Source: a virus. Taken from it: a stretch of 64,000 bases of DNA. The notes below the pieces were generated by a model that saw nothing but the letters and a program-made list of their open reading frames with translations, was not told the origin of the DNA and made no database searches. Location: positions 1 through 64,000 of the IMG/VR virus record IMGVR_UViG_3300031857_015617; one strand, given 5' to 3'. Positions 1-64,000 of the stretch are shown here, piece after piece. Both the position numbers and the translations under genes were made by a program. Within the stretch, counting starts at the first letter, position 1; every line of letters begins with the position of its first letter.

Positions 1-1972
1 TAGTTGCTGCCGCTGTTGAGATGTTTACAAAAGTATTACCACTTTCGTAAGTAACGGTTCCACCAGTTGTAAAACCTGTTGTTATTAAATCAGTATTAAT
101 ACCGTATGGGTGTGTAATTTGAATAAGTGGTGACATTTCAGCAACTTGTAGTTCACCAAAAGCAGTTAATGGTTCGTCAATTTGAACTTTTAAGTGACCC
201 TCTTCATCAACACCAACGTTTCTAAAATTAAACCCCTCATCTTGACCCAATAGAATGTTTCTACCTAAGTTCGCTAAAACCTCTGGTGGTACTGGTGAGT
301 TTGTTGAAAGTAAAAAACCACTTAAAGGTTTTATAAGTAATTTAGTATCAAAATAAAAATCCGTTTGATTTGTTGATGATGTATTTGTAAATTCTAATTT
401 AGCGTATGGTGAAAGTGCTGGTGATGAAAATGTTTGTAGTCCAGCGCCAGCTACATACATCACCATAGATGTCCTTAATAAATCAGTCCCAGCAGAATCA
501 CTATAAAAATAAACGGTCAATATACCATCTGTATCTGAAAGAATTGATGTTTGTTGTTGTGAAAAATCTGGTGAAAGAGCAAAAACTGATGATGTATATG
601 TTTGACCAGACAACAATGGTGTTGTTGTTTTAAAAGCAAAACCATCTTGTCTAGTGTTAGCATAAGTACCATCAGGTTGAACCCCAGCTGTAATATTTCT
701 ACCCAAGTTTGCAACCATACCAGATGCAATTGGTGCAGTTAAATTAAGTACTTGACCATTAATTGATTTTGTTGTGAATTTTGTATCAAAATAAAAATCG
801 GTTTGTCCTGTTGCTGAGGTATTCTCAAAAGTATATTTTATGTAAGGAGCAAATGCTGGTGCACCAAACATTTGAAAACCATCAGTCGCCGCGTAAGGTA
901 AACTTAGTGTTCTTATTTGGTCAGTACCAGCAGAATCAGAATACCAAAACACTCTTAATGTACCTGCTTGGTCTGCTCTTACGTGTGTTTGAACTTGTGA
1001 AAACCCAGGTGATAGTGCTAAAACCCCTGAGTCATATGTTTGACCTGAAGCTAAAGGCGTTGTGGTTAAAAACGCATAACCATCTGTTTTAACATTTTCA
1101 TAACTACCGTCAGGTTCTTGACCAACAATAACATTCCTTCCTAAGTTTGCTACCATACCTGCCGCTATAGGGGCTGCCAAATTTAAAACTTGTCCATTAA
1201 TTGATTTTGTTGTGAATTTTGTATCAAAATAAAAATCAGTTTGACCAGTTGCTGAAGTGTTTTCAAAAGTATATTTTATGTAAGGAGCAAAAGCCGGAGC
1301 CCCAAACATTTGGAACCCGTCAGTTGCCGCGTACGGTAAAGTTAGAACCCTTATTTCATCTGTACCCGCAGAATCAGAATACCAAAACACTCTTAATGTA
1401 CCTGCCTGATCCGCTCTTACGTGGGTTTGAACTTGTGAATAACCGGGAGATAAAGCTAAAACACCTGAGTTAAAAGTTTGACCTGAACCCAAAGGTGTTG
1501 TTGTTAAAAATCCATACCCATCTGCTTTTAAGTTATCATAATTACCATCAGGGTCCTCACCAATTATAACAGATTTTGTAACATTTGCATCCCAATCTGT
1601 TTGTAATGAACCACTAAGATTTGAAGTTAGTGCTTCAAAATCACCTGCGGTTGTTTGTAATCTAATAAAAGTTTGGTTAGAATTACTTGTATTTGTAAAT
1701 CTAACCCTTGCATATTGTCTTGTAATAGTTATTCTGTGTACCTCATTTGTATTAGCACTTACGGACCAAGATATTGTGCTATCAGTATTTACACCATCTG
1801 GTGAAAAATCTAAAAATAATGTACCATTTTGATCTGTAAGAACCGCCATAACTATAGCGGAATATCTTTCAACGTCTACATATGTTCCGGTAAATGTTGT
1901 GCCCGACAATAATGGTGTTGTTGTTGAATTTGTGTCTAATACTTTATTTACTATTTGTGGTATAAAAGCCAT
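1..1972 (-). CDS. Virion/tail-fibre-type protein with 146-residue repeats (3' end outside window)
   Basis: The reading frame is open from an ATG at 1970-1972 to the window edge, 657 codons, and the protein continues past base 1. It begins MAFIPQIVNKVLD and is rich in Thr, Ser and Gly, with no signal peptide. The middle is built from near-identical units of about 146 residues, each running from a G-R-N-x-x-x-G-Q-x-P-D-G motif through A-L-S-P-G and FWYSDSAGTD to DFYFDTKFTTKSINGQ. This composition and its place beside other fibre genes suggest a repetitive beta-rich virion fibre or decoration protein. No enzyme motif is visible. It may be transcribed separately from the downstream fibre genes. 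The family is not recognised, so the function is inferred from context. Confidence 0.7.
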   Translation of the reverse strand, partial: MAFIPQIVNKVLDTNSTTTPLLSGTTFTGTYVDVERYSAIVMAVLTDQNGTLFLDFSPDGVNTDSTISWSVSANTNEVHRITITRQYARVRFTNTSNSNQTFIRLQTTAGDFEALTSNLSGSLQTDWDANVTKSVIIGEDPDGNYDNLKADGYGFLTTTPLGSGQTFNSGVLALSPGYSQVQTHVRADQAGTLRVFWYSDSAGTDEIRVLTLPYAATDGFQMFGAPAFAPYIKYTFENTSATGQTDFYFDTKFTTKSINGQVLNLAAPIAAGMVANLGRNVIVGQEPDGSYENVKTDGYAFLTTTPLASGQTYDSGVLALSPGFSQVQTHVRADQAGTLRVFWYSDSAGTDQIRTLSLPYAATDGFQMFGAPAFAPYIKYTFENTSATGQTDFYFDTKFTTKSINGQVLNLTAPIASGMVANLGRNITAGVQPDGTYANTRQDGFAFKTTTPLLSGQTYTSSVFALSPDFSQQQTSILSDTDGILTVYFYSDSAGTDLLRTSMVMYVAGAGLQTFSSPALSPYAKLEFTNTSSTNQTDFYFDTKLLIKPLSGFLLSTNSPVPPEVLANLGRNILLGQDEGFNFRNVGVDEEGHLKVQIDEPLTAFGELQVAEMSPLIQITHPYGINTDLITTGFTTGGTVTYESGNTFVNISTAAAT
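244..1580 (-). repeat. Tandem 438-bp coding repeat, about three units
   Basis: The anchor TATCAAAATAAAAATC recurs at about 346, 784 and 1222, a constant 438-bp spacing (146 codons) that keeps the frame. The two right-hand units are close to identical at the DNA level, while the left-hand unit has diverged. This points to in-frame duplication inside a virion gene, the younger event lying on the right. Confidence 0.85.
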
Positions 1973-1999
1973 AACCTTTTTAATTTAAATATTTTAATG

Positions 2000-4972
2000 T
2001 TACATTTGTAACCAAGTTCCTGTTCCTGTATTAAATAATATAATTGCACCTCCATCGGCATCTAATATTAGTGTTTGTGTGTTTTCAACTCCAATAATTG
2101 TGTCTGTACCATTTGCAATAAATGTTATATTATTAATATATGAGTTTAACCCAATGTCTTTAACATCATACCTTAATCTACCAGATGTAACAGAATTAGG
2201 TAAATAAATTGTAGTTGCTGATATTGAAGAGTCAACACCAATAACATTGTCGGTTGTAAGGGCTGAATATGTGGCGCCGCTAACATAGGTGTAGTTATTT
2301 CCAATAGTATTAACATTTCTATACTCAACCACACCAGTTGTTTCATTTCTCCCTAAAATTTGTGTTAAATTGTTATTAAGGTTTGGTATATCTGATATTG
2401 TAATGGTGTTAGCGGTAAACCCATTTTGTACAACTGTTCCACCAGTAACAATTAAATCACCATCATATACTAAATCACCAACAACAACGACATCCCCCAC
2501 AACATCTAAATTACCATTAATACAAGTATTTCCTGTTACAGATAAAGTACACCCTGTTGTGTGTCCAGAAATATTGAATGACCCAATTTGGTTTGTGTTT
2601 CCTGTTACATTATAGTTACCAATCTGTGTTGTATTACCAGAAATTGTATAATTACCATTTAATGTTTTTGTATATTCCCAATATCCTTGTGATGAATTAT
2701 ATGATATTAAATCACCATTTGTTTGACCACTAGTTTGAACATTGTGTAAATCACCTAAGTTATATCCTAATGATGGTCTGACAAATAGTGAACCATTAAC
2801 AGCAGCATCAATAACAATAGCCATTTGGATTTTAAGGTTTGGTTCAGTAGGTTCAAAACTAGTTAACCCACCAGGTATTGTTGGACTTACATAAAGTATC
2901 GTACCATCAACCCAGGTTTCACCATATAGTGAACCTGTAGTGTTTACCCCCCTAATTAAGCCAAATTCATAAACATAACCATCTTCACCATTTAATATGT
3001 TTTCCCCAGCAATACCTAATGTAAAATAGTATGGAATAGTACCATCTGCAATCATATACTCACCAAGTATTCTACCACTAGTACCAAGAGTACCAGACGC
3101 TCTGACAACCCTACCTTTATTTATTGTCGCACCACTTTGGTTTTTAATATAATATAGATTGTCTAAACCAACTTTAAGGCTTACGTTATTTCCTTCTAAA
3201 TCAACATCAAGTGTTCCATAATCAACATCCCAATGAAGCCTACCTTCTTGTACTGTTGGTACGTATGCGGTATTAAAATCAATGTAATTTGTATATACTG
3301 ATGTTGCGGATAATGAATTAAATTTTGAATCCCCCGATGCGGTAATCCAAGCAGTTTCAACACCCGCATTGTTCTCAACGATAATATTTTTATCATTATC
3401 ATTTCCAGTACCACCTTTAAATTGAACCCCCCCTAATATTGAATTTGTTGTAATTTCAGGTGATGTTGAATTATTATATGCTTGTTGTAAATTTGTTGTG
3501 GATGTTCCACCAGCAGCACCTATTGTTTCACCAAACTTAGACGCAAAAAAGAATTTAGCCTTAGTTTCGTCAGTTAAATCAGTTGCCGTACTTAATACAG
3601 ATAAAACACCTATAAGAACAGCATCGGTACTTAAATTAGGGAATGATATAAATGATTCATTTTGTAATGCTGAAATTGCTAATGCTAGTGTATTGTAATT
3701 TTGTTGACCATACATTACCACAACTGAACCATCTTGTTGTAAGTAAATTCTTTGATTTGTTGCCTTTGTTCCTGTTATTGGTGTAATAACACCACCAAGG
3801 TCATAATTTAAAGGGTCAATATCTGTTACATCTGTCAATGTCGCCCCTGTTTGTGTTCTATATTGAAATGTTCTAGGGTTTTCTCCTGTAACGTAAATAG
3901 TGTTTGGACTTAAAGTATTATTTGCAAAATTAATACCTAACCCATATAGATAGCCAGCACTTGTATTAAACTTTAAATTAGCCCCATTTGTTGATGGTAG
4001 TATACCTCCATTAATTAAATTAATAGGTGTGAACATATCTCGTAATTGACCCAATGGGGATAAAACAAAATCAGGTTGACTAAATACTGAATAAATTGAT
4101 GTTTTATCTGGGTGGCTTAATTTACCTAAAAATATATTTTGTCTTCTTTGTTGTTCCGATAAAGGTGTTGATTGTTGTGATATTGTACCACCACTATTTA
4201 AAAAAACAAATGTTTCAGTGGAAGTGTTAACAAAATTATCTGTGTTTACCCCACCACTATAAGATAAATAATATATTTGTGGACTTAAAGGGTTTGATGT
4301 GTCATCAACAATCCACCCTTTAACTGGTGATACATAAAATGTTGTTGTTGATGCTGTTGTAATACCTGTAAATTCAAACACACCTGTTGATGAGTTTACC
4401 GTAGATATATTATATCCTAAAGCTACCCAATCAGAACCATTACTAACCAATTGTAACGCATTTGTTTCACCAAGTATCACAAATGGTTTATCATCTATTG
4501 TTTCTGAACCAAAAGGTTGTACTGTTACAGCGCCTCCTCCATTATTTTTAATATTATATAATTTACCTTGTACACCTACCGCAGTTGGTAAATATATTGT
4601 AAAAGTTCCACCAGAAGCATCTATCATAAAATCTTCTGTTTGTGCTGTATACGTTGAATTAATTGTCTTCTGTGGAAATATAATACCACCAGTTGATGTA
4701 ATACCACTAGTTTGTGTTAAACCACTAACAAATAATGTATCGGCTGATAGACCATTTGTAAAAATTGTAGGACCGTAAACAGTTCCTCCGGATAATGTTG
4801 ATAATCTATCCCACCCTATTGGGAGTATTTGATTTGCTGTTGATCCTGATGTATATAAAATTGCATCAGCTGTATTAAGTGCTAATTCACCAGATGTTAG
4901 TCCACTTGCGGGTGGAACTTTTCCTGGGACATTAGACCTTTTAATAAGGAATGTCGTTTGTCTATTTGCCAT
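2000..4972 (-). CDS. Tail-fibre-like structural protein, 990 aa
   Basis: The protein starts MANRQTTFLIKRSNVPGKVP and then has GELALNTADAILY. This N-terminal signature (basic start, then GE-x-x-x-NTAD) is common in tailed-phage fibre proteins, and the next gene upstream shares it, so it is probably a virion-attachment segment. Residues of about 760-870 form short beta-solenoid-like repeats (GNYTISGNTTQIGNYNVTGN and similar). The C-terminal 100 residues read like a trimeric tip domain (IYLPNSVTSGRLRYDVKDIG). There is no signal peptide or enzyme motif. It is the last gene of the left fibre group before the repeat protein, with its own upstream TATTTAT motif. It could be a long or side tail fibre; the exact position on the virion cannot be told. 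Confidence 0.75.
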   Translation of the reverse strand: MANRQTTFLIKRSNVPGKVPPASGLTSGELALNTADAILYTSGSTANQILPIGWDRLSTLSGGTVYGPTIFTNGLSADTLFVSGLTQTSGITSTGGIIFPQKTINSTYTAQTEDFMIDASGGTFTIYLPTAVGVQGKLYNIKNNGGGAVTVQPFGSETIDDKPFVILGETNALQLVSNGSDWVALGYNISTVNSSTGVFEFTGITTASTTTFYVSPVKGWIVDDTSNPLSPQIYYLSYSGGVNTDNFVNTSTETFVFLNSGGTISQQSTPLSEQQRRQNIFLGKLSHPDKTSIYSVFSQPDFVLSPLGQLRDMFTPINLINGGILPSTNGANLKFNTSAGYLYGLGINFANNTLSPNTIYVTGENPRTFQYRTQTGATLTDVTDIDPLNYDLGGVITPITGTKATNQRIYLQQDGSVVVMYGQQNYNTLALAISALQNESFISFPNLSTDAVLIGVLSVLSTATDLTDETKAKFFFASKFGETIGAAGGTSTTNLQQAYNNSTSPEITTNSILGGVQFKGGTGNDNDKNIIVENNAGVETAWITASGDSKFNSLSATSVYTNYIDFNTAYVPTVQEGRLHWDVDYGTLDVDLEGNNVSLKVGLDNLYYIKNQSGATINKGRVVRASGTLGTSGRILGEYMIADGTIPYYFTLGIAGENILNGEDGYVYEFGLIRGVNTTGSLYGETWVDGTILYVSPTIPGGLTSFEPTEPNLKIQMAIVIDAAVNGSLFVRPSLGYNLGDLHNVQTSGQTNGDLISYNSSQGYWEYTKTLNGNYTISGNTTQIGNYNVTGNTNQIGSFNISGHTTGCTLSVTGNTCINGNLDVVGDVVVVGDLVYDGDLIVTGGTVVQNGFTANTITISDIPNLNNNLTQILGRNETTGVVEYRNVNTIGNNYTYVSGATYSALTTDNVIGVDSSISATTIYLPNSVTSGRLRYDVKDIGLNSYINNITFIANGTDTIIGVENTQTLILDADGGAIILFNTGTGTWLQM

Positions 4973-5015
4973 ATATATGACTTAAATTATATGTAATGGT
5001 TATATAACCTTTTTT

Positions 5016-5022
5016 ATAAATA
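5016..5022 (-). promoter_or_regulatory. TATTTAT candidate late promoter
   Basis: The coding strand reads AGTATTTATAAAAAAGG, 43 bases before the ATG at 4972. It matches the motif found before many late-type genes in this window. Confidence 0.45.
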
Positions 5023-5058
5023 CTAATGGTTGATAAAAAAAATTAAATTATTTGAAAT

Positions 5059-5090
5059 AAAAAAGGGGAGTTACCCTCCCCCTTTTTTGT
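5059..5090 (-). terminator. Rho-independent terminator after the 5124-6806 gene
   Basis: On the minus strand a GGGGGAG/CTCCCC stem with a short loop is followed by TTTTTTATTTC. It sits about 35 bases past the stop codon of the upstream fibre gene and separates it from the 990-residue gene. A-tracts on the other side make it potentially bidirectional. Confidence 0.75.
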
Positions 5091-5123
5091 ATTAAAATTA
5101 TTTGTTGTTAGTAATAACTACCC

Positions 5124-6806
5124 TTAGTAGCTGCCCCCATCTAAAACATCAAATTCGGCCAAGACTCTAACCCCATTAAATGAACCATCATCAGTAGGGT
5201 CTGTACTTCTAATTACAATGTCATTTAATTGTGTAACCCAACCTCTATTTGGATATCCAGTAAGAGCAGTATATTCTGTAACACTTGGTACCTCTGTTCC
5301 GGTAAGACCTGTAAGGTTTTGCATTCTTACAATATCAAAATTAACATCACCAGCCGCAATACCATTACCGTCTTGGATTGTAAATCCGGCGTTAACAGAT
5401 GTTGCAATTGTTGATCCAGTTGGGTTATAGTTTAATGTAATGTTTGGGTCTTCTACGTAAAGGTTGCTTGTAAATGCTGATATTGCAGCTCCAAGTACCG
5501 TTAAGTCACCTTGGATTACAACATTACCTGCGGCATCAATGTTATCAACACTTAAAGTATTTGTTCCGTCATTGTATGTGAATGTTGATTCATCTGTTAG
5601 TAATCCTCCAGGTCCAACATAAACAACTCTTCCCTGTGTAAGGTTTGAGAAACTTAAACCAGAAACTGTGTTGATTGACGCAACCAAATCTGGTTGTCCT
5701 TCATTTTGAGAAATTGTGAAAGTATTTGTTGTTGGACTATATGTAAAACCTGTAACATATGTATCGTTAATATCAATACCAGATAAACTAACGCTATACA
5801 CAACACCATCATTTCTTGTAAAGTCTAAAGCTTCAGTTCCAGAGTTGTATGTTCCACCAGTTGTATAAACGTTTGTATATGGTAATGTGTATGTACCAGG
5901 AGCAACGTCTTGATTATATAACAATCCAATTGACGCTGTACTAGTATTATCGGTAGCAGCCGTATTTGTACCACCGGTAACATAAGTGTCGTTTGTGTCA
6001 ATAGTGCTTAAATCAACAGTATATGATGTACTATCATTTTTAACAAAAGTAATTAATTTATTACCATTGTTGTATGTACCACCAGTTGTAAATGTATCTT
6101 GTGTTGTGATAAAATAAGGGCCACCTATAGGTGTGCCGTGATAATCTAACTGAGCTGATTGTGTCGGTGTATCGTTAGTTGACGGAGTTAAAGTATTTCC
6201 AGTAACATAAACATCATTTGTTTGACTAAAAGCTGTAAGCGATCCATAATTTACAATCTCTAATGAGCTTGATCCAGTTGCGGTTGTGTTATAAAGTCCA
6301 GTACCAGTAATTGTTAAATTATTAACAACTTCAGTTCCGGTTACATTTAAATTACCATTAATTGTAAGAGCTGTAAAAGAATCAATTGTTACTGGAACAG
6401 CTGGCTTACCATTATTTAGTTCAATTGTTAGTACATTTGGTGACCAAGTAGCTCCAGTTGTATATGAGTCAACAGATGCCGCAATGTCCGTTATATCTGC
6501 CAACACAAAACCAGATGTTGTACCAGAAAGGAATTTACCAACAAGCCCAGAACCAGTTTGGTCTTGATATTTTGTGATTTGATTTCTTAATCTTAAATCA
6601 TAGAGATTAGAACCAACCTCAAAAAAGTTTGCTGTAGTACCTGTTCCTGCCGGAGTCCATTCTGCTGTTGATGTTGTAAATCCTGAGAAAAATACAATAC
6701 CATCTGCGGTATTAACAATTGGTTCACCTTTTAATAGACTACTAGGTAATGGTCTATTAACTATATCTGAATTTTTTAAAACGTGTGTTGTGTTTCTTAT
6801 TGCCAT
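5124..6806 (-). CDS. Tail-fibre-like structural protein, 560 aa
   Basis: It starts MAIRNTTHVLKNSDIVNRPL and continues GEPIVNTADGIVFFSG, the same virion-attachment-like N terminus as the 990-residue protein downstream. The body consists of Thr/Gly/Asn-rich beta repeats, several containing NDTYVTGGT or a close variant followed by TFTTGGTYNNGN-type strands, about 60-80 residues apart. Near the C terminus, GNVVIQGDLTVLGAAIS resembles the knitted-fibre segments seen before fibre tips. There are no catalytic motifs and no signal peptide. It has its own TATTTAT motif 15 bases upstream and a terminator downstream, so it is probably a single-gene unit. Most likely a tail or head fibre. Confidence 0.75.
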   Translation of the reverse strand: MAIRNTTHVLKNSDIVNRPLPSSLLKGEPIVNTADGIVFFSGFTTSTAEWTPAGTGTTANFFEVGSNLYDLRLRNQITKYQDQTGSGLVGKFLSGTTSGFVLADITDIAASVDSYTTGATWSPNVLTIELNNGKPAVPVTIDSFTALTINGNLNVTGTEVVNNLTITGTGLYNTTATGSSSLEIVNYGSLTAFSQTNDVYVTGNTLTPSTNDTPTQSAQLDYHGTPIGGPYFITTQDTFTTGGTYNNGNKLITFVKNDSTSYTVDLSTIDTNDTYVTGGTNTAATDNTSTASIGLLYNQDVAPGTYTLPYTNVYTTGGTYNSGTEALDFTRNDGVVYSVSLSGIDINDTYVTGFTYSPTTNTFTISQNEGQPDLVASINTVSGLSFSNLTQGRVVYVGPGGLLTDESTFTYNDGTNTLSVDNIDAAGNVVIQGDLTVLGAAISAFTSNLYVEDPNITLNYNPTGSTIATSVNAGFTIQDGNGIAAGDVNFDIVRMQNLTGLTGTEVPSVTEYTALTGYPNRGWVTQLNDIVIRSTDPTDDGSFNGVRVLAEFDVLDGGSY

Positions 6807-6821
6807 AACTTATTTTATTTA

Positions 6822-6828
6822 ATAAATA
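6822..6828 (-). promoter_or_regulatory. TATTTAT candidate late promoter
   Basis: The coding strand reads AATATTTATTAAATAAAATA, 15 bases before the ATG at 6806, within a 31-base intergenic gap. Confidence 0.5.
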
Positions 6829-6837
6829 TTTACTTTT

Positions 6838-7416
6838 TTAAAAAGTCCCACCATTTAGTGTATCATTTTGTATAACTGAACTATTGGCTGTTATAATTCT
6901 TGAATTTCCTAAACTATCAAGACCTAAATCAACTTGTGGTGTATTAACTTTTGTGGTTGATGTCCATATACTAGAGGTTCCATTTACCGTGTTAATATCT
7001 CTAAAACGCTTAAGTGGTTTACCCAAATCAATTGTATTATCTGTTACTGGTGTTACATTATTATGAATTGTAATTCCTGTGTTACAACTATGAATATTTT
7101 CTACATATAATTCTGTAATACAGTTGCCACTACCACCAGAAAATTGTGATCCAGTATTAAATAAAGACCAGTCAGTTATTGTACCATTCCAAGGTGAAGG
7201 ATTTAATTTATAGTATTGAGTTCCACCACTAACACCAACAACCATCCCAGCTCTTCTTCTTAAGTTAGGAATTGCGTTTAGTTCAGTTAAATTATTGACG
7301 TTTCTAAATCCGTCAATACCATACAAGGGGTCAATTACCGGATATGTATCAAGCGGATCTGTAGGTGAGATAAACCCTACAATTTCAACTCCTCCGGAAA
7401 GACTAAAACTCATCAT
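6838..7416 (-). CDS. Small fibre-associated virion protein, 192 aa
   Basis: The protein starts MMSFSLSGGVEIVGFISPTD; an ATG at 7413 one codon later is an equally good start. The segment NLTELNAIPNLRRRAGMVVG followed by GGTQYYKLNPSPWNGTITDW is a module seen in phage fibre and baseplate-associated proteins that describe attachment or trimer contacts (recognised loosely). The C-terminal half has LYVENIHSCNTGITIHNN and NTIDLGKPLKRFRDINT, typical of short beta-prism fibre domains. It lies 21 bases after the Thr-Pro protein and just before the 560-residue fibre, and is probably co-transcribed from the unit starting at 10496. No enzyme features. Confidence 0.65.
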   Translation of the reverse strand: MMSFSLSGGVEIVGFISPTDPLDTYPVIDPLYGIDGFRNVNNLTELNAIPNLRRRAGMVVGVSGGTQYYKLNPSPWNGTITDWSLFNTGSQFSGGSGNCITELYVENIHSCNTGITIHNNVTPVTDNTIDLGKPLKRFRDINTVNGTSSIWTSTTKVNTPQVDLGLDSLGNSRIITANSSVIQNDTLNGGTF

Positions 7417-7437
7417 AATTTATTTTTCTTTTTTAAA

Positions 7438-8289
7438 TTAACTACACATCCAACTATAAATATTTCCGTTAAAGTTGAAGTATGTTCTGTATATGTTATA
7501 TGTTACTGGGAATCCACCTCCATCAACAATTGTAATTTGTCCATTGAGTATTGTTGGAATCACAAATCCATTACATCCTGACAAACTATCTCTAAATTTA
7601 GAAGGTTGTGCAAGACTTGTAGGTATTAAAATATATCCATAACCAAGACCGACATTAAATTCAACATAGGTCTCCACGACAGGATTTCTAGCATCAAATG
7701 TAAGTGATGGTACATCTACTAGTGTAATATTTGTTTTATTAACCTTACCATAATAAATACCGAGCTCAGCTGGTGTTGGGCTCTTTGTAGGTGTTGGTGT
7801 TGGTGTATTTGTAGGTGTAACCGTTGGTGTAACACTTATTGTAGGTGTTGGTGTTGGTGTAAACGCAGATGGTAATGGCGTAATACAAATATCCCAAGTC
7901 GCCGTAGGAGTTGGTGTTGGTGTCGCAGTCGGTGTTGACGTAGGTGTTTTTGTAGGTGTCGGTGTAACACTTGACGTAGGTGTAGGTGTCGGTGTAACAC
8001 TTGACGTAGGTGTAGGTGTCGGTGTAGGTGTTCTTGTTGGTGTTGGTGTAGGTGTAGGAGTTGGTGTAGGCCTAGGTACATTTAAAATATACGGACAATC
8101 ATCATCTAATACCAATATTGTATACGTCCCATAAATTTCTTGAGGTGGAATTAAAAGTCCCGGTTCAAATGTTAATGGTAATACGACAATACCCAGATTT
8201 ATAACATCAAGTGAGTTATCTGGTTTAAAAAGAACTTGAGCTTCTTCCCCATCATTATAAACGCTATTTATTGTAATTGTTTGACTCAT
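7438..8289 (-). CDS. Virion protein with a long Thr-Pro linker, 283 aa
   Basis: Residues 1-73 form an N-terminal globular segment ([20 protein letters not shown]). Residues of about 74-175 are almost entirely Thr-Pro repeats, interrupted once by [14 protein letters not shown]. Residues 180-283 form a second globular segment ending in [14 protein letters not shown]. Two folded domains joined by an extended Pro-Thr stalk is a common design for surface-exposed spacers, so it may hold a binding domain away from the virion. The gene starts two bases after the stop of the 734-residue protein, which also carries short Thr-Pro stretches, so the two are likely co-expressed partners. There is no signal peptide, which argues against a secreted cell-wall protein. 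The family is not recognised. Confidence 0.65.
7772..8075 (-). repeat. Thr-Pro coding repeat
   Basis: A low-complexity tract of ACxCCx codon pairs encodes roughly a hundred residues of alternating Thr and Pro with [10 protein letters not shown] sub-repeats. It is prone to slippage, so its length may vary between relatives. Confidence 0.85.
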
Positions 8290-8291
8290 CC

Positions 8292-10496
8292 TTATGGATT
8301 TGTTGTTGTAGTTGTTGTTATATTATGTGTTGTTGTAGTTGTTGTATTATCATTTATTGTGTAAGTAAAATCATTTGGCTCACAGAAAGTTGTTGAGCAA
8401 TCTGGACAGAATGGGTTAAACATTTTAAATTTATCTTTAAGAACTTCAAAGTTGTGTCTAATCTCACTTGAATCAAGTGGTTCAACGTACATTCTAAATT
8501 GTGATATACCACCCTCAAATGTTCCAGCAAATTCCTGTTCAAGAAGGATATCTGTTTTAAGACCAGAAAGTGATGACATATCAAGAACTGACGTTGGGAA
8601 AAGTTCAGGATCTTGGATATAAGGGCCCGTAAGACCACTACAAGATTGTGGGATAAGATTTTCGTGAAGTCCTTGAGTTCCACCACCCCAAGAAACATTA
8701 AAAGGAACCCCAACTTGTTTTTCCTTATCAGTACTTAAAGCTCTTGGTATTATCTCTTCAAAATCTTTTATTGTGTAAATTAACTTACCATTAACATAAA
8801 TGAGTAAAGTCCCATTTCTAAATTTCTTATCATCAAGCCATTTATCATTTAACTGAACAATATCAATTTTTTCTGGTTGTTTTTTATTTGTGTATGGTGG
8901 CTTAATAAGGGCTATTGTGTTATTTGCAAGTGACTCAAGATATACACTTTCTGTTATATCACCAAGTCCACCATCATACCACAAATGACAGTTATTAAGA
9001 TTTGTATCTCTTTTCCACACAACATCAAGTAAGAACCAATGTTCAAAATCTAGATAAGCCGGATTTTCTTTTTCACAGGTTGGGTAAATTGGAGGTGTAC
9101 ACCATTCTTGTATTGTATACCCAGTCATATATGTATTTCCAGTAACACAAGTTCCAGTTGTCTCACAACCACCAGTGAATTTCAATACTTTTATTCCGAT
9201 TCCCGGATTTTTTGGGTCACCACATAATTTAAATGAGATGTTATTTGACATTACATCAAATAATGGATCTGACTCACAAGTATTTTCAATTGAGGTGAAT
9301 CCAGTTGATGGGCAATCAACACAATCAAGACAACCCTCACAAGTTGTACAAGTTGGTGTACAAGTTGTGGTTGGGGTATTACAAGTATCTACTGGAGTTG
9401 GTTCTGGTGTTGGTGTCGGTGTTGGTGTTATAATAGTCTCACAATTATGTGTTCTACACTCCCACCCACAAGTCTGACATCCATAATCGTTACACCCACA
9501 ACCACAACTTATTGATTTTGTAAGATCTCCTTGACATGCATTGCACCCATAATTTAAATGTGGGTCGTGAATTCCATCAGCAGATCTTGGTGGATAAAGA
9601 TATATACATCTACTATTTGTAATAGTTTGGTTACAGCAAGCACAAGTTTGTAAACAATTCGCAAGTGGTGTTGTAACTCTTGTGTATCTACTAAAACAAT
9701 TTGGTGTACCATCTGCGTAGTGGTAAAATTTATTTTCAGCTCTAGCGCCTAAATAAAAAAATGTATTTTTGTTTTTTGGGTATAACTGATTTAATGTCGT
9801 TTCATTTGGTAATGGATTGTATTCATTTGTCAATCTTGGTTTCAAGACCATTTCAACAGCCCATCCTTTATTTACCCTTTCTGGAAAAATATCATAGTCG
9901 TACCCAAATAATTTATAAAACCCTTGGTAAAACCCACCATATAGTTCATTATATCTACCAATACCTGGAACATCTTTACTTATAATTTCATATAAGGTTT
10001 GTTTTGTAAAAACTTCAAATCTACTATCATCAGTTGTGTACCCTGTGACTTGAAATAATTTTAACCTTCTATCAAAAAACAATCTATCAAATTTTACAGA
10101 GTCGTTGAAAATTCCTTGGGTAAAATTAATTGTTTGATTGTCCATATTATCAACAAGCCCATTATCAATACCGGTAAATCCAATATCACAACTGCTTGAT
10201 TCTGAAAAACAAGAAAGGTCTTTATCATCTGGGTTATAGTAATTTTGAGATACTATAACATTATTTGGATTAAATTGTTTGTAATTTAAATTTATTTGTT
10301 GGCTTGTCTCCGAGTCATCTAAATCAAAATAAAACGGGACTTTATTTCCATATGTTTGTGCAATTATATATGGTGAAAACACAACCTCCTCATTATAATC
10401 CCTCTCATCTGATGCCAATGACATATCCATACCGTCATAAATTAGGTTCAGATTAAATTTTTTATAACTATACTGGTTAATATTTTGGTATGCCAT
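8292..10496 (-). CDS. Cys-rich, concanavalin-like virion protein, 734 aa
   Basis: The N-terminal half (MAYQNINQYSYKKFNLNLIY) has no recognised domain. Residues of about 275-400 are strikingly Cys-rich (CLQTCACCNQTITNSRC, CGCGCNDYGCQTCGWEC, CTPTCTTCEGCLDCVDC), with a short [12 protein letters not shown] linker. The region LDFEHWFLLDVVWKRD to GTLLIYVNGKLIYTI and a later GGISQFRMYVEPL resemble a concanavalin/LamG-type beta-sandwich as used for glycan binding. The C terminus ends in runs of Thr. There is no signal peptide, so the Cys clusters either bind metal or form disulfides only after release. It heads the left minus-strand fibre operon. Likely a virion adhesin; the fold assignment is tentative. 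Confidence 0.65.
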   Translation of the reverse strand: MAYQNINQYSYKKFNLNLIYDGMDMSLASDERDYNEEVVFSPYIIAQTYGNKVPFYFDLDDSETSQQINLNYKQFNPNNVIVSQNYYNPDDKDLSCFSESSSCDIGFTGIDNGLVDNMDNQTINFTQGIFNDSVKFDRLFFDRRLKLFQVTGYTTDDSRFEVFTKQTLYEIISKDVPGIGRYNELYGGFYQGFYKLFGYDYDIFPERVNKGWAVEMVLKPRLTNEYNPLPNETTLNQLYPKNKNTFFYLGARAENKFYHYADGTPNCFSRYTRVTTPLANCLQTCACCNQTITNSRCIYLYPPRSADGIHDPHLNYGCNACQGDLTKSISCGCGCNDYGCQTCGWECRTHNCETIITPTPTPTPEPTPVDTCNTPTTTCTPTCTTCEGCLDCVDCPSTGFTSIENTCESDPLFDVMSNNISFKLCGDPKNPGIGIKVLKFTGGCETTGTCVTGNTYMTGYTIQEWCTPPIYPTCEKENPAYLDFEHWFLLDVVWKRDTNLNNCHLWYDGGLGDITESVYLESLANNTIALIKPPYTNKKQPEKIDIVQLNDKWLDDKKFRNGTLLIYVNGKLIYTIKDFEEIIPRALSTDKEKQVGVPFNVSWGGGTQGLHENLIPQSCSGLTGPYIQDPELFPTSVLDMSSLSGLKTDILLEQEFAGTFEGGISQFRMYVEPLDSSEIRHNFEVLKDKFKMFNPFCPDCSTTFCEPNDFTYTINDNTTTTTTHNITTTTTTNP

Positions 10497-10508
10497 ACTT
10501 ATTTCTTA

Positions 10509-10515
10509 ATAAATA
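10509..10515 (-). promoter_or_regulatory. TATTTAT candidate late promoter (divergent pair, left)
   Basis: The coding strand reads GTTGTATTTATTAAGAAA, 12 bases before the ATG at 10496. A second copy faces the other way at 10529. Confidence 0.5.
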
Positions 10516-10528
10516 CAACTAATCAAAG

Positions 10529-10535
10529 TATTTAT
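10529..10535 (+). promoter_or_regulatory. TATTTAT candidate late promoter (divergent pair, right)
   Basis: AAAGTATTTATAATAAAA, 13 bases before the ATG at 10549. With the copy at 10509 it forms a compact back-to-back promoter region of 52 bases between divergent genes. Confidence 0.5.
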
Positions 10536-10548
10536 AATAAAATTAAAT

Positions 10549-11415
10549 ATGATAGAGTTTGAAAAACCATACTTTAGAAAGCCTTATTATTTCCGATTAG
10601 AAGATGGGAAAGATAAAATTTCTTTATATTATTCAGTTTCTGAAACAATATCTGAAGCAAAGGGTAAAGACAACAAAATTGATTTTGATAAAACTAGTGA
10701 ATCTGAACTAAAAAAATTAATAAAAAAAATTTTAGATTCAGGTAAAAAATTAAATCCAAAAGATGTTTATAATAGTCTTTTTAAATTAAAAAATAAATCA
10801 AAGAATAACAAAACAAAAAAAGAAGGTGGTGAGATTGAGGAGCTTGTTGATGATGATGGTACATTTTCCACCTCAAATATCCCAATTCTTGATATGGGTC
10901 AACATACTAGTTGGACACAAGATATGAGAGCAGCCCTTATTCGTCAAGCCGGATCTACATTCCCATTCAAGGCAAGAATTTATTATGGAGAATCCGAAGA
11001 AGAACAAGAAATTATTGACGAAGAGGATTTCTCTGACGCTTATGGTTATGAGGAAATTGAAGGTGAGGATGTTAAAACATTTAAAGGCTGTATAAGTGTC
11101 TTTAAAGATTTGGAAATTGAAGATCCTTTTGAGAGATATGAAAGATGTATGAGTTTTGGTTTTGACCCAGAACTTGACAAGAATCACCAACAAAGAATTG
11201 TTGAGTTAAAAAAAGAAAAAATGAAAAATATTCTTGATGAACTTTTGCTTAACAAAAAATCAGATGAAAAAGAAATATCAAAAAAGAATATTGATGACGA
11301 TACTGATGAAGAATCTGTAATATATAAATTACTTTTAAGAAATATAGAATCAATTAAAAAAATTGCAGAAAAAGAAAATATTGATATTTCTAAACTAATT
11401 AAAAAATTAAAGTAG
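10549..11415 (+). CDS. Acidic/charged virion or assembly protein, 288 aa
   Basis: The start ATG follows an A-rich leader and the candidate promoter. The protein has a basic N-terminal third (SELKKLIKKILDSGKKL), a central conserved-looking segment (DDDGTFSTSNIPILDMGQHT, then WTQDMRAALIRQAGSTFPFK), an acidic linker, and a Lys/Glu-rich helical C terminus ending DISKLIKKLK. The D-D-G-x-x-x-x-S-x-x-P-I pattern recalls uncharacterised virion-associated proteins of T4-like phages, but I cannot name a family. It is the first of five closely packed genes ending at the terminator near 13200. There are no catalytic motifs, membrane segments or signal peptide. Confidence 0.6.
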   Translation: MIEFEKPYFRKPYYFRLEDGKDKISLYYSVSETISEAKGKDNKIDFDKTSESELKKLIKKILDSGKKLNPKDVYNSLFKLKNKSKNNKTKKEGGEIEELVDDDGTFSTSNIPILDMGQHTSWTQDMRAALIRQAGSTFPFKARIYYGESEEEQEIIDEEDFSDAYGYEEIEGEDVKTFKGCISVFKDLEIEDPFERYERCMSFGFDPELDKNHQQRIVELKKEKMKNILDELLLNKKSDEKEISKKNIDDDTDEESVIYKLLLRNIESIKKIAEKENIDISKLIKKLK

Positions 11416-11416
11416 T

Positions 11417-11887
11417 TTGAATAAGGATTTATATAATAGACCAATAACCTTACCCAAAGAACTTACAGAATATCTTGGGACTTGTTTTGATCATGCGCAA
11501 AATGCGGACGCAAACACAGAAGGGTTTAATAGAAACCAGGAACTAAGGGATAGTGGGTACGTCACATACCAGCAACTTGGTAGAATTAAAAACTGGTTTG
11601 ATAATTATGGTGGTGACGGAAAAGACGCGCCATATATATTAAATGGTGGTGATTATATGAAAAGTTGGGTTGATAGAACTTTAGAACATTTAAGAACTGA
11701 TGACTCAGTTACAAAACAAATAAGAAAAGATAATATGCCAGCGATGGTAGATAAAAAATTAGTAGATGATATGGGATGGCTTGCCGATATGAATAGACCA
11801 TCAAAAGAACATAGTAATTTTGTAGATGATATAAAAATTACAGAAAACCTAAAAAGGATAAACGATATAATGAAAAAACTACTCTAA
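11417..11887 (+). CDS. Hypothetical protein, 156 aa (TTG start)
   Basis: The frame opens with TTG at 11417, one base after the previous stop, and no ATG occurs until residue 78, so a TTG start is chosen. The protein begins NKDLYNRPITLPKELTEYLG and has a mixed alpha/beta look, with YQQLGRIKNWFDNYGGDGKD and SWVDRTLEHLRTDDSV. Its last base is the first base of the next ATG (TAATG), so translation is probably coupled. Its position among small proteins beside fibre genes suggests a virion or assembly role. The family is not recognised. Confidence 0.6.
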   Translation: MNKDLYNRPITLPKELTEYLGTCFDHAQNADANTEGFNRNQELRDSGYVTYQQLGRIKNWFDNYGGDGKDAPYILNGGDYMKSWVDRTLEHLRTDDSVTKQIRKDNMPAMVDKKLVDDMGWLADMNRPSKEHSNFVDDIKITENLKRINDIMKKLL

Positions 11888-12174
11888 TGGCAACAACAGA
11901 AAGATTAGATTTTAGTCAACCAATGAATGATCTTGGTGTTATAGGTGAAGAACAAAGAAAAAGGTTAATACCAAAAAATGACTACAAACCAGTAAATCAA
12001 TATTCATCAACAAACAAAGATGCAATATCCGATGGTGATGAGTTTGGTAAAGGTACCGGTACTTTTCTTGATACCGCAAATGGTGGGTCATCAACAGACG
12101 TGTTTGAGAGAATTAACGAAATTAAAGTTAACGAGTATCAACCAGAAAAACCATACACCACTCCTAGTGCTTAA
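11887..12174 (+). CDS. Hypothetical protein, 95 aa
   Basis: A short hydrophilic protein (ATTERLDFSQPMNDLGVIGE) rich in Asp, Asn, Gly and Lys, predicted mostly disordered, with FGKGTGTFLDTANGGSSTD in the middle. It shares one base with the genes on both sides (TAATG junctions), which ties it into the operon. No family recognised. The small size and disorder fit a head or neck accessory protein, but this is only context. Confidence 0.6.
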   Translation: MATTERLDFSQPMNDLGVIGEEQRKRLIPKNDYKPVNQYSSTNKDAISDGDEFGKGTGTFLDTANGGSSTDVFERINEIKVNEYQPEKPYTTPSA

Positions 12175-12554
12175 TGAAACTTTACAATACATATAAAAAT
12201 CTTATTGTTGAGGTAGCATCAATTGATAATATCATTAACTCAATTAAAAATAAAAAAAGAGTTATTGTATATTATGATGGTGACGAACCGGGAGGTAAAG
12301 GGTTAAGGATTGTTGAGCCTGTTTGTTATGGGTATAGTAAAGCTGGTAATCCAGTTTTAAGAGCTTGGGACATTGAGGGTGCTTCACATAGAGCTTATTT
12401 AGGTGAAAAACCACTACCCAGTTGGAGGCTTTTTAGGATTGATAAAATTATAACTTATAAAGAAACAACTGAAAACTTCAATGAGATGAGACCAGACTAC
12501 AATCCAAATGGTGACAAAAGTATGACAAGAGTTATTATAAACGCAACATTTTAA
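12174..12554 (+). CDS. Stand-alone WYL-like domain protein, 126 aa
   Basis: The pattern RVIVYYDGDEPGGKGLRIVE, PVCYGYSKAGNPVLRAWDIE and LPSWRLFRIDKIITY follows the SH3-like beta-barrel arrangement of WYL domains (I-x-Y..., R-x-I-E-P-x..., G-N-x-V-L-R-A, W-R-x-F-x-x-D-K-I). In bacteria WYL domains usually sit behind a helix-turn-helix and sense ligands. Here there is no DNA-binding part, only a 25-residue N terminus (MKLYNTYKNLIVEVASIDNI) with a Leu-x-x-Glu-Val pattern like internal-head targeting peptides. It overlaps its neighbour by one base. It could be a nucleic-acid-binding virion component or a modulator of host regulators. The domain call is by eye. Confidence 0.55.
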   Translation: MKLYNTYKNLIVEVASIDNIINSIKNKKRVIVYYDGDEPGGKGLRIVEPVCYGYSKAGNPVLRAWDIEGASHRAYLGEKPLPSWRLFRIDKIITYKETTENFNEMRPDYNPNGDKSMTRVIINATF

Positions 12555-12559
12555 AAAAT

Positions 12560-13156
12560 ATGAATTCTGAAGATCAATTATTGCAAAAATTAGTTATTGC
12601 AAAAAAAATAATGGAAAAACATAATGACATTAATAGAGGGACAGTACAAGAAAGTCCAACTATTAATACACCATCATTACAAGAGTTCCAACCAGCAAAT
12701 GGCAACTACAATATCCCTAGTGAATTTTTGGGTGAAGAAGTTAAAATGACACAACAACACACCGAAATCCCAACACAAGACAGAATTATGGGTTCAAGAT
12801 TACCTGACGAAATTAAAAGGTTAATGATTGAACACCCAATTGACAAACCAAATAATATGGGTGGAGCAACACTTTCAAACGATTTGGTGGAGAAAGCGTC
12901 AAGACTTATGAATGTTAACGCAAAGGGTGATACTGTTAATGAAAATAAAAAACAAATAACAAGTCACGAAAGACCACAAGGATTATTATCTGCGGATACC
13001 ATTAGAGATATTGTAAGAGAAACTGTTGAGGACGTTTTAAAAGAAAATGGTTTACTTGTTGAGTCAACTAGAAAAAGTAACGATATGTTTAAATTTAGAG
13101 TTGGTAACCACATATTTGAGGGTAAGGTAACAAACGTCAAAAAGATTTCTAAATAA
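12560..13156 (+). CDS. Virion/assembly-type protein, 198 aa
   Basis: It begins MNSEDQLLQKLVIAKKIMEK. A long, probably disordered middle (Pro, Asn and Gln-rich) leads to a helical segment ADTIRDIVRETVEDVLKENG and a compact beta end FKFRVGNHIFEGKVTNVKK. A disordered body with a C-terminal small beta domain fits a scaffold or connector. It is the last gene before the terminator at 13179 and starts five bases after the WYL-like gene. Family not recognised. Confidence 0.6.
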   Translation: MNSEDQLLQKLVIAKKIMEKHNDINRGTVQESPTINTPSLQEFQPANGNYNIPSEFLGEEVKMTQQHTEIPTQDRIMGSRLPDEIKRLMIEHPIDKPNNMGGATLSNDLVEKASRLMNVNAKGDTVNENKKQITSHERPQGLLSADTIRDIVRETVEDVLKENGLLVESTRKSNDMFKFRVGNHIFEGKVTNVKKISK

Positions 13157-13178
13157 ATTTAATTTATACTTAATGTGT

Positions 13179-13210
13179 AACCCTTTTATCGTTTGATAAA
13201 GGGGTTTTTT
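13179..13210 (+). terminator. Strong rho-independent terminator
   Basis: An 11-bp stem (ACCCTTTTATC / GATAAAGGGGT, one G-U type pair) with a GTTT loop is followed by TTTTTATTTT. It closes the 10549-13156 operon and lies just before the promoter of the glycan island. Confidence 0.85.
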
Positions 13211-13224
13211 ATTTTAAAACAGAA

Positions 13225-13253
13225 TTGACTTGTTTCTCAATAAGGGTTATAAT
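13225..13253 (+). promoter_or_regulatory. Sigma70-like promoter TTGACT-N17-TATAAT
   Basis: TTGACT at 13225-13230 and TATAAT at 13248-13253 are separated by exactly 17 bases, 23 bases before the ATG at 13277. This is close to the classical bacterial consensus and unlike the TATTTAT motif before virion genes, so it probably drives early or middle expression of the glycan island. Confidence 0.7.
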
Positions 13254-13276
13254 TTAATGGTAAATTGTATAAAATT

Positions 13277-14491
13277 ATGAGTAAAATTAGAGTATTAGTC
13301 ATCCCTTCAGATACATCGGGAGTCGGAAAATTCAGATCAGTTGATCCCCACGTTAAACTACAAAATATGTATCCGGATGAATTTCACGTTGATATTAACT
13401 ACCAACCAAATGTAAATGATATAAACTTTTGGAAAAATTATCAGATAGTTCACTTTCATAGAAACATTGGTCAAGACTATGATAGTTGTCCAAAATTAAT
13501 TAAAATGTTACAATCTATGGGTATTGTTGTAATTGGTGATGTTGATGATTACTGGTTACCAACAAAAGAGCACCCAATCCACCAACTAATTGTTCAAAAC
13601 AAGTTACACGAAAAAATTGTAAATAATTTAAAAGTTTGTGATTATGTAATAACAACTACCGAAATTTTTGCAAATGAAATTAGAAAGTTTAATAAAAATG
13701 TAATTGTATTCCCAAATGGGGTTGACCCAGAGGACCCACAATTTAATGAACCAACACTTCCTTCAGAAAAAATTAGAGTTGGCTGGCTTGGTGGTTCATC
13801 TCACTTACACGACCTTAAACTTCTTGATGGTATGGTAAGTAAATTATCACCTATACAAGATAAATTACAATATTATGTTTGTGGTTTTGATATCCGTGGA
13901 AGTGTAACTGAAATTAATAAAACTACAGGTGAAAAAACCCAAAGACCAATTAGACCAGATGAAACTGTGTGGGTTAAGTATGAAGAAATTTTTACAAACA
14001 ATTACAAAATCATTACACCAAAATATAAAGAGTATCTTGATACATTTACAGAAAATGATTACTCTGGTGTTATGGATGAGAACTATGTTAGAGTTTGGAC
14101 AAGACCTGTTACTAGTTACGCAAAGAATTACTCTAAGTTTGACATATCATTAGCACCAATTAAAAATCACGTATTTAACAGAATGAAATCACAACTTAAG
14201 GTAATTGAAGCCGGTTTTTATAAAAAGGCATTAATTGCATCAAATGTTGGTCCGTATACTATTGATTTAAAACACGCGATGAAAAATGGTCAGTTTACTG
14301 ATGGTAACGCTCTTCTTGTTGATGAAACTAGAAATCATAGTGATTGGGCTAAATCAATTAAGAAACTTGTTGAAAATCCTAATATGGTTGTAGATCTTGG
14401 TGAAAGACTATATGAAACTGTTAAAGACAAATACAATTTACAAAATATAACTAAATTGCGAAAAGAATTTTACAAATCCCTAATTAAATAA
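13277..14491 (+). CDS. GT-B type glycosyltransferase (GT4-like), 404 aa
   Basis: The ATG at 13277 (MSKIRVLVIPSDTSGVGKFR) is chosen over a TTG at 13265 because a glycosyltransferase N-terminal beta strand begins there. The N-terminal Rossmann half includes YQIVHFHRNIGQDYDSCPKL and CDYVITTTEIFANEIRKF followed by VFPNGVDPED, the typical acceptor-domain end of GT4 enzymes. The C-terminal half starts IRVGWLGGSSHLHDLKLL and ends with KVIEAGFYKKALIASNVGPY, the nucleotide-sugar-binding E-x-G-x(n)-P-x-I-A-S-like region. An acidic insert lies between them. It transfers a sugar from an activated donor to an unknown acceptor in the cytoplasm. First gene after the sigma70-like promoter. Confidence 0.8.
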   Translation: MSKIRVLVIPSDTSGVGKFRSVDPHVKLQNMYPDEFHVDINYQPNVNDINFWKNYQIVHFHRNIGQDYDSCPKLIKMLQSMGIVVIGDVDDYWLPTKEHPIHQLIVQNKLHEKIVNNLKVCDYVITTTEIFANEIRKFNKNVIVFPNGVDPEDPQFNEPTLPSEKIRVGWLGGSSHLHDLKLLDGMVSKLSPIQDKLQYYVCGFDIRGSVTEINKTTGEKTQRPIRPDETVWVKYEEIFTNNYKIITPKYKEYLDTFTENDYSGVMDENYVRVWTRPVTSYAKNYSKFDISLAPIKNHVFNRMKSQLKVIEAGFYKKALIASNVGPYTIDLKHAMKNGQFTDGNALLVDETRNHSDWAKSIKKLVENPNMVVDLGERLYETVKDKYNLQNITKLRKEFYKSLIK

Positions 14492-14494
14492 TTT

Positions 14495-15196
14495 ATGATT
14501 ACCATTCCAATTACTAAAATTTTATTTCTTGACATTGAGACTGTTGGTGGCTGTCCAGACTATGAATCTTGTCAAAGATTTAACCCAGAAATATCTGACC
14601 AATTTGAAAAATACTTTGATTGGTTTCAAAAAAGATTTCCGGAAGACTTAGGTCTCTCAAAAGATGAGGTATTTGTTAAAAGAGCTGCACTTGTTCCGGA
14701 GTTCGCTAAAATTGTTTGTGTATCAATGGCTTTTGTGTTAGACAATGGAGAAGTAAAAAAACAAACCTTTTCAAGTGAAGACGAAAAAGAATTATTAACA
14801 CAAGTAAGAGCCCTTCTTGATAGATGTCATAAACTTGATTTCTATCTTTGTGGTCATAATTTAAAAAACTTTGACATTCCAATGCTTGCAAAAAGGATGA
14901 TTATCAATGGAATTATGCCATCAAAAATCCTTCCATCTTACGATACAAAACCCTGGGAAGTAAAAGCAATTGACACAAAAGAAATCTGGCAGTATGGTGC
15001 TTATTCATCTGTTGGCTCACTTGACTTAATGTGTTCTTGTCTTGGTATACCAACACCAAAAGATGGTGAGGTTTCAGGTGCTAATGTTCACAAATCATAT
15101 TGGGAAGAAAGAAAAATAAAAGAAATATCTGAATATTGTGAAAAGGATGTTGAGGTATTAGTTGAAGCTATAAAAAAATTAAAGGATTTAAAATGA
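14495..15196 (+). CDS. DEDDy-family 3'-5' exonuclease (DnaQ/PolB-exo-like), 233 aa
   Basis: The three exonuclease motifs are intact: FLDIET (Asp13, Glu15), GHNLKNFDIP (Asp127) and Y-C-E-K-D (Tyr214, Asp218), which makes it DEDDy type. Family members remove nucleotides from the 3' end of single-stranded DNA or RNA using two metal ions. The overall look is that of the stand-alone predicted exonucleases related to the polymerase B proofreading domain. There is no polymerase domain. It starts three bases after the glycosyltransferase stop and overlaps the dUTPase gene by four bases, so it sits in a nucleotide-metabolism pair inside the glycan island. Likely a DNA repair, replication or nucleotide-recycling role. 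Confidence 0.85.
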   Translation: MITIPITKILFLDIETVGGCPDYESCQRFNPEISDQFEKYFDWFQKRFPEDLGLSKDEVFVKRAALVPEFAKIVCVSMAFVLDNGEVKKQTFSSEDEKELLTQVRALLDRCHKLDFYLCGHNLKNFDIPMLAKRMIINGIMPSKILPSYDTKPWEVKAIDTKEIWQYGAYSSVGSLDLMCSCLGIPTPKDGEVSGANVHKSYWEERKIKEISEYCEKDVEVLVEAIKKLKDLK

Positions 15197-15756
15197 TAAA
15201 TGGAATAGAAGATTTGTTTGACGATTCAATCACAAACGCAGATTACGAAAAAATGGCTGAAGAATTTGGTTTTGATGTTAGAGAGTTAGCAAAAGAAATG
15301 GATGGATATCAACCAACAATGGGTATTAACTTTTCTTTGAGTAATCAAGATGCTGTTGAACCAAAATATGTTTATCCGACAGACTCTGGATTTGATTTGT
15401 ATTCAACAGAAGAACTATACGTAGGTCCACTTGAAAGGATTTTAGTTCCAACCGGTTTACACGTTGATATTCCAGATGGATATGAAATACAAGTAAGGTC
15501 AAAAAGTGGTTTAGCTTTAAAACAAGGACTTATGGTTTTAAACTCACCCGGTACCGTGGATCAAGGATATACTGGGGAAATCCAGGTTATTATTTTTAAT
15601 ACAGCAAAAAATGAAGTAACAATTAATAAAGGACAAAAAATTGCTCAAGCCGTAATTTGTCCGGTTGTTTCTGGTAAATGGGTTACATTTAAAAAGATTG
15701 ACAACATAGAAGATAAAGATAGGTCTGATAAAGGATTTGGAAGTACTGGTATATGA
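15193..15756 (+). CDS. dut: dUTP diphosphatase (trimeric dUTPase), 187 aa
   Basis: All five dUTPase motifs are present in order: DSGFDLYS, VRSKSGLALKQG, NSPGTVDQGYTGEIQV, GQKIAQAVICP and a C-terminal RSDKGFGSTG arm. The enzyme hydrolyses dUTP to dUMP and pyrophosphate, keeping uracil out of phage DNA and feeding dTMP synthesis. About 50 N-terminal residues (INGIEDLFDDSITNADYEKM and so on) precede the catalytic barrel and are absent from minimal dUTPases; they look acidic and helical. Four-base ATGA overlaps connect it with the exonuclease before and the glycosyltransferase after. Confidence 0.95.
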   Translation: MINGIEDLFDDSITNADYEKMAEEFGFDVRELAKEMDGYQPTMGINFSLSNQDAVEPKYVYPTDSGFDLYSTEELYVGPLERILVPTGLHVDIPDGYEIQVRSKSGLALKQGLMVLNSPGTVDQGYTGEIQVIIFNTAKNEVTINKGQKIAQAVICPVVSGKWVTFKKIDNIEDKDRSDKGFGSTGI

Positions 15757-17276
15757 TTACAATTGGATATTCTACAAGGAAACATAACCCAGAGTTAATT
15801 GAGTATTTGAAAAAAACTTGTGGTGGTGGTAAAAGGACCGAGGTCATTGAAAAGGTAAACGGTGGTGATAAAAGTTTGGCACAAGTTTACAATGAGATTT
15901 TAAACGAAGCACAAAATGATTTTGTTGTTTTTTGTCACGATGATTTGGAATTTGACACAAAAAACTGGGGTGAGAAGTTAACAAAACTTTTTGAGCGAAA
16001 TCCAGAATATGGTATTATCGGAATTGCCGGAACAACGGATTTAATTGATGGTCGTTGGTGGACATTAAAAGAATCAATGACCGGAATTGTGTCTCACAAA
16101 CACGAAGGAAAAAAATGGACAAATACATACTCACCGGATCAAGGGAATAAACTAAAAGAAGTTGTTGTTTTAGATGGTTTATATTTTGCTGTTGATAAAA
16201 GAAAAATTAAAAATGGTTTTGATGAATCATTTAATGGTTTTCACTTTTATGAAATCCCTTTCTGTTTTGAGAATTATTTAAATGGTGTTAAACTTGGGGT
16301 AACAACACAGATACGAGTCACGCATATGTCAATTGGACAAACTAACCAGCAATGGGAAGAAAATAAAATTCAGTTTGAGGAAAAATATAAAGATAAATTT
16401 CCGGTAAGATTAACAAATAATAAAACCATTGAGGAAAAATTAGTTATTGATTTTTCTAAAATTGGTATTGGTATGACAACATACAATGCTGAACATAGAA
16501 TTAAACAATCTGCATTTACTGTTCCTAAATGGATTAAAAACTTTGTTATTGTAAATGATGGGACACCTTATGATAATTCTTCATATCCAGAACAAGCACA
16601 CATCATCCAACACGAAACAAATCTATGTGTTGGTGCTGCAAAAAATTCGGCAATGCAATATCTTTTGGACCAAGGTTGTGAACATATATTTTTAATGGAA
16701 GATGATATTTTAATTAAAGACGAAAAAGTTTTTGAGAAATATATTAACCATTCGTTAATATCTGGAATTAAACATTTAAACTTTGCTCTTCACGGTCCGG
16801 CAAACAAGAAAGGGTCCACCGGGTTTAAGACACTTGAGGATAGAAAAGATGTTGATGGTGAACCAAACCCAAGAATGATTATCCCGTATCCTGAAGGAGT
16901 TAAAATTGCGTTATACCCAAATTGTGTTGGGGCGTTCTCCTATTATCACAAATCAGTTCTTGACAAAATTGGTCTTTTTGATCCAATGTTTAAAAACGCT
17001 TGGGAACACGTTGAGCATACTTTTCAAGCAATTAAAAATGGGTTCCATCCTCCATTCTGGTATTTTGCGGATATTGAGAATAGTTGGGAGTACCTTACGG
17101 ATATTCCAAATTCAATTCAGGAAAGTACAATAGCAAGAACTCCGGAGTGGAATGATAACTTTATAAAAGGTACTGAGTGGTATAAGAAAAAACACGGAAT
17201 TACACCAACAGAAACACCTTTAGTAAACCAAGAAGTTGTAGTTAACAACATCAAATACTTTTACAATAATAGATAA
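15753..17276 (+). CDS. Tandem two-domain GT2 glycosyltransferase, 507 aa
   Basis: Two GT-A domains lie in one chain. The first (residues 1 to about 225) has VVFCHDDLEFDTKNW, with HDD as the metal/nucleotide site, and WWTLKESM. The second (about 232-480) starts IGIGMTTYNAEHRIKQSAFT, then VNDGTPYDNS and HIFLMEDDILIKDEKV with EDD as the DxD-like site. Such tandem enzymes often add two sugars in alternation or one after the other. Both acidic motifs look intact, so both halves may be active. The gene overlaps dUTPase by four bases. Donor and acceptor cannot be told. The C-terminal 25 residues are a short tail. Confidence 0.8.
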   Translation: MITIGYSTRKHNPELIEYLKKTCGGGKRTEVIEKVNGGDKSLAQVYNEILNEAQNDFVVFCHDDLEFDTKNWGEKLTKLFERNPEYGIIGIAGTTDLIDGRWWTLKESMTGIVSHKHEGKKWTNTYSPDQGNKLKEVVVLDGLYFAVDKRKIKNGFDESFNGFHFYEIPFCFENYLNGVKLGVTTQIRVTHMSIGQTNQQWEENKIQFEEKYKDKFPVRLTNNKTIEEKLVIDFSKIGIGMTTYNAEHRIKQSAFTVPKWIKNFVIVNDGTPYDNSSYPEQAHIIQHETNLCVGAAKNSAMQYLLDQGCEHIFLMEDDILIKDEKVFEKYINHSLISGIKHLNFALHGPANKKGSTGFKTLEDRKDVDGEPNPRMIIPYPEGVKIALYPNCVGAFSYYHKSVLDKIGLFDPMFKNAWEHVEHTFQAIKNGFHPPFWYFADIENSWEYLTDIPNSIQESTIARTPEWNDNFIKGTEWYKKKHGITPTETPLVNQEVVVNNIKYFYNNR

Positions 17277-17277
17277 T

Positions 17278-18042
17278 ATGATAGATTTTAAAGATGTTAC
17301 TTTCATTATCCCAATAAGATTTGATAGTGAAGACAGAAAAAGAAATTTTAAAATTACAATTGGGTTTTTAGAAAAAACATTTGATACCAACATTATTGTG
17401 ATGGAATCGGATAAAGAATCAAATGAAGAGTTTGTTAAATCTGTTTCTAATAAAGTACTCTACTTATTTGAACAAACTGAAGACACTTTATTTCACAGAA
17501 CTAGAATGTTAAATGTTATGACAAAAATGTCAAAGACAAATATTGTTGTTAATTATGATGTTGATGTTTTGTTTAAACCAGATCAATATATTGCAGCCCG
17601 GTTTGCACTTAATACCGGTATTGATTTTGCATTTCCATATTCCGGAAAATTCTATGACATCCCACCAAAGTATTTTCAGAACGTTGAGTCAAACAATTTT
17701 GATACAATAAATTTAAATGAATGTACGTTATTTAACCCAAACTCACTTGGTGGTGCAATATTCTTTAATAAAGATGCATACACAAAAATTGGTCTTGAGA
17801 ATGAGAATTTTATATCCTGGGGACACGAGGACTGGGAAAGAATTGGAAGAATTGAAAAGATGGGATATGGTATTTATAGGGTTGATGGTGTGTTATATCA
17901 TCTAACACATCATCGGACACATAATAGCTCTGGATCAAACCCAATGTACGCCCACAATGGTAATGAGTATAATAGAATTATGTCAATGAATAAAGAACAA
18001 TTAACAGAACATATAAAAACTTGGAATTGGATTAATGATTAG
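17278..18042 (+). CDS. GT-A glycosyltransferase, galactosyltransferase-like C-terminal motif, 254 aa
   Basis: The protein starts IDFKDVTFIIPIRFDSEDRK, carries a clear NYDVDVLF (DVD metal site) at about residue 91-98, and ends with GGAIFFNKDAYTKIGLENEN, then WGHEDWERIGRIEKMGYGIY and LYHLTH. The G-G-x-x-x-F-N-K... W-G-x-E-D-x-x-x-x-x-R segment is the hallmark of the galactosyltransferase C-terminal region (GT7-type and chondroitin-polymerase-like enzymes). It probably transfers a hexose or hexosamine. It starts one base after the preceding stop and overlaps the GT11 gene by eight bases. Confidence 0.75.
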   Translation: MIDFKDVTFIIPIRFDSEDRKRNFKITIGFLEKTFDTNIIVMESDKESNEEFVKSVSNKVLYLFEQTEDTLFHRTRMLNVMTKMSKTNIVVNYDVDVLFKPDQYIAARFALNTGIDFAFPYSGKFYDIPPKYFQNVESNNFDTINLNECTLFNPNSLGGAIFFNKDAYTKIGLENENFISWGHEDWERIGRIEKMGYGIYRVDGVLYHLTHHRTHNSSGSNPMYAHNGNEYNRIMSMNKEQLTEHIKTWNWIND

Positions 18043-18802
18043 TGTTAGTTTAGCTGGTGGTCTTGGTAATTATATGTTTCAGATTGCTGCAGCGTATTCG
18101 TTAGCAATTAATAACAATGACAAATTAATACTTGACGAACAAAGAAGTGTTACCGTCCACAAAGGGATTTCTAACTACAAAAATAATATTTTTAGAAATC
18201 TTGAGTTTGACCAGGTAATTTATAATGGTCTTTACCAAGAACCATATTTTCATTATAAAGAAATTAATTATCGCCCAAATATCTTATTATCCGGGTATTT
18301 CCAAAGTGAAAAATATTTTTTTAAAAATAGAAATGAGATATTAAATTTATTTTCTATTGATGAGTTGAGTGAAAAAATAATAAAGGAAAAATATAAAGAC
18401 GTTAATTTTGAAAATAGTTGCTCACTACACGTAAGAAGGGGTGACTACTTAAAGTATCCTGGAATTCATCCTACTTGTGATTTAAAATATTATCAAAATT
18501 CTATTGACATTATAGACTCTGAAAATATATTAATTTTTTCAGATGATCTTGATTGGTGTAAGGAAAATTTAACCTTTGAAAATAAAAATCTGGTTTTTAT
18601 TGATGGTAATCAAGATTACATAGATTTATACTTAATGTCTTTATGTAAAAATAATATAATTGCAAACTCAACATTTTCTTGGTGGGGAGCTTGGTTAAAC
18701 AATAATGAAAATAAAAAAGTTTTTGCACCTAAAGTTTGGTTTGGGACAAATACTAACCATAATACAGAGGATTTAATACCAGAAAGATGGGAAAGAATAT
18801 AA
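18035..18802 (+). CDS. GT11 family alpha-1,2-fucosyltransferase-like enzyme, 255 aa
   Basis: The GT11 signatures are complete: SLAGGLGNYMFQIAAAYSLA at the N terminus, HVRRGDY at residues 132-138 (the H-x-R-R-x-D donor-binding motif) and NSTFSWWGAWLN near the end. Family enzymes move L-fucose from GDP-fucose to the 2-OH of galactose. Because the neighbouring pathway looks like GDP-colitose synthesis, the donor here could be colitose (3-deoxy-L-fucose) instead. Length is normal to slightly short for GT11. It overlaps both neighbours, and next door is a GT10 enzyme that also uses GDP-fucose-type donors. Confidence 0.88.
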   Translation: MISVSLAGGLGNYMFQIAAAYSLAINNNDKLILDEQRSVTVHKGISNYKNNIFRNLEFDQVIYNGLYQEPYFHYKEINYRPNILLSGYFQSEKYFFKNRNEILNLFSIDELSEKIIKEKYKDVNFENSCSLHVRRGDYLKYPGIHPTCDLKYYQNSIDIIDSENILIFSDDLDWCKENLTFENKNLVFIDGNQDYIDLYLMSLCKNNIIANSTFSWWGAWLNNNENKKVFAPKVWFGTNTNHNTEDLIPERWERI

Positions 18803-19539
18803 AAGTAATAACACTTGGGACACTCCATAACGAGCTTTTTTTTGATAAAAAAGTTTCAATATCTTTTGATACAATAGCAAATACTTTAGACGCTGATTTA
18901 AATGTTCTAGTGCAGATTGAGCCACCATCAATTATGAATACAACACAAGCAATAATAAACAACCAAAATAAATTTAATGTAATTTTTACTTGGAATAAGG
19001 ATATACTTAATAAGTGTTCAAATAGCGTTTTATTCCCATTTGGTTCCTGCTGGATTAAGAATGAAGATCGGAAAATACACGAAAAAACAAAAGAAACTTC
19101 AATCATAGCATCAGTTAAACGTAAAACAATTGGACATAACTTAAGACACAACATTATACAAAGTAATCTTATTGAATTAGATTTATTTGGTAATGGTTAT
19201 AACCCAATTGAAAATAAAATTACAGCGCTTAAAGATTATAGATTTTCACTTATTATTGAAAATGAAAAAATGGATAACTGGTTTACAGAAAAAATTATTG
19301 ATTGTTTAGTTACTGGTACAATACCAATTTACTGGGGATGTCCAAACATAGGTGACTATTTTGATACTAGGGGTTTTATAATTATAGAATCTATTGAAGA
19401 TTTGGCAACTAAGAAAAATATGTTAAATGATGCAACATATTTTGAGATGTTACCATATATTAAAACTAATTTTGAGTTAGCAAAAAATTATACTGATTTT
19501 TGGTCAAGACTTGAGGGAAAAATAAAACTTTTAATATAG
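18787..19539 (+). CDS. GT10 family fucosyltransferase-like enzyme, 250 aa
   Basis: Residues of about 153-188 contain FSLIIENEKMDNWFTEKIID and then GTIPIYWGCPNI, the conserved GT10 donor-binding block (F-x-x-x-x-E-N, T-E-K-x-x-D, P-x-Y-x-G). Family members add L-fucose in alpha-1,3/1,4 linkage from GDP-fucose. The enzyme is short compared with Helicobacter or eukaryotic members and lacks a heptad-repeat tail or membrane anchor. It overlaps the GT11 gene by 16 bases. About 97 bases follow it before the next gene; they hold only an 11-codon open frame at 19548 and no clear signal. Confidence 0.82.
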   Translation: MGKNIKVITLGTLHNELFFDKKVSISFDTIANTLDADLNVLVQIEPPSIMNTTQAIINNQNKFNVIFTWNKDILNKCSNSVLFPFGSCWIKNEDRKIHEKTKETSIIASVKRKTIGHNLRHNIIQSNLIELDLFGNGYNPIENKITALKDYRFSLIIENEKMDNWFTEKIIDCLVTGTIPIYWGCPNIGDYFDTRGFIIIESIEDLATKKNMLNDATYFEMLPYIKTNFELAKNYTDFWSRLEGKIKLLI

Positions 19540-19636
19540 ATTAAATATGAATTTATCTGACGACACTGTTCCTATTAAGTAGGAAGACCACTTAAAAGAT
19601 TGTATAAAAAAGGTTTAAAATTTAATATTAAAGTAT

Positions 19637-20329
19637 ATGAAGTTTTCAATAGTAATACCAACCTGGGAACAATATGGGTACGGTGTAAAATTCTTAAAAC
19701 AACTATTAACATCTATTGGTACACAAACATATAATGATTTTGAAATTATAATTTCAGATCATAGTATAAATTCTGAAATTAGGGACTTGTGTTTATTGTT
19801 TAAAGATTTAAATATTATCTACGTTAGAAACGAAAAAAATAGAGGTAATAGTCCGGCTAATTTGAATAATGGGTTAAAGCTAGCTAATGGTGAAATTATA
19901 AAGATAATGTTTCAGGATGATTTTTTTATTAACAATGATTCTCTAAATTTAATTTATAATTTTTTTAACGAGAATTCTTGTAATTGGTTGGTCAATGGTT
20001 GTTGCCACACGAAAGATGGTATTAACTATGAAAGATATATGATACCATCTTGGAATGATGAAATATTATACGGTGTCAATACAATAAGTTCACCATCTGT
20101 GTTGTCATTTATTAATGATGATATCTTATTTTTTGACGAGAACCTAACAATGTTAATGGATTGTGATTATTACTATTCTCTTTATGCGCGATATGGTTTA
20201 CCTTGTGTATTACCAGATTATCTTATTACAAATAGAATGCATAAACACCAAATAAGTAGTCTATATAATAAAAACTTAAATGACGAAATAAACTTAGTTA
20301 AAAATAAAAATTATGAATTTAGAAAATGA
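19637..20329 (+). CDS. GT2 family glycosyltransferase, 230 aa
   Basis: The protein is a classical GT-A family 2 enzyme: FSIVIPTWEQYGYGVKFLKQ start, FEIIISDHSINSEIRDLC, NRGNSPANLNNGLKLANGEI, then IKIMFQDDFFINNDSLN, where QDD stands in for the DxD metal site. The C-terminal half (MLMDCDYYYSLYARYGLPCV) is the acceptor side, with a conserved acidic residue in the E/D-D-x-x-x pattern. It probably adds one sugar to the glycan built by the neighbouring enzymes. The start ATG follows TTAAAGTAT. The methyltransferase frame begins inside its 3' end. Confidence 0.8.
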   Translation: MKFSIVIPTWEQYGYGVKFLKQLLTSIGTQTYNDFEIIISDHSINSEIRDLCLLFKDLNIIYVRNEKNRGNSPANLNNGLKLANGEIIKIMFQDDFFINNDSLNLIYNFFNENSCNWLVNGCCHTKDGINYERYMIPSWNDEILYGVNTISSPSVLSFINDDILFFDENLTMLMDCDYYYSLYARYGLPCVLPDYLITNRMHKHQISSLYNKNLNDEINLVKNKNYEFRK

Positions 20330-20339
20330 TGGAGAAAGA

Positions 20340-20951
20340 ATGGACATTAATTATTATAATATGAATTATAATAATTTTAACATATACCAAAAGTCACATT
20401 ATAAAAGATACGAGATGGCTAAAACACAAGTCAAAGAAAATTATGTTGTTGGTGATATGGCATGTGGTTCCGGATACGGAAGTTTAATGTTATCAGAAAT
20501 AAGTAAGGAGGTTTATGGTGTTGACATTGATCAAATAACAATTGACGAAATAACAAAAAGATATGAAAATGAAAAAAAAGTAAAATTTTATAAAAATAAT
20601 TTACTTGATATTGATTTTGAAAATAAATTTGATTTAATTGTCTCTTTTGAGACTGTTGAACATTTTGATGAACCTGATATTGAAAGGTTAATGTTTAATT
20701 TTCATAAAGCTTTAAAGTCTGGCGGGACGATAATCTTCTCAACACCCTATAATCAACCTAAAACACCAGCTTCAATGAAGTGGCATAGAACTTTTTATAT
20801 TGTTGAGGATAAGATGAATGAACTACTAAATGGTTATTTTGAAATTGAGAAGATTTGGTACCAAGATTATCAAACTCACGACTTAAAAGAAAATATTGAT
20901 ACTAAAGATTTTATTATCTGTAAAGCAAAAAAATTAGATAAAAATGGATAA
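20340..20951 (+). CDS. Class I SAM-dependent methyltransferase, 203 aa
   Basis: The SAM-binding motif I VGDMACGSGYGSLMLSE, motif II-like VYGVDIDQITIDE, and IVSFETVEHFDEP followed by LKSGGTIIFSTP identify a class I (UbiE/BioC-like) methyltransferase. I prefer the ATG at 20340 because GGAGAAAGA lies just before it, one of the few Shine-Dalgarno-like sites here; an earlier ATG at 20313 would add nine residues and overlap the glycosyltransferase. The target is unknown; in this setting an O-methylation of a sugar or of a glycan end is plausible. Confidence 0.78.
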   Translation: MDINYYNMNYNNFNIYQKSHYKRYEMAKTQVKENYVVGDMACGSGYGSLMLSEISKEVYGVDIDQITIDEITKRYENEKKVKFYKNNLLDIDFENKFDLIVSFETVEHFDEPDIERLMFNFHKALKSGGTIIFSTPYNQPKTPASMKWHRTFYIVEDKMNELLNGYFEIEKIWYQDYQTHDLKENIDTKDFIICKAKKLDKNG

Positions 20952-21558
20952 TACGGTTAATTTTAATCTCCAAACTATATGTGACGGACATCATAAAGTA
21001 ACATATAGGGGTGTAAAAGCGATAAGGTGTCCTTTTGATTATGTGTTGTACCAAATGATAATATCAAAAGTAAAACCAGATTTAATAATAGAAATTGGGA
21101 CAAATGCTGGTGGTGGATCATTGTATCTATCTGATTTACAGCAATTAAATGGATATGGTATTGTACATACAATTGACATTGTTGATATGGTGACAAATGA
21201 ATTAGTTTTAAATAATAAAAATATAAAAAGATTTTTAGGTGGTTATGAGTCTTACGACTTAAATAACACATCTGGATTTAAAAATATATTGGTAATTGAT
21301 GACGGTTCACATACCTACCAGGACGTTAAGAAAAGTTTATTGATGTTTAACCATTTAGTTACTAAAGGTTCTTACTTTATTGTTGAGGATGGTGTCTTAA
21401 ATGAACTAGGATACAAAGATTATGGTGGTGGTCCTCTTAAAGCTATTGATGAATTTTTGACAAATAATACCGGGTATGAGATAGACAGAGAAATTTGTGA
21501 TTTTTTTGGTAAAAATGCAACATTTAATATTAACGGATTTTTAAAAAAAATTAATTAA
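20944..21558 (+). CDS. CmcI-like (cephalosporin hydroxylase family) methyltransferase, 204 aa
   Basis: The order GVKAIRCPFDYVLYQMIISK, PDLIIEIGTNAGGGSLYLSD, VIDDGSHTYQDVKKSLLMFN and GSYFIVEDG matches the CmcI/rhamnosyl-O-methyltransferase family, a Rossmann fold that binds SAM at E-I-G-T-x-x-G-G and uses acidic residues (DDGSH) to bind a metal. Despite the family name, many members methylate sugar hydroxyls. It overlaps the previous methyltransferase by eight bases and precedes the deoxysugar pathway by one base, so it probably methylates the finished glycan or a deoxysugar. Confidence 0.78.
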   Translation: MDNTVNFNLQTICDGHHKVTYRGVKAIRCPFDYVLYQMIISKVKPDLIIEIGTNAGGGSLYLSDLQQLNGYGIVHTIDIVDMVTNELVLNNKNIKRFLGGYESYDLNNTSGFKNILVIDDGSHTYQDVKKSLLMFNHLVTKGSYFIVEDGVLNELGYKDYGGGPLKAIDEFLTNNTGYEIDREICDFFGKNATFNINGFLKKIN

Positions 21559-21559
21559 T

Positions 21560-22474
21560 ATGGTCAAAATAATAGTTACCGGAGGATCTGGCTTGGTCGG
21601 AAAAAGTTTACGTAAATTCTTACCTAACGCAGTATATCTATCTTCAAAAGATTATGACTTAACAACAGAAAATGGTGTTAGAACTATGTATTTATCACAA
21701 AAACCAGATGTTGTTGTTCATTTAGCGGCAAAGGTTGGTGGTATATTAGACAATATTAATAAACCGGCTGAGTATTACACAGATAATGTATTAATGAATA
21801 CACTTCTTATTGATTACGCAAGAAAAACAAATACAAAAAGATTTATTGGGGTACTAAGTACGTGTATATTTCCGGATGTTATGGAATCCTACCCAATGAA
21901 AGAAAATGATTTGCACTCTGGTCCACCAACAATAACAAACTTTTCTTATGGGTACGCCAAAAGAAGTATGGCTGTCCAAATTGATTCATATAATAAACAA
22001 TATGGAACAAAATACCAATATCTGACACCTTGTAATTTATATGGTTTAGGTGATAAAGATCACGAATCAAATAGTCATTTTATCACAGCATTAGTTAAAA
22101 AAATTTTTGACGCAAAAGAAAATAATGAAAATACAATAACATTATTTGGTGATGGCACACCATTAAGACAATTTATGTATGCCGACGATTTTGCTAAAAT
22201 TATTTATGATGTTATATCAAATGATATTTACGATAGTTTTAATGTCGCGGGTAATGAGAATTTAACAATCAAAGAAATGGCCGAAATAGCGTTAAAAGCT
22301 TGTGATGCCGAAAATATAGAAATTAAATGGGATTTATCTAAACCAAATGGTCAACATAGAAAGGATGTTTGTATTGATAAACTAAAATATTTACTACCAG
22401 ATTTTAATCCGTTATCATTGTCTGAAGGAATAAAATTAGTTTATAAAAGTTATTATGATAAAATTAGTAAATGA
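21560..22474 (+). CDS. GDP-L-fucose/GDP-L-colitose synthase-type epimerase-reductase, 304 aa
   Basis: An extended SDR enzyme: VTGGSGLVG (NADPH-binding Gly motif), LAAKVGGI, LSTCIFPDVMESYPMKE (Ser100, Cys102) and SYGYAKRSM with Tyr130-xxx-Lys134. These are the markers of GDP-4-keto-6-deoxymannose 3,5-epimerase-4-reductase (Fcl/WcaG), which makes GDP-L-fucose; the related ColC works on the 3-deoxy sugar to make GDP-L-colitose. The next gene is ColD-like, so ColC is an equally good name and the two cannot be separated by eye. Slightly short for Fcl (usually about 320). It overlaps the ColD-like gene by 20 bases. Confidence 0.85.
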   Translation: MVKIIVTGGSGLVGKSLRKFLPNAVYLSSKDYDLTTENGVRTMYLSQKPDVVVHLAAKVGGILDNINKPAEYYTDNVLMNTLLIDYARKTNTKRFIGVLSTCIFPDVMESYPMKENDLHSGPPTITNFSYGYAKRSMAVQIDSYNKQYGTKYQYLTPCNLYGLGDKDHESNSHFITALVKKIFDAKENNENTITLFGDGTPLRQFMYADDFAKIIYDVISNDIYDSFNVAGNENLTIKEMAEIALKACDAENIEIKWDLSKPNGQHRKDVCIDKLKYLLPDFNPLSLSEGIKLVYKSYYDKISK

Positions 22475-23606
22475 CACAATAGATAAAGGTGATATTGAAG
22501 CTCTAGTTGATTGGTTGTCACAGGATGAAATACCGAGATTAACAAAAGGTGATTTAACTATCCAGTTAGAAACCCTTTGGGCGAAAAAAATTGGGACAAA
22601 ATATTCTGTTTTTGTTAATTCTGGATCATCATCAATTTTACTAACACTTGCGGTATTAAAACATACAAATAAACTTAAAAATCAAAAAGTTGTTATACCA
22701 GGTTTAAGTTGGGCTACCGACGTTAGTTCTCCAATGTTATTGGGTATGGAACCAATTATGTGTGATTGTAACTTATATGATTTATCTTGTGATATAAATC
22801 ATTTAGAAGAAATTTTTAAGAAAGAAACTCCATCTGTTTTTATATTAGTTTCACCACTTGGTTTGGTCCCAGATATGGATAAAATAATTTATTTATGTAA
22901 AAAATATGATGTTATACTTTTGGAAGACGTGTGCGAAAGTATGGGGTCAAAATATAAAGATAATTATCTAGGGTCTTTTGGGTTTGCTTCTTTTTTTTCA
23001 ATGTATTTTGGGCATCACTTAAGTACGATTGAGGGTGGTTTTATAAATACAAATGATGAGGATTTTTACCACGCATTATTAATGATGCGTAGTCACGGAT
23101 GGGATAGGGACTTACCGGTTGAGAAACAAAATGAATTAAGAGAAAAATATAATGTAAGTAATTTTGATTCTTTATATAATTTTTATTTACCCGGGTTTAA
23201 TCTTAGGTCAACAGATTTACAGGCTTTTATTGGGTTACGAGCCATCCAAAAATTAGATGGTTACACCAAAAAAAGAAATGACAATTTTTCTGAGTATATG
23301 TCAAATATAAAAAATAATGAAATTAACATTAAAATAGATGAAGATAATTTTATATCCAATTTTGCTTATCCAATTGTAAGTAAAAATAAAACAAAAATTA
23401 TTGAAGAACTTATTAAAAATGAAATTGAGGTTCGTCCATTAATCGCTGGTAATATGTCAAAAAAACCAATGTGGTATGAGAATTATGGTTTTCTTGATTT
23501 ACCTAATTGTGAAAAAATTAACGAGTTTGGATTTTATGTACCGAACCACCAGAATTTAAAACTAGAAGAAATAAAAAAGATTTGTAAAATAATTAATAAT
23601 GGGTAA
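22455..23606 (+). CDS. ColD-like PLP-dependent GDP-4-keto-6-deoxymannose 3-dehydrase, 383 aa
   Basis: A fold-type I DegT/DnrJ/EryC1 enzyme with VNSGSSSILLTL, LLEDVCESMGSKYKD and FGHHLSTIEGGF. Sugar aminotransferases of this family have a PLP-binding Lys at the second His of GHH. Here it is His (residue 188 by count), the mark of the 3-dehydrases, where PMP stays free and the sugar loses its 3-OH. RfbH/E1 dehydrases also have His but carry an iron-sulfur cluster and are longer; this length and the EDVCESMGS motif fit ColD from the colitose pathway. It acts on the product of the adjacent GDP-mannose dehydratase. Confidence 0.8.
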   Translation: MIKLVNDTIDKGDIEALVDWLSQDEIPRLTKGDLTIQLETLWAKKIGTKYSVFVNSGSSSILLTLAVLKHTNKLKNQKVVIPGLSWATDVSSPMLLGMEPIMCDCNLYDLSCDINHLEEIFKKETPSVFILVSPLGLVPDMDKIIYLCKKYDVILLEDVCESMGSKYKDNYLGSFGFASFFSMYFGHHLSTIEGGFINTNDEDFYHALLMMRSHGWDRDLPVEKQNELREKYNVSNFDSLYNFYLPGFNLRSTDLQAFIGLRAIQKLDGYTKKRNDNFSEYMSNIKNNEINIKIDEDNFISNFAYPIVSKNKTKIIEELIKNEIEVRPLIAGNMSKKPMWYENYGFLDLPNCEKINEFGFYVPNHQNLKLEEIKKICKIINNG

Positions 23607-24591
23607 AAAAATTGCATTAATAACTGGGATTAACGGTCAAGACGGTTCATACTTGGCCGAATTTTTATTAGATAAAGATTACGAGGTTTGGGGTATTGTG
23701 AAAAGAAATTCAGTTTCTGAAACACAATCATTAAGAATTAATCATATTTTTGACAGAATTAATTTGGAGTACGCAGATCTTACCGATATGGCGTCATTAA
23801 TTAGGGTTTTACAAAAAGTCCAGCCAGATGAAATATATAATTTGGCGGCACAATCACACGTAAGGATTTCATTTGATCAACCAATCTATACGGCAAACGC
23901 AACCGGTCTTGGTGTTTTAAACTTACTTGAAGCAGTAAGGATGGTATCGTCGCATTCAAAAATATATCAAGCATCATCATCCGAAATGTTTGGTAATATG
24001 ATTGATGAGGACGGGTATCAAAGAGAAACAACTCCAATGAATCCTGTATCACCATATGGTTGTGCTAAAGTATTTTCATATAATATTTGTAGAAATTATA
24101 GAAATTCTTATGATATGAAAATATGGAATGGGATTTTATTTAATCACGAATCACCAAGACGAGGAACAAACTTTGTAACAAATAAAGTGGTTAAGGCTGC
24201 TGTCAGAATTAGTCTTGGTTTACAAAATGAATTACATTTAGGTAATCTTGACGCAACCAGAGATTGGGGTCACGCCAAGGATTATGTTAAGGCTATGTGG
24301 ATGATGTTACAAGCAGATAAACCTAATGATTATGTTTGTTCCACAGGTATTTCACATTCTGTTAAAGACCTCTGTGAATACACCTTTTCTAAATTGGGGT
24401 TGGATTTTAGAGATTATGTTATTATAGATGAAAAACATTTTAGACCTGAAGAATTATATAACTTAAAAGGTGACTCAACAAAATTAAGAAAAGACCTTAA
24501 TTGGGTTCCTGAATACACTTTTGAAACTATGTTAGATGAGATGATTGGATATTGGTTAGATTATTATGGAACCACAAAACCAAACTATTGA
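23599..24591 (+). CDS. gmd: GDP-mannose 4,6-dehydratase, 330 aa
   Basis: An extended SDR with NADP-binding GINGQDGSYL (residues 10-19), NLAAQSHVRISF, ASSSEMFG, YGCAK (Tyr153, Lys157), NHESPRRGTNFVTNKVV and LGNLDATRDWGHAKDYV, all standard for GMD. It turns GDP-D-mannose into GDP-4-keto-6-deoxymannose, the shared precursor of GDP-fucose, colitose, rhamnose and perosamine. Length is a little under typical GMD (about 345-370), with the core intact. It overlaps the ColD-like gene by eight bases. No GDP-mannose-making genes are in the window, so GDP-mannose is probably taken from the host. Confidence 0.93.
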   Translation: MGKKIALITGINGQDGSYLAEFLLDKDYEVWGIVKRNSVSETQSLRINHIFDRINLEYADLTDMASLIRVLQKVQPDEIYNLAAQSHVRISFDQPIYTANATGLGVLNLLEAVRMVSSHSKIYQASSSEMFGNMIDEDGYQRETTPMNPVSPYGCAKVFSYNICRNYRNSYDMKIWNGILFNHESPRRGTNFVTNKVVKAAVRISLGLQNELHLGNLDATRDWGHAKDYVKAMWMMLQADKPNDYVCSTGISHSVKDLCEYTFSKLGLDFRDYVIIDEKHFRPEELYNLKGDSTKLRKDLNWVPEYTFETMLDEMIGYWLDYYGTTKPNY

Positions 24592-24630
24592 GTATTTCCA
24601 AAACAATTATACTATTATAAGAAAATAAAT

Positions 24631-25368
24631 ATGACAAGAAAGAAAACCCCATTACCCACTGAAGAACAGGAGGTCAAACCATTTTCTAAAAAAGAGTTTA
24701 TCAACTCGGTAGTTAAGAGAAAACAAAAAAATAAATTTCTATCCCCAAACCAGGAAGAATATTATAATATCCTAAAACAAAGTGAAATAACTATTTGTTC
24801 AGGACCTGCCGGTGTTGGTAAATCTTTTATTGCAATGAAGGCCGCTGTTGATTTACTTATGGACCCAACGAATTCATATGAAAAAATAATCATTGTTCGT
24901 CCGGCAGTTGAGGCCGAAGAAAAACTTGGAGCCCTCCCTGGAAATCTTGAGGAAAAATTAGACCCTTATATTTTCCCATCTTACTACTTACTTAATAAAA
25001 TAATTGGTAAGGAAGCTAGAGAAAAATTAAAGGAGACCGAAATCATTGAGGTGTTTGCTCTTGCTTATATGAGGGGTATGAATATAGATAATTCAATTTT
25101 AATTTTTGAGGAAGCTCAAAACTCAACACCAAATCAAATGAAATTATTATTAACAAGAATTGGTTTTAATAGTAAATTCTTTATTTCTGGTGATCTTGAG
25201 CAGACAGATAGGTATAAAGATAAAAGACAATCTGGACTTTACGATGCTCTACAAAGATTTCAAAATGTAAGTAATATTGGGGTTTACGATTTTAAAAATG
25301 CGAAAAATGTAAGAAACCCATTAATTAGTAAAATTCTTGAGAAATACGATGAAGAGAATAGGAATTGA
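24631..25368 (+). CDS. phoH: PhoH-like P-loop ATPase, 245 aa
   Basis: Walker A GPAGVGKS is at residues 58-65 and Walker B ILIFEEAQN at about 155-163, with IVRPAVEAEEKLGALPGNLE and FFISGDLEQTDR (sensor) between and after. This is the PhoH family, a helicase-like ATPase that is very common in marine and T4-like phages. Its cellular task is unproven; RNA metabolism and phosphate-stress roles are proposed. The first 35 residues are a basic, probably disordered tail. It lies after a 39-base gap at the end of the sugar pathway and overlaps the next gene. Confidence 0.92.
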   Translation: MTRKKTPLPTEEQEVKPFSKKEFINSVVKRKQKNKFLSPNQEEYYNILKQSEITICSGPAGVGKSFIAMKAAVDLLMDPTNSYEKIIIVRPAVEAEEKLGALPGNLEEKLDPYIFPSYYLLNKIIGKEAREKLKETEIIEVFALAYMRGMNIDNSILIFEEAQNSTPNQMKLLLTRIGFNSKFFISGDLEQTDRYKDKRQSGLYDALQRFQNVSNIGVYDFKNAKNVRNPLISKILEKYDEENRN

Positions 25369-26011
25369 GATTAATGGTGTTTTAAGGGATACCATTTTAA
25401 AATTTACACAACTTTATGAAAAGTATTTAATTGAAAAGTCAGATGTTGTTAATAGAACATTTGAACTTTCTTTTTCTGGTGAGTCTAGTAACGAAGTTGA
25501 GACAACTGAAGAAGATGACTTTGTTTATGAAATAACAAGTGAGGTAGACTCTCTTGAACTTATGAGTCACTTTAAGTTTAAAAATTCAGAAGAACTTTTT
25601 TCATTTATGTACGAAGAATATACAATGGAACTTTTCGGTCACGCACCATCAAAAGAAATGAATTCATTTAATCTACTTAATGATTTTTATTACGATAACC
25701 GGGACGAGTTTAATATTTTAATTGTGTCAAATGAAATTGGTAAATCAAAACCGGCCTCACTTTTTTTCTTATCAAAATTTGGATGTCTTATTGAACAGGT
25801 ATTGTTTTATAGTGAAGTTACAAAAAATGCAATGTGGGATAGTGTGGACATTTTACTTACGGCAGACCCTTACCTATTATTAAACAAACCAGAAGACAAA
25901 CTGGTTATAAAATATAATACAGAATACAATAAACAAATTAGTTCGGAATATGAAATTAACTCACTATCTGAATTAAATCAAATTTTAAAAAATCTAAAAA
26001 GTTATGTTTAA
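25349..26011 (+). CDS. Degenerate HAD-like protein, 220 aa
   Basis: The ATG at 25349 (MKRIGIEINGVLRDTILKFT) is preferred to a TTG at 25337. The opening looks like the first strand of a HAD hydrolase, where D-x-D-G-V-x-R-D is usual, but both Asp positions read Glu7 and Asn9, so the catalytic nucleophile is missing. ILIVSNEIGKSKPASLFFLS resembles motif II with the downstream Lys, and VDILLTADPYLLLN resembles motif III/IV. It may be a binding protein derived from a phosphatase or 5'-nucleotidase. A long acidic insert separates the parts. It overlaps PhoH by 20 bases. Confidence 0.55.
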   Translation: MKRIGIEINGVLRDTILKFTQLYEKYLIEKSDVVNRTFELSFSGESSNEVETTEEDDFVYEITSEVDSLELMSHFKFKNSEELFSFMYEEYTMELFGHAPSKEMNSFNLLNDFYYDNRDEFNILIVSNEIGKSKPASLFFLSKFGCLIEQVLFYSEVTKNAMWDSVDILLTADPYLLLNKPEDKLVIKYNTEYNKQISSEYEINSLSELNQILKNLKSYV

Positions 26012-26258
26012 ATTATTTAATGAAATGTACTACATTGATTTAGACCAAATAGAATCTTGTGTTAACATTGAGGGTCAGTCTGGTGAATCACAAGTTCATA
26101 TTGTGAAATATGAAATTATTAAAGGCATGGTTGACACCCTACTTACTGAGGCTAACGAAGTTGATGAGAATCTTGGTATGAATAGTAATGAATTATCAAT
26201 ACCATTTAAAATAGCTTTTAACACACTTATGTTTAAGAAAATAATAAATAAAATATAA
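26004..26258 (+). CDS. Hypothetical small protein, 84 aa
   Basis: It begins MFKLFNEMYYIDLDQIESCV, then has a charged helix pair. The N-terminal strand pattern (YYIDLDQIESCVNIEGQSGE) could be a small beta hairpin, as in PH-like or SH3-like mini-domains. Overlaps the HAD-like gene by eight bases and lies six bases before a glycosyltransferase. No family recognised. Confidence 0.6.
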   Translation: MFKLFNEMYYIDLDQIESCVNIEGQSGESQVHIVKYEIIKGMVDTLLTEANEVDENLGMNSNELSIPFKIAFNTLMFKKIINKI

Positions 26259-26264
26259 ATTAGT

Positions 26265-27326
26265 ATGAACACAGAACAAATAAAAAAACTTGAGAAGTCC
26301 ATTCAAAGTATGAATGACAAACAATCTAGATTGTATTTTATTGTGCAGGATACCAAGGGTAACGCTAAAGCATCTTTAAGATACGTTTATCAAATGGCAA
26401 TGGTTTTAAAAGAAGACGGTTATAACCCAATTATTCTTCACGAAAACAAAGAATACATTGGTGTTGGTGAGTGGCTTGGTGAAAAATATATGTCAGAATT
26501 ACCGCATAAATCTATTGATGAAGGAAACCTTGAGATTTCACCGGACGACCTTTTAATTGTCCCTGAAATTTTTGGTTACATTATGGATCAGGTTAAAAAC
26601 CTTCCTTGTGGTAAAATTGTTCTCACACAAGCTTATGACCATATGTTTGAGACTTTACAACCTGGACAAACCTGGGAACAAATGAGTTTCTTTAAATGTA
26701 TTACAACGTCAAAAACACAAAAGGAACACATTGAAAAAGTAATGAGACGAGTCTCGTTTGAAATCATTTCACCAGTTATTAGTGATACGTTTGAAAAACC
26801 AGAGCTTCCACCAAAAACAATTATCTCCATTCACTCAAGAGATCAAAGAGATACTGCAAACATCATCAAACAATTCTATGTTAAGTTCCCACAATATAGA
26901 TGGATTACATTTAGGGATATGAGAGGTTTGACGGAAAAAGAATTTGCAAATAATCTAAAAGATAGTTTTCTTTCTGTATGGGTTGACCCAACAAGTGCGT
27001 TTGGGACGTACCCACTTGAGTCAATGAAAATGGGTATCCCAGTTATTGGTCAATTACCACATCTACAACCAGAATGGTTAAATGAAAATAATGGTATCTG
27101 GATTGCAAATAAAACTATTCTGGTTGATGTTGTTGCTGATTTTATTCAGAATTGGCTTGAGGATAATATTAACCCAGAACTTTATACTGAAATGGAAAAT
27201 ACTGTAAGTCAGTATAATGATTATGAAAAATTTAAAAATGAAGTCCTTTATGTATTCTCAGATATGATTGATACAAGAAGAAAATCATTTGAAGAGCAAT
27301 TAACTAAATTTGAAACAACTGAATAA
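26265..27326 (+). CDS. GT-B type glycosyltransferase, 353 aa
   Basis: After a 20-residue helical start, the N-terminal Rossmann half has LYFIVQDTKGNAKASLRYVY, VLKEDGYNPIILHENKEY and DDLLIVPEIFGYIMD. The C-terminal half has TIISIHSRDQRDTANIIKQF, then LSVWVDPTSAFGTYPLESMK and MGIPVIGQLP. The F-G-x-x-P-L-E-S-M-x-x-G-x-P-V-I block is the nucleotide-sugar site of GT4-like enzymes, with Glu in the expected place. It pairs with a GT2 gene that starts one base later. Outside the main glycan island but in the same transcription direction. Confidence 0.75.
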   Translation: MNTEQIKKLEKSIQSMNDKQSRLYFIVQDTKGNAKASLRYVYQMAMVLKEDGYNPIILHENKEYIGVGEWLGEKYMSELPHKSIDEGNLEISPDDLLIVPEIFGYIMDQVKNLPCGKIVLTQAYDHMFETLQPGQTWEQMSFFKCITTSKTQKEHIEKVMRRVSFEIISPVISDTFEKPELPPKTIISIHSRDQRDTANIIKQFYVKFPQYRWITFRDMRGLTEKEFANNLKDSFLSVWVDPTSAFGTYPLESMKMGIPVIGQLPHLQPEWLNENNGIWIANKTILVDVVADFIQNWLEDNINPELYTEMENTVSQYNDYEKFKNEVLYVFSDMIDTRRKSFEEQLTKFETTE

Positions 27327-27327
27327 T

Positions 27328-28134
27328 ATGGAAAATAAAAACACTATCTCGGTAATACTACCTATCAAATCAGCAAGAGCTGTTGACTTTGATGAATTTT
27401 TTGGAAAATGTATCACATCTATTAAAAATCAAGACGGACTTGTAGATGAAGTTGTCATTGTTCACACTAGTGAGGATAAACTTAAAGAACATCTTAATTC
27501 ATTTGATTTTGGAGACCTTAATGTTGTTTTAAGGGAATACGAAGGGAAACCAAGTTTTGCTGGACAAGTAAATGCTGGTGTTGACGAAGCGTCATCGGAA
27601 TGGGTGTCTGTTTTGGAGTTTGACGATGAGTATTCAAACGTGTGGTTTAAAAATGTAAAAAGTTATATGACTTACTACCCAGAAATTGATGCGTTTATGC
27701 CAATTGTTGTTGATGTTGATGATAAAGGTGTGTTTGTTGGTTTTACAAATGAAGCAACGTTTGCTGCAAACTTCACAAATGAAATGGGAAGATTAGATCA
27801 CGACACATTACTTACTTACCAAAACTTCCAGTTCTCTGGTCTTGTAATGAGAAAAAGTTCATATACAAAATATGGCATGGTTAAGGAATCATTTAAATTA
27901 ACATTTGGTTATGAATTCTTTTTAAGAATGACAAGTAATGATGTTAAATTCTTAACAATACCTAAAATTGGTTACAAACATATGAATTTGAGAGAAGGAT
28001 CTATTTTCTGGAACTATAAAAATGGTGAGGATAAAATGGTTGAGGACGAAGTTAGATTTTGGATTGATTTGGCTAAGAAAGAATATCTATTTATTAAGGA
28101 TAGAGAGATAAAGTATGAACCACAAGAAGTTTAA
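27328..28134 (+). CDS. GT2-like glycosyltransferase, 268 aa
   Basis: The ATG at 27328 is used; an upstream TTG at 27310 would overlap the previous gene and add only six residues. The GT-A fold shows as TISVILPIKSARAVDFDEFF, VDEVVIVHTSEDKLKE, FAGQVNAGVDEASSEWVSVL and EFDDEYSNVWFKN, with FDDE as the metal site. FSGLVMRKSSYTKYGMVKES is the acceptor-side region. Its last base is the first base of the next ATG. Probable partner of the preceding GT-B enzyme. Confidence 0.75.
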   Translation: MENKNTISVILPIKSARAVDFDEFFGKCITSIKNQDGLVDEVVIVHTSEDKLKEHLNSFDFGDLNVVLREYEGKPSFAGQVNAGVDEASSEWVSVLEFDDEYSNVWFKNVKSYMTYYPEIDAFMPIVVDVDDKGVFVGFTNEATFAANFTNEMGRLDHDTLLTYQNFQFSGLVMRKSSYTKYGMVKESFKLTFGYEFFLRMTSNDVKFLTIPKIGYKHMNLREGSIFWNYKNGEDKMVEDEVRFWIDLAKKEYLFIKDREIKYEPQEV

Positions 28135-28886
28135 TGCTGGTTGATGAAAATGTAAATTTAACAGAAGAATTAAAGAAAAAGAAAGGGAGAAAACCAAAAA
28201 CAACAGCGTATTTCGCAGAAAGAGAGGAAGAGGCAGTTAGAAATTATCTAACTGCTGAAACTTTTGATGAGAAAAACAAAATTTACAATCAGTTTTTAAG
28301 AGACCCTTTAGATAAAATGATATCTTCAATTATTAGAAGATACAAATTATACAGAAAAGATATGAATTTTGATGAGATTCATATTGACACACATTCTTTT
28401 TTGATGACAAAAATTGATAAATTTAAACCATCAAAAGAAAAAAAGGCCTATTCATATTTTGGAACAATATGTAAAAATTATCTGATGGGTCAAATAATGA
28501 AGGATCAAAAGGAAACAAATCGTAAAATACCATACGAAGATATTTCCTCAAATCTAGAACACACACCAGATATGATTTATTATATTGACAATGAAGAAAT
28601 ATCAACGGATGAAATTATTAAAAAGTTTTTATCAAAGTTAAAAGATGTTTTAGAAAATAACGAAAAAATAACTTCAGAAGAAACAAAGTTAGGTCAAGCG
28701 ATACACGATTTATTTGAAAATTACGGTTTAACCTTTCCTGAATCTGGGAATAATAAATTTAATAAAAATGTGATTCTCTTTGAATTGAGAGAGATGACAA
28801 ACCTATCAACTAAAGAAATTAGAAATTCTATGAAGAAGTTCAAAAAACTTTACTTAGAAATATTACAAGATATTTTAAAAGATTAA
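28134..28886 (+). CDS. Candidate gp55-like late-transcription sigma factor, 250 aa
   Basis: The segment DEIHIDTHSFLMTKIDKFKP followed by AYSYFGTICKNYLMGQIMKD and then a basic patch resembles sigma region 2 as kept in T4 gp55 (N-x-F-A-Y-F-T-T-I-x-x-N-A-F pattern). A C-terminal helical part (ELREMTNLSTKEIRNSMKKF) could act as a region-4-like or clamp-binding element. gp55-type factors bind host RNA polymerase and the sliding clamp to read late promoters. It is the last gene before virion genes of the plus-strand run. The TATTTAT motif may be its target. Sequence similarity to gp55 is low, so this is a reasoned but uncertain call. Confidence 0.6.
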   Translation: MLVDENVNLTEELKKKKGRKPKTTAYFAEREEEAVRNYLTAETFDEKNKIYNQFLRDPLDKMISSIIRRYKLYRKDMNFDEIHIDTHSFLMTKIDKFKPSKEKKAYSYFGTICKNYLMGQIMKDQKETNRKIPYEDISSNLEHTPDMIYYIDNEEISTDEIIKKFLSKLKDVLENNEKITSEETKLGQAIHDLFENYGLTFPESGNNKFNKNVILFELREMTNLSTKEIRNSMKKFKKLYLEILQDILKD

Positions 28887-28893
28887 TATTTAT
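28887..28893 (+). promoter_or_regulatory. TATTTAT motif before a virion-type gene
   Basis: ATTAATATTTATTATTATG: the motif lies immediately after the sigma-like gene's stop and only four bases before the ATG at 28898, closer than other copies. Confidence 0.35.
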
Positions 28894-28897
28894 TATT

Positions 28898-29266
28898 ATG
28901 CGTCCTAAAAAGAAAGAAATTAATTTAACAAAAGAATCTATGTTATCTCTTATGCAAGAGATATATAATGAACTTGTTGAGCAGAGAAGTACTGCGGTCA
29001 GAATTCAAAATAAAATGTTAACTATGATGAAGGAACCGGAGGATATGACACTTATTGGTCCTATAATTGAGAAACAACAAAAGATAATAAACGACTGCGT
29101 TGAAAAGAAATTATCTCTTTCTAAACTCCAGGCTCAAATTTGGCAAAAATCAAGTGATAGACAAGAAGAAATAACCTTATCTGATTTAGATTTGGATGGC
29201 GATATATTCAAAAATTTAATTGACAAAGATACGTCCACTGATAACACCTATAAAATGAAAAAATAA
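28898..29266 (+). CDS. Hypothetical helical protein, 122 aa
   Basis: It starts MRPKKKEINLTKESMLSLMQ and is almost wholly helical, with heptad-like spacing over residues 12-90 that suggests a coiled coil (EIYNELVEQRSTAVRIQNKM), and ends with an acidic then basic tail. Its final base overlaps the ATG of the 661-residue gene. A chaperone or assembly partner of that protein would fit, but no family is recognised. Confidence 0.6.
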   Translation: MRPKKKEINLTKESMLSLMQEIYNELVEQRSTAVRIQNKMLTMMKEPEDMTLIGPIIEKQQKIINDCVEKKLSLSKLQAQIWQKSSDRQEEITLSDLDLDGDIFKNLIDKDTSTDNTYKMKK

Positions 29267-31251
29267 TGGTAATTGATATAGATCAGGGGTATGAATCAAT
29301 TGGGGACTCAATACAAAAAAACAAAACTTATAGAAAATTAATAAAGGATATTGAGCGACTTAAAAAAAAGAATGGTAATACTTTTGAGAAAAATAAAAAA
29401 AAGGTAACTAGAACATACAATAGTTATAAAAAAAAATATGATAAAAAGAAAGCTAATACACAAAAGGCTTTAAAGAATAATTTAACTCAATTAGACCAAA
29501 TTCTTAATATCAAATTTTTGTCAGCCGAAGACGCTTTTAGTAAAAATTTAAATGAATCAAAAATATTTGACCCAGAAAAATTAAGAAAATATGAAACGGG
29601 TGGGTCCGTACAAAAATATGTTATTAACAGATTTATTACCGCATTAACAGATTTAAAACCAAAAATTTTAGAGTTATTAGAAGATGAGGTTTTAACTGCG
29701 GCTGGTTGTTCACAAGATCAAACATATAGTGCAAACCAAGACATTTATATTAAATTAACATCTATTGATTACCTAACACAATTGGAGGTTGACCCAACGA
29801 CTAAGATTGGAAAGGTTGTTTACGAATCAAGGAATTTGCAGTACCCGTCAAAACCATTTCCAATGAATAAAGAGTTGTATAATAGAACTCAAAATCTGAA
29901 CCAACCATTCACAATTCAATATTCACAACAATATAAAGGTATATCAACACAAGATTTATTTGACATTGCCTATGTTGAGTTAGATGGTAACGGAAACCCT
30001 GGAAGTTTTTTCAGGGTAAATCTTGCAAATAGAACGACCGGTAATAAAGTAAAAGATTTCTTAAAGGATTATTACAAAACTATTGATCCCATAGATTTAA
30101 AAAATGTTTTTGCAAATTTAATGAATATTTTAACTGGAGCAATTTCAATCGCAAAAGGAGACGGAGAGAATGAAATTGGTGGGTTACAAAAGTTATTTTT
30201 AATTATGCAAAGAGTTCTAGGTCTTTGTTTTGATAGTACAGAAGAAATTGATGTTTCTGGTTCTGCAAAAGTATCAGAACTTGATAATGTTGACGACTCT
30301 TTTTTTGAATTTGATGAGATTGATATCAATTTCATAAATGAGCAAACATCAAATGTTTTAAATGGTGTTGCAGAATTTATAGAATGTGATAATGTAAAAT
30401 TACCAATAAATCAATCAGCGATTATAGACGCTATTGATGGTTTAAATTTTATACCGGGATCAAATAATAGTAATAGTATTAATAATGCTGAAAATTTAAC
30501 TAAAGCTCTAACAGACAATCCAGATTGGTTACCATTAAAAATTAATATTGATGGTGACTTTATTAGGGAATTCCCAAAGGCAGTTGTTATGACCGTTTTA
30601 TCACCAAAAGTTATTTTACCATTTGCGGCTGTTTTGTATTCACTTGGGAATAACATTATGGATACTATTAATTCGTATGAAGATTTTTATAAAAAATTTA
30701 GAACATTCTTTATAAATGTTGCGACAAAAATTGGTGCAATATTTATAAAAATAATTTTTGATATAATTGTTAAAGATATTAAAAATTTAATAAAAGATAT
30801 TTCAGGTCAAATTCTGAAAGAAAAACAAAATAAAAAAATTGCGGTAATTTTAGCTTTGACCCAAATTTTATTGGCAATTGCTAAAATTGTTACAGATTTT
30901 AGAAAATGTAAAAGTGTAATTGATGATTTAAAAAATCTTTTAAACTTAACTAAAAAAAGTTTTGGGGATCAGGTTCCGTTACCACTTCTTTTGGCTTCAA
31001 AATTTGTTGATGGGTTTTCGGCTAGTAGAGCAACACTTAATGTGATTGAGGAGTTTGAAAAACTTGGGTTACCTACTGGGCCTATGCCAGATGGGAGTCC
31101 AAACCTAATGCTTGCCGCAGTAAAAGGAATAATTGATGGTATTGACAAAGAGCAATCACAAAATGGACAAGTTCAAGTAGCTGTTGATTTTCTATCAATA
31201 ACCCCAATAGGACAAACAATACCAAAAGTAATTTATGGAAAATCACTTTAA
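29266..31251 (+). CDS. Large virion-type protein with basic coiled coil and hydrophobic segments, 661 aa
   Basis: Residues 10-80 are a very basic coiled coil (KDIERLKKKNGNTFEKNKKK). The middle has no recognised domain (VQKYVINRFITALTDLKPKI; FPMNKELYNRTQNLNQPF). Two hydrophobic stretches follow: AVVMTVLSPKVILPFAAVLY at about 445 and IAVILALTQILLAIAKIV at about 545, with an amphipathic region between. It directly precedes the baseplate OB-fold gene, with one small gene between. The hydrophobic segments in a large virion protein recall tape-measure or baseplate-hub components that contact the host membrane, but length and order do not fit a classical tape measure. Function unknown. Confidence 0.6.
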   Translation: MVIDIDQGYESIGDSIQKNKTYRKLIKDIERLKKKNGNTFEKNKKKVTRTYNSYKKKYDKKKANTQKALKNNLTQLDQILNIKFLSAEDAFSKNLNESKIFDPEKLRKYETGGSVQKYVINRFITALTDLKPKILELLEDEVLTAAGCSQDQTYSANQDIYIKLTSIDYLTQLEVDPTTKIGKVVYESRNLQYPSKPFPMNKELYNRTQNLNQPFTIQYSQQYKGISTQDLFDIAYVELDGNGNPGSFFRVNLANRTTGNKVKDFLKDYYKTIDPIDLKNVFANLMNILTGAISIAKGDGENEIGGLQKLFLIMQRVLGLCFDSTEEIDVSGSAKVSELDNVDDSFFEFDEIDINFINEQTSNVLNGVAEFIECDNVKLPINQSAIIDAIDGLNFIPGSNNSNSINNAENLTKALTDNPDWLPLKINIDGDFIREFPKAVVMTVLSPKVILPFAAVLYSLGNNIMDTINSYEDFYKKFRTFFINVATKIGAIFIKIIFDIIVKDIKNLIKDISGQILKEKQNKKIAVILALTQILLAIAKIVTDFRKCKSVIDDLKNLLNLTKKSFGDQVPLPLLLASKFVDGFSASRATLNVIEEFEKLGLPTGPMPDGSPNLMLAAVKGIIDGIDKEQSQNGQVQVAVDFLSITPIGQTIPKVIYGKSL

Positions 31252-31465
31252 TGAATCACCAAAGATAACATCAAAAGAAATTTTGGATATAATATCCGAA
31301 TATAAAACATCGTCTAATAAACAATTAGAAACGGTAATGGATTTTATTATGTTAGATTTTAATAACACAAAAGATCACGTAATAAAACTAACTAACCATT
31401 TAGATAAACTTGAGGTTACTTATAATAAAATATTAAAGGAATACAAATCTAGGAATGGTAGATAA
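31235..31465 (+). CDS. Hypothetical small helical protein, 76 aa
   Basis: MENHFNESPKITSKEILDII opens a short helical protein (NTKDHVIKLTNHLDKLEVTY) without Cys or membrane segments. It overlaps the gene before by 17 bases and the OB-fold baseplate gene after by 11 bases, which fits a small baseplate assembly factor or chaperone. No family recognised. Confidence 0.6.
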   Translation: MENHFNESPKITSKEILDIISEYKTSSNKQLETVMDFIMLDFNNTKDHVIKLTNHLDKLEVTYNKILKEYKSRNGR

Positions 31466-32981
31466 AAGAATTATAATACCTGGCAAAGTTCTTGACAACA
31501 AGGATCCACTTATGCTTGGTCGTATTAGGGTCTTACCCTATAAGACAGAAAATGAATTACAAGCATATCCGGAAGGTTGGGAAGAAAATAAAAAGAACTT
31601 AATCTGGACAAAGGTTGACCCATTTGTCACGTTGCCTTTACTACCTTATTATGTTAATCAAATTCCTGAAGTTGATGAGTATGTAAATATTATTTATTCA
31701 ACTAGGGAAGAAACAAAAGATGCTAATAAATTTTATGTTCAAGGACCAATTACAAGGCCTTGGAATAATGTTAGGGAGAACTATAAAAACTCCGAACAAA
31801 TGCTCGCAAGTGGTGACTACTTAAAACAAGCCGACGATATTAGAGATAAACAAAGTGGTGAAGTAAAAAGTCAATATAAAGGTCTATATCCAGAACCTGG
31901 GGATAACGCATTAATTAGTCGTGGGACAACAGATTTTATTTTAAAAAAGAATGATGTTTTAATCCGTGCCGGAAAATATACTTTAAATAATGAAAATCAA
32001 ATACCAAAACCATATACAAATAGATCGTTTGTACAATTATCAAATTACGATTTAACAATTGTTGATGATGGAACTGAGGATGTTACTATTTCCACCTTTG
32101 ATGATAGATACGTTAAATTATATCTTGAGTGGTCAATAACAAATATAAATTTAACCGGACAAACAATTGATGGGTACGTCAGATTAAATAGTGTTAAAGA
32201 AACACCAGAAACATTAACAGCAACTTTTGATTTATCTAGTGGTAGCACAACCAACACAGACCCAATACCCGGAAGTAGATTTGAATTTACTGGATACTCA
32301 CAACAGGAAGTCATTGATATTGTTAATCAATACATTAAGGGTGTTAATAATGGTTGGGTTAATTTTCCTAATTTGAATTTTTCATACCCTGCTGGTGGTG
32401 GAGCCGCAAATTTAGTTGGTCAGTTCCCATTTGTTTTTGGTCCTAACCCAACGACAAATCAACTAAGAAATAGTGATGATCCTGAAATATTTAGTTTTAT
32501 TACAAACATTTATAATAATGTAAAATTTAATCCGGCTGATAGCTATTTTGGTTTTGGTTTATTATGGAATAAGGACACTGTTGGTCCTCAAGCCAGTGAC
32601 ACAACACAAACAATCAATAAAATTAAATACAACCAAACACCAGTTACATATGGTGTAATGGGTGGGGATTTTTTATATATGTTATCACATAATAGTCAAA
32701 AACCAAGTAGTAATAAAATTGATTTAAAAGACACGTTATATGGTATAACCCAAGAAGAATTTGTAAATAAAATTAAACCAAATACAAGTTCAATGGTAAG
32801 AGGTGAAGAGCTTTTAGATTTAATAAGTAAGATTGTTGAGTTTTTAACAAATCACGTTCATCCATTTCCTGGAATCCAACCAATACAAGAACCAAATAAT
32901 GGTGTCAAAGTTTCTGATATAACAACTTTACTTAATAACGCACAAAATACAATTCTAAATCAAAATATTAGAATTAATTGA
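31455..32981 (+). CDS. Baseplate protein with gp5-like OB-fold N terminus, 508 aa
   Basis: The N terminus KRIIIPGKVLDNKDPLMLGR followed by IRVLPY matches the OB-fold start of T4 gp5 and related baseplate hub/spike proteins (G-x-V-x-x-x-x-D-P-x-x-x-G-R-x-x-V). Aromatic/acidic loops follow (WTKVDPFVTLPLLPYYVNQI, PEVDEYVNIIY). The middle has Gly-rich inserts, and the end KIVEFLTNHVHPFPGIQP is a helix plus His-Pro segment seen in several gp5-like proteins near their trimer interface. No lysozyme domain is visible, unlike T4 gp5. It probably forms part of the central baseplate hub. Confidence 0.72.
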   Translation: MVDKRIIIPGKVLDNKDPLMLGRIRVLPYKTENELQAYPEGWEENKKNLIWTKVDPFVTLPLLPYYVNQIPEVDEYVNIIYSTREETKDANKFYVQGPITRPWNNVRENYKNSEQMLASGDYLKQADDIRDKQSGEVKSQYKGLYPEPGDNALISRGTTDFILKKNDVLIRAGKYTLNNENQIPKPYTNRSFVQLSNYDLTIVDDGTEDVTISTFDDRYVKLYLEWSITNINLTGQTIDGYVRLNSVKETPETLTATFDLSSGSTTNTDPIPGSRFEFTGYSQQEVIDIVNQYIKGVNNGWVNFPNLNFSYPAGGGAANLVGQFPFVFGPNPTTNQLRNSDDPEIFSFITNIYNNVKFNPADSYFGFGLLWNKDTVGPQASDTTQTINKIKYNQTPVTYGVMGGDFLYMLSHNSQKPSSNKIDLKDTLYGITQEEFVNKIKPNTSSMVRGEELLDLISKIVEFLTNHVHPFPGIQPIQEPNNGVKVSDITTLLNNAQNTILNQNIRIN

Positions 32982-32988
32982 TATTTAT
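32982..32988 (+). promoter_or_regulatory. TATTTAT candidate late promoter
   Basis: TTGATATTTATATAAAAAAC lies immediately after a stop codon and 13 bases before the ATG at 33002. Confidence 0.5.
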
Positions 32989-33001
32989 ATAAAAAACATA
33001 A

Positions 33002-34459
33002 ATGTCAATTCATAATTCATATTTCAGTAGAAATAATACAATTGTTTATAGTGGTCTAACAAATACCGGTAGAAACCCTATCGTTGAGTTATATTATGGT
33101 GATGGTAATGTTAAAGACCCAACCGGATTTTCAAGATACATTTTTGATATTGATTTAGAATCTCTTATGGAAAAATACAATCAAGGTATAATTTCAACGG
33201 GTTGCTCCACAAATATCAAACATATTTTAAGAATGACAAATACCGGATCTTTTAGTAGGGATTATTTAAACACAAAAACTTCAGACGAAAAAGAAAGGGC
33301 AACATCATTTGATTTAATCCTTTGGAGAATCCCATATACGGATTTTAATGAAACATTACCACAAAATTGGGACGAAGGTGTTGGTTATGATTTTAATGAT
33401 GTAAACCCAGTTGAAAATGATAGGAACTACTCTGATAGACCCTCAAATTGGGTACAAAGAGAAACAATATACAATTGGGAACAACCAGGAATTTATAATA
33501 ATTTAAATAAAGGAGTCTTTAATTTTTCAGCTCTTACAATTCTTGACGTGCAACATTTTGAATTTGGGAACGAGGACATTGAATTTGATATGACTAATGA
33601 GATAGACTCAGTTCTTAATGGTTCATTTACAAATCCAGTTGGTTGGGGTATATCTTTTTTACCACAACTTGAGAACTTAACCGGAAATACAAAAAGTTAC
33701 TATACCGGATTTTTCTCAAGACATACGCAAACATTTTATGAACCACGACTTGAGACATCTTACAATGATTTAATTGATGATAGTAGAAATAACTTTGCAC
33801 TTGGTAAAACTAACAAACTTTATCTTTACACATATGAAGATGGTGACTTTTTAAATCTGGACCAAAATCCACTTGTTACAATTATAGACCAGAATGGTGA
33901 CCCAATAACTGGACTTGTTAATCTACCAACTTGTAAAAGAACAAAAGGTGTTTATGAAGTTACAATACCACCACTCTTGGGGATAAAACCAAATTGCATT
34001 TTAACAGATGTTTGGTCAAACATAAAAGTTAATAATTTCACACTTCCAAATACGGTAAATGAATTTGTTGTTTATCCTTACCAATCATCCTTTCAAATAG
34101 GGACCACAACTTTAGATCCTAAAGTTTATGGGTTTGATTTCTTTGGTATCAAACAAGACGAAAAGATTTTAAATACCGACATAAGAAAAGTTGGCGTAAT
34201 AATTAAACAAGCATACACAACCAATAAAAGGTTACCAAATGTAGATTCATATTATAGGGTCTATGTTAGAGAAGGACAAACAGAAGTTCAGGTTCAAGAT
34301 TGGACAAAACTTAATAAAACTCCAAATGAATACTATTTCATTTTTGATACAAGAGATAAGATTCCAAACGAATATTTTGTTGATTTAAAAGTGATTTCTA
34401 ACGGAGAAATAAATACTTATAAAAGAACAATCAAGTTCCAAATAGTGAATAAAAAGTAA
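33002..34459 (+). CDS. Virion structural protein, 485 aa
   Basis: It starts MSIHNSYFSRNNTIVYSGLT and continues NTGRNPIVELYYGDGN. The N-terminal 200 residues look like a beta-sandwich (FDLILWRIPYTDFNETLPQN; VFNFSALTILDVQHFEFGNE). The C-terminal 250 residues contain IG-like segments (PLVTIIDQNGDPITGL; VYVREGQTEVQVQDWTKLNK). The overall style, with aromatic and Asn-rich strands, matches baseplate or tail-fibre-network proteins of large marine phages. No enzyme motif or signal peptide. It starts a new candidate transcription unit right after the OB-fold gene. Confidence 0.65.
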   Translation: MSIHNSYFSRNNTIVYSGLTNTGRNPIVELYYGDGNVKDPTGFSRYIFDIDLESLMEKYNQGIISTGCSTNIKHILRMTNTGSFSRDYLNTKTSDEKERATSFDLILWRIPYTDFNETLPQNWDEGVGYDFNDVNPVENDRNYSDRPSNWVQRETIYNWEQPGIYNNLNKGVFNFSALTILDVQHFEFGNEDIEFDMTNEIDSVLNGSFTNPVGWGISFLPQLENLTGNTKSYYTGFFSRHTQTFYEPRLETSYNDLIDDSRNNFALGKTNKLYLYTYEDGDFLNLDQNPLVTIIDQNGDPITGLVNLPTCKRTKGVYEVTIPPLLGIKPNCILTDVWSNIKVNNFTLPNTVNEFVVYPYQSSFQIGTTTLDPKVYGFDFFGIKQDEKILNTDIRKVGVIIKQAYTTNKRLPNVDSYYRVYVREGQTEVQVQDWTKLNKTPNEYYFIFDTRDKIPNEYFVDLKVISNGEINTYKRTIKFQIVNKK

Positions 34460-34471
34460 AAAAATATAGAA

Positions 34472-35065
34472 ATGGCAAATTATTTAATAACAAATTGTGG
34501 TGGTGGTACAGTAATAGTTGATTCTGGTGAATCTTCGTTAATGATAGGAGGTACTTATTATCTTGGTTTTACAGGTGAAACATCGTCTGGTTGTTATACT
34601 ATTAATTCTGAAACTTCAGACCCCGCTGATGATACTATAAGTACTATAGTAAGTAGGTATGACAATTGTTTAGAGTGTCTACAGAATAACGAGTTTTCTT
34701 TTTTAGCTTCAGCTTGTACAACTGAGTCAGTTATTTTAATAAATCCAAGTCAATTTACTGAATGGCCAATTGGTAATTTCTACACAATATGTGATGATGT
34801 AGAATGTGATTGCTTTGAAGTTTATGGGTTTATTGAAGCTATAACTTCTAGTGTTTACACAATTTCTGTACCATATTCCGATTGTAGCTGTGAAATTCCA
34901 CCTAGAAGTGCAAATACGGAAACATTTATTTGTGTTACAGATTGTGAGTTCACAGGATCTACCGCAGTTTCACCTCCACATCCAGTGTGGACAGATGGCT
35001 ATGGAACACCGGTAACACAATTAAATATGGTATTAATTGGTTCTGGAAACGGATTAAATGGATAA
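34472..35065 (+). CDS. Cys-rich virion-type protein, 197 aa
   Basis: A small beta-rich protein, ANYLITNCGGGTVIVDSGES then GGTYYLGFTGETSSGCYTIN, with about a dozen Cys including CDDVECDCFEVYGF and DCSCEIPP. The Y-x-L-x-x-C-x-G-G start and the regularly spaced Cys pairs resemble short modules used in tail decoration proteins; the 734-residue protein on the left of the window is similarly Cys-rich. No signal peptide. Its 3' end lies close to the next gene (11 bases). Confidence 0.6.
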   Translation: MANYLITNCGGGTVIVDSGESSLMIGGTYYLGFTGETSSGCYTINSETSDPADDTISTIVSRYDNCLECLQNNEFSFLASACTTESVILINPSQFTEWPIGNFYTICDDVECDCFEVYGFIEAITSSVYTISVPYSDCSCEIPPRSANTETFICVTDCEFTGSTAVSPPHPVWTDGYGTPVTQLNMVLIGSGNGLNG

Positions 35066-35076
35066 TTAAAAATATT

Positions 35077-35538
35077 ATGGATAGGATTAGTCAAATATTA
35101 AGAAAAGTTTTAAAAGAAGAAGAAGGAAGGTCTAATAGATATATGTTTTTCTCTAATTTACAACAAATGAGAAGACAATGTGATTTGCTTTTGGATTTAG
35201 ATGAAAGCATGGTTGAGGAAATTCTAGAGAATGGCCACGATTGGGCGCAAGATCATATTGCAGAAGCGAAAAATAATATGGATCAGGTTTTTGATTTTTT
35301 AATGAATGAATCAAAAAAAGATGGTATGGAATTATCAATGAATATTGATGACGATGATATGATGATGGAAGGAAGAAAAAAAACTGGAACAAAATTATGT
35401 GCTAGAGGCAAGTCGGCAGCAAAAGCAAAGTTTGATGTCTATCCCTCCGCTTATGCAAATGGTTACGGAGTTCAAGTGTGTAAAGGTAAAAAACCAGGAC
35501 TTGACGGTAAAAAAAGATGTTCTGCCCCATATTGTTAA
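35077..35538 (+). CDS. Cys/Lys-rich basic protein with LKE-type N terminus, candidate internal head protein, 153 aa
   Basis: The ATG at 35077 is chosen over an in-frame ATG at 34987 inside the previous gene, because MDRISQILRKVLKEEEGRSN resembles the N terminus of another protein in this window (MDVREIIKKILKEAT at 36695). The body is helical and acidic, and the C-terminal 50 residues are basic with Cys: GTKLCARGKSAAKAKFDVYP, then SAYANGYGVQVCKGKKPG. This tail recurs in uncharacterised phage proteins. An L-x-E site after an amphipathic helix plus a basic tail fits a protein packaged in the head and trimmed by the prohead protease; this is inference. Confidence 0.6.
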   Translation: MDRISQILRKVLKEEEGRSNRYMFFSNLQQMRRQCDLLLDLDESMVEEILENGHDWAQDHIAEAKNNMDQVFDFLMNESKKDGMELSMNIDDDDMMMEGRKKTGTKLCARGKSAAKAKFDVYPSAYANGYGVQVCKGKKPGLDGKKRCSAPYC

Positions 35539-35585
35539 ATTTTAGTTGTTAATTAAAAAATTATTTAATATACTTTATATGAAGT

Positions 35586-36011
35586 ATGAAAAAAAGAATT
35601 AAAAGATTTTTTAAAAGAATAAAATTAAGATTTTATTTATGGTCAAAAAAAAGAGACATTATACCTTCGTATGAGGAAAATAAAACACCATATGAAAAAA
35701 CTTGTTTTTTAATTTGTCTTAAAGCAATCAAAGATAAAAATACAAAATTTATGATTGCCCCCGTCTCAAACAAGAGGTATATTGAAAATAAAGATATGGA
35801 TATCTTTATCACTTTAGATGAAGGGACTGTTGATTTAACAAATCACATTTATCATTATAATGTAAAGTTAACCAATAGGGATTGGGAAAGAATTACGTAT
35901 GTGTTTGATTTAGAAGCTGAGAAAAGAAGATTAGAATATGAAGAAAAAATTAATTCTCAGATAAAAAATTCTTTACACGATGTCTTAAAAAGAATTTCTG
36001 ATTTCAGATAG
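35586..36011 (+). CDS. Hypothetical basic protein, 141 aa
   Basis: The protein opens with a very basic stretch (MKKRIKRFFKRIKLRFYLWS) and then a small alpha/beta domain (CFLICLKAIKDKNTKFMIAP; DIFITLDEGTVDLTNHIYHY) with a charged helical tail. The basic N terminus could bind nucleic acid or membrane. The 3' end overlaps the 3' end of the converging minus-strand gene by 27 bases. No family recognised. Confidence 0.6.
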   Translation: MKKRIKRFFKRIKLRFYLWSKKRDIIPSYEENKTPYEKTCFLICLKAIKDKNTKFMIAPVSNKRYIENKDMDIFITLDEGTVDLTNHIYHYNVKLTNRDWERITYVFDLEAEKRRLEYEEKINSQIKNSLHDVLKRISDFR

Positions 36012-36695
36012 AACCCTATTAACAATATAATCAACAGATTCATTCTTTGGTTTGTATGAAACCATAACTGGTTTTTGTCCTTTACCGGTTTGAGTATCTT
36101 TTTTTTCCGCTCTTCTTTTTTGTTGACAAGCAGATTTTTTTTCCGAATCAGACATTTTACCCGCAACACCGGCCGCTCTACATTTAGGGTATGAACCTTC
36201 ACTAGCATCAGATCTTCCGCAAGGTGGGTGTTTACCATTAACCTTTCTACATATATCAACCCAAGGACCCTTTGGTTGTGAAGAACCTTTTGGTTTTTTC
36301 TTTTTACCAAACCATACAGCAAGGTCTTCTTCTAATTCATTTGATTCTTTAATCGGGACTATTTTTTTTCCTTTGCCCGGTGTTGGGTTTAGATTATTTC
36401 CGTCTTCATCACTAAATGTTGAATTTGGGTGTTTTTTAATATAGTTTGTTGCTTTCTCAGCTTGACGTTCAATTTCCTTTCTTTGTTTTGGTTTTATATC
36501 CATTTTCCCATCAAAACTATCATATTGTAATAAAGGACTATCATAATGTGAAACCTCATCTGTAAAAGGACCTAAAGCCGTTTTATCAAAGTTTCTTAAT
36601 CCTGGTTGTAATGGTATAATATAAGACCCTCTTGAACCAGTGTTATTACCGGTTGCTTCTTTTAATATTTTCTTTATTATTTCTCTTACATCCAT
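35985..36695 (-). CDS. DUF5872-like Cys/Lys-rich protein with LKE-type N terminus, 236 aa
   Basis: The N terminus MDVREIIKKILKEATGNNTG is an amphipathic helix ending L-K-E. Residues of about 120-200 carry DLAVWFGKKKKPKGSSQPKG, PWVDICRKVNGKHPPCGRSD and YPKCRAAGVAGKMSDSEKKS, the pattern of DUF5872, a basic, four-Cys-type domain common in giant viruses and phages and possibly zinc-binding. The C terminus NESVDYIVNRVLSEIRNSF is again an amphipathic helix. It could be an internal head protein or DNA-associated protein. It overlaps the 141-residue gene by 27 bases at the 3' ends. Confidence 0.7.
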   Translation of the reverse strand: MDVREIIKKILKEATGNNTGSRGSYIIPLQPGLRNFDKTALGPFTDEVSHYDSPLLQYDSFDGKMDIKPKQRKEIERQAEKATNYIKKHPNSTFSDEDGNNLNPTPGKGKKIVPIKESNELEEDLAVWFGKKKKPKGSSQPKGPWVDICRKVNGKHPPCGRSDASEGSYPKCRAAGVAGKMSDSEKKSACQQKRRAEKKDTQTGKGQKPVMVSYKPKNESVDYIVNRVLSEIRNSF

Positions 36696-36701
36696 TATAT
36701 T

Positions 36702-36708
36702 ATAAATA
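36702..36708 (-). promoter_or_regulatory. TATTTAT candidate late promoter
   Basis: The coding strand reads AATATTTATAATATAATGG, six bases before the ATG at 36695 and inside the 15-base gap to the divergent 36711 gene. Confidence 0.35.
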
Positions 36709-36710
36709 TT

Positions 36711-36929
36711 ATGGAAGATGAAAAAAAAGAGTTGTACGGAAATCTATTTGGGACTATTGACATCCTATCAGAAGATCATTTAAATATTATGTTAACAACA
36801 ATGGATAAGGATAGTTCCCTATATTTTATTGTGGAGTCTTTGAAAGCCGCACACAAACGTGGTGCTTTCACAATTGGTGAAACGGAAGTAATATCAAAGG
36901 CTATCCGGGTGATTTCTAGTATGGATTGA
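36711..36929 (+). CDS. Hypothetical small protein, 72 aa
   Basis: MEDEKKELYGNLFGTIDILS opens a compact helical protein with LKAAHKRGAFTIGETEVISK in the middle. A lone plus-strand gene between two minus-strand ones; its end overlaps the converging membrane-protein gene by 36 bases. No family recognised, but the codon use and A-rich start look like the neighbours. Confidence 0.55.
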   Translation: MEDEKKELYGNLFGTIDILSEDHLNIMLTTMDKDSSLYFIVESLKAAHKRGAFTIGETEVISKAIRVISSMD

Positions 36930-37373
36930 TTTAGTATATAACATTACGTGTACGTGATAAAAACAAAGAACAATAATTGCCCAAGTTTCCATCCAGTATA
37001 ATCCATCAAAAGTTAAAAAAATTGTGGACAAAAGATATACCGGTAAGTATAGTCTAAATCTCTTTATTGACCACAAAGGAAACACACACACAATAAAAAA
37101 ACCGACAGCAAGTACATTATGAATTGTGACATAATCCTCAACTGAAAAAACGGTTAAAAGTAAAAGAAGTACTGCTGGTATTCGCCAATGAGGTAAATCA
37201 AAAAAGAAATAACTTACAAGTGCGTTTGTAAAAATAAAAAGTGGTTGTAATGGTGTGTTCCAAGATTGTGAAAGTGAAATTAAGTCTCCACAAGTAAAAT
37301 AAATAATAAAAGGTTGTAATACTGCGATTAATGCGGTAAACAACCTTTTATATAGTTCAAAATTACTTATCAT
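36894..37373 (-). CDS. Multi-pass inner-membrane protein, 159 aa
   Basis: About five or six hydrophobic helices cover most of the chain: LFTALIAVLQPFIIYFTCGD, PLFIFTNALVSYFFF, WRIPAVLLLLLTVFSV, NVLAVGFFIVCVFPLW, LYLPVYLLSTIFLTF and MYWMETWAIIVLCFYHV-like. There is no recognised family, no signal peptide and no catalytic motif. The ATG overlaps the stop of the upstream exported-protein gene (ATGA), so the two are probably translated together. It could be an immunity-, holin- or transport-type helper for the exported module; holins usually have fewer helices and a charged tail. The 3' end overlaps the converging 72-residue gene. Confidence 0.65.
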   Translation of the reverse strand: MISNFELYKRLFTALIAVLQPFIIYFTCGDLISLSQSWNTPLQPLFIFTNALVSYFFFDLPHWRIPAVLLLLLTVFSVEDYVTIHNVLAVGFFIVCVFPLWSIKRFRLYLPVYLLSTIFLTFDGLYWMETWAIIVLCFYHVHVMLYTKSIHTRNHPDSL

Positions 37374-38758
37374 CTAATAACCTTTCTCATTGTCCCATCA
37401 TCATATATTTCTACATAAACATCAGAAATTTTAAGTTTTTCAGGATCAATTTCCTGACCATTTAAATTAACATATTTAATTATAGTTTTTTTACTTTCTA
37501 AATCTATATTATTTATAGTTATTGGTCCAAATGTGTCATAAACACCATTTAAATCATATTGTTGTAATCTATAATAGTTTATGTTTGGGTCAACTTTAAA
37601 ATCAACAACATCGTAGGTTATTTCTTGTGTTGAATTTCCTGCTGCGTTTAGTGTTGCGATAGTAGTCCATATTTCACCATCTCTACTTTTTTGTAGGTTA
37701 AAGTGGCTTGTATTTTGTTCAGATACAGTTGACCAAAATAAATAATTATTTGGACCTTTATTCACACCATTAAAAGTTGATAATTCAACAGGTAATGGGT
37801 TTGGATCTGAAAGTGCTATTTTTATATTTGGTCTAAGACTAGATTGTACACCATTTGACGTGGGATATGACGCATCTTGGTGACTATACCCTACCGTATT
37901 AGTTTTTGATGTGTAATAAAACCAAGGTTCGTCAAAAGTATATGTACCATTTCTATTTTCCCATTTTATAAGTAAGTTATTTGTGTTATTCCAAGGAAAT
38001 GGTGTTTGTAGTGCAATTTCGTTCCACCCAATATTCCAAGTAACACTACCATCATAAACCAATGTATAGTTAGATGATACATAATTTGTTTGTGCGTTTT
38101 CACTAACCGGTGAGGGTAATACTGATAGTGTTGTGTGACCCATATATATTTTTTGGTTTGTTGCGGTATAAGGACCTGGTGTGGTTGGGTCTACTTGGAA
38201 ACGTATTTTTGTAATGTTTCCTTCTGTATTAATTTCCGACTGTAAATAAATTATTTCAGACCACCCATATTTGTAGTAATGATTGGCGGGTGCGTTATAA
38301 ACAACACCTTCACCACTACCTATACTTACTATGGTACTTCCTGCCGTACTACCTTTTTGATACTTAACTATTGCACTAGCGTTTATGGTGTTACATGTAC
38401 TTGAGGCAGACCAACGAGTTAAAAGTATTGAATAATTACCTGAAGTAGTACAATACCATGTTATTTCTGATTGTGTATTAAAATAATCATCACTCCACGC
38501 TAAAACTGAACCTCCAGTTGCTGTAGAATATAAACGAAGATATGTATCTACCGTAGTTTGACCTACAGTAGAAAAGGTGTATTCATTACCCGCTTCAGCA
38601 TAAAAATTAAACGCTCTACGACCAGCGGCATAAGCTGGCGTATATTGTAAGGTTGTTGTTGGAGTAATTGTCTCATTTGTTGTTGCGGTATTACAATACT
38701 GTGACAATCCTGAAAAAGTCATTAATAAAGTAAAAATAAATAATATTAAATTTTTCAT
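37370..38758 (-). CDS. Exported protein with PPC-like domain and T9SS type-A-like tail, 462 aa
   Basis: I place the start at 38758, 16 codons inside the longest frame, because MKNLILFIFTLLMTFSGLSQ is a typical Bacteroidota signal peptide ending S-Q. Next comes a beta-sandwich like the bacterial pre-peptidase C-terminal domain (VDTYLRLYSTATGGSVLAWS), then a second beta domain (WSEIIYLQSEINTEGNITKI). Residues of about 335 on show the common Bacteroidota pre-sorting block PLPVELSTFNG, LFWSTVSEQNTSHFNLQKSR and NYYRLQQYDLNGV. The last 40 residues (YVNLNGQEIDPEKLKISD, VYVEIYDDGTMRKVIR) look like a short T9SS type A sorting tail. It is therefore probably secreted through host Sec and T9SS. Coupled to the membrane protein. 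Confidence 0.8.
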   Translation of the reverse strand: MKNLILFIFTLLMTFSGLSQYCNTATTNETITPTTTLQYTPAYAAGRRAFNFYAEAGNEYTFSTVGQTTVDTYLRLYSTATGGSVLAWSDDYFNTQSEITWYCTTSGNYSILLTRWSASSTCNTINASAIVKYQKGSTAGSTIVSIGSGEGVVYNAPANHYYKYGWSEIIYLQSEINTEGNITKIRFQVDPTTPGPYTATNQKIYMGHTTLSVLPSPVSENAQTNYVSSNYTLVYDGSVTWNIGWNEIALQTPFPWNNTNNLLIKWENRNGTYTFDEPWFYYTSKTNTVGYSHQDASYPTSNGVQSSLRPNIKIALSDPNPLPVELSTFNGVNKGPNNYLFWSTVSEQNTSHFNLQKSRDGEIWTTIATLNAAGNSTQEITYDVVDFKVDPNINYYRLQQYDLNGVYDTFGPITINNIDLESKKTIIKYVNLNGQEIDPEKLKISDVYVEIYDDGTMRKVIR

Positions 38759-38776
38759 AACTACGTTTTTATTATT

Positions 38777-38783
38777 ATAAATA
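38777..38783 (-). promoter_or_regulatory. TATTTAT candidate late promoter
   Basis: The coding strand reads TTGATATTTATAATAATAA, 18 bases before the ATG at 38758; supports the internal start chosen for that gene. Confidence 0.45.
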
Positions 38784-38825
38784 TCAAAAATAAATGTTAT
38801 AATCAAGTTTTTTGATGTTATTTGT

Positions 38826-39203
38826 TTATACTACCACTTTTAAGTCGGTAAAACTAAGTTCTATATTATCAGAAACAACAAATTCAAATAAATTATTTGA
38901 CAATATCTCCAAATCTTTACCTAATTCAAGTAGGTCTTCGTCAGATTCCTCATAAAACCAAATAACATTATTTTGTTTAAGATTGATTAACTTAATTAAG
39001 TGGAGTATAGAATTGGTGTTAATGTGATTTAATTTTACCATAATTGTTTTTATCTCATATTTTTTAATTTGGTTTATTATTAATGACCAAAATAATTCTG
39101 GTTCAAACAATATTGATTTACCCTCAATACTCAAAGTATTGTTGTTATGATTAAAAACAACTTTTGGTGTTGTATTAGTTTTTTCTGATAGTGTTGTTCT
39201 CAT
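38826..39203 (-). CDS. SiaC-like (DUF1987) regulatory phosphoprotein, 125 aa
   Basis: The order VVFNHNNNTLSIEGKSILFE, MVKLNHINTNSILHLIKLIN and VIWFYEESDEDLLELGKDLE matches SiaC/DUF1987: a strand with G-R/K-S, an N-T-x-S site, and W-x-Y/E-x-x-D-E-D-x-x-E-x-G. In Pseudomonas SiaC, the Thr of this site is phosphorylated by SiaB and dephosphorylated by SiaA, and the free form activates the diguanylate cyclase SiaD. Here it would be Thr63. Full length for the family (about 120-130). Overlaps the 107-residue gene by four bases. Phage copies are, to my knowledge, not described. Similarity is by eye. Confidence 0.65.
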   Translation of the reverse strand: MRTTLSEKTNTTPKVVFNHNNNTLSIEGKSILFEPELFWSLIINQIKKYEIKTIMVKLNHINTNSILHLIKLINLKQNNVIWFYEESDEDLLELGKDLEILSNNLFEFVVSDNIELSFTDLKVVV

Positions 39204-39523
39204 TTTTTTATTTTTATTTCATAACCAAAAAAGGCCGTTAATATTTCTTCTTCATCCTCTTTAACTAAATCATCTTCACAAAGATTTAATATTTCAGACA
39301 GAGTTGTTTTGTCTTTTATTTCATCAGTTACTTTTTGTTTAAACCTCTGAACCCCCCTAATCATTTCTAAAGTTTCTTCAATATCACTTATGGATTTTAT
39401 ATTTTTATCGTTAGAACTTTTATTTATCTCATCTAATAGGTCCCGTATAACTTCCCAACAATGGTCATCCACCATATTTATAACCCTAATTTTAGCCTCT
39501 TCAAGAATAAGTTCTATTTTCAT
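39200..39523 (-). CDS. Hypothetical helical protein, 107 aa
   Basis: MKIELILEEAKIRVINMVDD opens an all-helical acidic protein (WEVIRDLLDEINKSSNDKNI; LEMIRGVQRFKQKVTDEIKD) with an acidic C-terminal third. ATGA overlap with the SiaC-like gene and a five-base gap after the subtilase make it part of the exported-protein operon. It might be the partner of the SiaC-like protein, but it has no kinase or phosphatase motif. Family not recognised. Confidence 0.6.
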   Translation of the reverse strand: MKIELILEEAKIRVINMVDDHCWEVIRDLLDEINKSSNDKNIKSISDIEETLEMIRGVQRFKQKVTDEIKDKTTLSEILNLCEDDLVKEDEEEILTAFFGYEIKIKK

Positions 39524-39528
39524 TTTTT

Positions 39529-41514
39529 TTAACTTTTATATATTCTTTTTATTACCCCACCCTCAACCATAAAGTAAAAACCAACGGGGGCATTATCAAA
39601 TCTAATTTGTTTTCCGTTCATATCTAAAACAATTTCTGGATTTAATTTTTCATTAGTGTTTATTATTTCTCCTATATTTAATATTTCTTCTGTTAAATTA
39701 GATAAAATTACATTCTCAGAGGACATACATCCATTATCATCTGTAACTAATACCTCATAAAAATCCGATACCACACTATTTAAATCCTCACTAATTTCAC
39801 CATGATTCCATTGATAGTTATACGGTTTAGTACCACCAACCACATCTAAATCAATTGATCCAAAGGTATTTTGAGTTGGTTGTACGTAATTTAAACTTGT
39901 AACAAGTAGTTCGGGTTCGTTAATTGTAAAATCTTCCATTACAACACACCCTGATTGGTCTGTTACATTTACCTGATAGTACCCAGGTTTTAAATTTGTC
40001 ATAGTACTTAATGTGTTACCATTTGACCATTCATAAGTTAAAGTAGAATCACCACCTTGTGTTGAAACACTTATCCCACCATTTTCAAAACCATAACACG
40101 TTACATGATTAATTTCGGATTGTGTTGTTATTTCACTGTAAGATTCAATTTCTCTTTCTGAGTAAAATTTACAACCTTTAACATCTTTAACTTCTATACT
40201 ATAAAAACCAGTAGAATCTACTTCTATTTTATCATTAGTACTACCATTAGACCATTCAAAAGATAAAGGAACTTGACCTGTAATGTTGTTAAATTTTGCC
40301 TGTCTTTTTGAATCAACACAATTAACATCAGTTATTAGTTCACCCTCAATCGTATTGAATTTTTTTGCCATTAAAACAGCTTTATAAGAATCTAATTTAC
40401 CTGAACCTAACATACCAATATAGTTTTGGTTAACTTCATAAATTGAGCTATCAGCAGTTTCTTTAAGAATATACTCAATTTGATCGGGAGTTAAACAAGG
40501 ATTAACAGATAACATCAAAGCTACGGTTCCTGAAACAAGTGGTGTGGCGAAAGAAGAACCATTTCCTGTAACATATTGACCCGGTGATGTTGACAACACT
40601 ATGTCGTATCCAGGAGCCGAAATATCTACTTTATTATTGTGTTGGTGTGTTGAATTTGGGTTGCCGATGAATCTTTCGTGATTGTTGTTCGGTCCAACAG
40701 ATGTAACTGAAATTACGTGTTCGTATGATGCAGGATAAACTTCGTTTACTGACCCACCACAAGTACTTCCGTTACCAGCGGCTGCTATTATAACAGAACC
40801 GTTGTTATGAACCTCATTTATAACTTGTTGTGCGTAATAGTTAAAATAACAACTAGAAGCCCAACTAGCGTTTATTACTCTTGCTCCTGAATAAGTTGCT
40901 TCAAGTAATTCATTATAATCCATAACTCTTAGTTGTAACTTTGAATTGTAACCAATTGAACTTTTACCGGCGAAATTATTTGTGTTACCTGCAGCTGTTA
41001 TAGCTACCGCGGTACCATGAGTATAATCAGTACTATAGTTGTCAATTGTTCTATAAGTAATTTTACCACCAAGATCTTCGTGATTGTGGTAATAGTTTGC
41101 ATCTGTAATAGCAATAACTACTGAAGTATCTCCGTGTGTGATATCCCAAGCTTGTTCAGCGTTTATTGAATTAAGTGCGTAATCGTACATAAAAACTGAG
41201 ATGTCGTTTGGGGTGTCAAGAGTTTTATATTCAGGACCTAATTCAGGTTTAACAAAATTATTATTTTTAGAAGTTCTTACTAGTAATTCATTAACATCAC
41301 AATTACAATTTATTTGATAAACTTGTTGTAATTCAGAATTATGTGATGATGGAAACGCCTTTTTTATTTCTGTAATACTAAGGTCTGAGATTGAATTTAA
41401 AACCTCAGTTCTTTTTGATTCATAATTTGGGATTTTTACCCATACGTTGTCCTGAGATAAGACACTAATTGTTGTTGTTAAAATTGTTAAAATTGTTACT
41501 ATTAAATTTTTCAT
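39529..41514 (-). CDS. Secreted subtilisin-like (S8) protease with SprB-like repeats and T9SS-like tail, 661 aa
   Basis: The start at 41514 is chosen because MKNLIVTILTILTTTISVLS, then Q, is a signal peptide; the longest frame begins 13 codons earlier. The S8 triad is intact: Asp138 in AITDANYYHNHED, His166 in YTHGTAVAITAAGN and Ser321 in GNGSSFATPLVSGTVALML, with oxyanion Asn248 in IAAAGNGS. Residues 25-115 may be a propeptide. Residues of about 405-600 carry three Ig-like repeats of the SprB/HYR kind (TLTYEWSNGNTLSTMTNLKP, then GYYQVNVTDQSGC). The last 50 residues (EIVLDMNGKQIRF, PVGFYFMVEGGVIKRIYKS) look like a T9SS type A sorting domain. It would be exported by the host to the cell surface or medium. 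Confidence 0.85.
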   Translation of the reverse strand: MKNLIVTILTILTTTISVLSQDNVWVKIPNYESKRTEVLNSISDLSITEIKKAFPSSHNSELQQVYQINCNCDVNELLVRTSKNNNFVKPELGPEYKTLDTPNDISVFMYDYALNSINAEQAWDITHGDTSVVIAITDANYYHNHEDLGGKITYRTIDNYSTDYTHGTAVAITAAGNTNNFAGKSSIGYNSKLQLRVMDYNELLEATYSGARVINASWASSCYFNYYAQQVINEVHNNGSVIIAAAGNGSTCGGSVNEVYPASYEHVISVTSVGPNNNHERFIGNPNSTHQHNNKVDISAPGYDIVLSTSPGQYVTGNGSSFATPLVSGTVALMLSVNPCLTPDQIEYILKETADSSIYEVNQNYIGMLGSGKLDSYKAVLMAKKFNTIEGELITDVNCVDSKRQAKFNNITGQVPLSFEWSNGSTNDKIEVDSTGFYSIEVKDVKGCKFYSEREIESYSEITTQSEINHVTCYGFENGGISVSTQGGDSTLTYEWSNGNTLSTMTNLKPGYYQVNVTDQSGCVVMEDFTINEPELLVTSLNYVQPTQNTFGSIDLDVVGGTKPYNYQWNHGEISEDLNSVVSDFYEVLVTDDNGCMSSENVILSNLTEEILNIGEIINTNEKLNPEIVLDMNGKQIRFDNAPVGFYFMVEGGVIKRIYKS

Positions 41515-41685
41515 AATGTGTATATTTTTTATTGTATACACATAGTTAGTCATATAATGGTATAAAGTCCTTTTGTGGGGGGTATAGTATTTTTAAATTA
41601 AGGGGTACGCTCTATAGTAGTATAAGTACTACATACGAATGGTTAGGTAAAAATACTTAAATGGGGTAAAATTTTGTATGATAGT
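41515..41685 (-). promoter_or_regulatory. Control region upstream of the subtilase gene with two inverted repeats
   Basis: The 171-base gap has no TATTTAT motif. A perfect 7-bp inverted repeat (GTGTATA/TATACAC, 10-base loop) spans 41518-41541, only three bases before the ATG, and a 6-bp one (GTAGTA/TACTAC, 4-base loop) spans 41617-41632. Either could be an operator or an RNA hairpin that controls protease expression. A G-run (GGGGGG) at about 41576 lies between them. Confidence 0.4.
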
Positions 41686-42687
41686 TTATTTCATAGTTTT
41701 TTCTATAAAACCATCATCATATATAAGTAAATATATTTCACCTTCTTTCATATTTAACACCGCTTGTCCCATTAAATTTGTGATTTTTATAAGTATTCTA
41801 TTCTTATGTTCTTTAATGTAGATAATACTAAGATTTTCAAATTTACCATCATAATCTGTTTGTCTTAAAATAAAATATCCAGAACCAATCGTATTTCTAA
41901 TTGAATATTTATGTTTACCTTCAGATGGTACATTATATTTTGGTTCAAAATTATACCCATCCATTGAGTGTAATATTGTGTAATAGTCATTATTATATTC
42001 TGAATATATGTCCCACCATAAACTATCTCTATCTCCTTCAAAAGAGATTAAACTTACCGGTAATGGGGTTGTCATTTGCCACAATTCAAAATTATCTAAC
42101 CACCATTCTTCACCTACGGAATTAACTCTAACATAAACTCTTGCGGTAAATTGTGTTACGTTTGTAAATTTTAAACGTATATCAGAATAAGTTCCGTTTT
42201 GTGCTGAATATGTTGTGAGTGTCCCGCTTGCTGTTTTTTGTATTAATGTTGTGTTGTAATTCCATAACGCATTATCATAACCATTAATTTTTATCTCTTG
42301 AACCAAAGTAGTATTATCGGTACTAATATAAAGTAATACGTAATCGGCAATATCAACACCAGCACTTAAAGATGACGATGAACCAAATTTATAAGACCCT
42401 AATCTAAATCTAAATTCATACTCAAATCCTTGGTCTAATCCTGTGATATTTGGTAAAACATAGACCCCTTCTTCAATGTTTGACGTTCCATTACCGGTAC
42501 CGATTAAAGCTGCTGATGATGTACTACTAACAAACGCGTTGGCGTAATAACCGGTATTATTTCCATACCCAACTGACCATCCGCCTAACCAATTGAATGA
42601 TTCAATATAGTCGTATTTTATTAAAGTTTGTGAAAATAAAAATGGTGGGAAAAAAACTATTAAAAAAAATAAAAAAAACTTTTTCAT
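41686..42687 (-). CDS. Exported lectin-like protein with T9SS type-A-like tail, 333 aa
   Basis: MKKFFLFFLIVFFPPFLFSQ is a signal peptide ending S-Q. Residues of about 25-205 form a jelly-roll/concanavalin-like domain (ESFNWLGGWSVGYGNNTGYY; GFEYEFRFRLGSYKFG; WWLDNFELWQM), similar in style to MAM or carbohydrate-binding domains of secreted Bacteroidota proteins. Then PLPVSLISFEGDRDSLWWDI, YTILHSMDGYNFEP and YFILRQTDYDGKF give the usual pre-sorting block, and ILIKITNLMGQAVL with IYLLIYDDGFIEKTMK the short sorting tail. It probably sits on the host surface and binds glycans. It lies downstream of the capsid terminator as its own unit. Confidence 0.78.
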   Translation of the reverse strand: MKKFFLFFLIVFFPPFLFSQTLIKYDYIESFNWLGGWSVGYGNNTGYYANAFVSSTSSAALIGTGNGTSNIEEGVYVLPNITGLDQGFEYEFRFRLGSYKFGSSSSLSAGVDIADYVLLYISTDNTTLVQEIKINGYDNALWNYNTTLIQKTASGTLTTYSAQNGTYSDIRLKFTNVTQFTARVYVRVNSVGEEWWLDNFELWQMTTPLPVSLISFEGDRDSLWWDIYSEYNNDYYTILHSMDGYNFEPKYNVPSEGKHKYSIRNTIGSGYFILRQTDYDGKFENLSIIYIKEHKNRILIKITNLMGQAVLNMKEGEIYLLIYDDGFIEKTMK

Positions 42688-42694
42688 ATTAACA

Positions 42695-42701
42695 ATAAAT
42701 A
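42695..42701 (-). promoter_or_regulatory. TATTTAT candidate late promoter
   Basis: The coding strand reads TCTATTTATTGTTAATATG, seven bases before the ATG at 42687. Confidence 0.4.
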
Positions 42702-42782
42702 GATAAAAAGGTTAAAGAATGTAATGATTTATTTAATTATTAACAATAACTTATCATATATGATATTTTATTTAACAAAATA

Positions 42783-42810
42783 AAAAAAGGTCAGATTTCT
42801 CTGACCTTTT
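42783..42810 (-). terminator. Rho-independent terminator after the major capsid gene
   Basis: A perfect 11-bp stem AAAAGGTCAGA / TCTGACCTTTT with a short loop, then TTTTTA on the minus strand, about 20 bases past the capsid stop. Strong termination fits a highly expressed capsid gene. Confidence 0.88.
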
Positions 42811-42831
42811 CAAGGGTTATTTAAGTTTTGA

Positions 42832-44688
42832 TTATCTCAATTCTCTTAAATCAAATGTACGAACTCCATCAACAGTGATACGAGCGTAGAAACGGTTGTT
42901 AACCATTTTCTTAGCGTATCTTGTCATAATACCTTTGATAGGTGTGAAGTTGAATGGGTTGTACATTGTAGGTGTTAACTGAAGAGGTACGTATGGTGCG
43001 TAGATGTATCCAGTGTCTAACAATGATGTTCCTTTGTGACCCAACAAGATTGTGTTTGGTGGGAAGTAAGGATCACGATAAACTTGGTAACGTCCAGCAA
43101 GAGTACCAACTCTTTCAATACCCATATTGTATTGGTCTTGCTCAGGAGACGCGTTAGATACGTGGAAGTATTCTAAATCGTCAAAGATAGCTGAAACTTC
43201 AGAAGAAACAACAATCCAGTTAGCACCACCTCTAAGTGTAGACTTGTGGATTTGTGCAGACAACTGGTTGATTGCTGTAATCAACGTTTGGTTCCAGTCT
43301 TTCTGTGTGTAAGAAGTAGTCAAAGACAATCTTCTCCATCCATTGTAATCCCAACGTAGGTTCCATGCAGCACCTTTACGAAGGTCTCTTAGGATTTCAC
43401 GGTCAATTTCCGCAGCAACTTGTTCTGAAAGAAGAGCAGTAAGCTCAGCTTCAGCATCAATGTTATGGAATGCCGCAACGTCTTGAGCAAGCTCTGGAGA
43501 CCATTGTGCTCTTAATTTTCTTTCAGTAACTGATACTGTAACAGACTCAAGGTCAAAAGAAACCTCTCCGATTTTTTCTTCAAACTCTAGTTCTTCGTAA
43601 CGTCTCCAAACAGCAGTAAATGATGTTGCAGATGTGATAGCAGAAAGAGTAGAACCAGTGTACCCATCAAGTGAAGTGTCACCACAAGATGCACAAGCAG
43701 GACAAGAAAGATCTACTTCAAGAATGATACAACCATTAGCGTTACAGATATTGTTAAAAGAACCACCATTTCCATCAACTGGGAATGTAGTTTGATATTG
43801 ACTACCATAGTCAACAATTCCTTTACCATATTTTTGAGTTACAACTCTAAATAAAAGTGGTGATGCACCAACTGTAGGAACTGGACATACGTTAGCAGCA
43901 TCAAATCCTAATCCTGTATTAGTAAGGATTTTAAGGTCAGAAAGGAAAGATTCTGTATCAATTTCATTTCCGTCAGGTCCGATAAGTTTACCAGCACCTG
44001 GGATGTTACTCCACCCACAAAGTTTGATAAGAACTTTTCTTGTGTTACCAACATAAGCAGCGTCGTCATTGTTAGCATCAACTAAGTCACCATTTGACCA
44101 TTTTACAACAGTAGCCGCTGCCGTGATAGCAGAAAAACGACCTTTAGAATAATCAAATAGACCAGCAGGATCCAATCCTGGCTCAGCTCCTTCGTAGAAT
44201 AAATCATAAAGATTTTTTGAGAAAGGTGCGTTAGCGTTAGGTGCTGTATCAGCTCCTGGGTAACCTTGACCCGGTACGTTATAACCACCATTAACCGCTT
44301 CAGGAGAACCAATTGGTGGATAGTGAACACTACCAGCTTCATTTGGGTTATATCCTTGGATACGAGGTACAAAGTAGAACAATTTACCAATTGGTAAGTT
44401 CATAGCTTGTACTGATACGATATCGTTAGCTAACAATTTAGAGAAAACTCTTCTAACGATAGGGAAAACAACCGTTTCAAAAGCTCCGTTTGAACCTTCT
44501 GAAGTTGCTTCGTTAATTAGGTGAGATGCTTGGTTCTCATATAACTGAGCCACGTTCTCTTTTAGATGACCTTTAAGTCCATCAAGGAATCCTAATTTAT
44601 CCCATTTGTTAATTGTATCTTCTTTGATAACTTTAAGGTGCTTAAGACCGATGTTACCAACAAGACCAGATTCTAATAATGCTCCCAT
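42832..44688 (-). CDS. Major capsid protein (T4 gp23-like), 618 aa
   Basis: The N-terminal part has LYENQASHLINEATSEGSNG and the gp23 signature FPIVRRVFSKLLANDIVSVQ followed by MNLPIGKLFYFVPR. Further on, EFEEKIGEVSFDLESVTVSV, then ERKLRAQWSPELAQDVAAFH and the long C terminus (NRFYARITVDGVRTFDLREL) are typical of gp23-family HK97-fold capsid proteins. About 65 N-terminal residues may be removed by the prohead protease. Residues 130-380 hold large inserted loops with Cys pairs (CPACASCGDT) that could be a surface decoration domain. Longer than T4 gp23 (521). Followed by a strong terminator, preceded by a TATTTAT motif. Confidence 0.93.
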   Translation of the reverse strand: MGALLESGLVGNIGLKHLKVIKEDTINKWDKLGFLDGLKGHLKENVAQLYENQASHLINEATSEGSNGAFETVVFPIVRRVFSKLLANDIVSVQAMNLPIGKLFYFVPRIQGYNPNEAGSVHYPPIGSPEAVNGGYNVPGQGYPGADTAPNANAPFSKNLYDLFYEGAEPGLDPAGLFDYSKGRFSAITAAATVVKWSNGDLVDANNDDAAYVGNTRKVLIKLCGWSNIPGAGKLIGPDGNEIDTESFLSDLKILTNTGLGFDAANVCPVPTVGASPLLFRVVTQKYGKGIVDYGSQYQTTFPVDGNGGSFNNICNANGCIILEVDLSCPACASCGDTSLDGYTGSTLSAITSATSFTAVWRRYEELEFEEKIGEVSFDLESVTVSVTERKLRAQWSPELAQDVAAFHNIDAEAELTALLSEQVAAEIDREILRDLRKGAAWNLRWDYNGWRRLSLTTSYTQKDWNQTLITAINQLSAQIHKSTLRGGANWIVVSSEVSAIFDDLEYFHVSNASPEQDQYNMGIERVGTLAGRYQVYRDPYFPPNTILLGHKGTSLLDTGYIYAPYVPLQLTPTMYNPFNFTPIKGIMTRYAKKMVNNRFYARITVDGVRTFDLRELR

Positions 44689-44720
44689 TTTCTTTTTTTT
44701 TAATTTATTTTATGTATTTA

Positions 44721-44727
44721 ATAAATA
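44721..44727 (-). promoter_or_regulatory. TATTTAT candidate late promoter of the capsid gene
   Basis: The coding strand reads CATAGTATTTATTAAATACA, 32 bases before the capsid ATG. Confidence 0.5.
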
Positions 44728-44746
44728 CTATGTACTTTTAAAAAGT

Positions 44747-46231
44747 TTATTTTATTTTTCCCATCAAGTCTTTCATTCTCAAAAATTGTGGATTTTCATA
44801 CGTTTTAGACTCAATTAAGTTAGCAGCCGAACCAGTACTTGGTGTTTTAGAGACTGTTCTCTCAAATGATTCTGTGATTGTATTTTCCGTAGATTTTGGA
44901 GATCCTAATTCATCCTTGATAGATTTGTAAAGATTTTTTGATTCTTTTAAAGTATCAACATTGTCAAATCTTCTAAGAATATTAATCTTTTCTTGTTTTG
45001 TTGTTGAATGTTCTGTAAACAATCTAGTTGCATAAGCAAGATTTGAGTTAAATATGGCAACCTCATTTAATTTAGTTCTGAATAGATCAAGAGCTTTTCT
45101 GTATTCTTCATTTTTTGCTCTCAAAACTTCTAATTCTTCAGTACCTTCTTTTCTTAAATGTCTTGGTGCCGCTTTTGGTTTTGGTAAACCTTCTCTACCC
45201 CAATACTTGCCATTAGCCAATGTTCTTGACGCTTCTTTAGTTTCAGTTTTTTTACCTTCAACTTTTTTCATTTTACCATCAAGGTTAGCACCTTCTTTGT
45301 ATTCAAATTTTGCTTTACCAGTACCCATAGTTTTGTTAGCAGATTTTTTAACTGTTTTAAATCCACCACCCATATTAGGTTTCTTGTCATATTTGAATTT
45401 AGATGCGTTACCCATTCCGATACCTTTAGGTTTAATTGATTTTTTAGATTCGTAAATTGACTCTTCTACGCCGATTTCGTCTTCTAACTCAGTATCGTCT
45501 AACTCAAGTTCAAAGATAATTTCATCCTCTTCTTCATCATCAAAAGAAAATTCATCATCCTCTTCTTCATCATCAAAAGAAAATTCATCTTCCTCTTCTT
45601 CATCATCAAAAGAAAATTCATCTTCATCTTTCTCTTCGTCTTTAGAAAAGTAAAAATCAAAATCATCAACTTCTCTTGAATAGAGTTCTTCCAATTCTTC
45701 ATCGGAACCCATTTCAGAAAAATCATTCACTTCAGAAAAATCATCCATTTCAGATTCACCTAATTGTATCAGATATTCGGTATCATTTTCTGTATCTGAT
45801 AGATGTATCATTTTGTCATCTTTTTTTACAATAACACCATCATTATCTCCCATTGCTTTAAACACAGTTAAAACTTCTTCGTCTGAAGCTCCGGTTAAAT
45901 CAATTGTGTCATCTTCTGTATCAGTATCAAATTCCATTTCAAAATCATCTTCTGTGTCATCCATGCCAAGCATGTCATCTTCTTCTTCGGAATCATCAAC
46001 ATCTAAATTATCAGTATCAATATCTTCCACATCTGTATCAACATCCGTGTCCTCAATATCAACCTCATCGTCTTCAACCTCATCTTGTTCTTTAAGAGAT
46101 TCTTTTACTAATGAACTGATTTCTTCCTTCATTGTTGAAGAAAGTATTCCTTCTGCATTCTTGTTAAGAGACTCCTCCAGATTTGAAATCTGAAGTAACG
46201 CCTCTTCAATAACATTTTTATTTTTTGTCAT
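44747..46231 (-). CDS. Acidic prohead core/scaffold protein (gp22-like), 494 aa
   Basis: The ATG at 46231 (MTKNKNVIEEALLQISNLEE) is preferred to one seven codons upstream because of its distance to the TATTTAT motif. The first 270 residues are extremely acidic, with three copies of an 11-residue unit DEFSFDDEEEE. The C-terminal third is the helical scaffold core EELEVLRAKNEEYRKALDLF, then RTKLNEVAIFNSNLAYATRL, matching the L-x-x-x-L-N-E-V-x-x-x-N-x-x-L-x-Y pattern of T4-type gp22 core proteins. It lies between protease and capsid genes, as expected. It builds the inner core and is normally degraded by the prohead protease. Confidence 0.82.
   Translation of the reverse strand: MTKNKNVIEEALLQISNLEESLNKNAEGILSSTMKEEISSLVKESLKEQDEVEDDEVDIEDTDVDTDVEDIDTDNLDVDDSEEEDDMLGMDDTEDDFEMEFDTDTEDDTIDLTGASDEEVLTVFKAMGDNDGVIVKKDDKMIHLSDTENDTEYLIQLGESEMDDFSEVNDFSEMGSDEELEELYSREVDDFDFYFSKDEEKDEDEFSFDDEEEEDEFSFDDEEEDDEFSFDDEEEDEIIFELELDDTELEDEIGVEESIYESKKSIKPKGIGMGNASKFKYDKKPNMGGGFKTVKKSANKTMGTGKAKFEYKEGANLDGKMKKVEGKKTETKEASRTLANGKYWGREGLPKPKAAPRHLRKEGTEELEVLRAKNEEYRKALDLFRTKLNEVAIFNSNLAYATRLFTEHSTTKQEKINILRRFDNVDTLKESKNLYKSIKDELGSPKSTENTITESFERTVSKTPSTGSAANLIESKTYENPQFLRMKDLMGKIK
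45522..45630 (-). repeat. Three 33-bp coding repeats in the scaffold gene
   Basis: The unit TCTTCATCATCAAAAGAAAA begins at 531, 564 and 597 past 45000, a 33-bp period giving the 11-residue acidic repeats. Near-identity suggests recent in-frame expansion. Confidence 0.85.
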
Positions 46232-46251
46232 TATTTTGTTTTCTATTAACA

Positions 46252-46258
46252 ATAAATA
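46252..46258 (-). promoter_or_regulatory. TATTTAT candidate late promoter of the scaffold gene
   Basis: The coding strand reads TTAGTATTTATTGTTAATAG, 20 bases before the chosen ATG at 46231. Confidence 0.5.
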
Positions 46259-46302
46259 CTAACAAAAATGAAAAAATTCGTTTTGCGTGATATAAAACAA
46301 AA

Positions 46303-46327
46303 AAGGATGAACATTTGTCCATCCTTC
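46303..46327 (-). terminator. Terminator after the DUF4494-like gene
   Basis: The minus strand reads AAGGATGGACAAATGTTCAT then CCTTTTTTG: a 7-bp stem with an inner ACA/TGT pairing and a T-run, 25 bases past the stop of the 71-residue gene. Confidence 0.7.
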
Positions 46328-46351
46328 AAGTATTTTTAAATAAATTGTATT

Positions 46352-46567
46352 TTATTCAATTACCTCATCAATTTTACTTTCTGTAATTGAAGTGATTCTC
46401 CAATCCATTGTGTAGTTTTCATAAATCTTGGTAACCTTTGCCTCTACATCTGTTGGTGTATATCCCAAAACTAATTTTTCTTCTTTAACTTTTTTAACTC
46501 TACCGGATTCACTATCAAGTAAATCTGAAGTAATTTTTGCTACAAAATATTTTTCTCCTTGTTCCAT
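46352..46567 (-). CDS. DUF4494-like small protein, 71 aa
   Basis: KYFVAKITSDLLDSESGRVK, KVKEEKLVLGYTPTDVEAKV and WRITSITESKIDEVIE follow the DUF4494 pattern (aromatic start strand, D-x-x-G-K-x-K-K-V-x-E-x-Y-L-V, S-x-T-E-A-E, then a final strand I-x-x-I-x-x-S-K). DUF4494 is found mainly in Bacteroidota and its phages and has no known function. It sits between prohead protease and scaffold genes with its own terminator, so it might be a morphogenesis helper. Supports the host assignment. Confidence 0.65.
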   Translation of the reverse strand: MEQGEKYFVAKITSDLLDSESGRVKKVKEEKLVLGYTPTDVEAKVTKIYENYTMDWRITSITESKIDEVIE

Positions 46568-46602
46568 AATTTTTATTTTAATTAATTATAGAACAACTAT
46601 TT

Positions 46603-47340
46603 TTATTTATCAAGAAAAGCGGATAATTTATCCATTAATTTTTTTGATTTATCAATTGCTGAAGCATCATCCATTTCACTACTTCTTGTTGATTGCATTT
46701 TCTTTTCCTCATCAAGATTCTCCTCATAATTCATTCTATCATCTTTATTTAAGAAAAGATATGCACCAGGAGTTGAGGGAGATGATACAAGGTCAAAACA
46801 AATTAATTCAAAATCTTTTTGTACCTCATTTGTTTCACCAACTTTTTTAAGTGAACCAACTCCACGAGATGAAATACCCAAAGTAACACCTTGTCTTAAG
46901 TAGTTTGCTGCCAAATCACCTTTTGTGGAACAAACTCCCCTTTCGTGAAATCCTGGACTTGTAAGCAATTTTAATTTACCCATAAGAACATTTCCTTCCC
47001 ACCATACTTCGGTTATAATGTGTGATACCCGGTCAAGATCAATAAGAGAAGATTCTGGGTGATTTAATTCAGAAAGAGAAGTTCCTCTTTCAATCATCTT
47101 TTTATAATTTTCAGCTTCTCTTTTTAAAATATCTTCAGGATATACTCTACCGTTTCTATTTGGCGTATTGTATTTTTGTAATACAGCGTAGAACTCAAAT
47201 GGTTTTGAGTGATCAAGGAAACTTTTATTTTCCATTATATAACTATTTTGAGTTACTTTAGGGTTGATATATCCGGCATCGTACTCAATTAGAATACCCT
47301 TTCCAGTTTCACTTGGTGATAAAATTTTATAATTACTCAT
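46603..47340 (-). CDS. Prohead maturation protease (gp21-like), 245 aa
   Basis: The S-H catalytic pattern is visible: ELNHPESSLIDLDRVSHIIT with His94, and GVTLGISSRGVGSL with Ser157 or Ser158. YAVLQKYNTPNRNGRVYPED is the typical N-terminal strand region of T4 gp21-type serine proteases. The enzyme cleaves capsid, scaffold and internal proteins during head maturation, usually after L-x-E-like sites, and itself. The C-terminal 60 residues (ATRSSEMDDASAIDKSKKLM-like) are probably a self-cleaved tail. Standard order: portal, unknowns, protease, scaffold, capsid. Confidence 0.88.
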   Translation of the reverse strand: MSNYKILSPSETGKGILIEYDAGYINPKVTQNSYIMENKSFLDHSKPFEFYAVLQKYNTPNRNGRVYPEDILKREAENYKKMIERGTSLSELNHPESSLIDLDRVSHIITEVWWEGNVLMGKLKLLTSPGFHERGVCSTKGDLAANYLRQGVTLGISSRGVGSLKKVGETNEVQKDFELICFDLVSSPSTPGAYLFLNKDDRMNYEENLDEEKKMQSTRSSEMDDASAIDKSKKLMDKLSAFLDK

Positions 47341-47354
47341 CTTAAGTTTTAATA

Positions 47355-47361
47355 ATAAATA
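47355..47361 (-). promoter_or_regulatory. TATTTAT candidate late promoter of the protease gene
   Basis: The coding strand reads TTAATATTTATTATTAAAAC, 14 bases before the ATG at 47340 and touching the stop of the gene upstream. Confidence 0.5.
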
Positions 47362-47832
47362 TTAATCAATCTGAGTTTTTATTTTTTCCGGTTTAATATT
47401 TCCTTTTTTTGTTAAATAGAATTTAAAAAATTTGTTATGTGTGAAAACCTCTGAGTATATATCTTTGGATAATTTTTTAAGTGTTTTTTTAAGAATTGGT
47501 GATTTAAAGTCAATAGGATTTTCTAGGTTGTATAGATTTATCTCAAGATTCATAAATGATTTTTTCTTTAATTGTATACCACTTGTTCTTAGGTCTAAAT
47601 CAACTATAAATTTTTCATCAAATAAATTTTTATCAATATTATTAAACACAGAATGTTTTATATCTCTTGTCATATTAAGGACAACTCTTTCCCAGTTTAG
47701 ACTTTCTTTTTTTGGTTCTACCCAGGTTTGTAAATTTAAATAAAGGGATTTGAATTCTTTTGAGTCTACAGTACCATAACTGACTTTACAAGTTCTAAAC
47801 CCATTTATTTTGGAAGTTTTTCCTTTTTTCAT
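47362..47832 (-). CDS. Hypothetical head-region protein, 156 aa
   Basis: KKGKTSKINGFRTCKVSYGT opens a basic protein with alternating strands and helices (SLYLNLQTWVEPKKESLNWE; KFIVDLDLRTSGIQLKKKSF). The place between bS21 and the protease in the head block suggests a head or assembly function. The last 35 residues are Lys-rich. Family not recognised. No own promoter motif is seen. Confidence 0.6.
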   Translation of the reverse strand: MKKGKTSKINGFRTCKVSYGTVDSKEFKSLYLNLQTWVEPKKESLNWERVVLNMTRDIKHSVFNNIDKNLFDEKFIVDLDLRTSGIQLKKKSFMNLEINLYNLENPIDFKSPILKKTLKKLSKDIYSEVFTHNKFFKFYLTKKGNIKPEKIKTQID

Positions 47833-47911
47833 AAAACTTTTTCATAATTATTTAGTTTATTTTTTAGAAGTTTATGTATTTTTGGGATATATATCAATAT
47901 AATATCAAAAT

Positions 47912-48106
47912 ATGTTAAAAGTAGAAGTTAAAAGAGGTGATATAGAAAGGGCGTTAAAAGAACTTAAAAGTAAGGTGATTAAAACAAGACAAAATTCCCA
48001 CCTAAATGATAGACGGGAATTTAAGAAAAAATCTGTTGTAAAACGTAGCCAGGTTAAAAAAGCAATCTATATTCAGAAACTAAAAATTACTCCTAAAGAT
48101 TTGTAA
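47912..48106 (+). CDS. rpsU: Phage-encoded ribosomal protein bS21, 64 aa
   Basis: MLKVEVKRGDIERALKELKS then KVIKTRQNSHLNDRREFKKK and SVVKRSQVKKAIYIQKLK follows bS21 from end to end: short N-terminal strand, E-x-A-L-x-x-x-K helix, R-R-E-F/Y-x-K-K-S turn and basic C-terminal helix. Length is normal for bS21 (58-70). It binds the 30S subunit near the mRNA exit channel and anti-Shine-Dalgarno. It is the only plus-strand gene in the head block; TATAAT at 47898-47903 lies nine bases before the ATG. The 3' end overlaps the converging 239-residue gene by 14 bases. Confidence 0.88.
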   Translation: MLKVEVKRGDIERALKELKSKVIKTRQNSHLNDRREFKKKSVVKRSQVKKAIYIQKLKITPKDL

Positions 48107-48812
48107 ATAAATCTTTTAATTTGTAATAATTTACTCTATTGTAGGTTTCGTTATTTAATTTATTAATTGTCTGATTAATTCTTGATGTTACTTCAGTATC
48201 ATCGTTTGTTGATTTTAAATCATTTAATTTATCAAGAGTACTCTCTTTTAATACTTCATATTTAACCAATAATTTATCATTGTCTTCTGACAAGATTTTT
48301 TTAACTTCTTCTCTTTCAGATTCGTTAATACTAGATAAATAATCTGAAATTGTCTTATTAGCAACATCAACAATTTTACTTACTGGTAATTTTACCATAT
48401 CAGTGTATTCTTCTTTTTTTGATTTTGATAAAGATTCTAAAATAAACTTTTTACTTTTAATTCTTGATTCAAGATTTAAGTTTTTTGTGTAGACTAGATT
48501 GTCAATATTTTCATATATGTTTTTAGTCTCTATTTCAGATAACCATAAATCTAATTCATTAATAGAGTTTGAACTTAAATTTTTAATACTTTCCTTTAAA
48601 GTGGTTATTGATTCGTTAAGGAATTCATTTGCAAAATCATCACTATAACCCTTACTTGAAGATAGTTCGTCGTACATATAATACATTTCTTTTAATGTCT
48701 TGTTTTTTAATACAAGTTCACTAAAAATAAAAATGTCTTTTTTAAATGATTCCTTAAGGTATGAATCTGTTAGACATTTCTCTATTTTACTTTTTATAAG
48801 TCCAAATTTCAT
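48093..48812 (-). CDS. Helical head-assembly-type protein, 239 aa
   Basis: MKFGLIKSKIEKCLTDSYLK opens an almost wholly helical, charged protein (SINELDLWLSEIETKNIYEN; KKILSEDNDKLLVKYEVLKE) with a heptad flavour. It lies immediately downstream of the portal with its own TATTTAT motif. Length and position, between portal and protease, fit a core or prohead protein (gp67/gp68-like role), but no sequence match is recognised. Confidence 0.62.
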   Translation of the reverse strand: MKFGLIKSKIEKCLTDSYLKESFKKDIFIFSELVLKNKTLKEMYYMYDELSSSKGYSDDFANEFLNESITTLKESIKNLSSNSINELDLWLSEIETKNIYENIDNLVYTKNLNLESRIKSKKFILESLSKSKKEEYTDMVKLPVSKIVDVANKTISDYLSSINESEREEVKKILSEDNDKLLVKYEVLKESTLDKLNDLKSTNDDTEVTSRINQTINKLNNETYNRVNYYKLKDLFTNL

Positions 48813-48827
48813 TTTAATTGTTTTTTA

Positions 48828-48834
48828 ATAAATA
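48828..48834 (-). promoter_or_regulatory. TATTTAT candidate late promoter
   Basis: The coding strand reads AATATATTTATTAAAAAACA, 15 bases before the ATG at 48812 and just after the portal stop. Confidence 0.5.
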
Positions 48835-48836
48835 TA

Positions 48837-50630
48837 TTACTTATCTAAAATCTTCATAAGTTCTTTTTCTATTTCACCTAGAGAGTTATTACCAATTAAT
48901 ATTTCATTATCAATATTTTCTAATAATAGATTTTCCATCTTTGCCTTACTTTCTGGTAGACCACCTTCTGGTCCTCCCGGAGGTGGTCCTGGTGGTGGTG
49001 GAGGACCTCCTAAGTCACCACCCATATCCATTCCGCCACCTTCGGCCGGTGCTGCGGCTGTTGAGTCGGTTACCCCACTTACAGTTTTATACAAATTGTC
49101 AATGTTATCAAATAATCCGGTATGTGTAATAATTGTTGGTGTGTTTACAAGTTCTGCCGCAACCGCTTTCTCCATTCTTTGTCTTTGGATATCTAATTTG
49201 ATATCCTCGTCTGACCAACCAAATATATGTTTCTTAGCCCAAGTCGCCGATGTTGGTGCGATTGTTCCTTGGATATCTGTAACCAAATCTTTATAAAGTA
49301 ATACTTTTTCTTTCCAAACCTCAACCATAAGAAGATCAGCTTGTTTTGACGGGTTTGTAAGACCTAATGTAAAGTTTGTAAGTTCGTCCTCAAATCCTAA
49401 AAGAAATAAATGAATAATTGCAATTTTGTTTAATTCAGATAGCATATTTTTCTGAATTTTATTAATTGTTCTTGCAAAACGAATATCAAGTAGAGATAAA
49501 TTTTTACCATCACCAACTGGTTCTTCAAAACCAAGGTAAGCTTTTGGTACACGAATAGCGGTTACAAGTTTCTTTTGGATGTACTCAATATCCGCAATTT
49601 CAGAAAGGTTCTGAGCACCTGCTAATGTCTCAATTGGCATTGTTTGTGTTGCATCACGAACCGGAATAAAATAATCTTGATCCACCGCCATTTGATTAAA
49701 TCGTAAATCAACATTACCTGTTTTATTATCTACAATTTGATCCCTTTTAAATTTATTGGCAACACGTTGTACGTATGGTTCAACATCTTTATCGTCCATA
49801 TTTCCAACGAATACTTTGAATACCCTTCTTTCCGGGGCTCTTGATGTACGATAAATTAACATCGCATCTTCAGCAAGTACTAATTGTTTCCAAATTCTTC
49901 TTGCCTTTTCAAGCATAGAAGTTCCATATGGTAATTTTCTATCGTCACCTAGAAGTCTAAAGTGTGCTACCTCCCAAGTGTTAAATTCCATATTTTTTTC
50001 TTTCCAATTAAACCTAACACCCTTCTCGTCTGGTTTTACTTCAGTGTTAGGTCTTTTTGGGGACATACCCTTTTCTAACCTTTCAATTTCAATATTCGGT
50101 AACTGAACACAACCAATGATTCCTTTTTCTGGATCTAATTTTAAGTAAACAAAATTATCACCATACTTACAAGTGTTTCTAATCCACATCTGTAAGTTTG
50201 TGTTGATATCTAATGTATTATTAAATAAATCGGCTAAAATTCCTTTTATTCTTTTTGATTCTGAATATATTTGAAGTATATGTCCGTTTTCATCTGGTGT
50301 TGTTGACTCTTCAGCATAAATGTCAAGTGCTGTTGATATCTCCGGAGTAAACTCCATTGATTCATAATCATAAAATGCTGCAAGTCTTGTTGGTTCATAA
50401 TATATTGCTTGAGTATATAAATTACTTTCAATCTTTTGCCATTGATTTGCTAAATATAAAGTTTGTTGAGATTGTAGTAACTCTTTTTCGTATTCATTTC
50501 TATCTTTAGTTCTTAAAAGTTCTTTCTTATCAAACTTATACGTTGGGACATCTTGACCCAATAAAGAGTTGGGACCAAAGGCCTGGGTCAGTCGTTGCCA
50601 AACAGTTAGTTCATTATTTTTATTTTCCAT
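48837..50630 (-). CDS. Portal protein (gp20-like), 597 aa
   Basis: The middle carries gp20-type blocks: STALDIYAEESTTPDENGHI, MWIRNTCKYGDNFVYLKLDP, VAHFRLLGDDRKLPYGTSML (with EKARRIWKQLVLAEDAML next) and VPKAYLGFEEPVGDGKNLSL. It forms the dodecameric ring for DNA entry and tail joining. The C terminus has a Gly/Pro-rich insert (GGPPPPPGPPPGGPEGGLPE) followed by a helical tail, absent from T4 gp20. Located between terminase and protease as in T4-like order. Upstream sequence has only an imperfect copy (AATATTTAA) of the late motif. Confidence 0.92.
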   Translation of the reverse strand: MENKNNELTVWQRLTQAFGPNSLLGQDVPTYKFDKKELLRTKDRNEYEKELLQSQQTLYLANQWQKIESNLYTQAIYYEPTRLAAFYDYESMEFTPEISTALDIYAEESTTPDENGHILQIYSESKRIKGILADLFNNTLDINTNLQMWIRNTCKYGDNFVYLKLDPEKGIIGCVQLPNIEIERLEKGMSPKRPNTEVKPDEKGVRFNWKEKNMEFNTWEVAHFRLLGDDRKLPYGTSMLEKARRIWKQLVLAEDAMLIYRTSRAPERRVFKVFVGNMDDKDVEPYVQRVANKFKRDQIVDNKTGNVDLRFNQMAVDQDYFIPVRDATQTMPIETLAGAQNLSEIADIEYIQKKLVTAIRVPKAYLGFEEPVGDGKNLSLLDIRFARTINKIQKNMLSELNKIAIIHLFLLGFEDELTNFTLGLTNPSKQADLLMVEVWKEKVLLYKDLVTDIQGTIAPTSATWAKKHIFGWSDEDIKLDIQRQRMEKAVAAELVNTPTIITHTGLFDNIDNLYKTVSGVTDSTAAAPAEGGGMDMGGDLGGPPPPPGPPPGGPEGGLPESKAKMENLLLENIDNEILIGNNSLGEIEKELMKILDK

Positions 50631-50668
50631 ATTTAAAATTTAAATATTTTTTTATAATATTAAATATT

Positions 50669-50923
50669 TTAACACCAAACCAAGACATAATTATCTTGTG
50701 TTGTTATATAATCGTAATCTTGTGTTAGAATATAACAAGTTGTTATTTCTTGAGTGGTTGTAGTTGTTGTTACCGGTGTTCCGGGACCACCTTCTGGTAA
50801 TGGTCTATACTTATACTGAAAAGTATTTGGAAATTTTTTAACCGAATAAATAGGTTGACCAGTCACAGTAAGTGTTGATCCACCAATTAATCTGCCAGAT
50901 GTTTTTCTACTTTCTAATCCCAT
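50669..50923 (-). CDS. Small Thr-rich protein between terminase and portal, 84 aa
   Basis: GLESRKTSGRLIGGSTLTVT, then GQPIYSVKKFPNTFQYKYRP and a PVTTTTTTQEIT tract ending QDNYVLVWC. The gene begins four bases after the terminase stop and ends 38 bases before the portal start, so it is most likely real. The Thr run resembles the C-terminal tail of the 734-residue virion protein. It may be a head decoration or completion protein. Family not recognised. Confidence 0.55.
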   Translation of the reverse strand: MGLESRKTSGRLIGGSTLTVTGQPIYSVKKFPNTFQYKYRPLPEGGPGTPVTTTTTTQEITTCYILTQDYDYITTQDNYVLVWC

Positions 50924-50927
50924 TTTT

Positions 50928-52703
50928 TTATCTTGTCATTCCACCAAATAACCAGCCGTATTTCATATACTCCTCTCTACTTGGCCCACTATTATTTCTA
51001 TATCTATCATTCATTGTATTCATATTTGGAAGTACCGGGTCAAAATGAAGTTGTCTACTAACTGAATCATTATTTGACACAGTCCAAGATTCAATCATCA
51101 TTTTTGTTTTTTCAACAACCTTTTCAAGTTTTTGGAATGACGATTCCCCAACATAAATTGCCATTGATATCCCCATAATTAAATCATCGTGTTGTCCTTT
51201 CTGGTGATCTGGTCTACCATTTACATAAATAAATGTGTTCATCTCATTGTACAAACGAGAACTTCTAATTTTAAACTTGTGTCTTACATACTCCTCAAAC
51301 GCTGCAATAATCTGAACCCGTTTATTGTTAAAATTAATCCCGGGGATTTTATCCAAGGCTTTTGCGTTATACGACCAGATATTTGTCGTATCAACCCCAT
51401 CAATATATAAGTTTTTATAACCAAGTTCTTGCATTTTTCTAACTGTTGTAATTCCCATACCTCCGGTAATATCCACAACACAAAAAGCATTGTACATTAA
51501 TCCCCATTTGTATGCTATTTCAGCAAGTGCATCCGGTGGTATTTTCCCAACATATTCAAGAACTTGTTCTCTTTCATCAAAGTCAATAATTTGAATTGAT
51601 GAAAAGTCTTCACTATCACCTCTTGATACATCAACACCCATAATGTATTTATGTCCTTGTTCTGGTTCTTTCCACATCCAAAGAGAATTTCCCATCATTT
51701 TATTTGGTGCATCATAGATTGTATTTGATTTTAGATATTCTAGTTGTTTTGCGTCAAATACGTTATCTCCAGATCCTAAGAATTCACAATTTAACTCTTG
51801 GTTAATTTTTCTTTTATCGTATTTTAATTTTTTAACCATTTTCTCATACCAGGATGAGCATGGTTTATATCCTTTAAGGAAATATTCTTTTATGTGGTCA
51901 TAATCTCTTTCGTATGGGTCAGAATCCCCAAATGAAATATTTCCAGAATGGTCTCTTTCTTCTTTGTGTAATAAATAATCAACCATATCATCTGTTGGGA
52001 CAAGATATAAGTCTTTGGAATATCTTGGGTCTTTCCACCAAAACATTTCAGAGATTTTAAAGTTATTTATACCTTTTGTTGATTGATCGTAGATTTCATA
52101 ATAAATTGGGTCATATCCATTTGGTGTTGATACAACAATTACTTTACCACCGGTAGAAAGTGACGCCATACAAGCTGCCCAGAAATCATTGTCAGCTTCA
52201 ATGAAGGCTGCTTCATCAAAAACAAGTATTGTTGGTGTGTAACCCCTTAGTGCATCTCGTGATGTTGCAACAGCTTTAACTTCACAACCATTTGTTAACT
52301 TATAATGTCTTTGTGAATTTTTGTCGGCTGAAAATCCGGTACCAACCCACTTTGGCCATTGGTCAACAAAGGCTCTAATCTTGTTTGCCATTTCCATTGA
52401 CGTATCAAGTTTGTTTGCAATAATTAGAATTTTTTCTGGTTTTTCTTTTTTAGCAAACACAAGTCTTTTTGATACCCAAGCGGCGGTTACCGTTGATACA
52501 CCAGCCTGGCGATACTTGAGGGCTATATTTTCCTCATAATCTTCATAATCTTTTAGTAGAGATACTTGATCTGGAAATAACTCTAATGGAACATACTTTG
52601 AGACTGTATTATCATATGTTTGTAAATAAGTTCTTAAAGCATATGGTGTGTCTCTCATACACTTCACATACTCAAGCATTATTTGTTCCTTTGTCAAACT
52701 CAT
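50928..52703 (-). CDS. Terminase large subunit (gp17-like), 591 aa
   Basis: The ATPase domain shows Walker A-like RQAGVST (residues 65-71), Walker B ILVFDEAAF (Asp163, Glu164) and coupling motif VVSTPNG. The C-terminal RNase H-fold nuclease shows MGVDVSRGDSEDFSSIQIID with Asp358, CVVDITGGMGITTV and QHDDLIMGISMAIY. It cuts and pumps DNA into proheads through the portal. Length and order match T4-like gp17. No small terminase subunit is seen next to it, and no intein or intron interrupts it. Confidence 0.95.
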   Translation of the reverse strand: MSLTKEQIMLEYVKCMRDTPYALRTYLQTYDNTVSKYVPLELFPDQVSLLKDYEDYEENIALKYRQAGVSTVTAAWVSKRLVFAKKEKPEKILIIANKLDTSMEMANKIRAFVDQWPKWVGTGFSADKNSQRHYKLTNGCEVKAVATSRDALRGYTPTILVFDEAAFIEADNDFWAACMASLSTGGKVIVVSTPNGYDPIYYEIYDQSTKGINNFKISEMFWWKDPRYSKDLYLVPTDDMVDYLLHKEERDHSGNISFGDSDPYERDYDHIKEYFLKGYKPCSSWYEKMVKKLKYDKRKINQELNCEFLGSGDNVFDAKQLEYLKSNTIYDAPNKMMGNSLWMWKEPEQGHKYIMGVDVSRGDSEDFSSIQIIDFDEREQVLEYVGKIPPDALAEIAYKWGLMYNAFCVVDITGGMGITTVRKMQELGYKNLYIDGVDTTNIWSYNAKALDKIPGINFNNKRVQIIAAFEEYVRHKFKIRSSRLYNEMNTFIYVNGRPDHQKGQHDDLIMGISMAIYVGESSFQKLEKVVEKTKMMIESWTVSNNDSVSRQLHFDPVLPNMNTMNDRYRNNSGPSREEYMKYGWLFGGMTR

Positions 52704-52717
52704 AAAAGTATTTTTAT

Positions 52718-52724
52718 ATAAATA
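52718..52724 (-). promoter_or_regulatory. TATTTAT candidate late promoter of the terminase gene
   Basis: The coding strand reads TTGATATTTATATAAAAATA, 14 bases before the ATG at 52703; almost identical to the plus-strand copy at 32982. Confidence 0.5.
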
Positions 52725-52726
52725 TC

Positions 52727-52759
52727 AAACCCCCTTGTTATTTTAAACAAAGGGGTTTA
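52727..52759 (-). terminator. Terminator between spike and terminase genes
   Basis: AAACCCC and GGGGTTT arms with an inner TTGTT/AACAA pairing form a long hairpin, 24 bases past the stop of the 634-residue spike gene. The T-run on the minus strand is short (GGGTTTGATATTT), so termination may be partial. Confidence 0.6.
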
Positions 52760-52782
52760 TGTTATTTTTAAAATTTATAATA

Positions 52783-54687
52783 TCACCTAACAAAGTATAA
52801 TGATATTTCATCATTAATATCTTTCATTTTAATCCATCTACTAGGGATTTGTTGGTTTTTTAGAACTCTTATTTGACCAAGTAAACCAACAACATTCCAT
52901 TCAGGTCTTTTGGCTCTAGGTGTGTAAGTAATAGTTGGGTCAAAATTTGGTGTTATCTTTGGTCTTTTCCCCGTAATTGTTTTATGAGTTGTAACTCCAC
53001 TCACAACATTATCAACAACGTCATAAGAATAATCCTCCATTACTATTTTACCCCAGATATCTTTTTCATATTTACCAACCCATTCATCTGCTGTACCATC
53101 TTCATTGTTACCAACAAGTGTAGGTGTTGATGATATGACACCAATTGCGTTATTAGCGTCTTGACAAACTTTTATTTTATCCCCGTCTAATTCTACAACG
53201 GTGCCAAAAGGAAGTGCTTCACCTGTTACGGATTCAAAATATTCAGCGTAATCGGCACCAGTATTATAACTGGCACCAGCGCCATAAACATTACCACTTG
53301 TGTCAACTCTAAATGCGTTTGACCTTGCGGAATTTGATGTGCCTTTACCTATAATAAATAATTGATTTGGGTTTGTTGTGTCATTCCACGTACCAGAAAC
53401 GTGTTGATACCCTTCGTATGCAATTGTCCCATTACCTTCAGCGTGTGACCCAATACTTAAACTTAATGTTGTGTTACCTTCAGCGTGTGAATAGGTGCCC
53501 CCCTGAAATAAAGTTTGGTATGGTAGACTTTTTCCCCACATAAAGGCTCCAGGGTTATAAATAGAAAGTGGAACTCCGGCACTAACAAATAACCCCGGTG
53601 TTGCTAATGTGACATTTGTTTTTGTTGTAAACGTTGCTGTAGTTACGGTGTGTATTGACCCATCTAAAATAACTGTAGTTCCACTAGGGAAATAAGCCGT
53701 TAAATCCCCAAAAGAAGCTGGTAAACCAACAACACTACTACTTGTACCGTCTGTTTCCCAACCAGGTAACCCAACTCTATTGTTATAGCCTTCAGCGTGT
53801 GACGAGTAACCAATTGTTATATTACCAACACCCTCAACGTGAGAAACGTAACCTAAACTTAAGTTGTCATCACCTTCTGCGTGTGATCCAACACCTAACG
53901 CAACATTATTAAAAAAGTAACCACCTTCAACGTGAGCCCCAAAACCTAGGGATTGGGATGTATTTTGGTTTACCCCTTGATATGGGTACGTTGTTGCTAA
54001 TGAGGTTGGGTCATAAATTGAAAGTGGTAGCCCTCCGCCTGCATTTAATGTTGTATCAGTTAATTGTATGTTTGTTAAAGTGGTGAATGTTGAGGCACTT
54101 ACAGTGTAGAACTGACCATATAAAACAACTATAGTTCCGGATGGGAAATTGCTAGATAAATCACCGAAACCGCTAGGTAATTGAATTAGGCCATTAAACG
54201 TACCATTAGTCGTCCAAGCAGGTAAACCTGTAACACCATAAGCCCCTTCAGTGTGTGAAGAACCACCATATGTTCTTGTTTGATACCCTTCTGCGTGAGA
54301 ATACTCACCGTTAGATGTTGTATCAATACCTTCAGCATGGGAAGTGAGACCTTTTGACGTTGTTTGATAACCTTCGGCGTGAGAATAACTCCCACTAGCT
54401 ACAACGTTATAACCAAAAGCCATTGATAAAAAATCATCAGCTATAGACCCATTTGATTGTATGCTATCAAAAAAAGTTATTGGTGAACAACCAACAACAT
54501 TACAAACGTGTAGTTCGTTAATTGGACTTCCTGATGTGTTCCCAGTAAATGAAGATACAACACCTGTTAAATTACTACCATCACCATAATATGTAACAGC
54601 AGAAAATGTTGTAGCACTTACAGCACCATTAATTATCTGTTCTGTTAGTGTATTGTCTAAATTATCTATTATATATTTTACGCTCAT
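52783..54687 (-). CDS. Spike/fibre with SHAEG repeats and self-cleaving Peptidase_G2 C-terminal domain, 634 aa
   Basis: The N-terminal 60 residues are a fibre-type start (VSATTFSAVTYYGDGSNLTG). Residues of about 95-440 have many S-H-A-E-G units (GSYSHAEGYQTTSKGLTSHA and similar), the beta-roll style of YadA-like heads, with two longer 75-residue insertions that resemble each other. From about residue 469, GADYAEYFESVTGEALPFG, then VELDGDKIKVCQDANNAIGV and ISSTPTLVGN match the Peptidase_G2/IMC domain, an intramolecular chaperone that trimerises the fibre and then cuts itself off. Likely a trimeric receptor-binding fibre. Confidence 0.82.
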   Translation of the reverse strand: MSVKYIIDNLDNTLTEQIINGAVSATTFSAVTYYGDGSNLTGVVSSFTGNTSGSPINELHVCNVVGCSPITFFDSIQSNGSIADDFLSMAFGYNVVASGSYSHAEGYQTTSKGLTSHAEGIDTTSNGEYSHAEGYQTRTYGGSSHTEGAYGVTGLPAWTTNGTFNGLIQLPSGFGDLSSNFPSGTIVVLYGQFYTVSASTFTTLTNIQLTDTTLNAGGGLPLSIYDPTSLATTYPYQGVNQNTSQSLGFGAHVEGGYFFNNVALGVGSHAEGDDNLSLGYVSHVEGVGNITIGYSSHAEGYNNRVGLPGWETDGTSSSVVGLPASFGDLTAYFPSGTTVILDGSIHTVTTATFTTKTNVTLATPGLFVSAGVPLSIYNPGAFMWGKSLPYQTLFQGGTYSHAEGNTTLSLSIGSHAEGNGTIAYEGYQHVSGTWNDTTNPNQLFIIGKGTSNSARSNAFRVDTSGNVYGAGASYNTGADYAEYFESVTGEALPFGTVVELDGDKIKVCQDANNAIGVISSTPTLVGNNEDGTADEWVGKYEKDIWGKIVMEDYSYDVVDNVVSGVTTHKTITGKRPKITPNFDPTITYTPRAKRPEWNVVGLLGQIRVLKNQQIPSRWIKMKDINDEISLYFVR

Positions 54688-54693
54688 TTTATG

Positions 54694-55110
54694 TTATATT
54701 TTGTCTATTATTTGTGCTAAAATTATTTTTGATCCTTCAGCTTTTTTTATTGTATCAACACTTGAGATATTCTCAACACCTAATTGGTATTGACAATCAC
54801 CACAATTTTTAAATTCTCCACCTAGTCCGGGGTTAATATAATAGTCATACCCCTCAGTTTGAGTTTGATCAACCACAGTAAAACAACCGGCAATCGTATC
54901 ATTTGATGAGTTATAAACAAATATTGTGACTGGTTTTATTTCACCTTTTTCAGCATTAGCCAAAAAGTTATCCTTTGACTCTAGTGCTACAATATCACCT
55001 AATTGTTTTTCATTTTGAAACACCTCAACACGCCTGTTATCATATTGTGCGATTATTCGTTGTCCTGGATTTTTACAACTTTCTAATATATAAAATTCAC
55101 TACTTGCCAT
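54694..55110 (-). CDS. Hypothetical fibre-operon protein, 138 aa
   Basis: ASSEFYILESCKNPGQRIIA, QYDNRRVEVFQNEKQLGDIV and GGEFKNCGDCQYQLGV describe a small beta protein with a C-G-D-C pair. Six-base spacing to the spike and ten-base spacing to the 1338-residue fibre suggest a shared transcript. It could be a fibre chaperone or a small connector. No family recognised. Confidence 0.62.
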   Translation of the reverse strand: MASSEFYILESCKNPGQRIIAQYDNRRVEVFQNEKQLGDIVALESKDNFLANAEKGEIKPVTIFVYNSSNDTIAGCFTVVDQTQTEGYDYYINPGLGGEFKNCGDCQYQLGVENISSVDTIKKAEGSKIILAQIIDKI

Positions 55111-55120
55111 ATTCTTTTTT

Positions 55121-58100
55121 TTAAGAGTTAATATTTGTTATGTTTAATACGTCACTACCATCATAATAGCTTAATCTAATAGAATTACTTGAGTTTTCAA
55201 ATACATTACAATTGTAGTTGTCATACACAAAAGTTGCTGATGTAAAATCATAACCGCTAACAATACAGTTTATAATATTTTTTTGGAAGTTTGACCCTAT
55301 ATTTGTCGCACTTTGGAAGGCGTTACTAATGTTATTATAATAAAAATTATTACCTATAATTTCATTGTTATAAAACCCATACCCAATTACATTATTACTA
55401 AAGTTGTTTCCGGGTGTTGGGGACGTGAACATAGAGTTCCAAGTTGTGTTTGTTGGTGAAACTGAACTATTAAATGATCCCTCAACAGCAACATTATATA
55501 TACCACCACCATTGTCGTCTCTTTTAATTTCAAGTACTCCAGGAACTATAACATCAATTGTTGATGGACTATAATCTGGTCTTTCAAATGTGATTGTAGG
55601 TCCAGATGTTGGGAAGACCAATTCTCTAGTATATTTAAATCCACCGCCATTTCCTCCTTGAGTCCATTTGGTAAATACAACTTTATGATATTCATTACTA
55701 ACTGTATCATACATAATAAGTTCTCTACCAATTATATTATTACCAACATTACCATTTAAAGCATCTCTAAAATTATCATACGTTCTAGTTGTAATATCTG
55801 AAAAGTCATAGAAACCATATCCATCACCAAATCTATTATTACTAAAATCACTCAAAATAGAATTACTATCCATTGAGGACAATCTATTATTCCCAAAATA
55901 ATTACCAATAAAGTTATTGGTGACATCGTAATTAAAAATATTACCATTAACACCATTGCCAAGTTTATTGGTATCAAAATAACTTACTTTGTTGTTATTG
56001 AATCCATTACCTATGGTATTTTTTAAGAATTCATTACCACAAATGTTATTATTAAATTGATTTCCAATTTCGTTATTTTGGAATTCGTAGTATACAATAT
56101 TCTCTCTAAAATCATTACCAATATCATTTCTATAGAAAGAACTACTTATACTAGGTTCCCCAATAAAGTTATCATAGAAACTATCCCCAATTAAATTATT
56201 GTAGAATGGTGAGTATATTGTATTTCCACCACTTGTTGGTCCGTCAAAACCAAAATAGTTACCTATTTTATTTGATCTAAATTCACTATATATTGTGTTT
56301 TCAGTTCCGGAGCCACCATTACCAAAATAGTGTCCTATTTGGTTGTCCTCAAAATCATTATCAATAATGTTAAATGCCATAAAATTACCAACGTTATTTG
56401 AAGTAAACACACCATTAATTGGATTTGGGAATCCACCAATACCCGCGTTTCCAACAAAGTAATCACCAAAATTATTTAGTATTGATAATGTATTAAATGA
56501 ATTAAACCAAAATGAATTTCCTATTTTATTATTTGTAAAATCGGAATCTATTAGATTATATATGATATCATCACCGACAACATTGTATTGGAAACCGGTA
56601 TTTATAACATTTCCACCATTTCCACCTGGATTTGTTGCACCAGGATAATTTGTGTCATTACCAAAGTAATTTCCAATTTTGTTAAATTTAAAGTCGTTGA
56701 AAATTGTGTTTGTTACTGGTGGTGTGGAATCTGAATTAAAATTACCGAAGTAATCGCCGATTATATTTGACTCAAAATTATTACCAATTGAGTTGTAATA
56801 AAAATAATTTTTAATTGTGTTATTTTCAAAATTATCCCCAATAACATTATCACGGAATTCATTACCAATAACGTTGTTATACATAAATTGACCAATTAGG
56901 TTGTCTTGGAATTTATCATTAATAACGTTACCCTGTTCGTTACCCCCACCATAACCAAAATCACTACCGATTATGTTGTTTTGGAAAAGGTTACCAATTT
57001 TATTATACCCAAATCTTTCACCACTATTAGGCTCGGTATAAATAGAATTCCATTCAGTATCACTAGGGCTTACAGAACTATTCCAACCACCTTCAGAAAA
57101 ACTATTATAAATACCACCATTGTTACCTCTAGTTATTCCAACTCCAGCAACACCTGGTACAATAACATCAATATCATTAGTGTAATTTCTTTTTGTAAAT
57201 AATATTGTAGACCCAATTGTGTTACCGGCAGAATCAATTTCAGTTCTTTCGTATTGGAACCCACCTCCATTATTATTTTGTGTCCATTGTGTAAATTTAA
57301 TTATAAAGTATTGTGATGTAGAAATAATTCTCATAACAAATTCTTTACCTAATAATCTATTACCTAAATTGCCGTTACCTACAATATTATTAAAGACATC
57401 ATATGTTCTTGTTGAGACCGTAGATAAATCATACCACCCAAATAGAGTTTGATTTTCTGGTACATTACTTTGGAAATAAGTTTGTATATCATTATAAATA
57501 AAATCATTACTAATTTTATTATTATAGAAATAATAATCTGTAGAGTTATTAAAAAAGTTATCGTTTACAATATTGTTATTAAACCCATTACCGATATTGT
57601 TTACTCTAAAATTATATCCGGTTTGGTTATTATTAAACCCGTTTAAAATTGTGTTTCCAATAAATTCACCATTTATTTGATTATTTTGGTAATTAGTACC
57701 AACTCTATTGTTTTGAAACGTTTGTCTAATAGTATTATTTAAAAAGTCATTACTTATATAATTTCTATAAAACTCAAAATTATCTAAGTTTCCAAAATCA
57801 CCTATTATATTATCTTGAAATCTATATAAAATATCGTTTTCGTAAAAATCAGAATAAATAGTATTATTACTGAAATTATCCCCAATTATATTATTCCTAA
57901 AATTGGTACTATTTTCACCTAATATTTTGTTATTGGCAAATTGGTTCCCAACTTTAGAGCTCTCCATATTAGAGTTTATTAAATTATTATTAAAATAATA
58001 ACCAAAAGTACATTCATCTATATCATTGGTTGACACATTTTCATAACAATAATCACCCCAAGTATTATTTTGATTGTCAGTACCAAAAGTATTATTATAG

Positions 58101-59137
58101 CAGTAATCACCAAATTTATTACTTTCATATTGCCCTTCTAAGAACACATTATTTGCCAATAAGAAAGTTCCTGGTCCTACATTTTGATAATTATTAGCGT
58201 AATTACCAATATATGTGTTCTTAACATAATCGTTTGATATTGCATCTCCGAATGTTGTATATTCTAAATAGTCATATGTTTTAACGTTTGTTTGTTTGTA
58301 ACTAAAATAACCAGAACCATTATTTTCTTCAATTCCCATATAAAAATTACTACAACAACCAAATGAATTTATAGTATCACCGGATACAGCCATTGTTGTG
58401 TTATCGGTAATACTTATAATTTCGTGGAATCTACTATTACCATCCATATAAATTACATCACCAACAGATAAACTAGTAAAATAAGTATTAGTACCAAGCA
58501 CAGTACCATCGCTTTGTAATTCAATAGACCCATTTAATGGTTGTTGTTGTCTAATAGTAAACAACCTATATCTTTTAAATAAAATGTTTCTGTGATCGTA
58601 ATCAGTCCTATTGTTAAACTCATCAATTCTTTCGGAAATTCTACCAAAAGCAGGATTAGTAGTAACTTCAGTTGTACTATAAGTCCAATCATATAGTATT
58701 CTATCTTTAGGATATGTTGGTTGGTAAGCTATTTCACTTATTGTATTTTCACTTGTTGCCAAAACTAAAATAGGTTCAACCGGACCTTGTTTATAGTTAC
58801 CACTAGTAATTGGGTTACCATCATAATCAAAATCTGGTTGGTCATAACAAGTTTGGAAGTCCGTGATTAAATAAAAAGTACTGGCCGTTAAGGTATTAGT
58901 ACTTATTCTATTGACAAGGTCAGAATATGTTACTTCTGTAGCCCCAGTTATACCACCTCCACCACCTCCGGCTTCAAGATCTATAATGGTTCCATTTGGA
59001 TTTAATTTGTCAAATGTCCCAGTAAGTGAGTCAACACCGACATAATACACATCAGTTTGTGGTGTTAAGGTTGTAAAATCAACACCATTTACAAATTGTG
59101 TTTCTAGACCATTATTTTTTAAAATTAATTTACCCAT
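55121..59137 (-). CDS. Giant beta-solenoid fibre/adhesin, 1338 aa
   Basis: After an N-terminal fibre start and a Gly-rich hinge (GGGGGGITGATEVTYSDLVN), residues of about 260-1320 consist mostly of roughly 10-11-residue repeats with the pattern N-N-x-I-G-x-x-F-x-x (NNVIGNEFRDNVIGDNFENN and many more), expected to form a right-handed parallel beta-helix with Asn and Ile/Phe ladders. Two copies of a 135-residue domain interrupt it at about 570-710 and 1112-1240, each starting T-R-T-Y-D and containing KWTQGGNGGGF-like, DVIVPGV and SSVSP motifs. No enzyme motif. Likely a long tail fibre or surface adhesin. Own TATTTAT motif upstream. Confidence 0.78.
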   Translation of the reverse strand: MGKLILKNNGLETQFVNGVDFTTLTPQTDVYYVGVDSLTGTFDKLNPNGTIIDLEAGGGGGGITGATEVTYSDLVNRISTNTLTASTFYLITDFQTCYDQPDFDYDGNPITSGNYKQGPVEPILVLATSENTISEIAYQPTYPKDRILYDWTYSTTEVTTNPAFGRISERIDEFNNRTDYDHRNILFKRYRLFTIRQQQPLNGSIELQSDGTVLGTNTYFTSLSVGDVIYMDGNSRFHEIISITDNTTMAVSGDTINSFGCCSNFYMGIEENNGSGYFSYKQTNVKTYDYLEYTTFGDAISNDYVKNTYIGNYANNYQNVGPGTFLLANNVFLEGQYESNKFGDYCYNNTFGTDNQNNTWGDYCYENVSTNDIDECTFGYYFNNNLINSNMESSKVGNQFANNKILGENSTNFRNNIIGDNFSNNTIYSDFYENDILYRFQDNIIGDFGNLDNFEFYRNYISNDFLNNTIRQTFQNNRVGTNYQNNQINGEFIGNTILNGFNNNQTGYNFRVNNIGNGFNNNIVNDNFFNNSTDYYFYNNKISNDFIYNDIQTYFQSNVPENQTLFGWYDLSTVSTRTYDVFNNIVGNGNLGNRLLGKEFVMRIISTSQYFIIKFTQWTQNNNGGGFQYERTEIDSAGNTIGSTILFTKRNYTNDIDVIVPGVAGVGITRGNNGGIYNSFSEGGWNSSVSPSDTEWNSIYTEPNSGERFGYNKIGNLFQNNIIGSDFGYGGGNEQGNVINDKFQDNLIGQFMYNNVIGNEFRDNVIGDNFENNTIKNYFYYNSIGNNFESNIIGDYFGNFNSDSTPPVTNTIFNDFKFNKIGNYFGNDTNYPGATNPGGNGGNVINTGFQYNVVGDDIIYNLIDSDFTNNKIGNSFWFNSFNTLSILNNFGDYFVGNAGIGGFPNPINGVFTSNNVGNFMAFNIIDNDFEDNQIGHYFGNGGSGTENTIYSEFRSNKIGNYFGFDGPTSGGNTIYSPFYNNLIGDSFYDNFIGEPSISSSFYRNDIGNDFRENIVYYEFQNNEIGNQFNNNICGNEFLKNTIGNGFNNNKVSYFDTNKLGNGVNGNIFNYDVTNNFIGNYFGNNRLSSMDSNSILSDFSNNRFGDGYGFYDFSDITTRTYDNFRDALNGNVGNNIIGRELIMYDTVSNEYHKVVFTKWTQGGNGGGFKYTRELVFPTSGPTITFERPDYSPSTIDVIVPGVLEIKRDDNGGGIYNVAVEGSFNSSVSPTNTTWNSMFTSPTPGNNFSNNVIGYGFYNNEIIGNNFYYNNISNAFQSATNIGSNFQKNIINCIVSGYDFTSATFVYDNYNCNVFENSSNSIRLSYYDGSDVLNITNINS

Positions 59138-59152
59138 TTCGTGTTTTTATTT

Positions 59153-59159
59153 ATAAATA
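59153..59159 (-). promoter_or_regulatory. TATTTAT candidate late promoter of the giant fibre
   Basis: The coding strand reads AAAATATTTATAAATAAAAA, 15 bases before the ATG at 59137. Confidence 0.5.
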
Positions 59160-59206
59160 TTTTTGTTTATCAAATAAGTTCTAAAAACGTTTACTTTTTT
59201 GTAAGT

Positions 59207-59932
59207 TTATAAGCCAAATCTACTTTTTGTCATATTATAATTATAATTTATTTGTGGTTGTGTTAAAGCATAATTAAACACCTCAAAACGACTCAAATAC
59301 ATTTTAGAATAAGAACCATCACCCATACTCGTAGGACAATTACTGGCAATGGCGTAATATAAATTTGTACCATTATTATATGGGGCTGCTCTATTGAATG
59401 TTAGGGTGCCTGCCGATGAACCATTAACATATGCAGTTAATGTTGTGCCATTATAGACCATACCTATATAATACCAATTATTTAAAGGGGTTGCTATTGA
59501 TGAAGTTATAGAACTAATAGCACTACCATCCCACATTCCAAATTTTAAAGTACCACTAACCATTTCAATTTGAGAGTCAAACCAAGCTGTATTTGGTGTT
59601 GGTGATGTACCTTGTTCACTAAGAATAACACCATTATCCATTGGATAAATCCATAAAAATATAGATGTAACTTCTGATTTTGTTGGTGATGTTCCATTAA
59701 AAAAACTATCTAATGCAGTATTAGTTATTAAGTATTCATTAACACCATCAAAATATATTGACCCTGACGTAAATGCCGAATAGGTTGGTGTATTACTTAA
59801 CGTTCCATCTGAAACATCAAATAAATCGGTAACTACAGAACCGGTTGTTGGATATGAATTTTGATTTGTAAAATCATAACACAAAATTGGTTTAGCTGGT
59901 ATACTAGATAATATCGCTTTATATTTATTCAT
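59207..59932 (-). CDS. LamG/concanavalin-like lectin domain protein, 241 aa
   Basis: A single LamG-type jelly roll: GSIYFDGVNEYLITNTALDS, VTSIFLWIYPMDNGVILSEQ, NNWYYIGMVYNGTTLTAYVN and the paralogue tail FNYALTQPQINYNYNMTKSR then FGL. It belongs to the array of related genes to its right but is the most diverged. No signal peptide, so a virion glycan-binding module is likely. Starts four bases after the 459-residue fibre gene. Confidence 0.75.
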   Translation of the reverse strand: MNKYKAILSSIPAKPILCYDFTNQNSYPTTGSVVTDLFDVSDGTLSNTPTYSAFTSGSIYFDGVNEYLITNTALDSFFNGTSPTKSEVTSIFLWIYPMDNGVILSEQGTSPTPNTAWFDSQIEMVSGTLKFGMWDGSAISSITSSIATPLNNWYYIGMVYNGTTLTAYVNGSSAGTLTFNRAAPYNNGTNLYYAIASNCPTSMGDGSYSKMYLSRFEVFNYALTQPQINYNYNMTKSRFGL

Positions 59933-59936
59933 AGTC

Positions 59937-61316
59937 TTACCTTACTATCCAATACTCCACTCTTGTCCCTTCAGACCATTCAGCATAAATTATATTAACA
60001 GTACTTGTTTGATAAGTTGTACTACCCAATAATACCCACCCAACTGGAACTGTGGGCGCTGTACCACTATTATGGTATATTTTTTGGGTAACCCCTAATT
60101 TAGCATTTGTTAAAGTATCTGTTAAATTAGAAGATATCGGTGAAGAGTAAGTACCGAATACTGTGTTACCGGTAAAATGTATTGTTGCTGTAGTACTAGA
60201 TAATGTGGTTATTGTTGCTGGTTGCCAAGTTCCATTACCACTAGCATCAGAGGTTAATACATATCCACTTGTTGCTCCCGATGTTACTTGTAATGAGGTC
60301 GTTTTTGTTTTACCACTAACCTCTAATCTTTCTGTTGGGGTAGAGGTTCCAAACCCACTTAAATCACCTATAACATTTACAGTACCATCTTCAGATCTAA
60401 AATGAGCAGATGCTTTACCATCAACACCACCCCTATCGGCTGAATAAAATTTGAACCCATTTGTAATACCACTAGTAGGTGAGGTACCATTAGGTATGTA
60501 AATACAATTTGAATCCGTAATGTCTTGTTGTAAATCACCTAATAAAAAATTACTAGTACACGTCAATGACGCCTTTTTTAAAATACTAGCACCTGGATTT
60601 CCGTCTGTCAACCAAAAATTAAATTTACTTCTAGAAATAGACGAAATGATTTCTGTTTCTGTTTGTATTCTACCAGTATCATAACTAACACCAGCACTAT
60701 AGTCTGTCCTAAATAAAATTGAGGCCTTTCTTGTTTGGTTTTGGTTTTGTGAAAATAAAATATGATCAAGTTCGGAACCGTACCCATTACCTGCAAGAGA
60801 TATGGGGTAATTTCCGTGAGTTAGACTACCTAAAGTTAATTTACCACTGCTGGAACTTAAACCATTTTCACTTAAAATAATTGCTGGGTTACCAAACTGA
60901 TTGACTGATAGGTTTGTACCATATTGGCCATTTTTTCTCATAGTTAGACCAAAATTAGAGTCACCATATTGTAAAGTATAATTGTCATCCCAAGTGGTGC
61001 TCACTGTTGAATTTGTGACTGAAAATAAATTACCACTATCTACACTATTTCTAATTCTAAAAGTTGTGTCGGTAAGCGTTGTCCCAGTAGCTATTACTTG
61101 TAATATACCATTATTATAAGTCAATTGACTACTTCCACTTAGTGATGAAGATGTATCAAATAAAGCAATTTGCCCTGTAAATCCACTTCCTGAAACACCT
61201 GAAGGTGGTAGATTATAATAAGTTGTTGCTGATATACTTGTTGTGGTTAATGTACCATCAACTAGTCCGTTTCCCTTTGATACGAACCCATTTTTAATTA
61301 TAAATTCATTTGCCAT
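59937..61316 (-). CDS. Tail-fibre-like protein, 459 aa
   Basis: MANEFIIKNGFVSKGNGLVD is a common phage fibre start. The middle (SGFTGQIALFDTSSSLSGSS; GLTMRKNGQYGTNLSVNQFG) and the end (VSGKTKTTSLQVTSGATSGY, then VLTSDASGNGTWQPA) are typical fibre shaft and knob regions; GYVLTSDASGNGTW is a recurrent fibre motif. The last 60 residues form a small knob ending GTRVEYWIVR. Its upstream region carries a TATTTAT motif and a remnant of a LamG gene. Confidence 0.75.
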   Translation of the reverse strand: MANEFIIKNGFVSKGNGLVDGTLTTTSISATTYYNLPPSGVSGSGFTGQIALFDTSSSLSGSSQLTYNNGILQVIATGTTLTDTTFRIRNSVDSGNLFSVTNSTVSTTWDDNYTLQYGDSNFGLTMRKNGQYGTNLSVNQFGNPAIILSENGLSSSSGKLTLGSLTHGNYPISLAGNGYGSELDHILFSQNQNQTRKASILFRTDYSAGVSYDTGRIQTETEIISSISRSKFNFWLTDGNPGASILKKASLTCTSNFLLGDLQQDITDSNCIYIPNGTSPTSGITNGFKFYSADRGGVDGKASAHFRSEDGTVNVIGDLSGFGTSTPTERLEVSGKTKTTSLQVTSGATSGYVLTSDASGNGTWQPATITTLSSTTATIHFTGNTVFGTYSSPISSNLTDTLTNAKLGVTQKIYHNSGTAPTVPVGWVLLGSTTYQTSTVNIIYAEWSEGTRVEYWIVR

Positions 61317-61347
61317 TTAATCTTTTCCCTTTCCAAGATTTATAACA

Positions 61348-61354
61348 ATAAATA
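61348..61354 (-). promoter_or_regulatory. TATTTAT candidate late promoter
   Basis: The coding strand reads CATATATTTATTGTTATAAA, 31 bases before the ATG at 61316 and seven bases after the LamG remnant. Confidence 0.45.
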
Positions 61355-61360
61355 TATGTG

Positions 61361-61402
61361 TTAATTAAATCTGGATCTTAATGTATTATAATTTTGTAAA
61401 AT
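61361..61402 (-). pseudogene. Remnant of a LamG paralogue 3' end
   Basis: The minus strand encodes ILQNYNTLRSRFN then a stop, the same tail that ends the intact LamG genes (VLQNYNTLKRRFGL), but an in-frame stop lies directly upstream. It sits just past the stop of the 61415-62146 gene, so a further paralogue was probably lost by deletion or unequal recombination, leaving 14 codons. Confidence 0.7.
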
Positions 61403-61414
61403 TTATAAATACAA

Positions 61415-62146
61415 TCAAAACCCAAATCTTGACTTTGTTGAGTTATAGTTTTGTAATATTTCAGACGATGTAAGAACCCTATTATAAACAATACCCTGCG
61501 CAATACTACCAACCATATATTGTCCAGCAAAGTTGGCTCCAGCAAACTGAATTGGTGCGCTATGGTCCGAATGTAATGTTGTTGTAGTTAATACTGGTAT
61601 ACCATTCACATAGATAACAACATTATTATTTGGTGGTCCGGGTAAAACAACCCCAATGGTCTCACCAAATGTCATAGCAACGTGAGTCCAAGTGTTTGTA
61701 CCTAAATTGATTCCAGTACTTCTTATTCCCGCATTTATATTACAACTAGGACAAGTTGCTAAGTAATTACCCCAATCAAATGCACATAATACATTATCAA
61801 TTAAAAATAAACCCCAAGCGTTTTGTTTTGTAATAACACCTCTAAAACTACTATTACCACTTGTTGCTTTAATCCAAGCACTGATTGTCCCTAAAGTTAT
61901 TTGTAATTGTGGTGTGTTTCCACAATTAATATATTGGTTAGACCCATTAAAAGTAAACATACCACCGACAGATGTACTAAATATTGGTGTATTAACCAAA
62001 GAACCATTATTTATGTTTCCAGAAATATCTTTTAATGTTGACCCACCCTGTAAACTATAATAAGAATTCGGTGAACTTGGGTCTATATAAATTAATAAAC
62101 CATCTTCAACAATATTAGGCCCTCGCCAATTACCTACCGTACTCAT
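61415..62146 (-). CDS. LamG-like paralogue, 243 aa
   Basis: A full LamG domain: LIYIDPSSPNSYYSLQGGST, MFTFNGSNQYINCGNTPQLQ, LGTISAWIKATSGNSSFRGV, NTWTHVAMTFGETIGVVLPG and VIYVNGIPVLTTTTLHSDHS, ending VLTSSEILQNYNSTKSRFGF. Probably binds a host glycan as part of the virion. Its ATG overlaps the stop of the next paralogue (ATGA), so the array is translated as a chain. Confidence 0.8.
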   Translation of the reverse strand: MSTVGNWRGPNIVEDGLLIYIDPSSPNSYYSLQGGSTLKDISGNINNGSLVNTPIFSTSVGGMFTFNGSNQYINCGNTPQLQITLGTISAWIKATSGNSSFRGVITKQNAWGLFLIDNVLCAFDWGNYLATCPSCNINAGIRSTGINLGTNTWTHVAMTFGETIGVVLPGPPNNNVVIYVNGIPVLTTTTLHSDHSAPIQFAGANFAGQYMVGSIAQGIVYNRVLTSSEILQNYNSTKSRFGF

Positions 62147-62862
62147 AACCCAAACCTACGTTTTAATGTATTATAATTTTGTAAAACTTCTGATGATGAT
62201 AAGGTTTTTGTGTAAACCATAAAATTATTTATTCTTGCAGGTAAAAACCAAGTCTTCCCAGGAGTAGAATATGTACCCAAATTAAAATGGGTATTTGTGT
62301 TAAAATAACAATTCAAACTAGTTGATGTACCTTCTAAAACCCCATTTACATAAAGTGACATTGTACTTGTTAAAATATCATAAGTACAAGTTATATTATA
62401 CCAATTATTGATAGTCCAATTATTAGTTGTGGAATATATAATACCAAATGGGTTAAATGTTTGAAAACTAATCCTACCTGAAGCATTACCTAGTAAATGT
62501 AAATAATTATCAACACCATTAAGTAATGTGTTTTGGGCTTCCATAACCATATAATAATTTGTATTTGCTGGCGTTATATTAATTGTTGGACTAAACCAAA
62601 TACTAAAAGAATAGTTACCAAATGTTTGGTTTGTTGTTATTTGTGGTAATCCTATGTAATCATTAGATCCGTCTAGTAATAAACAACCCTTATTTGTTTC
62701 AGAAAATGTTACACCATTAATTAATGTTCCACTATTTTTTTGTTGTACACTAATATCTGACCAAGAAGTACTGCCCGAAATATAAGATTTAGGATTTGAG
62801 GTATCCAAATAATAAATTAAATTTTCTAAAATAATATTTATACCACCCTCTGTTGTACTCAT
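62143..62862 (-). CDS. LamG-like paralogue, 239 aa
   Basis: LIYYLDTSNPKSYISGSTSW, GCLLLDGSNDYIGLPQITTN, YSFSIWFSPTINITPANTNY, NNWYNITCTYDILTSTMSLY and VNGVLEGTSTSLN form the LamG sandwich; the tail is TLSSSEVLQNYNTLKRRFGL. Strand order and length equal the neighbouring paralogues, while the loops expected to touch ligand differ strongly. Overlaps the genes on both sides. Confidence 0.8.
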   Translation of the reverse strand: MSTTEGGINIILENLIYYLDTSNPKSYISGSTSWSDISVQQKNSGTLINGVTFSETNKGCLLLDGSNDYIGLPQITTNQTFGNYSFSIWFSPTINITPANTNYYMVMEAQNTLLNGVDNYLHLLGNASGRISFQTFNPFGIIYSTTNNWTINNWYNITCTYDILTSTMSLYVNGVLEGTSTSLNCYFNTNTHFNLGTYSTPGKTWFLPARINNFMVYTKTLSSSEVLQNYNTLKRRFGL

Positions 62863-63152
62863 TATCCATTACCATTAAGTATAGTTTGATTAAATGAAAC
62901 TGAATATGGATTAACCCATTCAGGAGTCTCCAAAATCGTTAAAATTTCTTCATAGGTATAAGGACCTTCTTTTGTTGTTAAAGAATCAACAGATGATGGA
63001 ATATCACCATCCCACTTAACAAATGTTTTTGTTTCATCTACTGAGTTCCTGACTGTTTCTTCAGATGTTTCTAGTACCTGAGAAAAATCAATTTGATTTA
63101 ACTCCGATACATTGAATATCATAAATTGTCTGTTGTTATAAACTGCTCCCAT
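62862..63152 (-). CDS. Small protein inside the LamG array, 96 aa
   Basis: GAVYNNRQFMIFNVSELNQI, then DFSQVLETSEETVRNSVDET, KTFVKWDGDIPSSVDSLTTK and GPYTYEEILTILETPEW. Acidic with a mixed fold; not a LamG. The same sort of small protein occurs near fibre modules in phages, perhaps as a fibre chaperone, but the family is not recognised. The junction with the next gene is a one-base TAATG overlap. Confidence 0.62.
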   Translation of the reverse strand: MGAVYNNRQFMIFNVSELNQIDFSQVLETSEETVRNSVDETKTFVKWDGDIPSSVDSLTTKEGPYTYEEILTILETPEWVNPYSVSFNQTILNGNG

Positions 63153-63157
63153 AATTT

Positions 63158-63907
63158 TTATAAATTAAATCTACCTTTATGTGCGTTAAAATTCTGTAAT
63201 ACTTCTGATTCAGATAACGCTCTATTATATATTCTAGTTATTGCTATTTTTCCTTTATAATTTATAAGATTATTACCAGTACCTCTACCTAGTGTTAATG
63301 AACCACCTAAATAAGTAATCCAAGAAGGGTTAGATGATATTGTTGCACCTGTTACTGTTGTAACCAAAGTGCCATTAACGTATATTTTAACTGTGGATAA
63401 ATCTCTAGTTACTGTTGCCAAATTCCATTTATTTGCTGGTGCTACGTAATTTGGTGAACCTATAAAATTAAATGAACCTGGTGATGGATAAGGATTACCA
63501 TTGTTTGATCTAAACCATAGATACCCTATTGCACCATAATCATAAATATAATTTAGTTGGAATTGACTATCTTCAACTTGACCGGCTCTCATTAAGTGAC
63601 CCGAACCATCAAATATTGCGTTTGTTCCACGACCAGTTGAGTAAAACCAAGATTCTAAAGTATGACCACTAGCAACACTTAAAGTTGGATTATATGTAAT
63701 ATTTGCGTAATCATTTACACCATCAAATAAAATACTACCACCATTAGAAGTATCATAGGTCGGTCCATTTATTAAAGTAAAATTATTTCTATTACCTGTT
63801 AAATCAGACCATAACGTACCGCTACTCGGATATGAATAAAGATTAGCACCATCCAAACATACTACTAAACCATTTGTTACCACATTAGGTGCTACATTTC
63901 CACTCAT
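63158..63907 (-). CDS. LamG-like paralogue, 249 aa
   Basis: VTNGLVVCLDGANLYSYPSS, GGSILFDGVNDYANITYNPT, HTLESWFYSTGRGTNAIFDG, ANKWNLATVTRDLSTVKIYV and NGTLVTTVTGATI form the LamG domain, and the tail is ALSESEVLQNFNAHKGRFNL. Likely glycan-binding virion module. ATGA overlap with the stop of the paralogue that runs off the window. Confidence 0.8.
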   Translation of the reverse strand: MSGNVAPNVVTNGLVVCLDGANLYSYPSSGTLWSDLTGNRNNFTLINGPTYDTSNGGSILFDGVNDYANITYNPTLSVASGHTLESWFYSTGRGTNAIFDGSGHLMRAGQVEDSQFQLNYIYDYGAIGYLWFRSNNGNPYPSPGSFNFIGSPNYVAPANKWNLATVTRDLSTVKIYVNGTLVTTVTGATISSNPSWITYLGGSLTLGRGTGNNLINYKGKIAITRIYNRALSESEVLQNFNAHKGRFNL

Positions 63908-64000
63908 TGTCCAAATCTTGTTTTTAATGTGTTATAGTTTTGTAAAACCTCATTAGCTAATAAACCTCTATTGTATATTTTAACGTTTGCTATTTCACAA
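63904..64000 (-). CDS. LamG-like paralogue, 3' end only
   Basis: The last 31 codons are in the window: CEIANVKIYNRGLLANEVLQ then NYNTLKTRFGQ and TGA. The tail matches the other array members, so the array continues to the right of the window. Confidence 0.75.
   Translation of the reverse strand, partial: CEIANVKIYNRGLLANEVLQNYNTLKTRFGQ

What the first reader, a model, noticed from the sequence alone, without database searches (positions are those of the whole stretch)
36894..42687. Phage module of three exported proteins with T9SS-like sorting tails
Three genes (37370-38758, 39529-41514, 41686-42687) each begin with a Bacteroidota-type signal peptide ending Ser-Gln and end with a short tail of the T9SS type A kind (x-x-G-x-x-I/V, then Y/F-x-x-x-x-x-x-G-x-x-x-K). 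Two also carry the PLPV pre-sorting block common in secreted Bacteroidota proteins. They lie inside a T4-like phage genome, next to capsid genes. This suggests that the phage uses the host's type IX secretion to place proteins on or outside the infected cell. Possible aims are receptor removal, superinfection exclusion, matrix digestion or release of progeny. I know of no described phage system of this kind.
Basis: partly seen in the sequence, partly recalled or inferred. Interest (0 to 1): 0.92.

Follow-up and report, generated by a model that had tools for sequence, protein, structure and literature searches.

The report
Phage proteins exported by host T9SS
A large virus of freshwater Bacteroidota carries, right behind its main shell gene, several genes whose proteins bear both shipping labels (an export signal and a type IX secretion tail) needed to be sent by the bacterium's own machinery to the cell surface; hundreds of related viral contigs carry such tails, so the virus probably remodels the surface of the cell it infects.

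Summary
Three genes inside a T4-like phage (gp23 capsid, gp20 portal) encode proteins with Bacteroidota "Q-rule" signal peptides and short C-terminal tails. No curated T9SS model fires on these three tails themselves. A profile built only from tails of other phages hits two of them (4e-16, 1e-5; third 0.26). The 53%-identical orthologue of the third, at the same locus in a 229-kb relative, carries a full TIGR04183/PF18962 sorting domain above cut-off. The short tail keeps the two motifs that P. gingivalis mutagenesis found essential and also ends secreted proteins of Crocinitomicaceae and other Flavobacteriales with SprA.

In viral contigs, 80 of 81 untruncated tail ORFs have a signal peptide. 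Tail genes occupy a variable slot between the capsid gene and a conserved gene in 15 of 48 capsid-matched relatives, with a shared promoter-like motif and often an overlapping small membrane-protein gene. A cultured T4-like Flavobacterium phage (immuto) also encodes a T9SS-tailed protein.

The claim that no such phage system is described is wrong: de Jonge 2019 and Bellas 2020 reported phage-encoded T9SS cargo. New here are the T4-like/bS21 lineage, the short tail, the capsid-linked slot and the membrane partner. The benefit to the phage is inferred, not shown.

The parts
41686..42687 (-). P0003: Q-rule signal peptide, MAM-like/jelly-roll domain, PLPV FN3-like module, short T9SS-type tail; first gene downstream of gp23
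   Evidence: tail E 1.2e-5; 10 phage relatives, 34-43% id; model pLDDT 70; weak MAM-Ig/FN3 matches
39529..41514 (-). P0002: Q-rule signal peptide, subtilase (D138/H166/S321 invariant in 4 aligned phage proteins), SprB-type repeats, shortened type A tail
   Evidence: PF00082 8e-30; PF13573 1e-9; orthologue in L083 with TIGR04183 40.6 bits and PF18962 43.9 bits
37370..38758 (-). P0001: Q-rule signal peptide, two beta-rich domains, PLPV module, short T9SS-type tail
   Evidence: tail E 3.8e-16; 60-67% id in 4 phages
36894..37373 (-). TM159: 159-aa polytopic membrane protein overlapping the P0001 stop by 4 nt; conserved partner of tail genes
   Evidence: 29 of 46 distinct ORFs upstream of TM159 homologues carry the tail
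38826..39203 (-). SiaC-family (PF09345) gene inside the cluster; found only in this phage and near-identical contigs among the loci held
   Evidence: (2.8e-14)
39200..39523 (-). 107-aa ORF of unknown function overlapping the SiaC gene; found only in this phage and near-identical contigs
42832..44688 (-). gp23-like major capsid protein; upstream border of the variable slot
   Evidence: PF07068 4.5e-73
35985..36695 (-). conserved 236-aa protein; downstream border of the slot in relatives
42695..42701 (-). TATTTAT promoter-like motif upstream of P0003
38777..38783 (-). TATTTAT promoter-like motif upstream of P0001
44721..44727 (-). TATTTAT promoter-like motif upstream of gp23
47912..48106 (+). 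bS21 gene on the opposite strand within the capsid/portal block; marks the freshwater Bacteroidetes bS21 phage group
   Evidence: PF01165 30.2 bits, cut-off 27; PMC9723584

Best explanation
The cluster is a swappable slot of phage-encoded cargo for the host's type IX secretion system. The proteins are made from genes beside the capsid gene, probably late; they leave the cytoplasm through Sec, signal peptidase I cuts before Gln, and the C-terminal tail (a shortened type A CTD keeping the L-beta3-beta4 'N-x-x-G' motif and the terminal basic strand) is read by the host T9SS translocon, which moves them to the cell surface or medium. The payloads are binding domains (MAM/FN3/GEVED/CUB-like, SprB repeats) and a subtilisin-like protease; the most likely use is to remodel or mask the infected cell's surface so that other phages, or the phage's own progeny, do not adsorb there. 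Shown by computation: signal peptides, tail homology, catalytic residues, synteny, shared motif. Inferred: actual export, timing, surface anchoring and benefit. The confidence given is for the T9SS-cargo identity; for the masking/exclusion benefit alone it is about 0.35.
For: Q-rule signal peptides: 80 of 81 untruncated tail ORFs have a signal peptide, 79 with Q placed as expected. The P0002 orthologue L083:12015-14063 (53% id, same slot) has TIGR04183 and PF18962 above cut-off, and so does its neighbour. Short-tail versus canonical type A profile: P 2.4e-4, collinear; reversed controls 0.2-0.4. The same short tail ends Flavobacteriales proteins, and all 10 module-bearing genomes tested have SprA. 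Retained motifs match those shown essential in RgpB/PorU, and the HBP35 signal maps to the last 22 residues (PMC11285876). Slot between gp23 and a conserved gene, 15 of 48 capsid-selected loci with a tail; 304 module-encoding stretches in IMG/VR. TATTTAT upstream of 23/36 tail genes (3.2 expected) and 23/72 capsid genes (0.6 expected). Cultured phage immuto, host Flavobacterium sp. LMO8, has a PF18962-tailed secreted protein. bS21 in the window links it to phages predicted to infect lake Bacteroidetes.
Against: No curated T9SS model passes on the three tails themselves. hhalign probability is only 43% for the short tail. All short-tail genomes seen are SprA-positive, but so is most of the sample (286 of 295, 229 of 297), so this is weakly informative. 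The host is not established and its T9SS not seen. T9SS CTDs can be species-incompatible (PMC11285876). About two thirds of capsid-matched relatives have no detected tail gene, so it is accessory.
Confidence: 0.8

Rival explanations
1. Virion decoration: the proteins are head or tail adhesins (Hoc-like, Ig/FN3 and jelly-roll) made beside the capsid gene; the hydrophobic start is cut by the prohead protease and the tail is a docking peptide.
For: First gene after gp23 in many relatives; FN3/MAM/GEVED/CUB-like domains; PMC10367356 notes capsid proteins with predicted signal peptides probably cut by prohead proteases.
Against: Near-universal Q-rule signal peptides, curated T9SS CTDs in orthologues, the same tail on chromosomal secreted proteins of Flavobacteriales, and a subtilase payload. 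The fold search with P0003 gave extracellular-type domains, no virion fibre.
Confidence: 0.08
2. Host-benefit or foraging cargo: the proteins are T9SS-exported but serve to add a surface protease and adhesins that help the infected (perhaps pseudolysogenic) cell feed or attach.
For: Payload resembles ordinary Bacteroidota surface enzymes; Bellas 2020 proposed additional enzymatic capabilities for Cryophage cargo.
Against: Same promoter-like motif as the capsid gene suggests late, lytic expression; no integrase or lysogeny gene was noticed in the genes scanned, but this was not searched systematically.
Confidence: 0.2
3. Release aid: the T9SS-exported protease and binding proteins open surface layers or matrix, or clear receptors from debris, at the time of lysis.
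For: Late-type location; subtilases in this slot in at least five phages, one (L113) only distantly related.
Against: Most cargo has no recognisable enzyme domain.
Confidence: 0.25
4. Passive passengers: host genes captured by recombination, with tails of no use to the phage.
For: Slot is mosaic and also holds HNH nucleases and unrelated genes.
Against: Tail kept at the exact C-terminus behind unrelated N-terminal domains; intact catalytic triad; conserved overlapping membrane-protein gene.
Confidence: 0.05

Closest known systems
Cryophage T9SS type A cargo genes (Bellas et al. 2020, PMC7468147)
   Same: Bacteroidetes phage encoding three variable proteins with T9SS type A sorting domains; hijack of host T9SS proposed
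   Different: 76-kb circular phage; cargo are an endoglucanase, a GH39 and a PA14 protein; the passages read do not mention a capsid-linked slot, short tail or membrane partner
crAss-like cluster 2 T9SS sorting-domain proteins (de Jonge et al. 2019, PMC6949934)
   Same: Phage T9SS sorting-domain ORFs close to the head genes
   Different: crAss-like gut phages with BACON repeats; not T4-like; function left open
TIGR04183/PF18962 type A CTD
   Same: Motif around x-x-x-G-x-x-V and basic C-terminal strand; collinear profile match; orthologue of P0002 has the full domain
   Different: Window tails lack the YPNP first strand and are shorter; below curated cut-offs
bS21-encoding freshwater Bacteroidetes phages (PMC9723584)
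   Same: gp23/portal/prohead protease block with bS21 on the opposite strand
   Different: A text search of that paper found no mention of secretion or sorting domains
P. gingivalis phage Q-rule genes (PMC10367356)
   Same: Phage proteins with Bacteroidetes-type signal peptides
   Different: Prophages; a text search of that paper found no mention of T9SS or type IX

Membership tests
T9SS type A cargo | N-terminal Sec signal peptide | tested here: met
   80 of 81 untruncated tail ORFs; 79 of the 80 with Q at the expected place; the three window proteins by direct reading. Hydropathy rule used, not SignalP
T9SS type A cargo | C-terminal sorting domain above curated TIGR04183/PF18962 cut-off | tested here: not met
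   None of the three window proteins; met by the P0002 orthologue in L083 and its neighbour
T9SS type A cargo | Homology of the tail to the type A CTD incl. L-beta3-beta4 glycine and C-terminal basic strand | tested here: met
   hhalign P 2.4e-4 against reversed controls 0.2-0.4; invariant G in 22 of 22; orthologous alignment. Probability value only 43%
T9SS type A cargo | Host possesses a T9SS | not testable with these tools
   Host unknown; bacteria with the nearest tails have SprA
T9SS type A cargo | Outer-membrane export dependent on T9SS | not tested
   Needs experiment
T4-like phage (gp23/gp20/TerL) | gp23, gp20, T4-type terminase, prohead protease | tested here: met
   PF07068, PF07230, PF03237; PF03420
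bS21 freshwater Bacteroidetes phages | bS21 on the reverse strand inside the structural block | tested here: met
   PF01165 30.2 bits at 47912-48106(+)
S8 subtilase (P0002) | Catalytic Asp/His/Ser | tested here: met
   D138, H166, S321 invariant in the 4 aligned proteins; PF00082 8e-30
Virion decoration protein | No export signal; virion-type fold or present in particles | tested here: inconclusive
   Export signals present; extracellular-type folds only, modest model; no proteomics

The most novel reading that the evidence does not exclude
T4-like phages of aquatic Bacteroidota carry a dedicated, capsid-coupled cargo slot: a swappable host-T9SS substrate with a phage/Flavobacteriales short tail, often translationally coupled to a small phage membrane protein (TM159) that helps or gates its export, used to coat or strip the surface of the infected cell late in infection.
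Probability: 0.35. Interest if true: 0.82.

Novelty: new variant of a known kind. Interest (0 to 1): 0.66.

Why it matters
As far as the papers searched here show, delivery of phage proteins to the outside of a living infected cell through the host's type IX machine has never been demonstrated; two papers noted candidate genes in uncultured phages. This work finds the trait in a widespread T4-like lineage, ties it to a fixed genomic slot beside the capsid gene, and points to a cultured phage (immuto on Flavobacterium sp. LMO8) in which it can be tested. If true, it gives a new route for superinfection control and surface remodelling in Bacteroidota, and the short tail would define a minimal T9SS signal.

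Tried and rejected
TIGR04183 on the window record: no hit; the weak 10.4-bit hit in P0002 is not in the tail. Correlation of the short tail with SprA: not discriminating because nearly all sampled genomes have SprA. Sequence searches of P0001 and P0003 families against solved structures: nothing convincing. The P0001 model is poor (pLDDT 55) and was not searched further. TM159: no Pfam match above cut-off, no PHROG match, no match in solved structures, and none in 198 genomes of the class, the last without a positive control; no match in named phages. Distant TM159 homologues occur in other phage contexts without a tail gene, so the link is strong but not exclusive. The genes directly downstream of gp23 in immuto are not tailed; its PF18962 gene lies elsewhere. 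Bacterial contamination was rejected: tail genes flank gp23 in dozens of phage contigs.

Full report
What is there. The window is part of an 80.7-kb virus record. It holds a gp23-type capsid gene, gp20 portal, T4-type terminase and prohead protease and, on the opposite strand between protease and portal, a bS21 gene (PF01165, 30.2 bits). That layout matches the freshwater bS21 phages of PMC9723584, whose authors predicted Bacteroidetes hosts, with one spacer match to Flavobacterium. Directly downstream of gp23 lie P0003, P0002, two small genes (one SiaC-like), P0001 and TM159.

Export signals. All three proteins start with a typical signal peptide followed by Gln. Over the viral loci collected, 92 distinct tail ORFs were found; 81 are not cut by a contig start; 80 of these have a signal peptide and 79 of the 80 show Q at the expected place (background 17.6%). 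In an earlier subset the contrast was 38 of 42 tail ORFs against 11 of 599 other long ORFs. The predictor was a hydropathy rule written here, not SignalP.

The tails. None of the three passes TIGR04183. A profile made from tails of other phages, without the window and its near-identical contigs, hits P0001 (3.8e-16) and P0003 (1.2e-5); P0002 is weak (0.26). Three lines tie these tails to T9SS. First, the P0002 orthologue in L083 (229-kb phage whose capsid protein is 79% identical; same slot) has full TIGR04183 and PF18962 domains above cut-off, as does the next gene; the alignment shows the P0002 tail as a shortened form of that domain. Second, 98 short tails (60 of them bacterial) align collinearly with 55 canonical type A tails from Bacteroidota loci (P 2.4e-4; reversed controls 0.2-0.4; HH probability only 43%). 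Third, the same short tail ends chromosomal proteins of Flavobacteriales, including Brumimicrobium, Crocinitomix and Fluviicola, up to six per genome; 21 of 31 bacterial tail ORFs in fetched stretches show a signal peptide, most of the rest being cut or short. The ten module-bearing genomes tested have SprA, but SprA is present in most sampled genomes, so that correlation is weak. The retained motifs correspond to L-beta3-beta4 and the C-terminus, both needed in P. gingivalis, where the HBP35 signal was mapped to the last 22 residues (PMC11285876).

The slot. In 48 relatives chosen only by capsid similarity and holding both borders, the stretch between gp23 and a conserved downstream gene varies from about 0.2 to 8 kb; 15 carry a tail gene, 11 an HNH nuclease, 6 TM159. 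N-terminal parts are mosaic: P0003-like, P0001-like, GEVED/FN3/CUB-type and subtilases. A TATTTAT motif lies within 60 nt upstream of 23 of 36 tail genes (3.2 expected) and 23 of 72 capsid genes (0.6 expected). It also precedes the first gene of the glycan cluster, so calling it a late promoter is an inference.

TM159. A 159-aa membrane protein overlaps the P0001 stop codon by four bases. Searching IMG/VR with this family alone, 29 of 46 distinct upstream ORFs carry the tail, mostly with the same overlap. Other homologues sit in unrelated contexts. Its role is unknown; a helper or immunity role is speculation.

Breadth. The module is encoded in 304 stretches of IMG/VR, and 27 of 45 whole records hold a short tail while 5 hold PF18962 (these records were partly chosen for having tails). 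Among the five is the cultured T4-like Flavobacterium phage immuto, whose gp015 (annotated as cohesin-domain protein) has a signal peptide and PF18962.

How it likely works. Sec export, cleavage before Gln, recognition of the tail by the host translocon, and surface display or release. P0002 keeps the subtilase triad; P0003 models as a MAM-like jelly roll plus FN3-like domain, with modest confidence. A surface-remodelling or masking role is the best guess; release aid and host-benefit cargo are live rivals that share the same export route.

Prior work. Phage-encoded T9SS cargo was reported in Cryophage (PMC7468147) and noted in crAss-like phages (PMC6949934). This finding is therefore a new variant of a known kind. 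The paper library holds only open-licence PMC papers, so further prior work may exist.

Noticed in passing
window 38826-39203 (-): A SiaC-family (PF09345) regulatory phosphoprotein gene inside a phage secretion cluster; known SiaC acts in biofilm/c-di-GMP signalling. Found only in this phage and near-identical contigs among the loci held.
   Followed up: partly
window 10549-28886 (+): Large glycan cluster: several glycosyltransferases, GDP-mannose 4,6-dehydratase, aminotransferase; may alter host surface glycan or glycosylate exported proteins.
   Followed up: partly
window 36894-37373 and L240-L319: TM159, an uncharacterised phage membrane-protein family with at least 86 viral copies, often overlapping a tail gene but also found alone in other phages.
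   Followed up: partly
L018:10415-10869; L033:5128-5630: TM159 split over two overlapping frames in two phages: sequencing error, decay or programmed frameshift.
   Followed up: no
L239 28-2923 (NC_055915.1 10527-13422): Cultured Flavobacterium phage immuto encodes three adjacent signal-peptide proteins (C-type lectin, unknown, cohesin plus PF18962 tail).
   Followed up: partly
L113:9979-12318: A divergent subtilase with a signal peptide and a different DGT-type tail in the same slot, apparently an independent acquisition.
   Followed up: partly
LR745206.1 (record W03) 42667-42771, 298450-298626: A 635-kb uncultured huge phage also carries a short tail and a full PF18962 tail.
   Followed up: no
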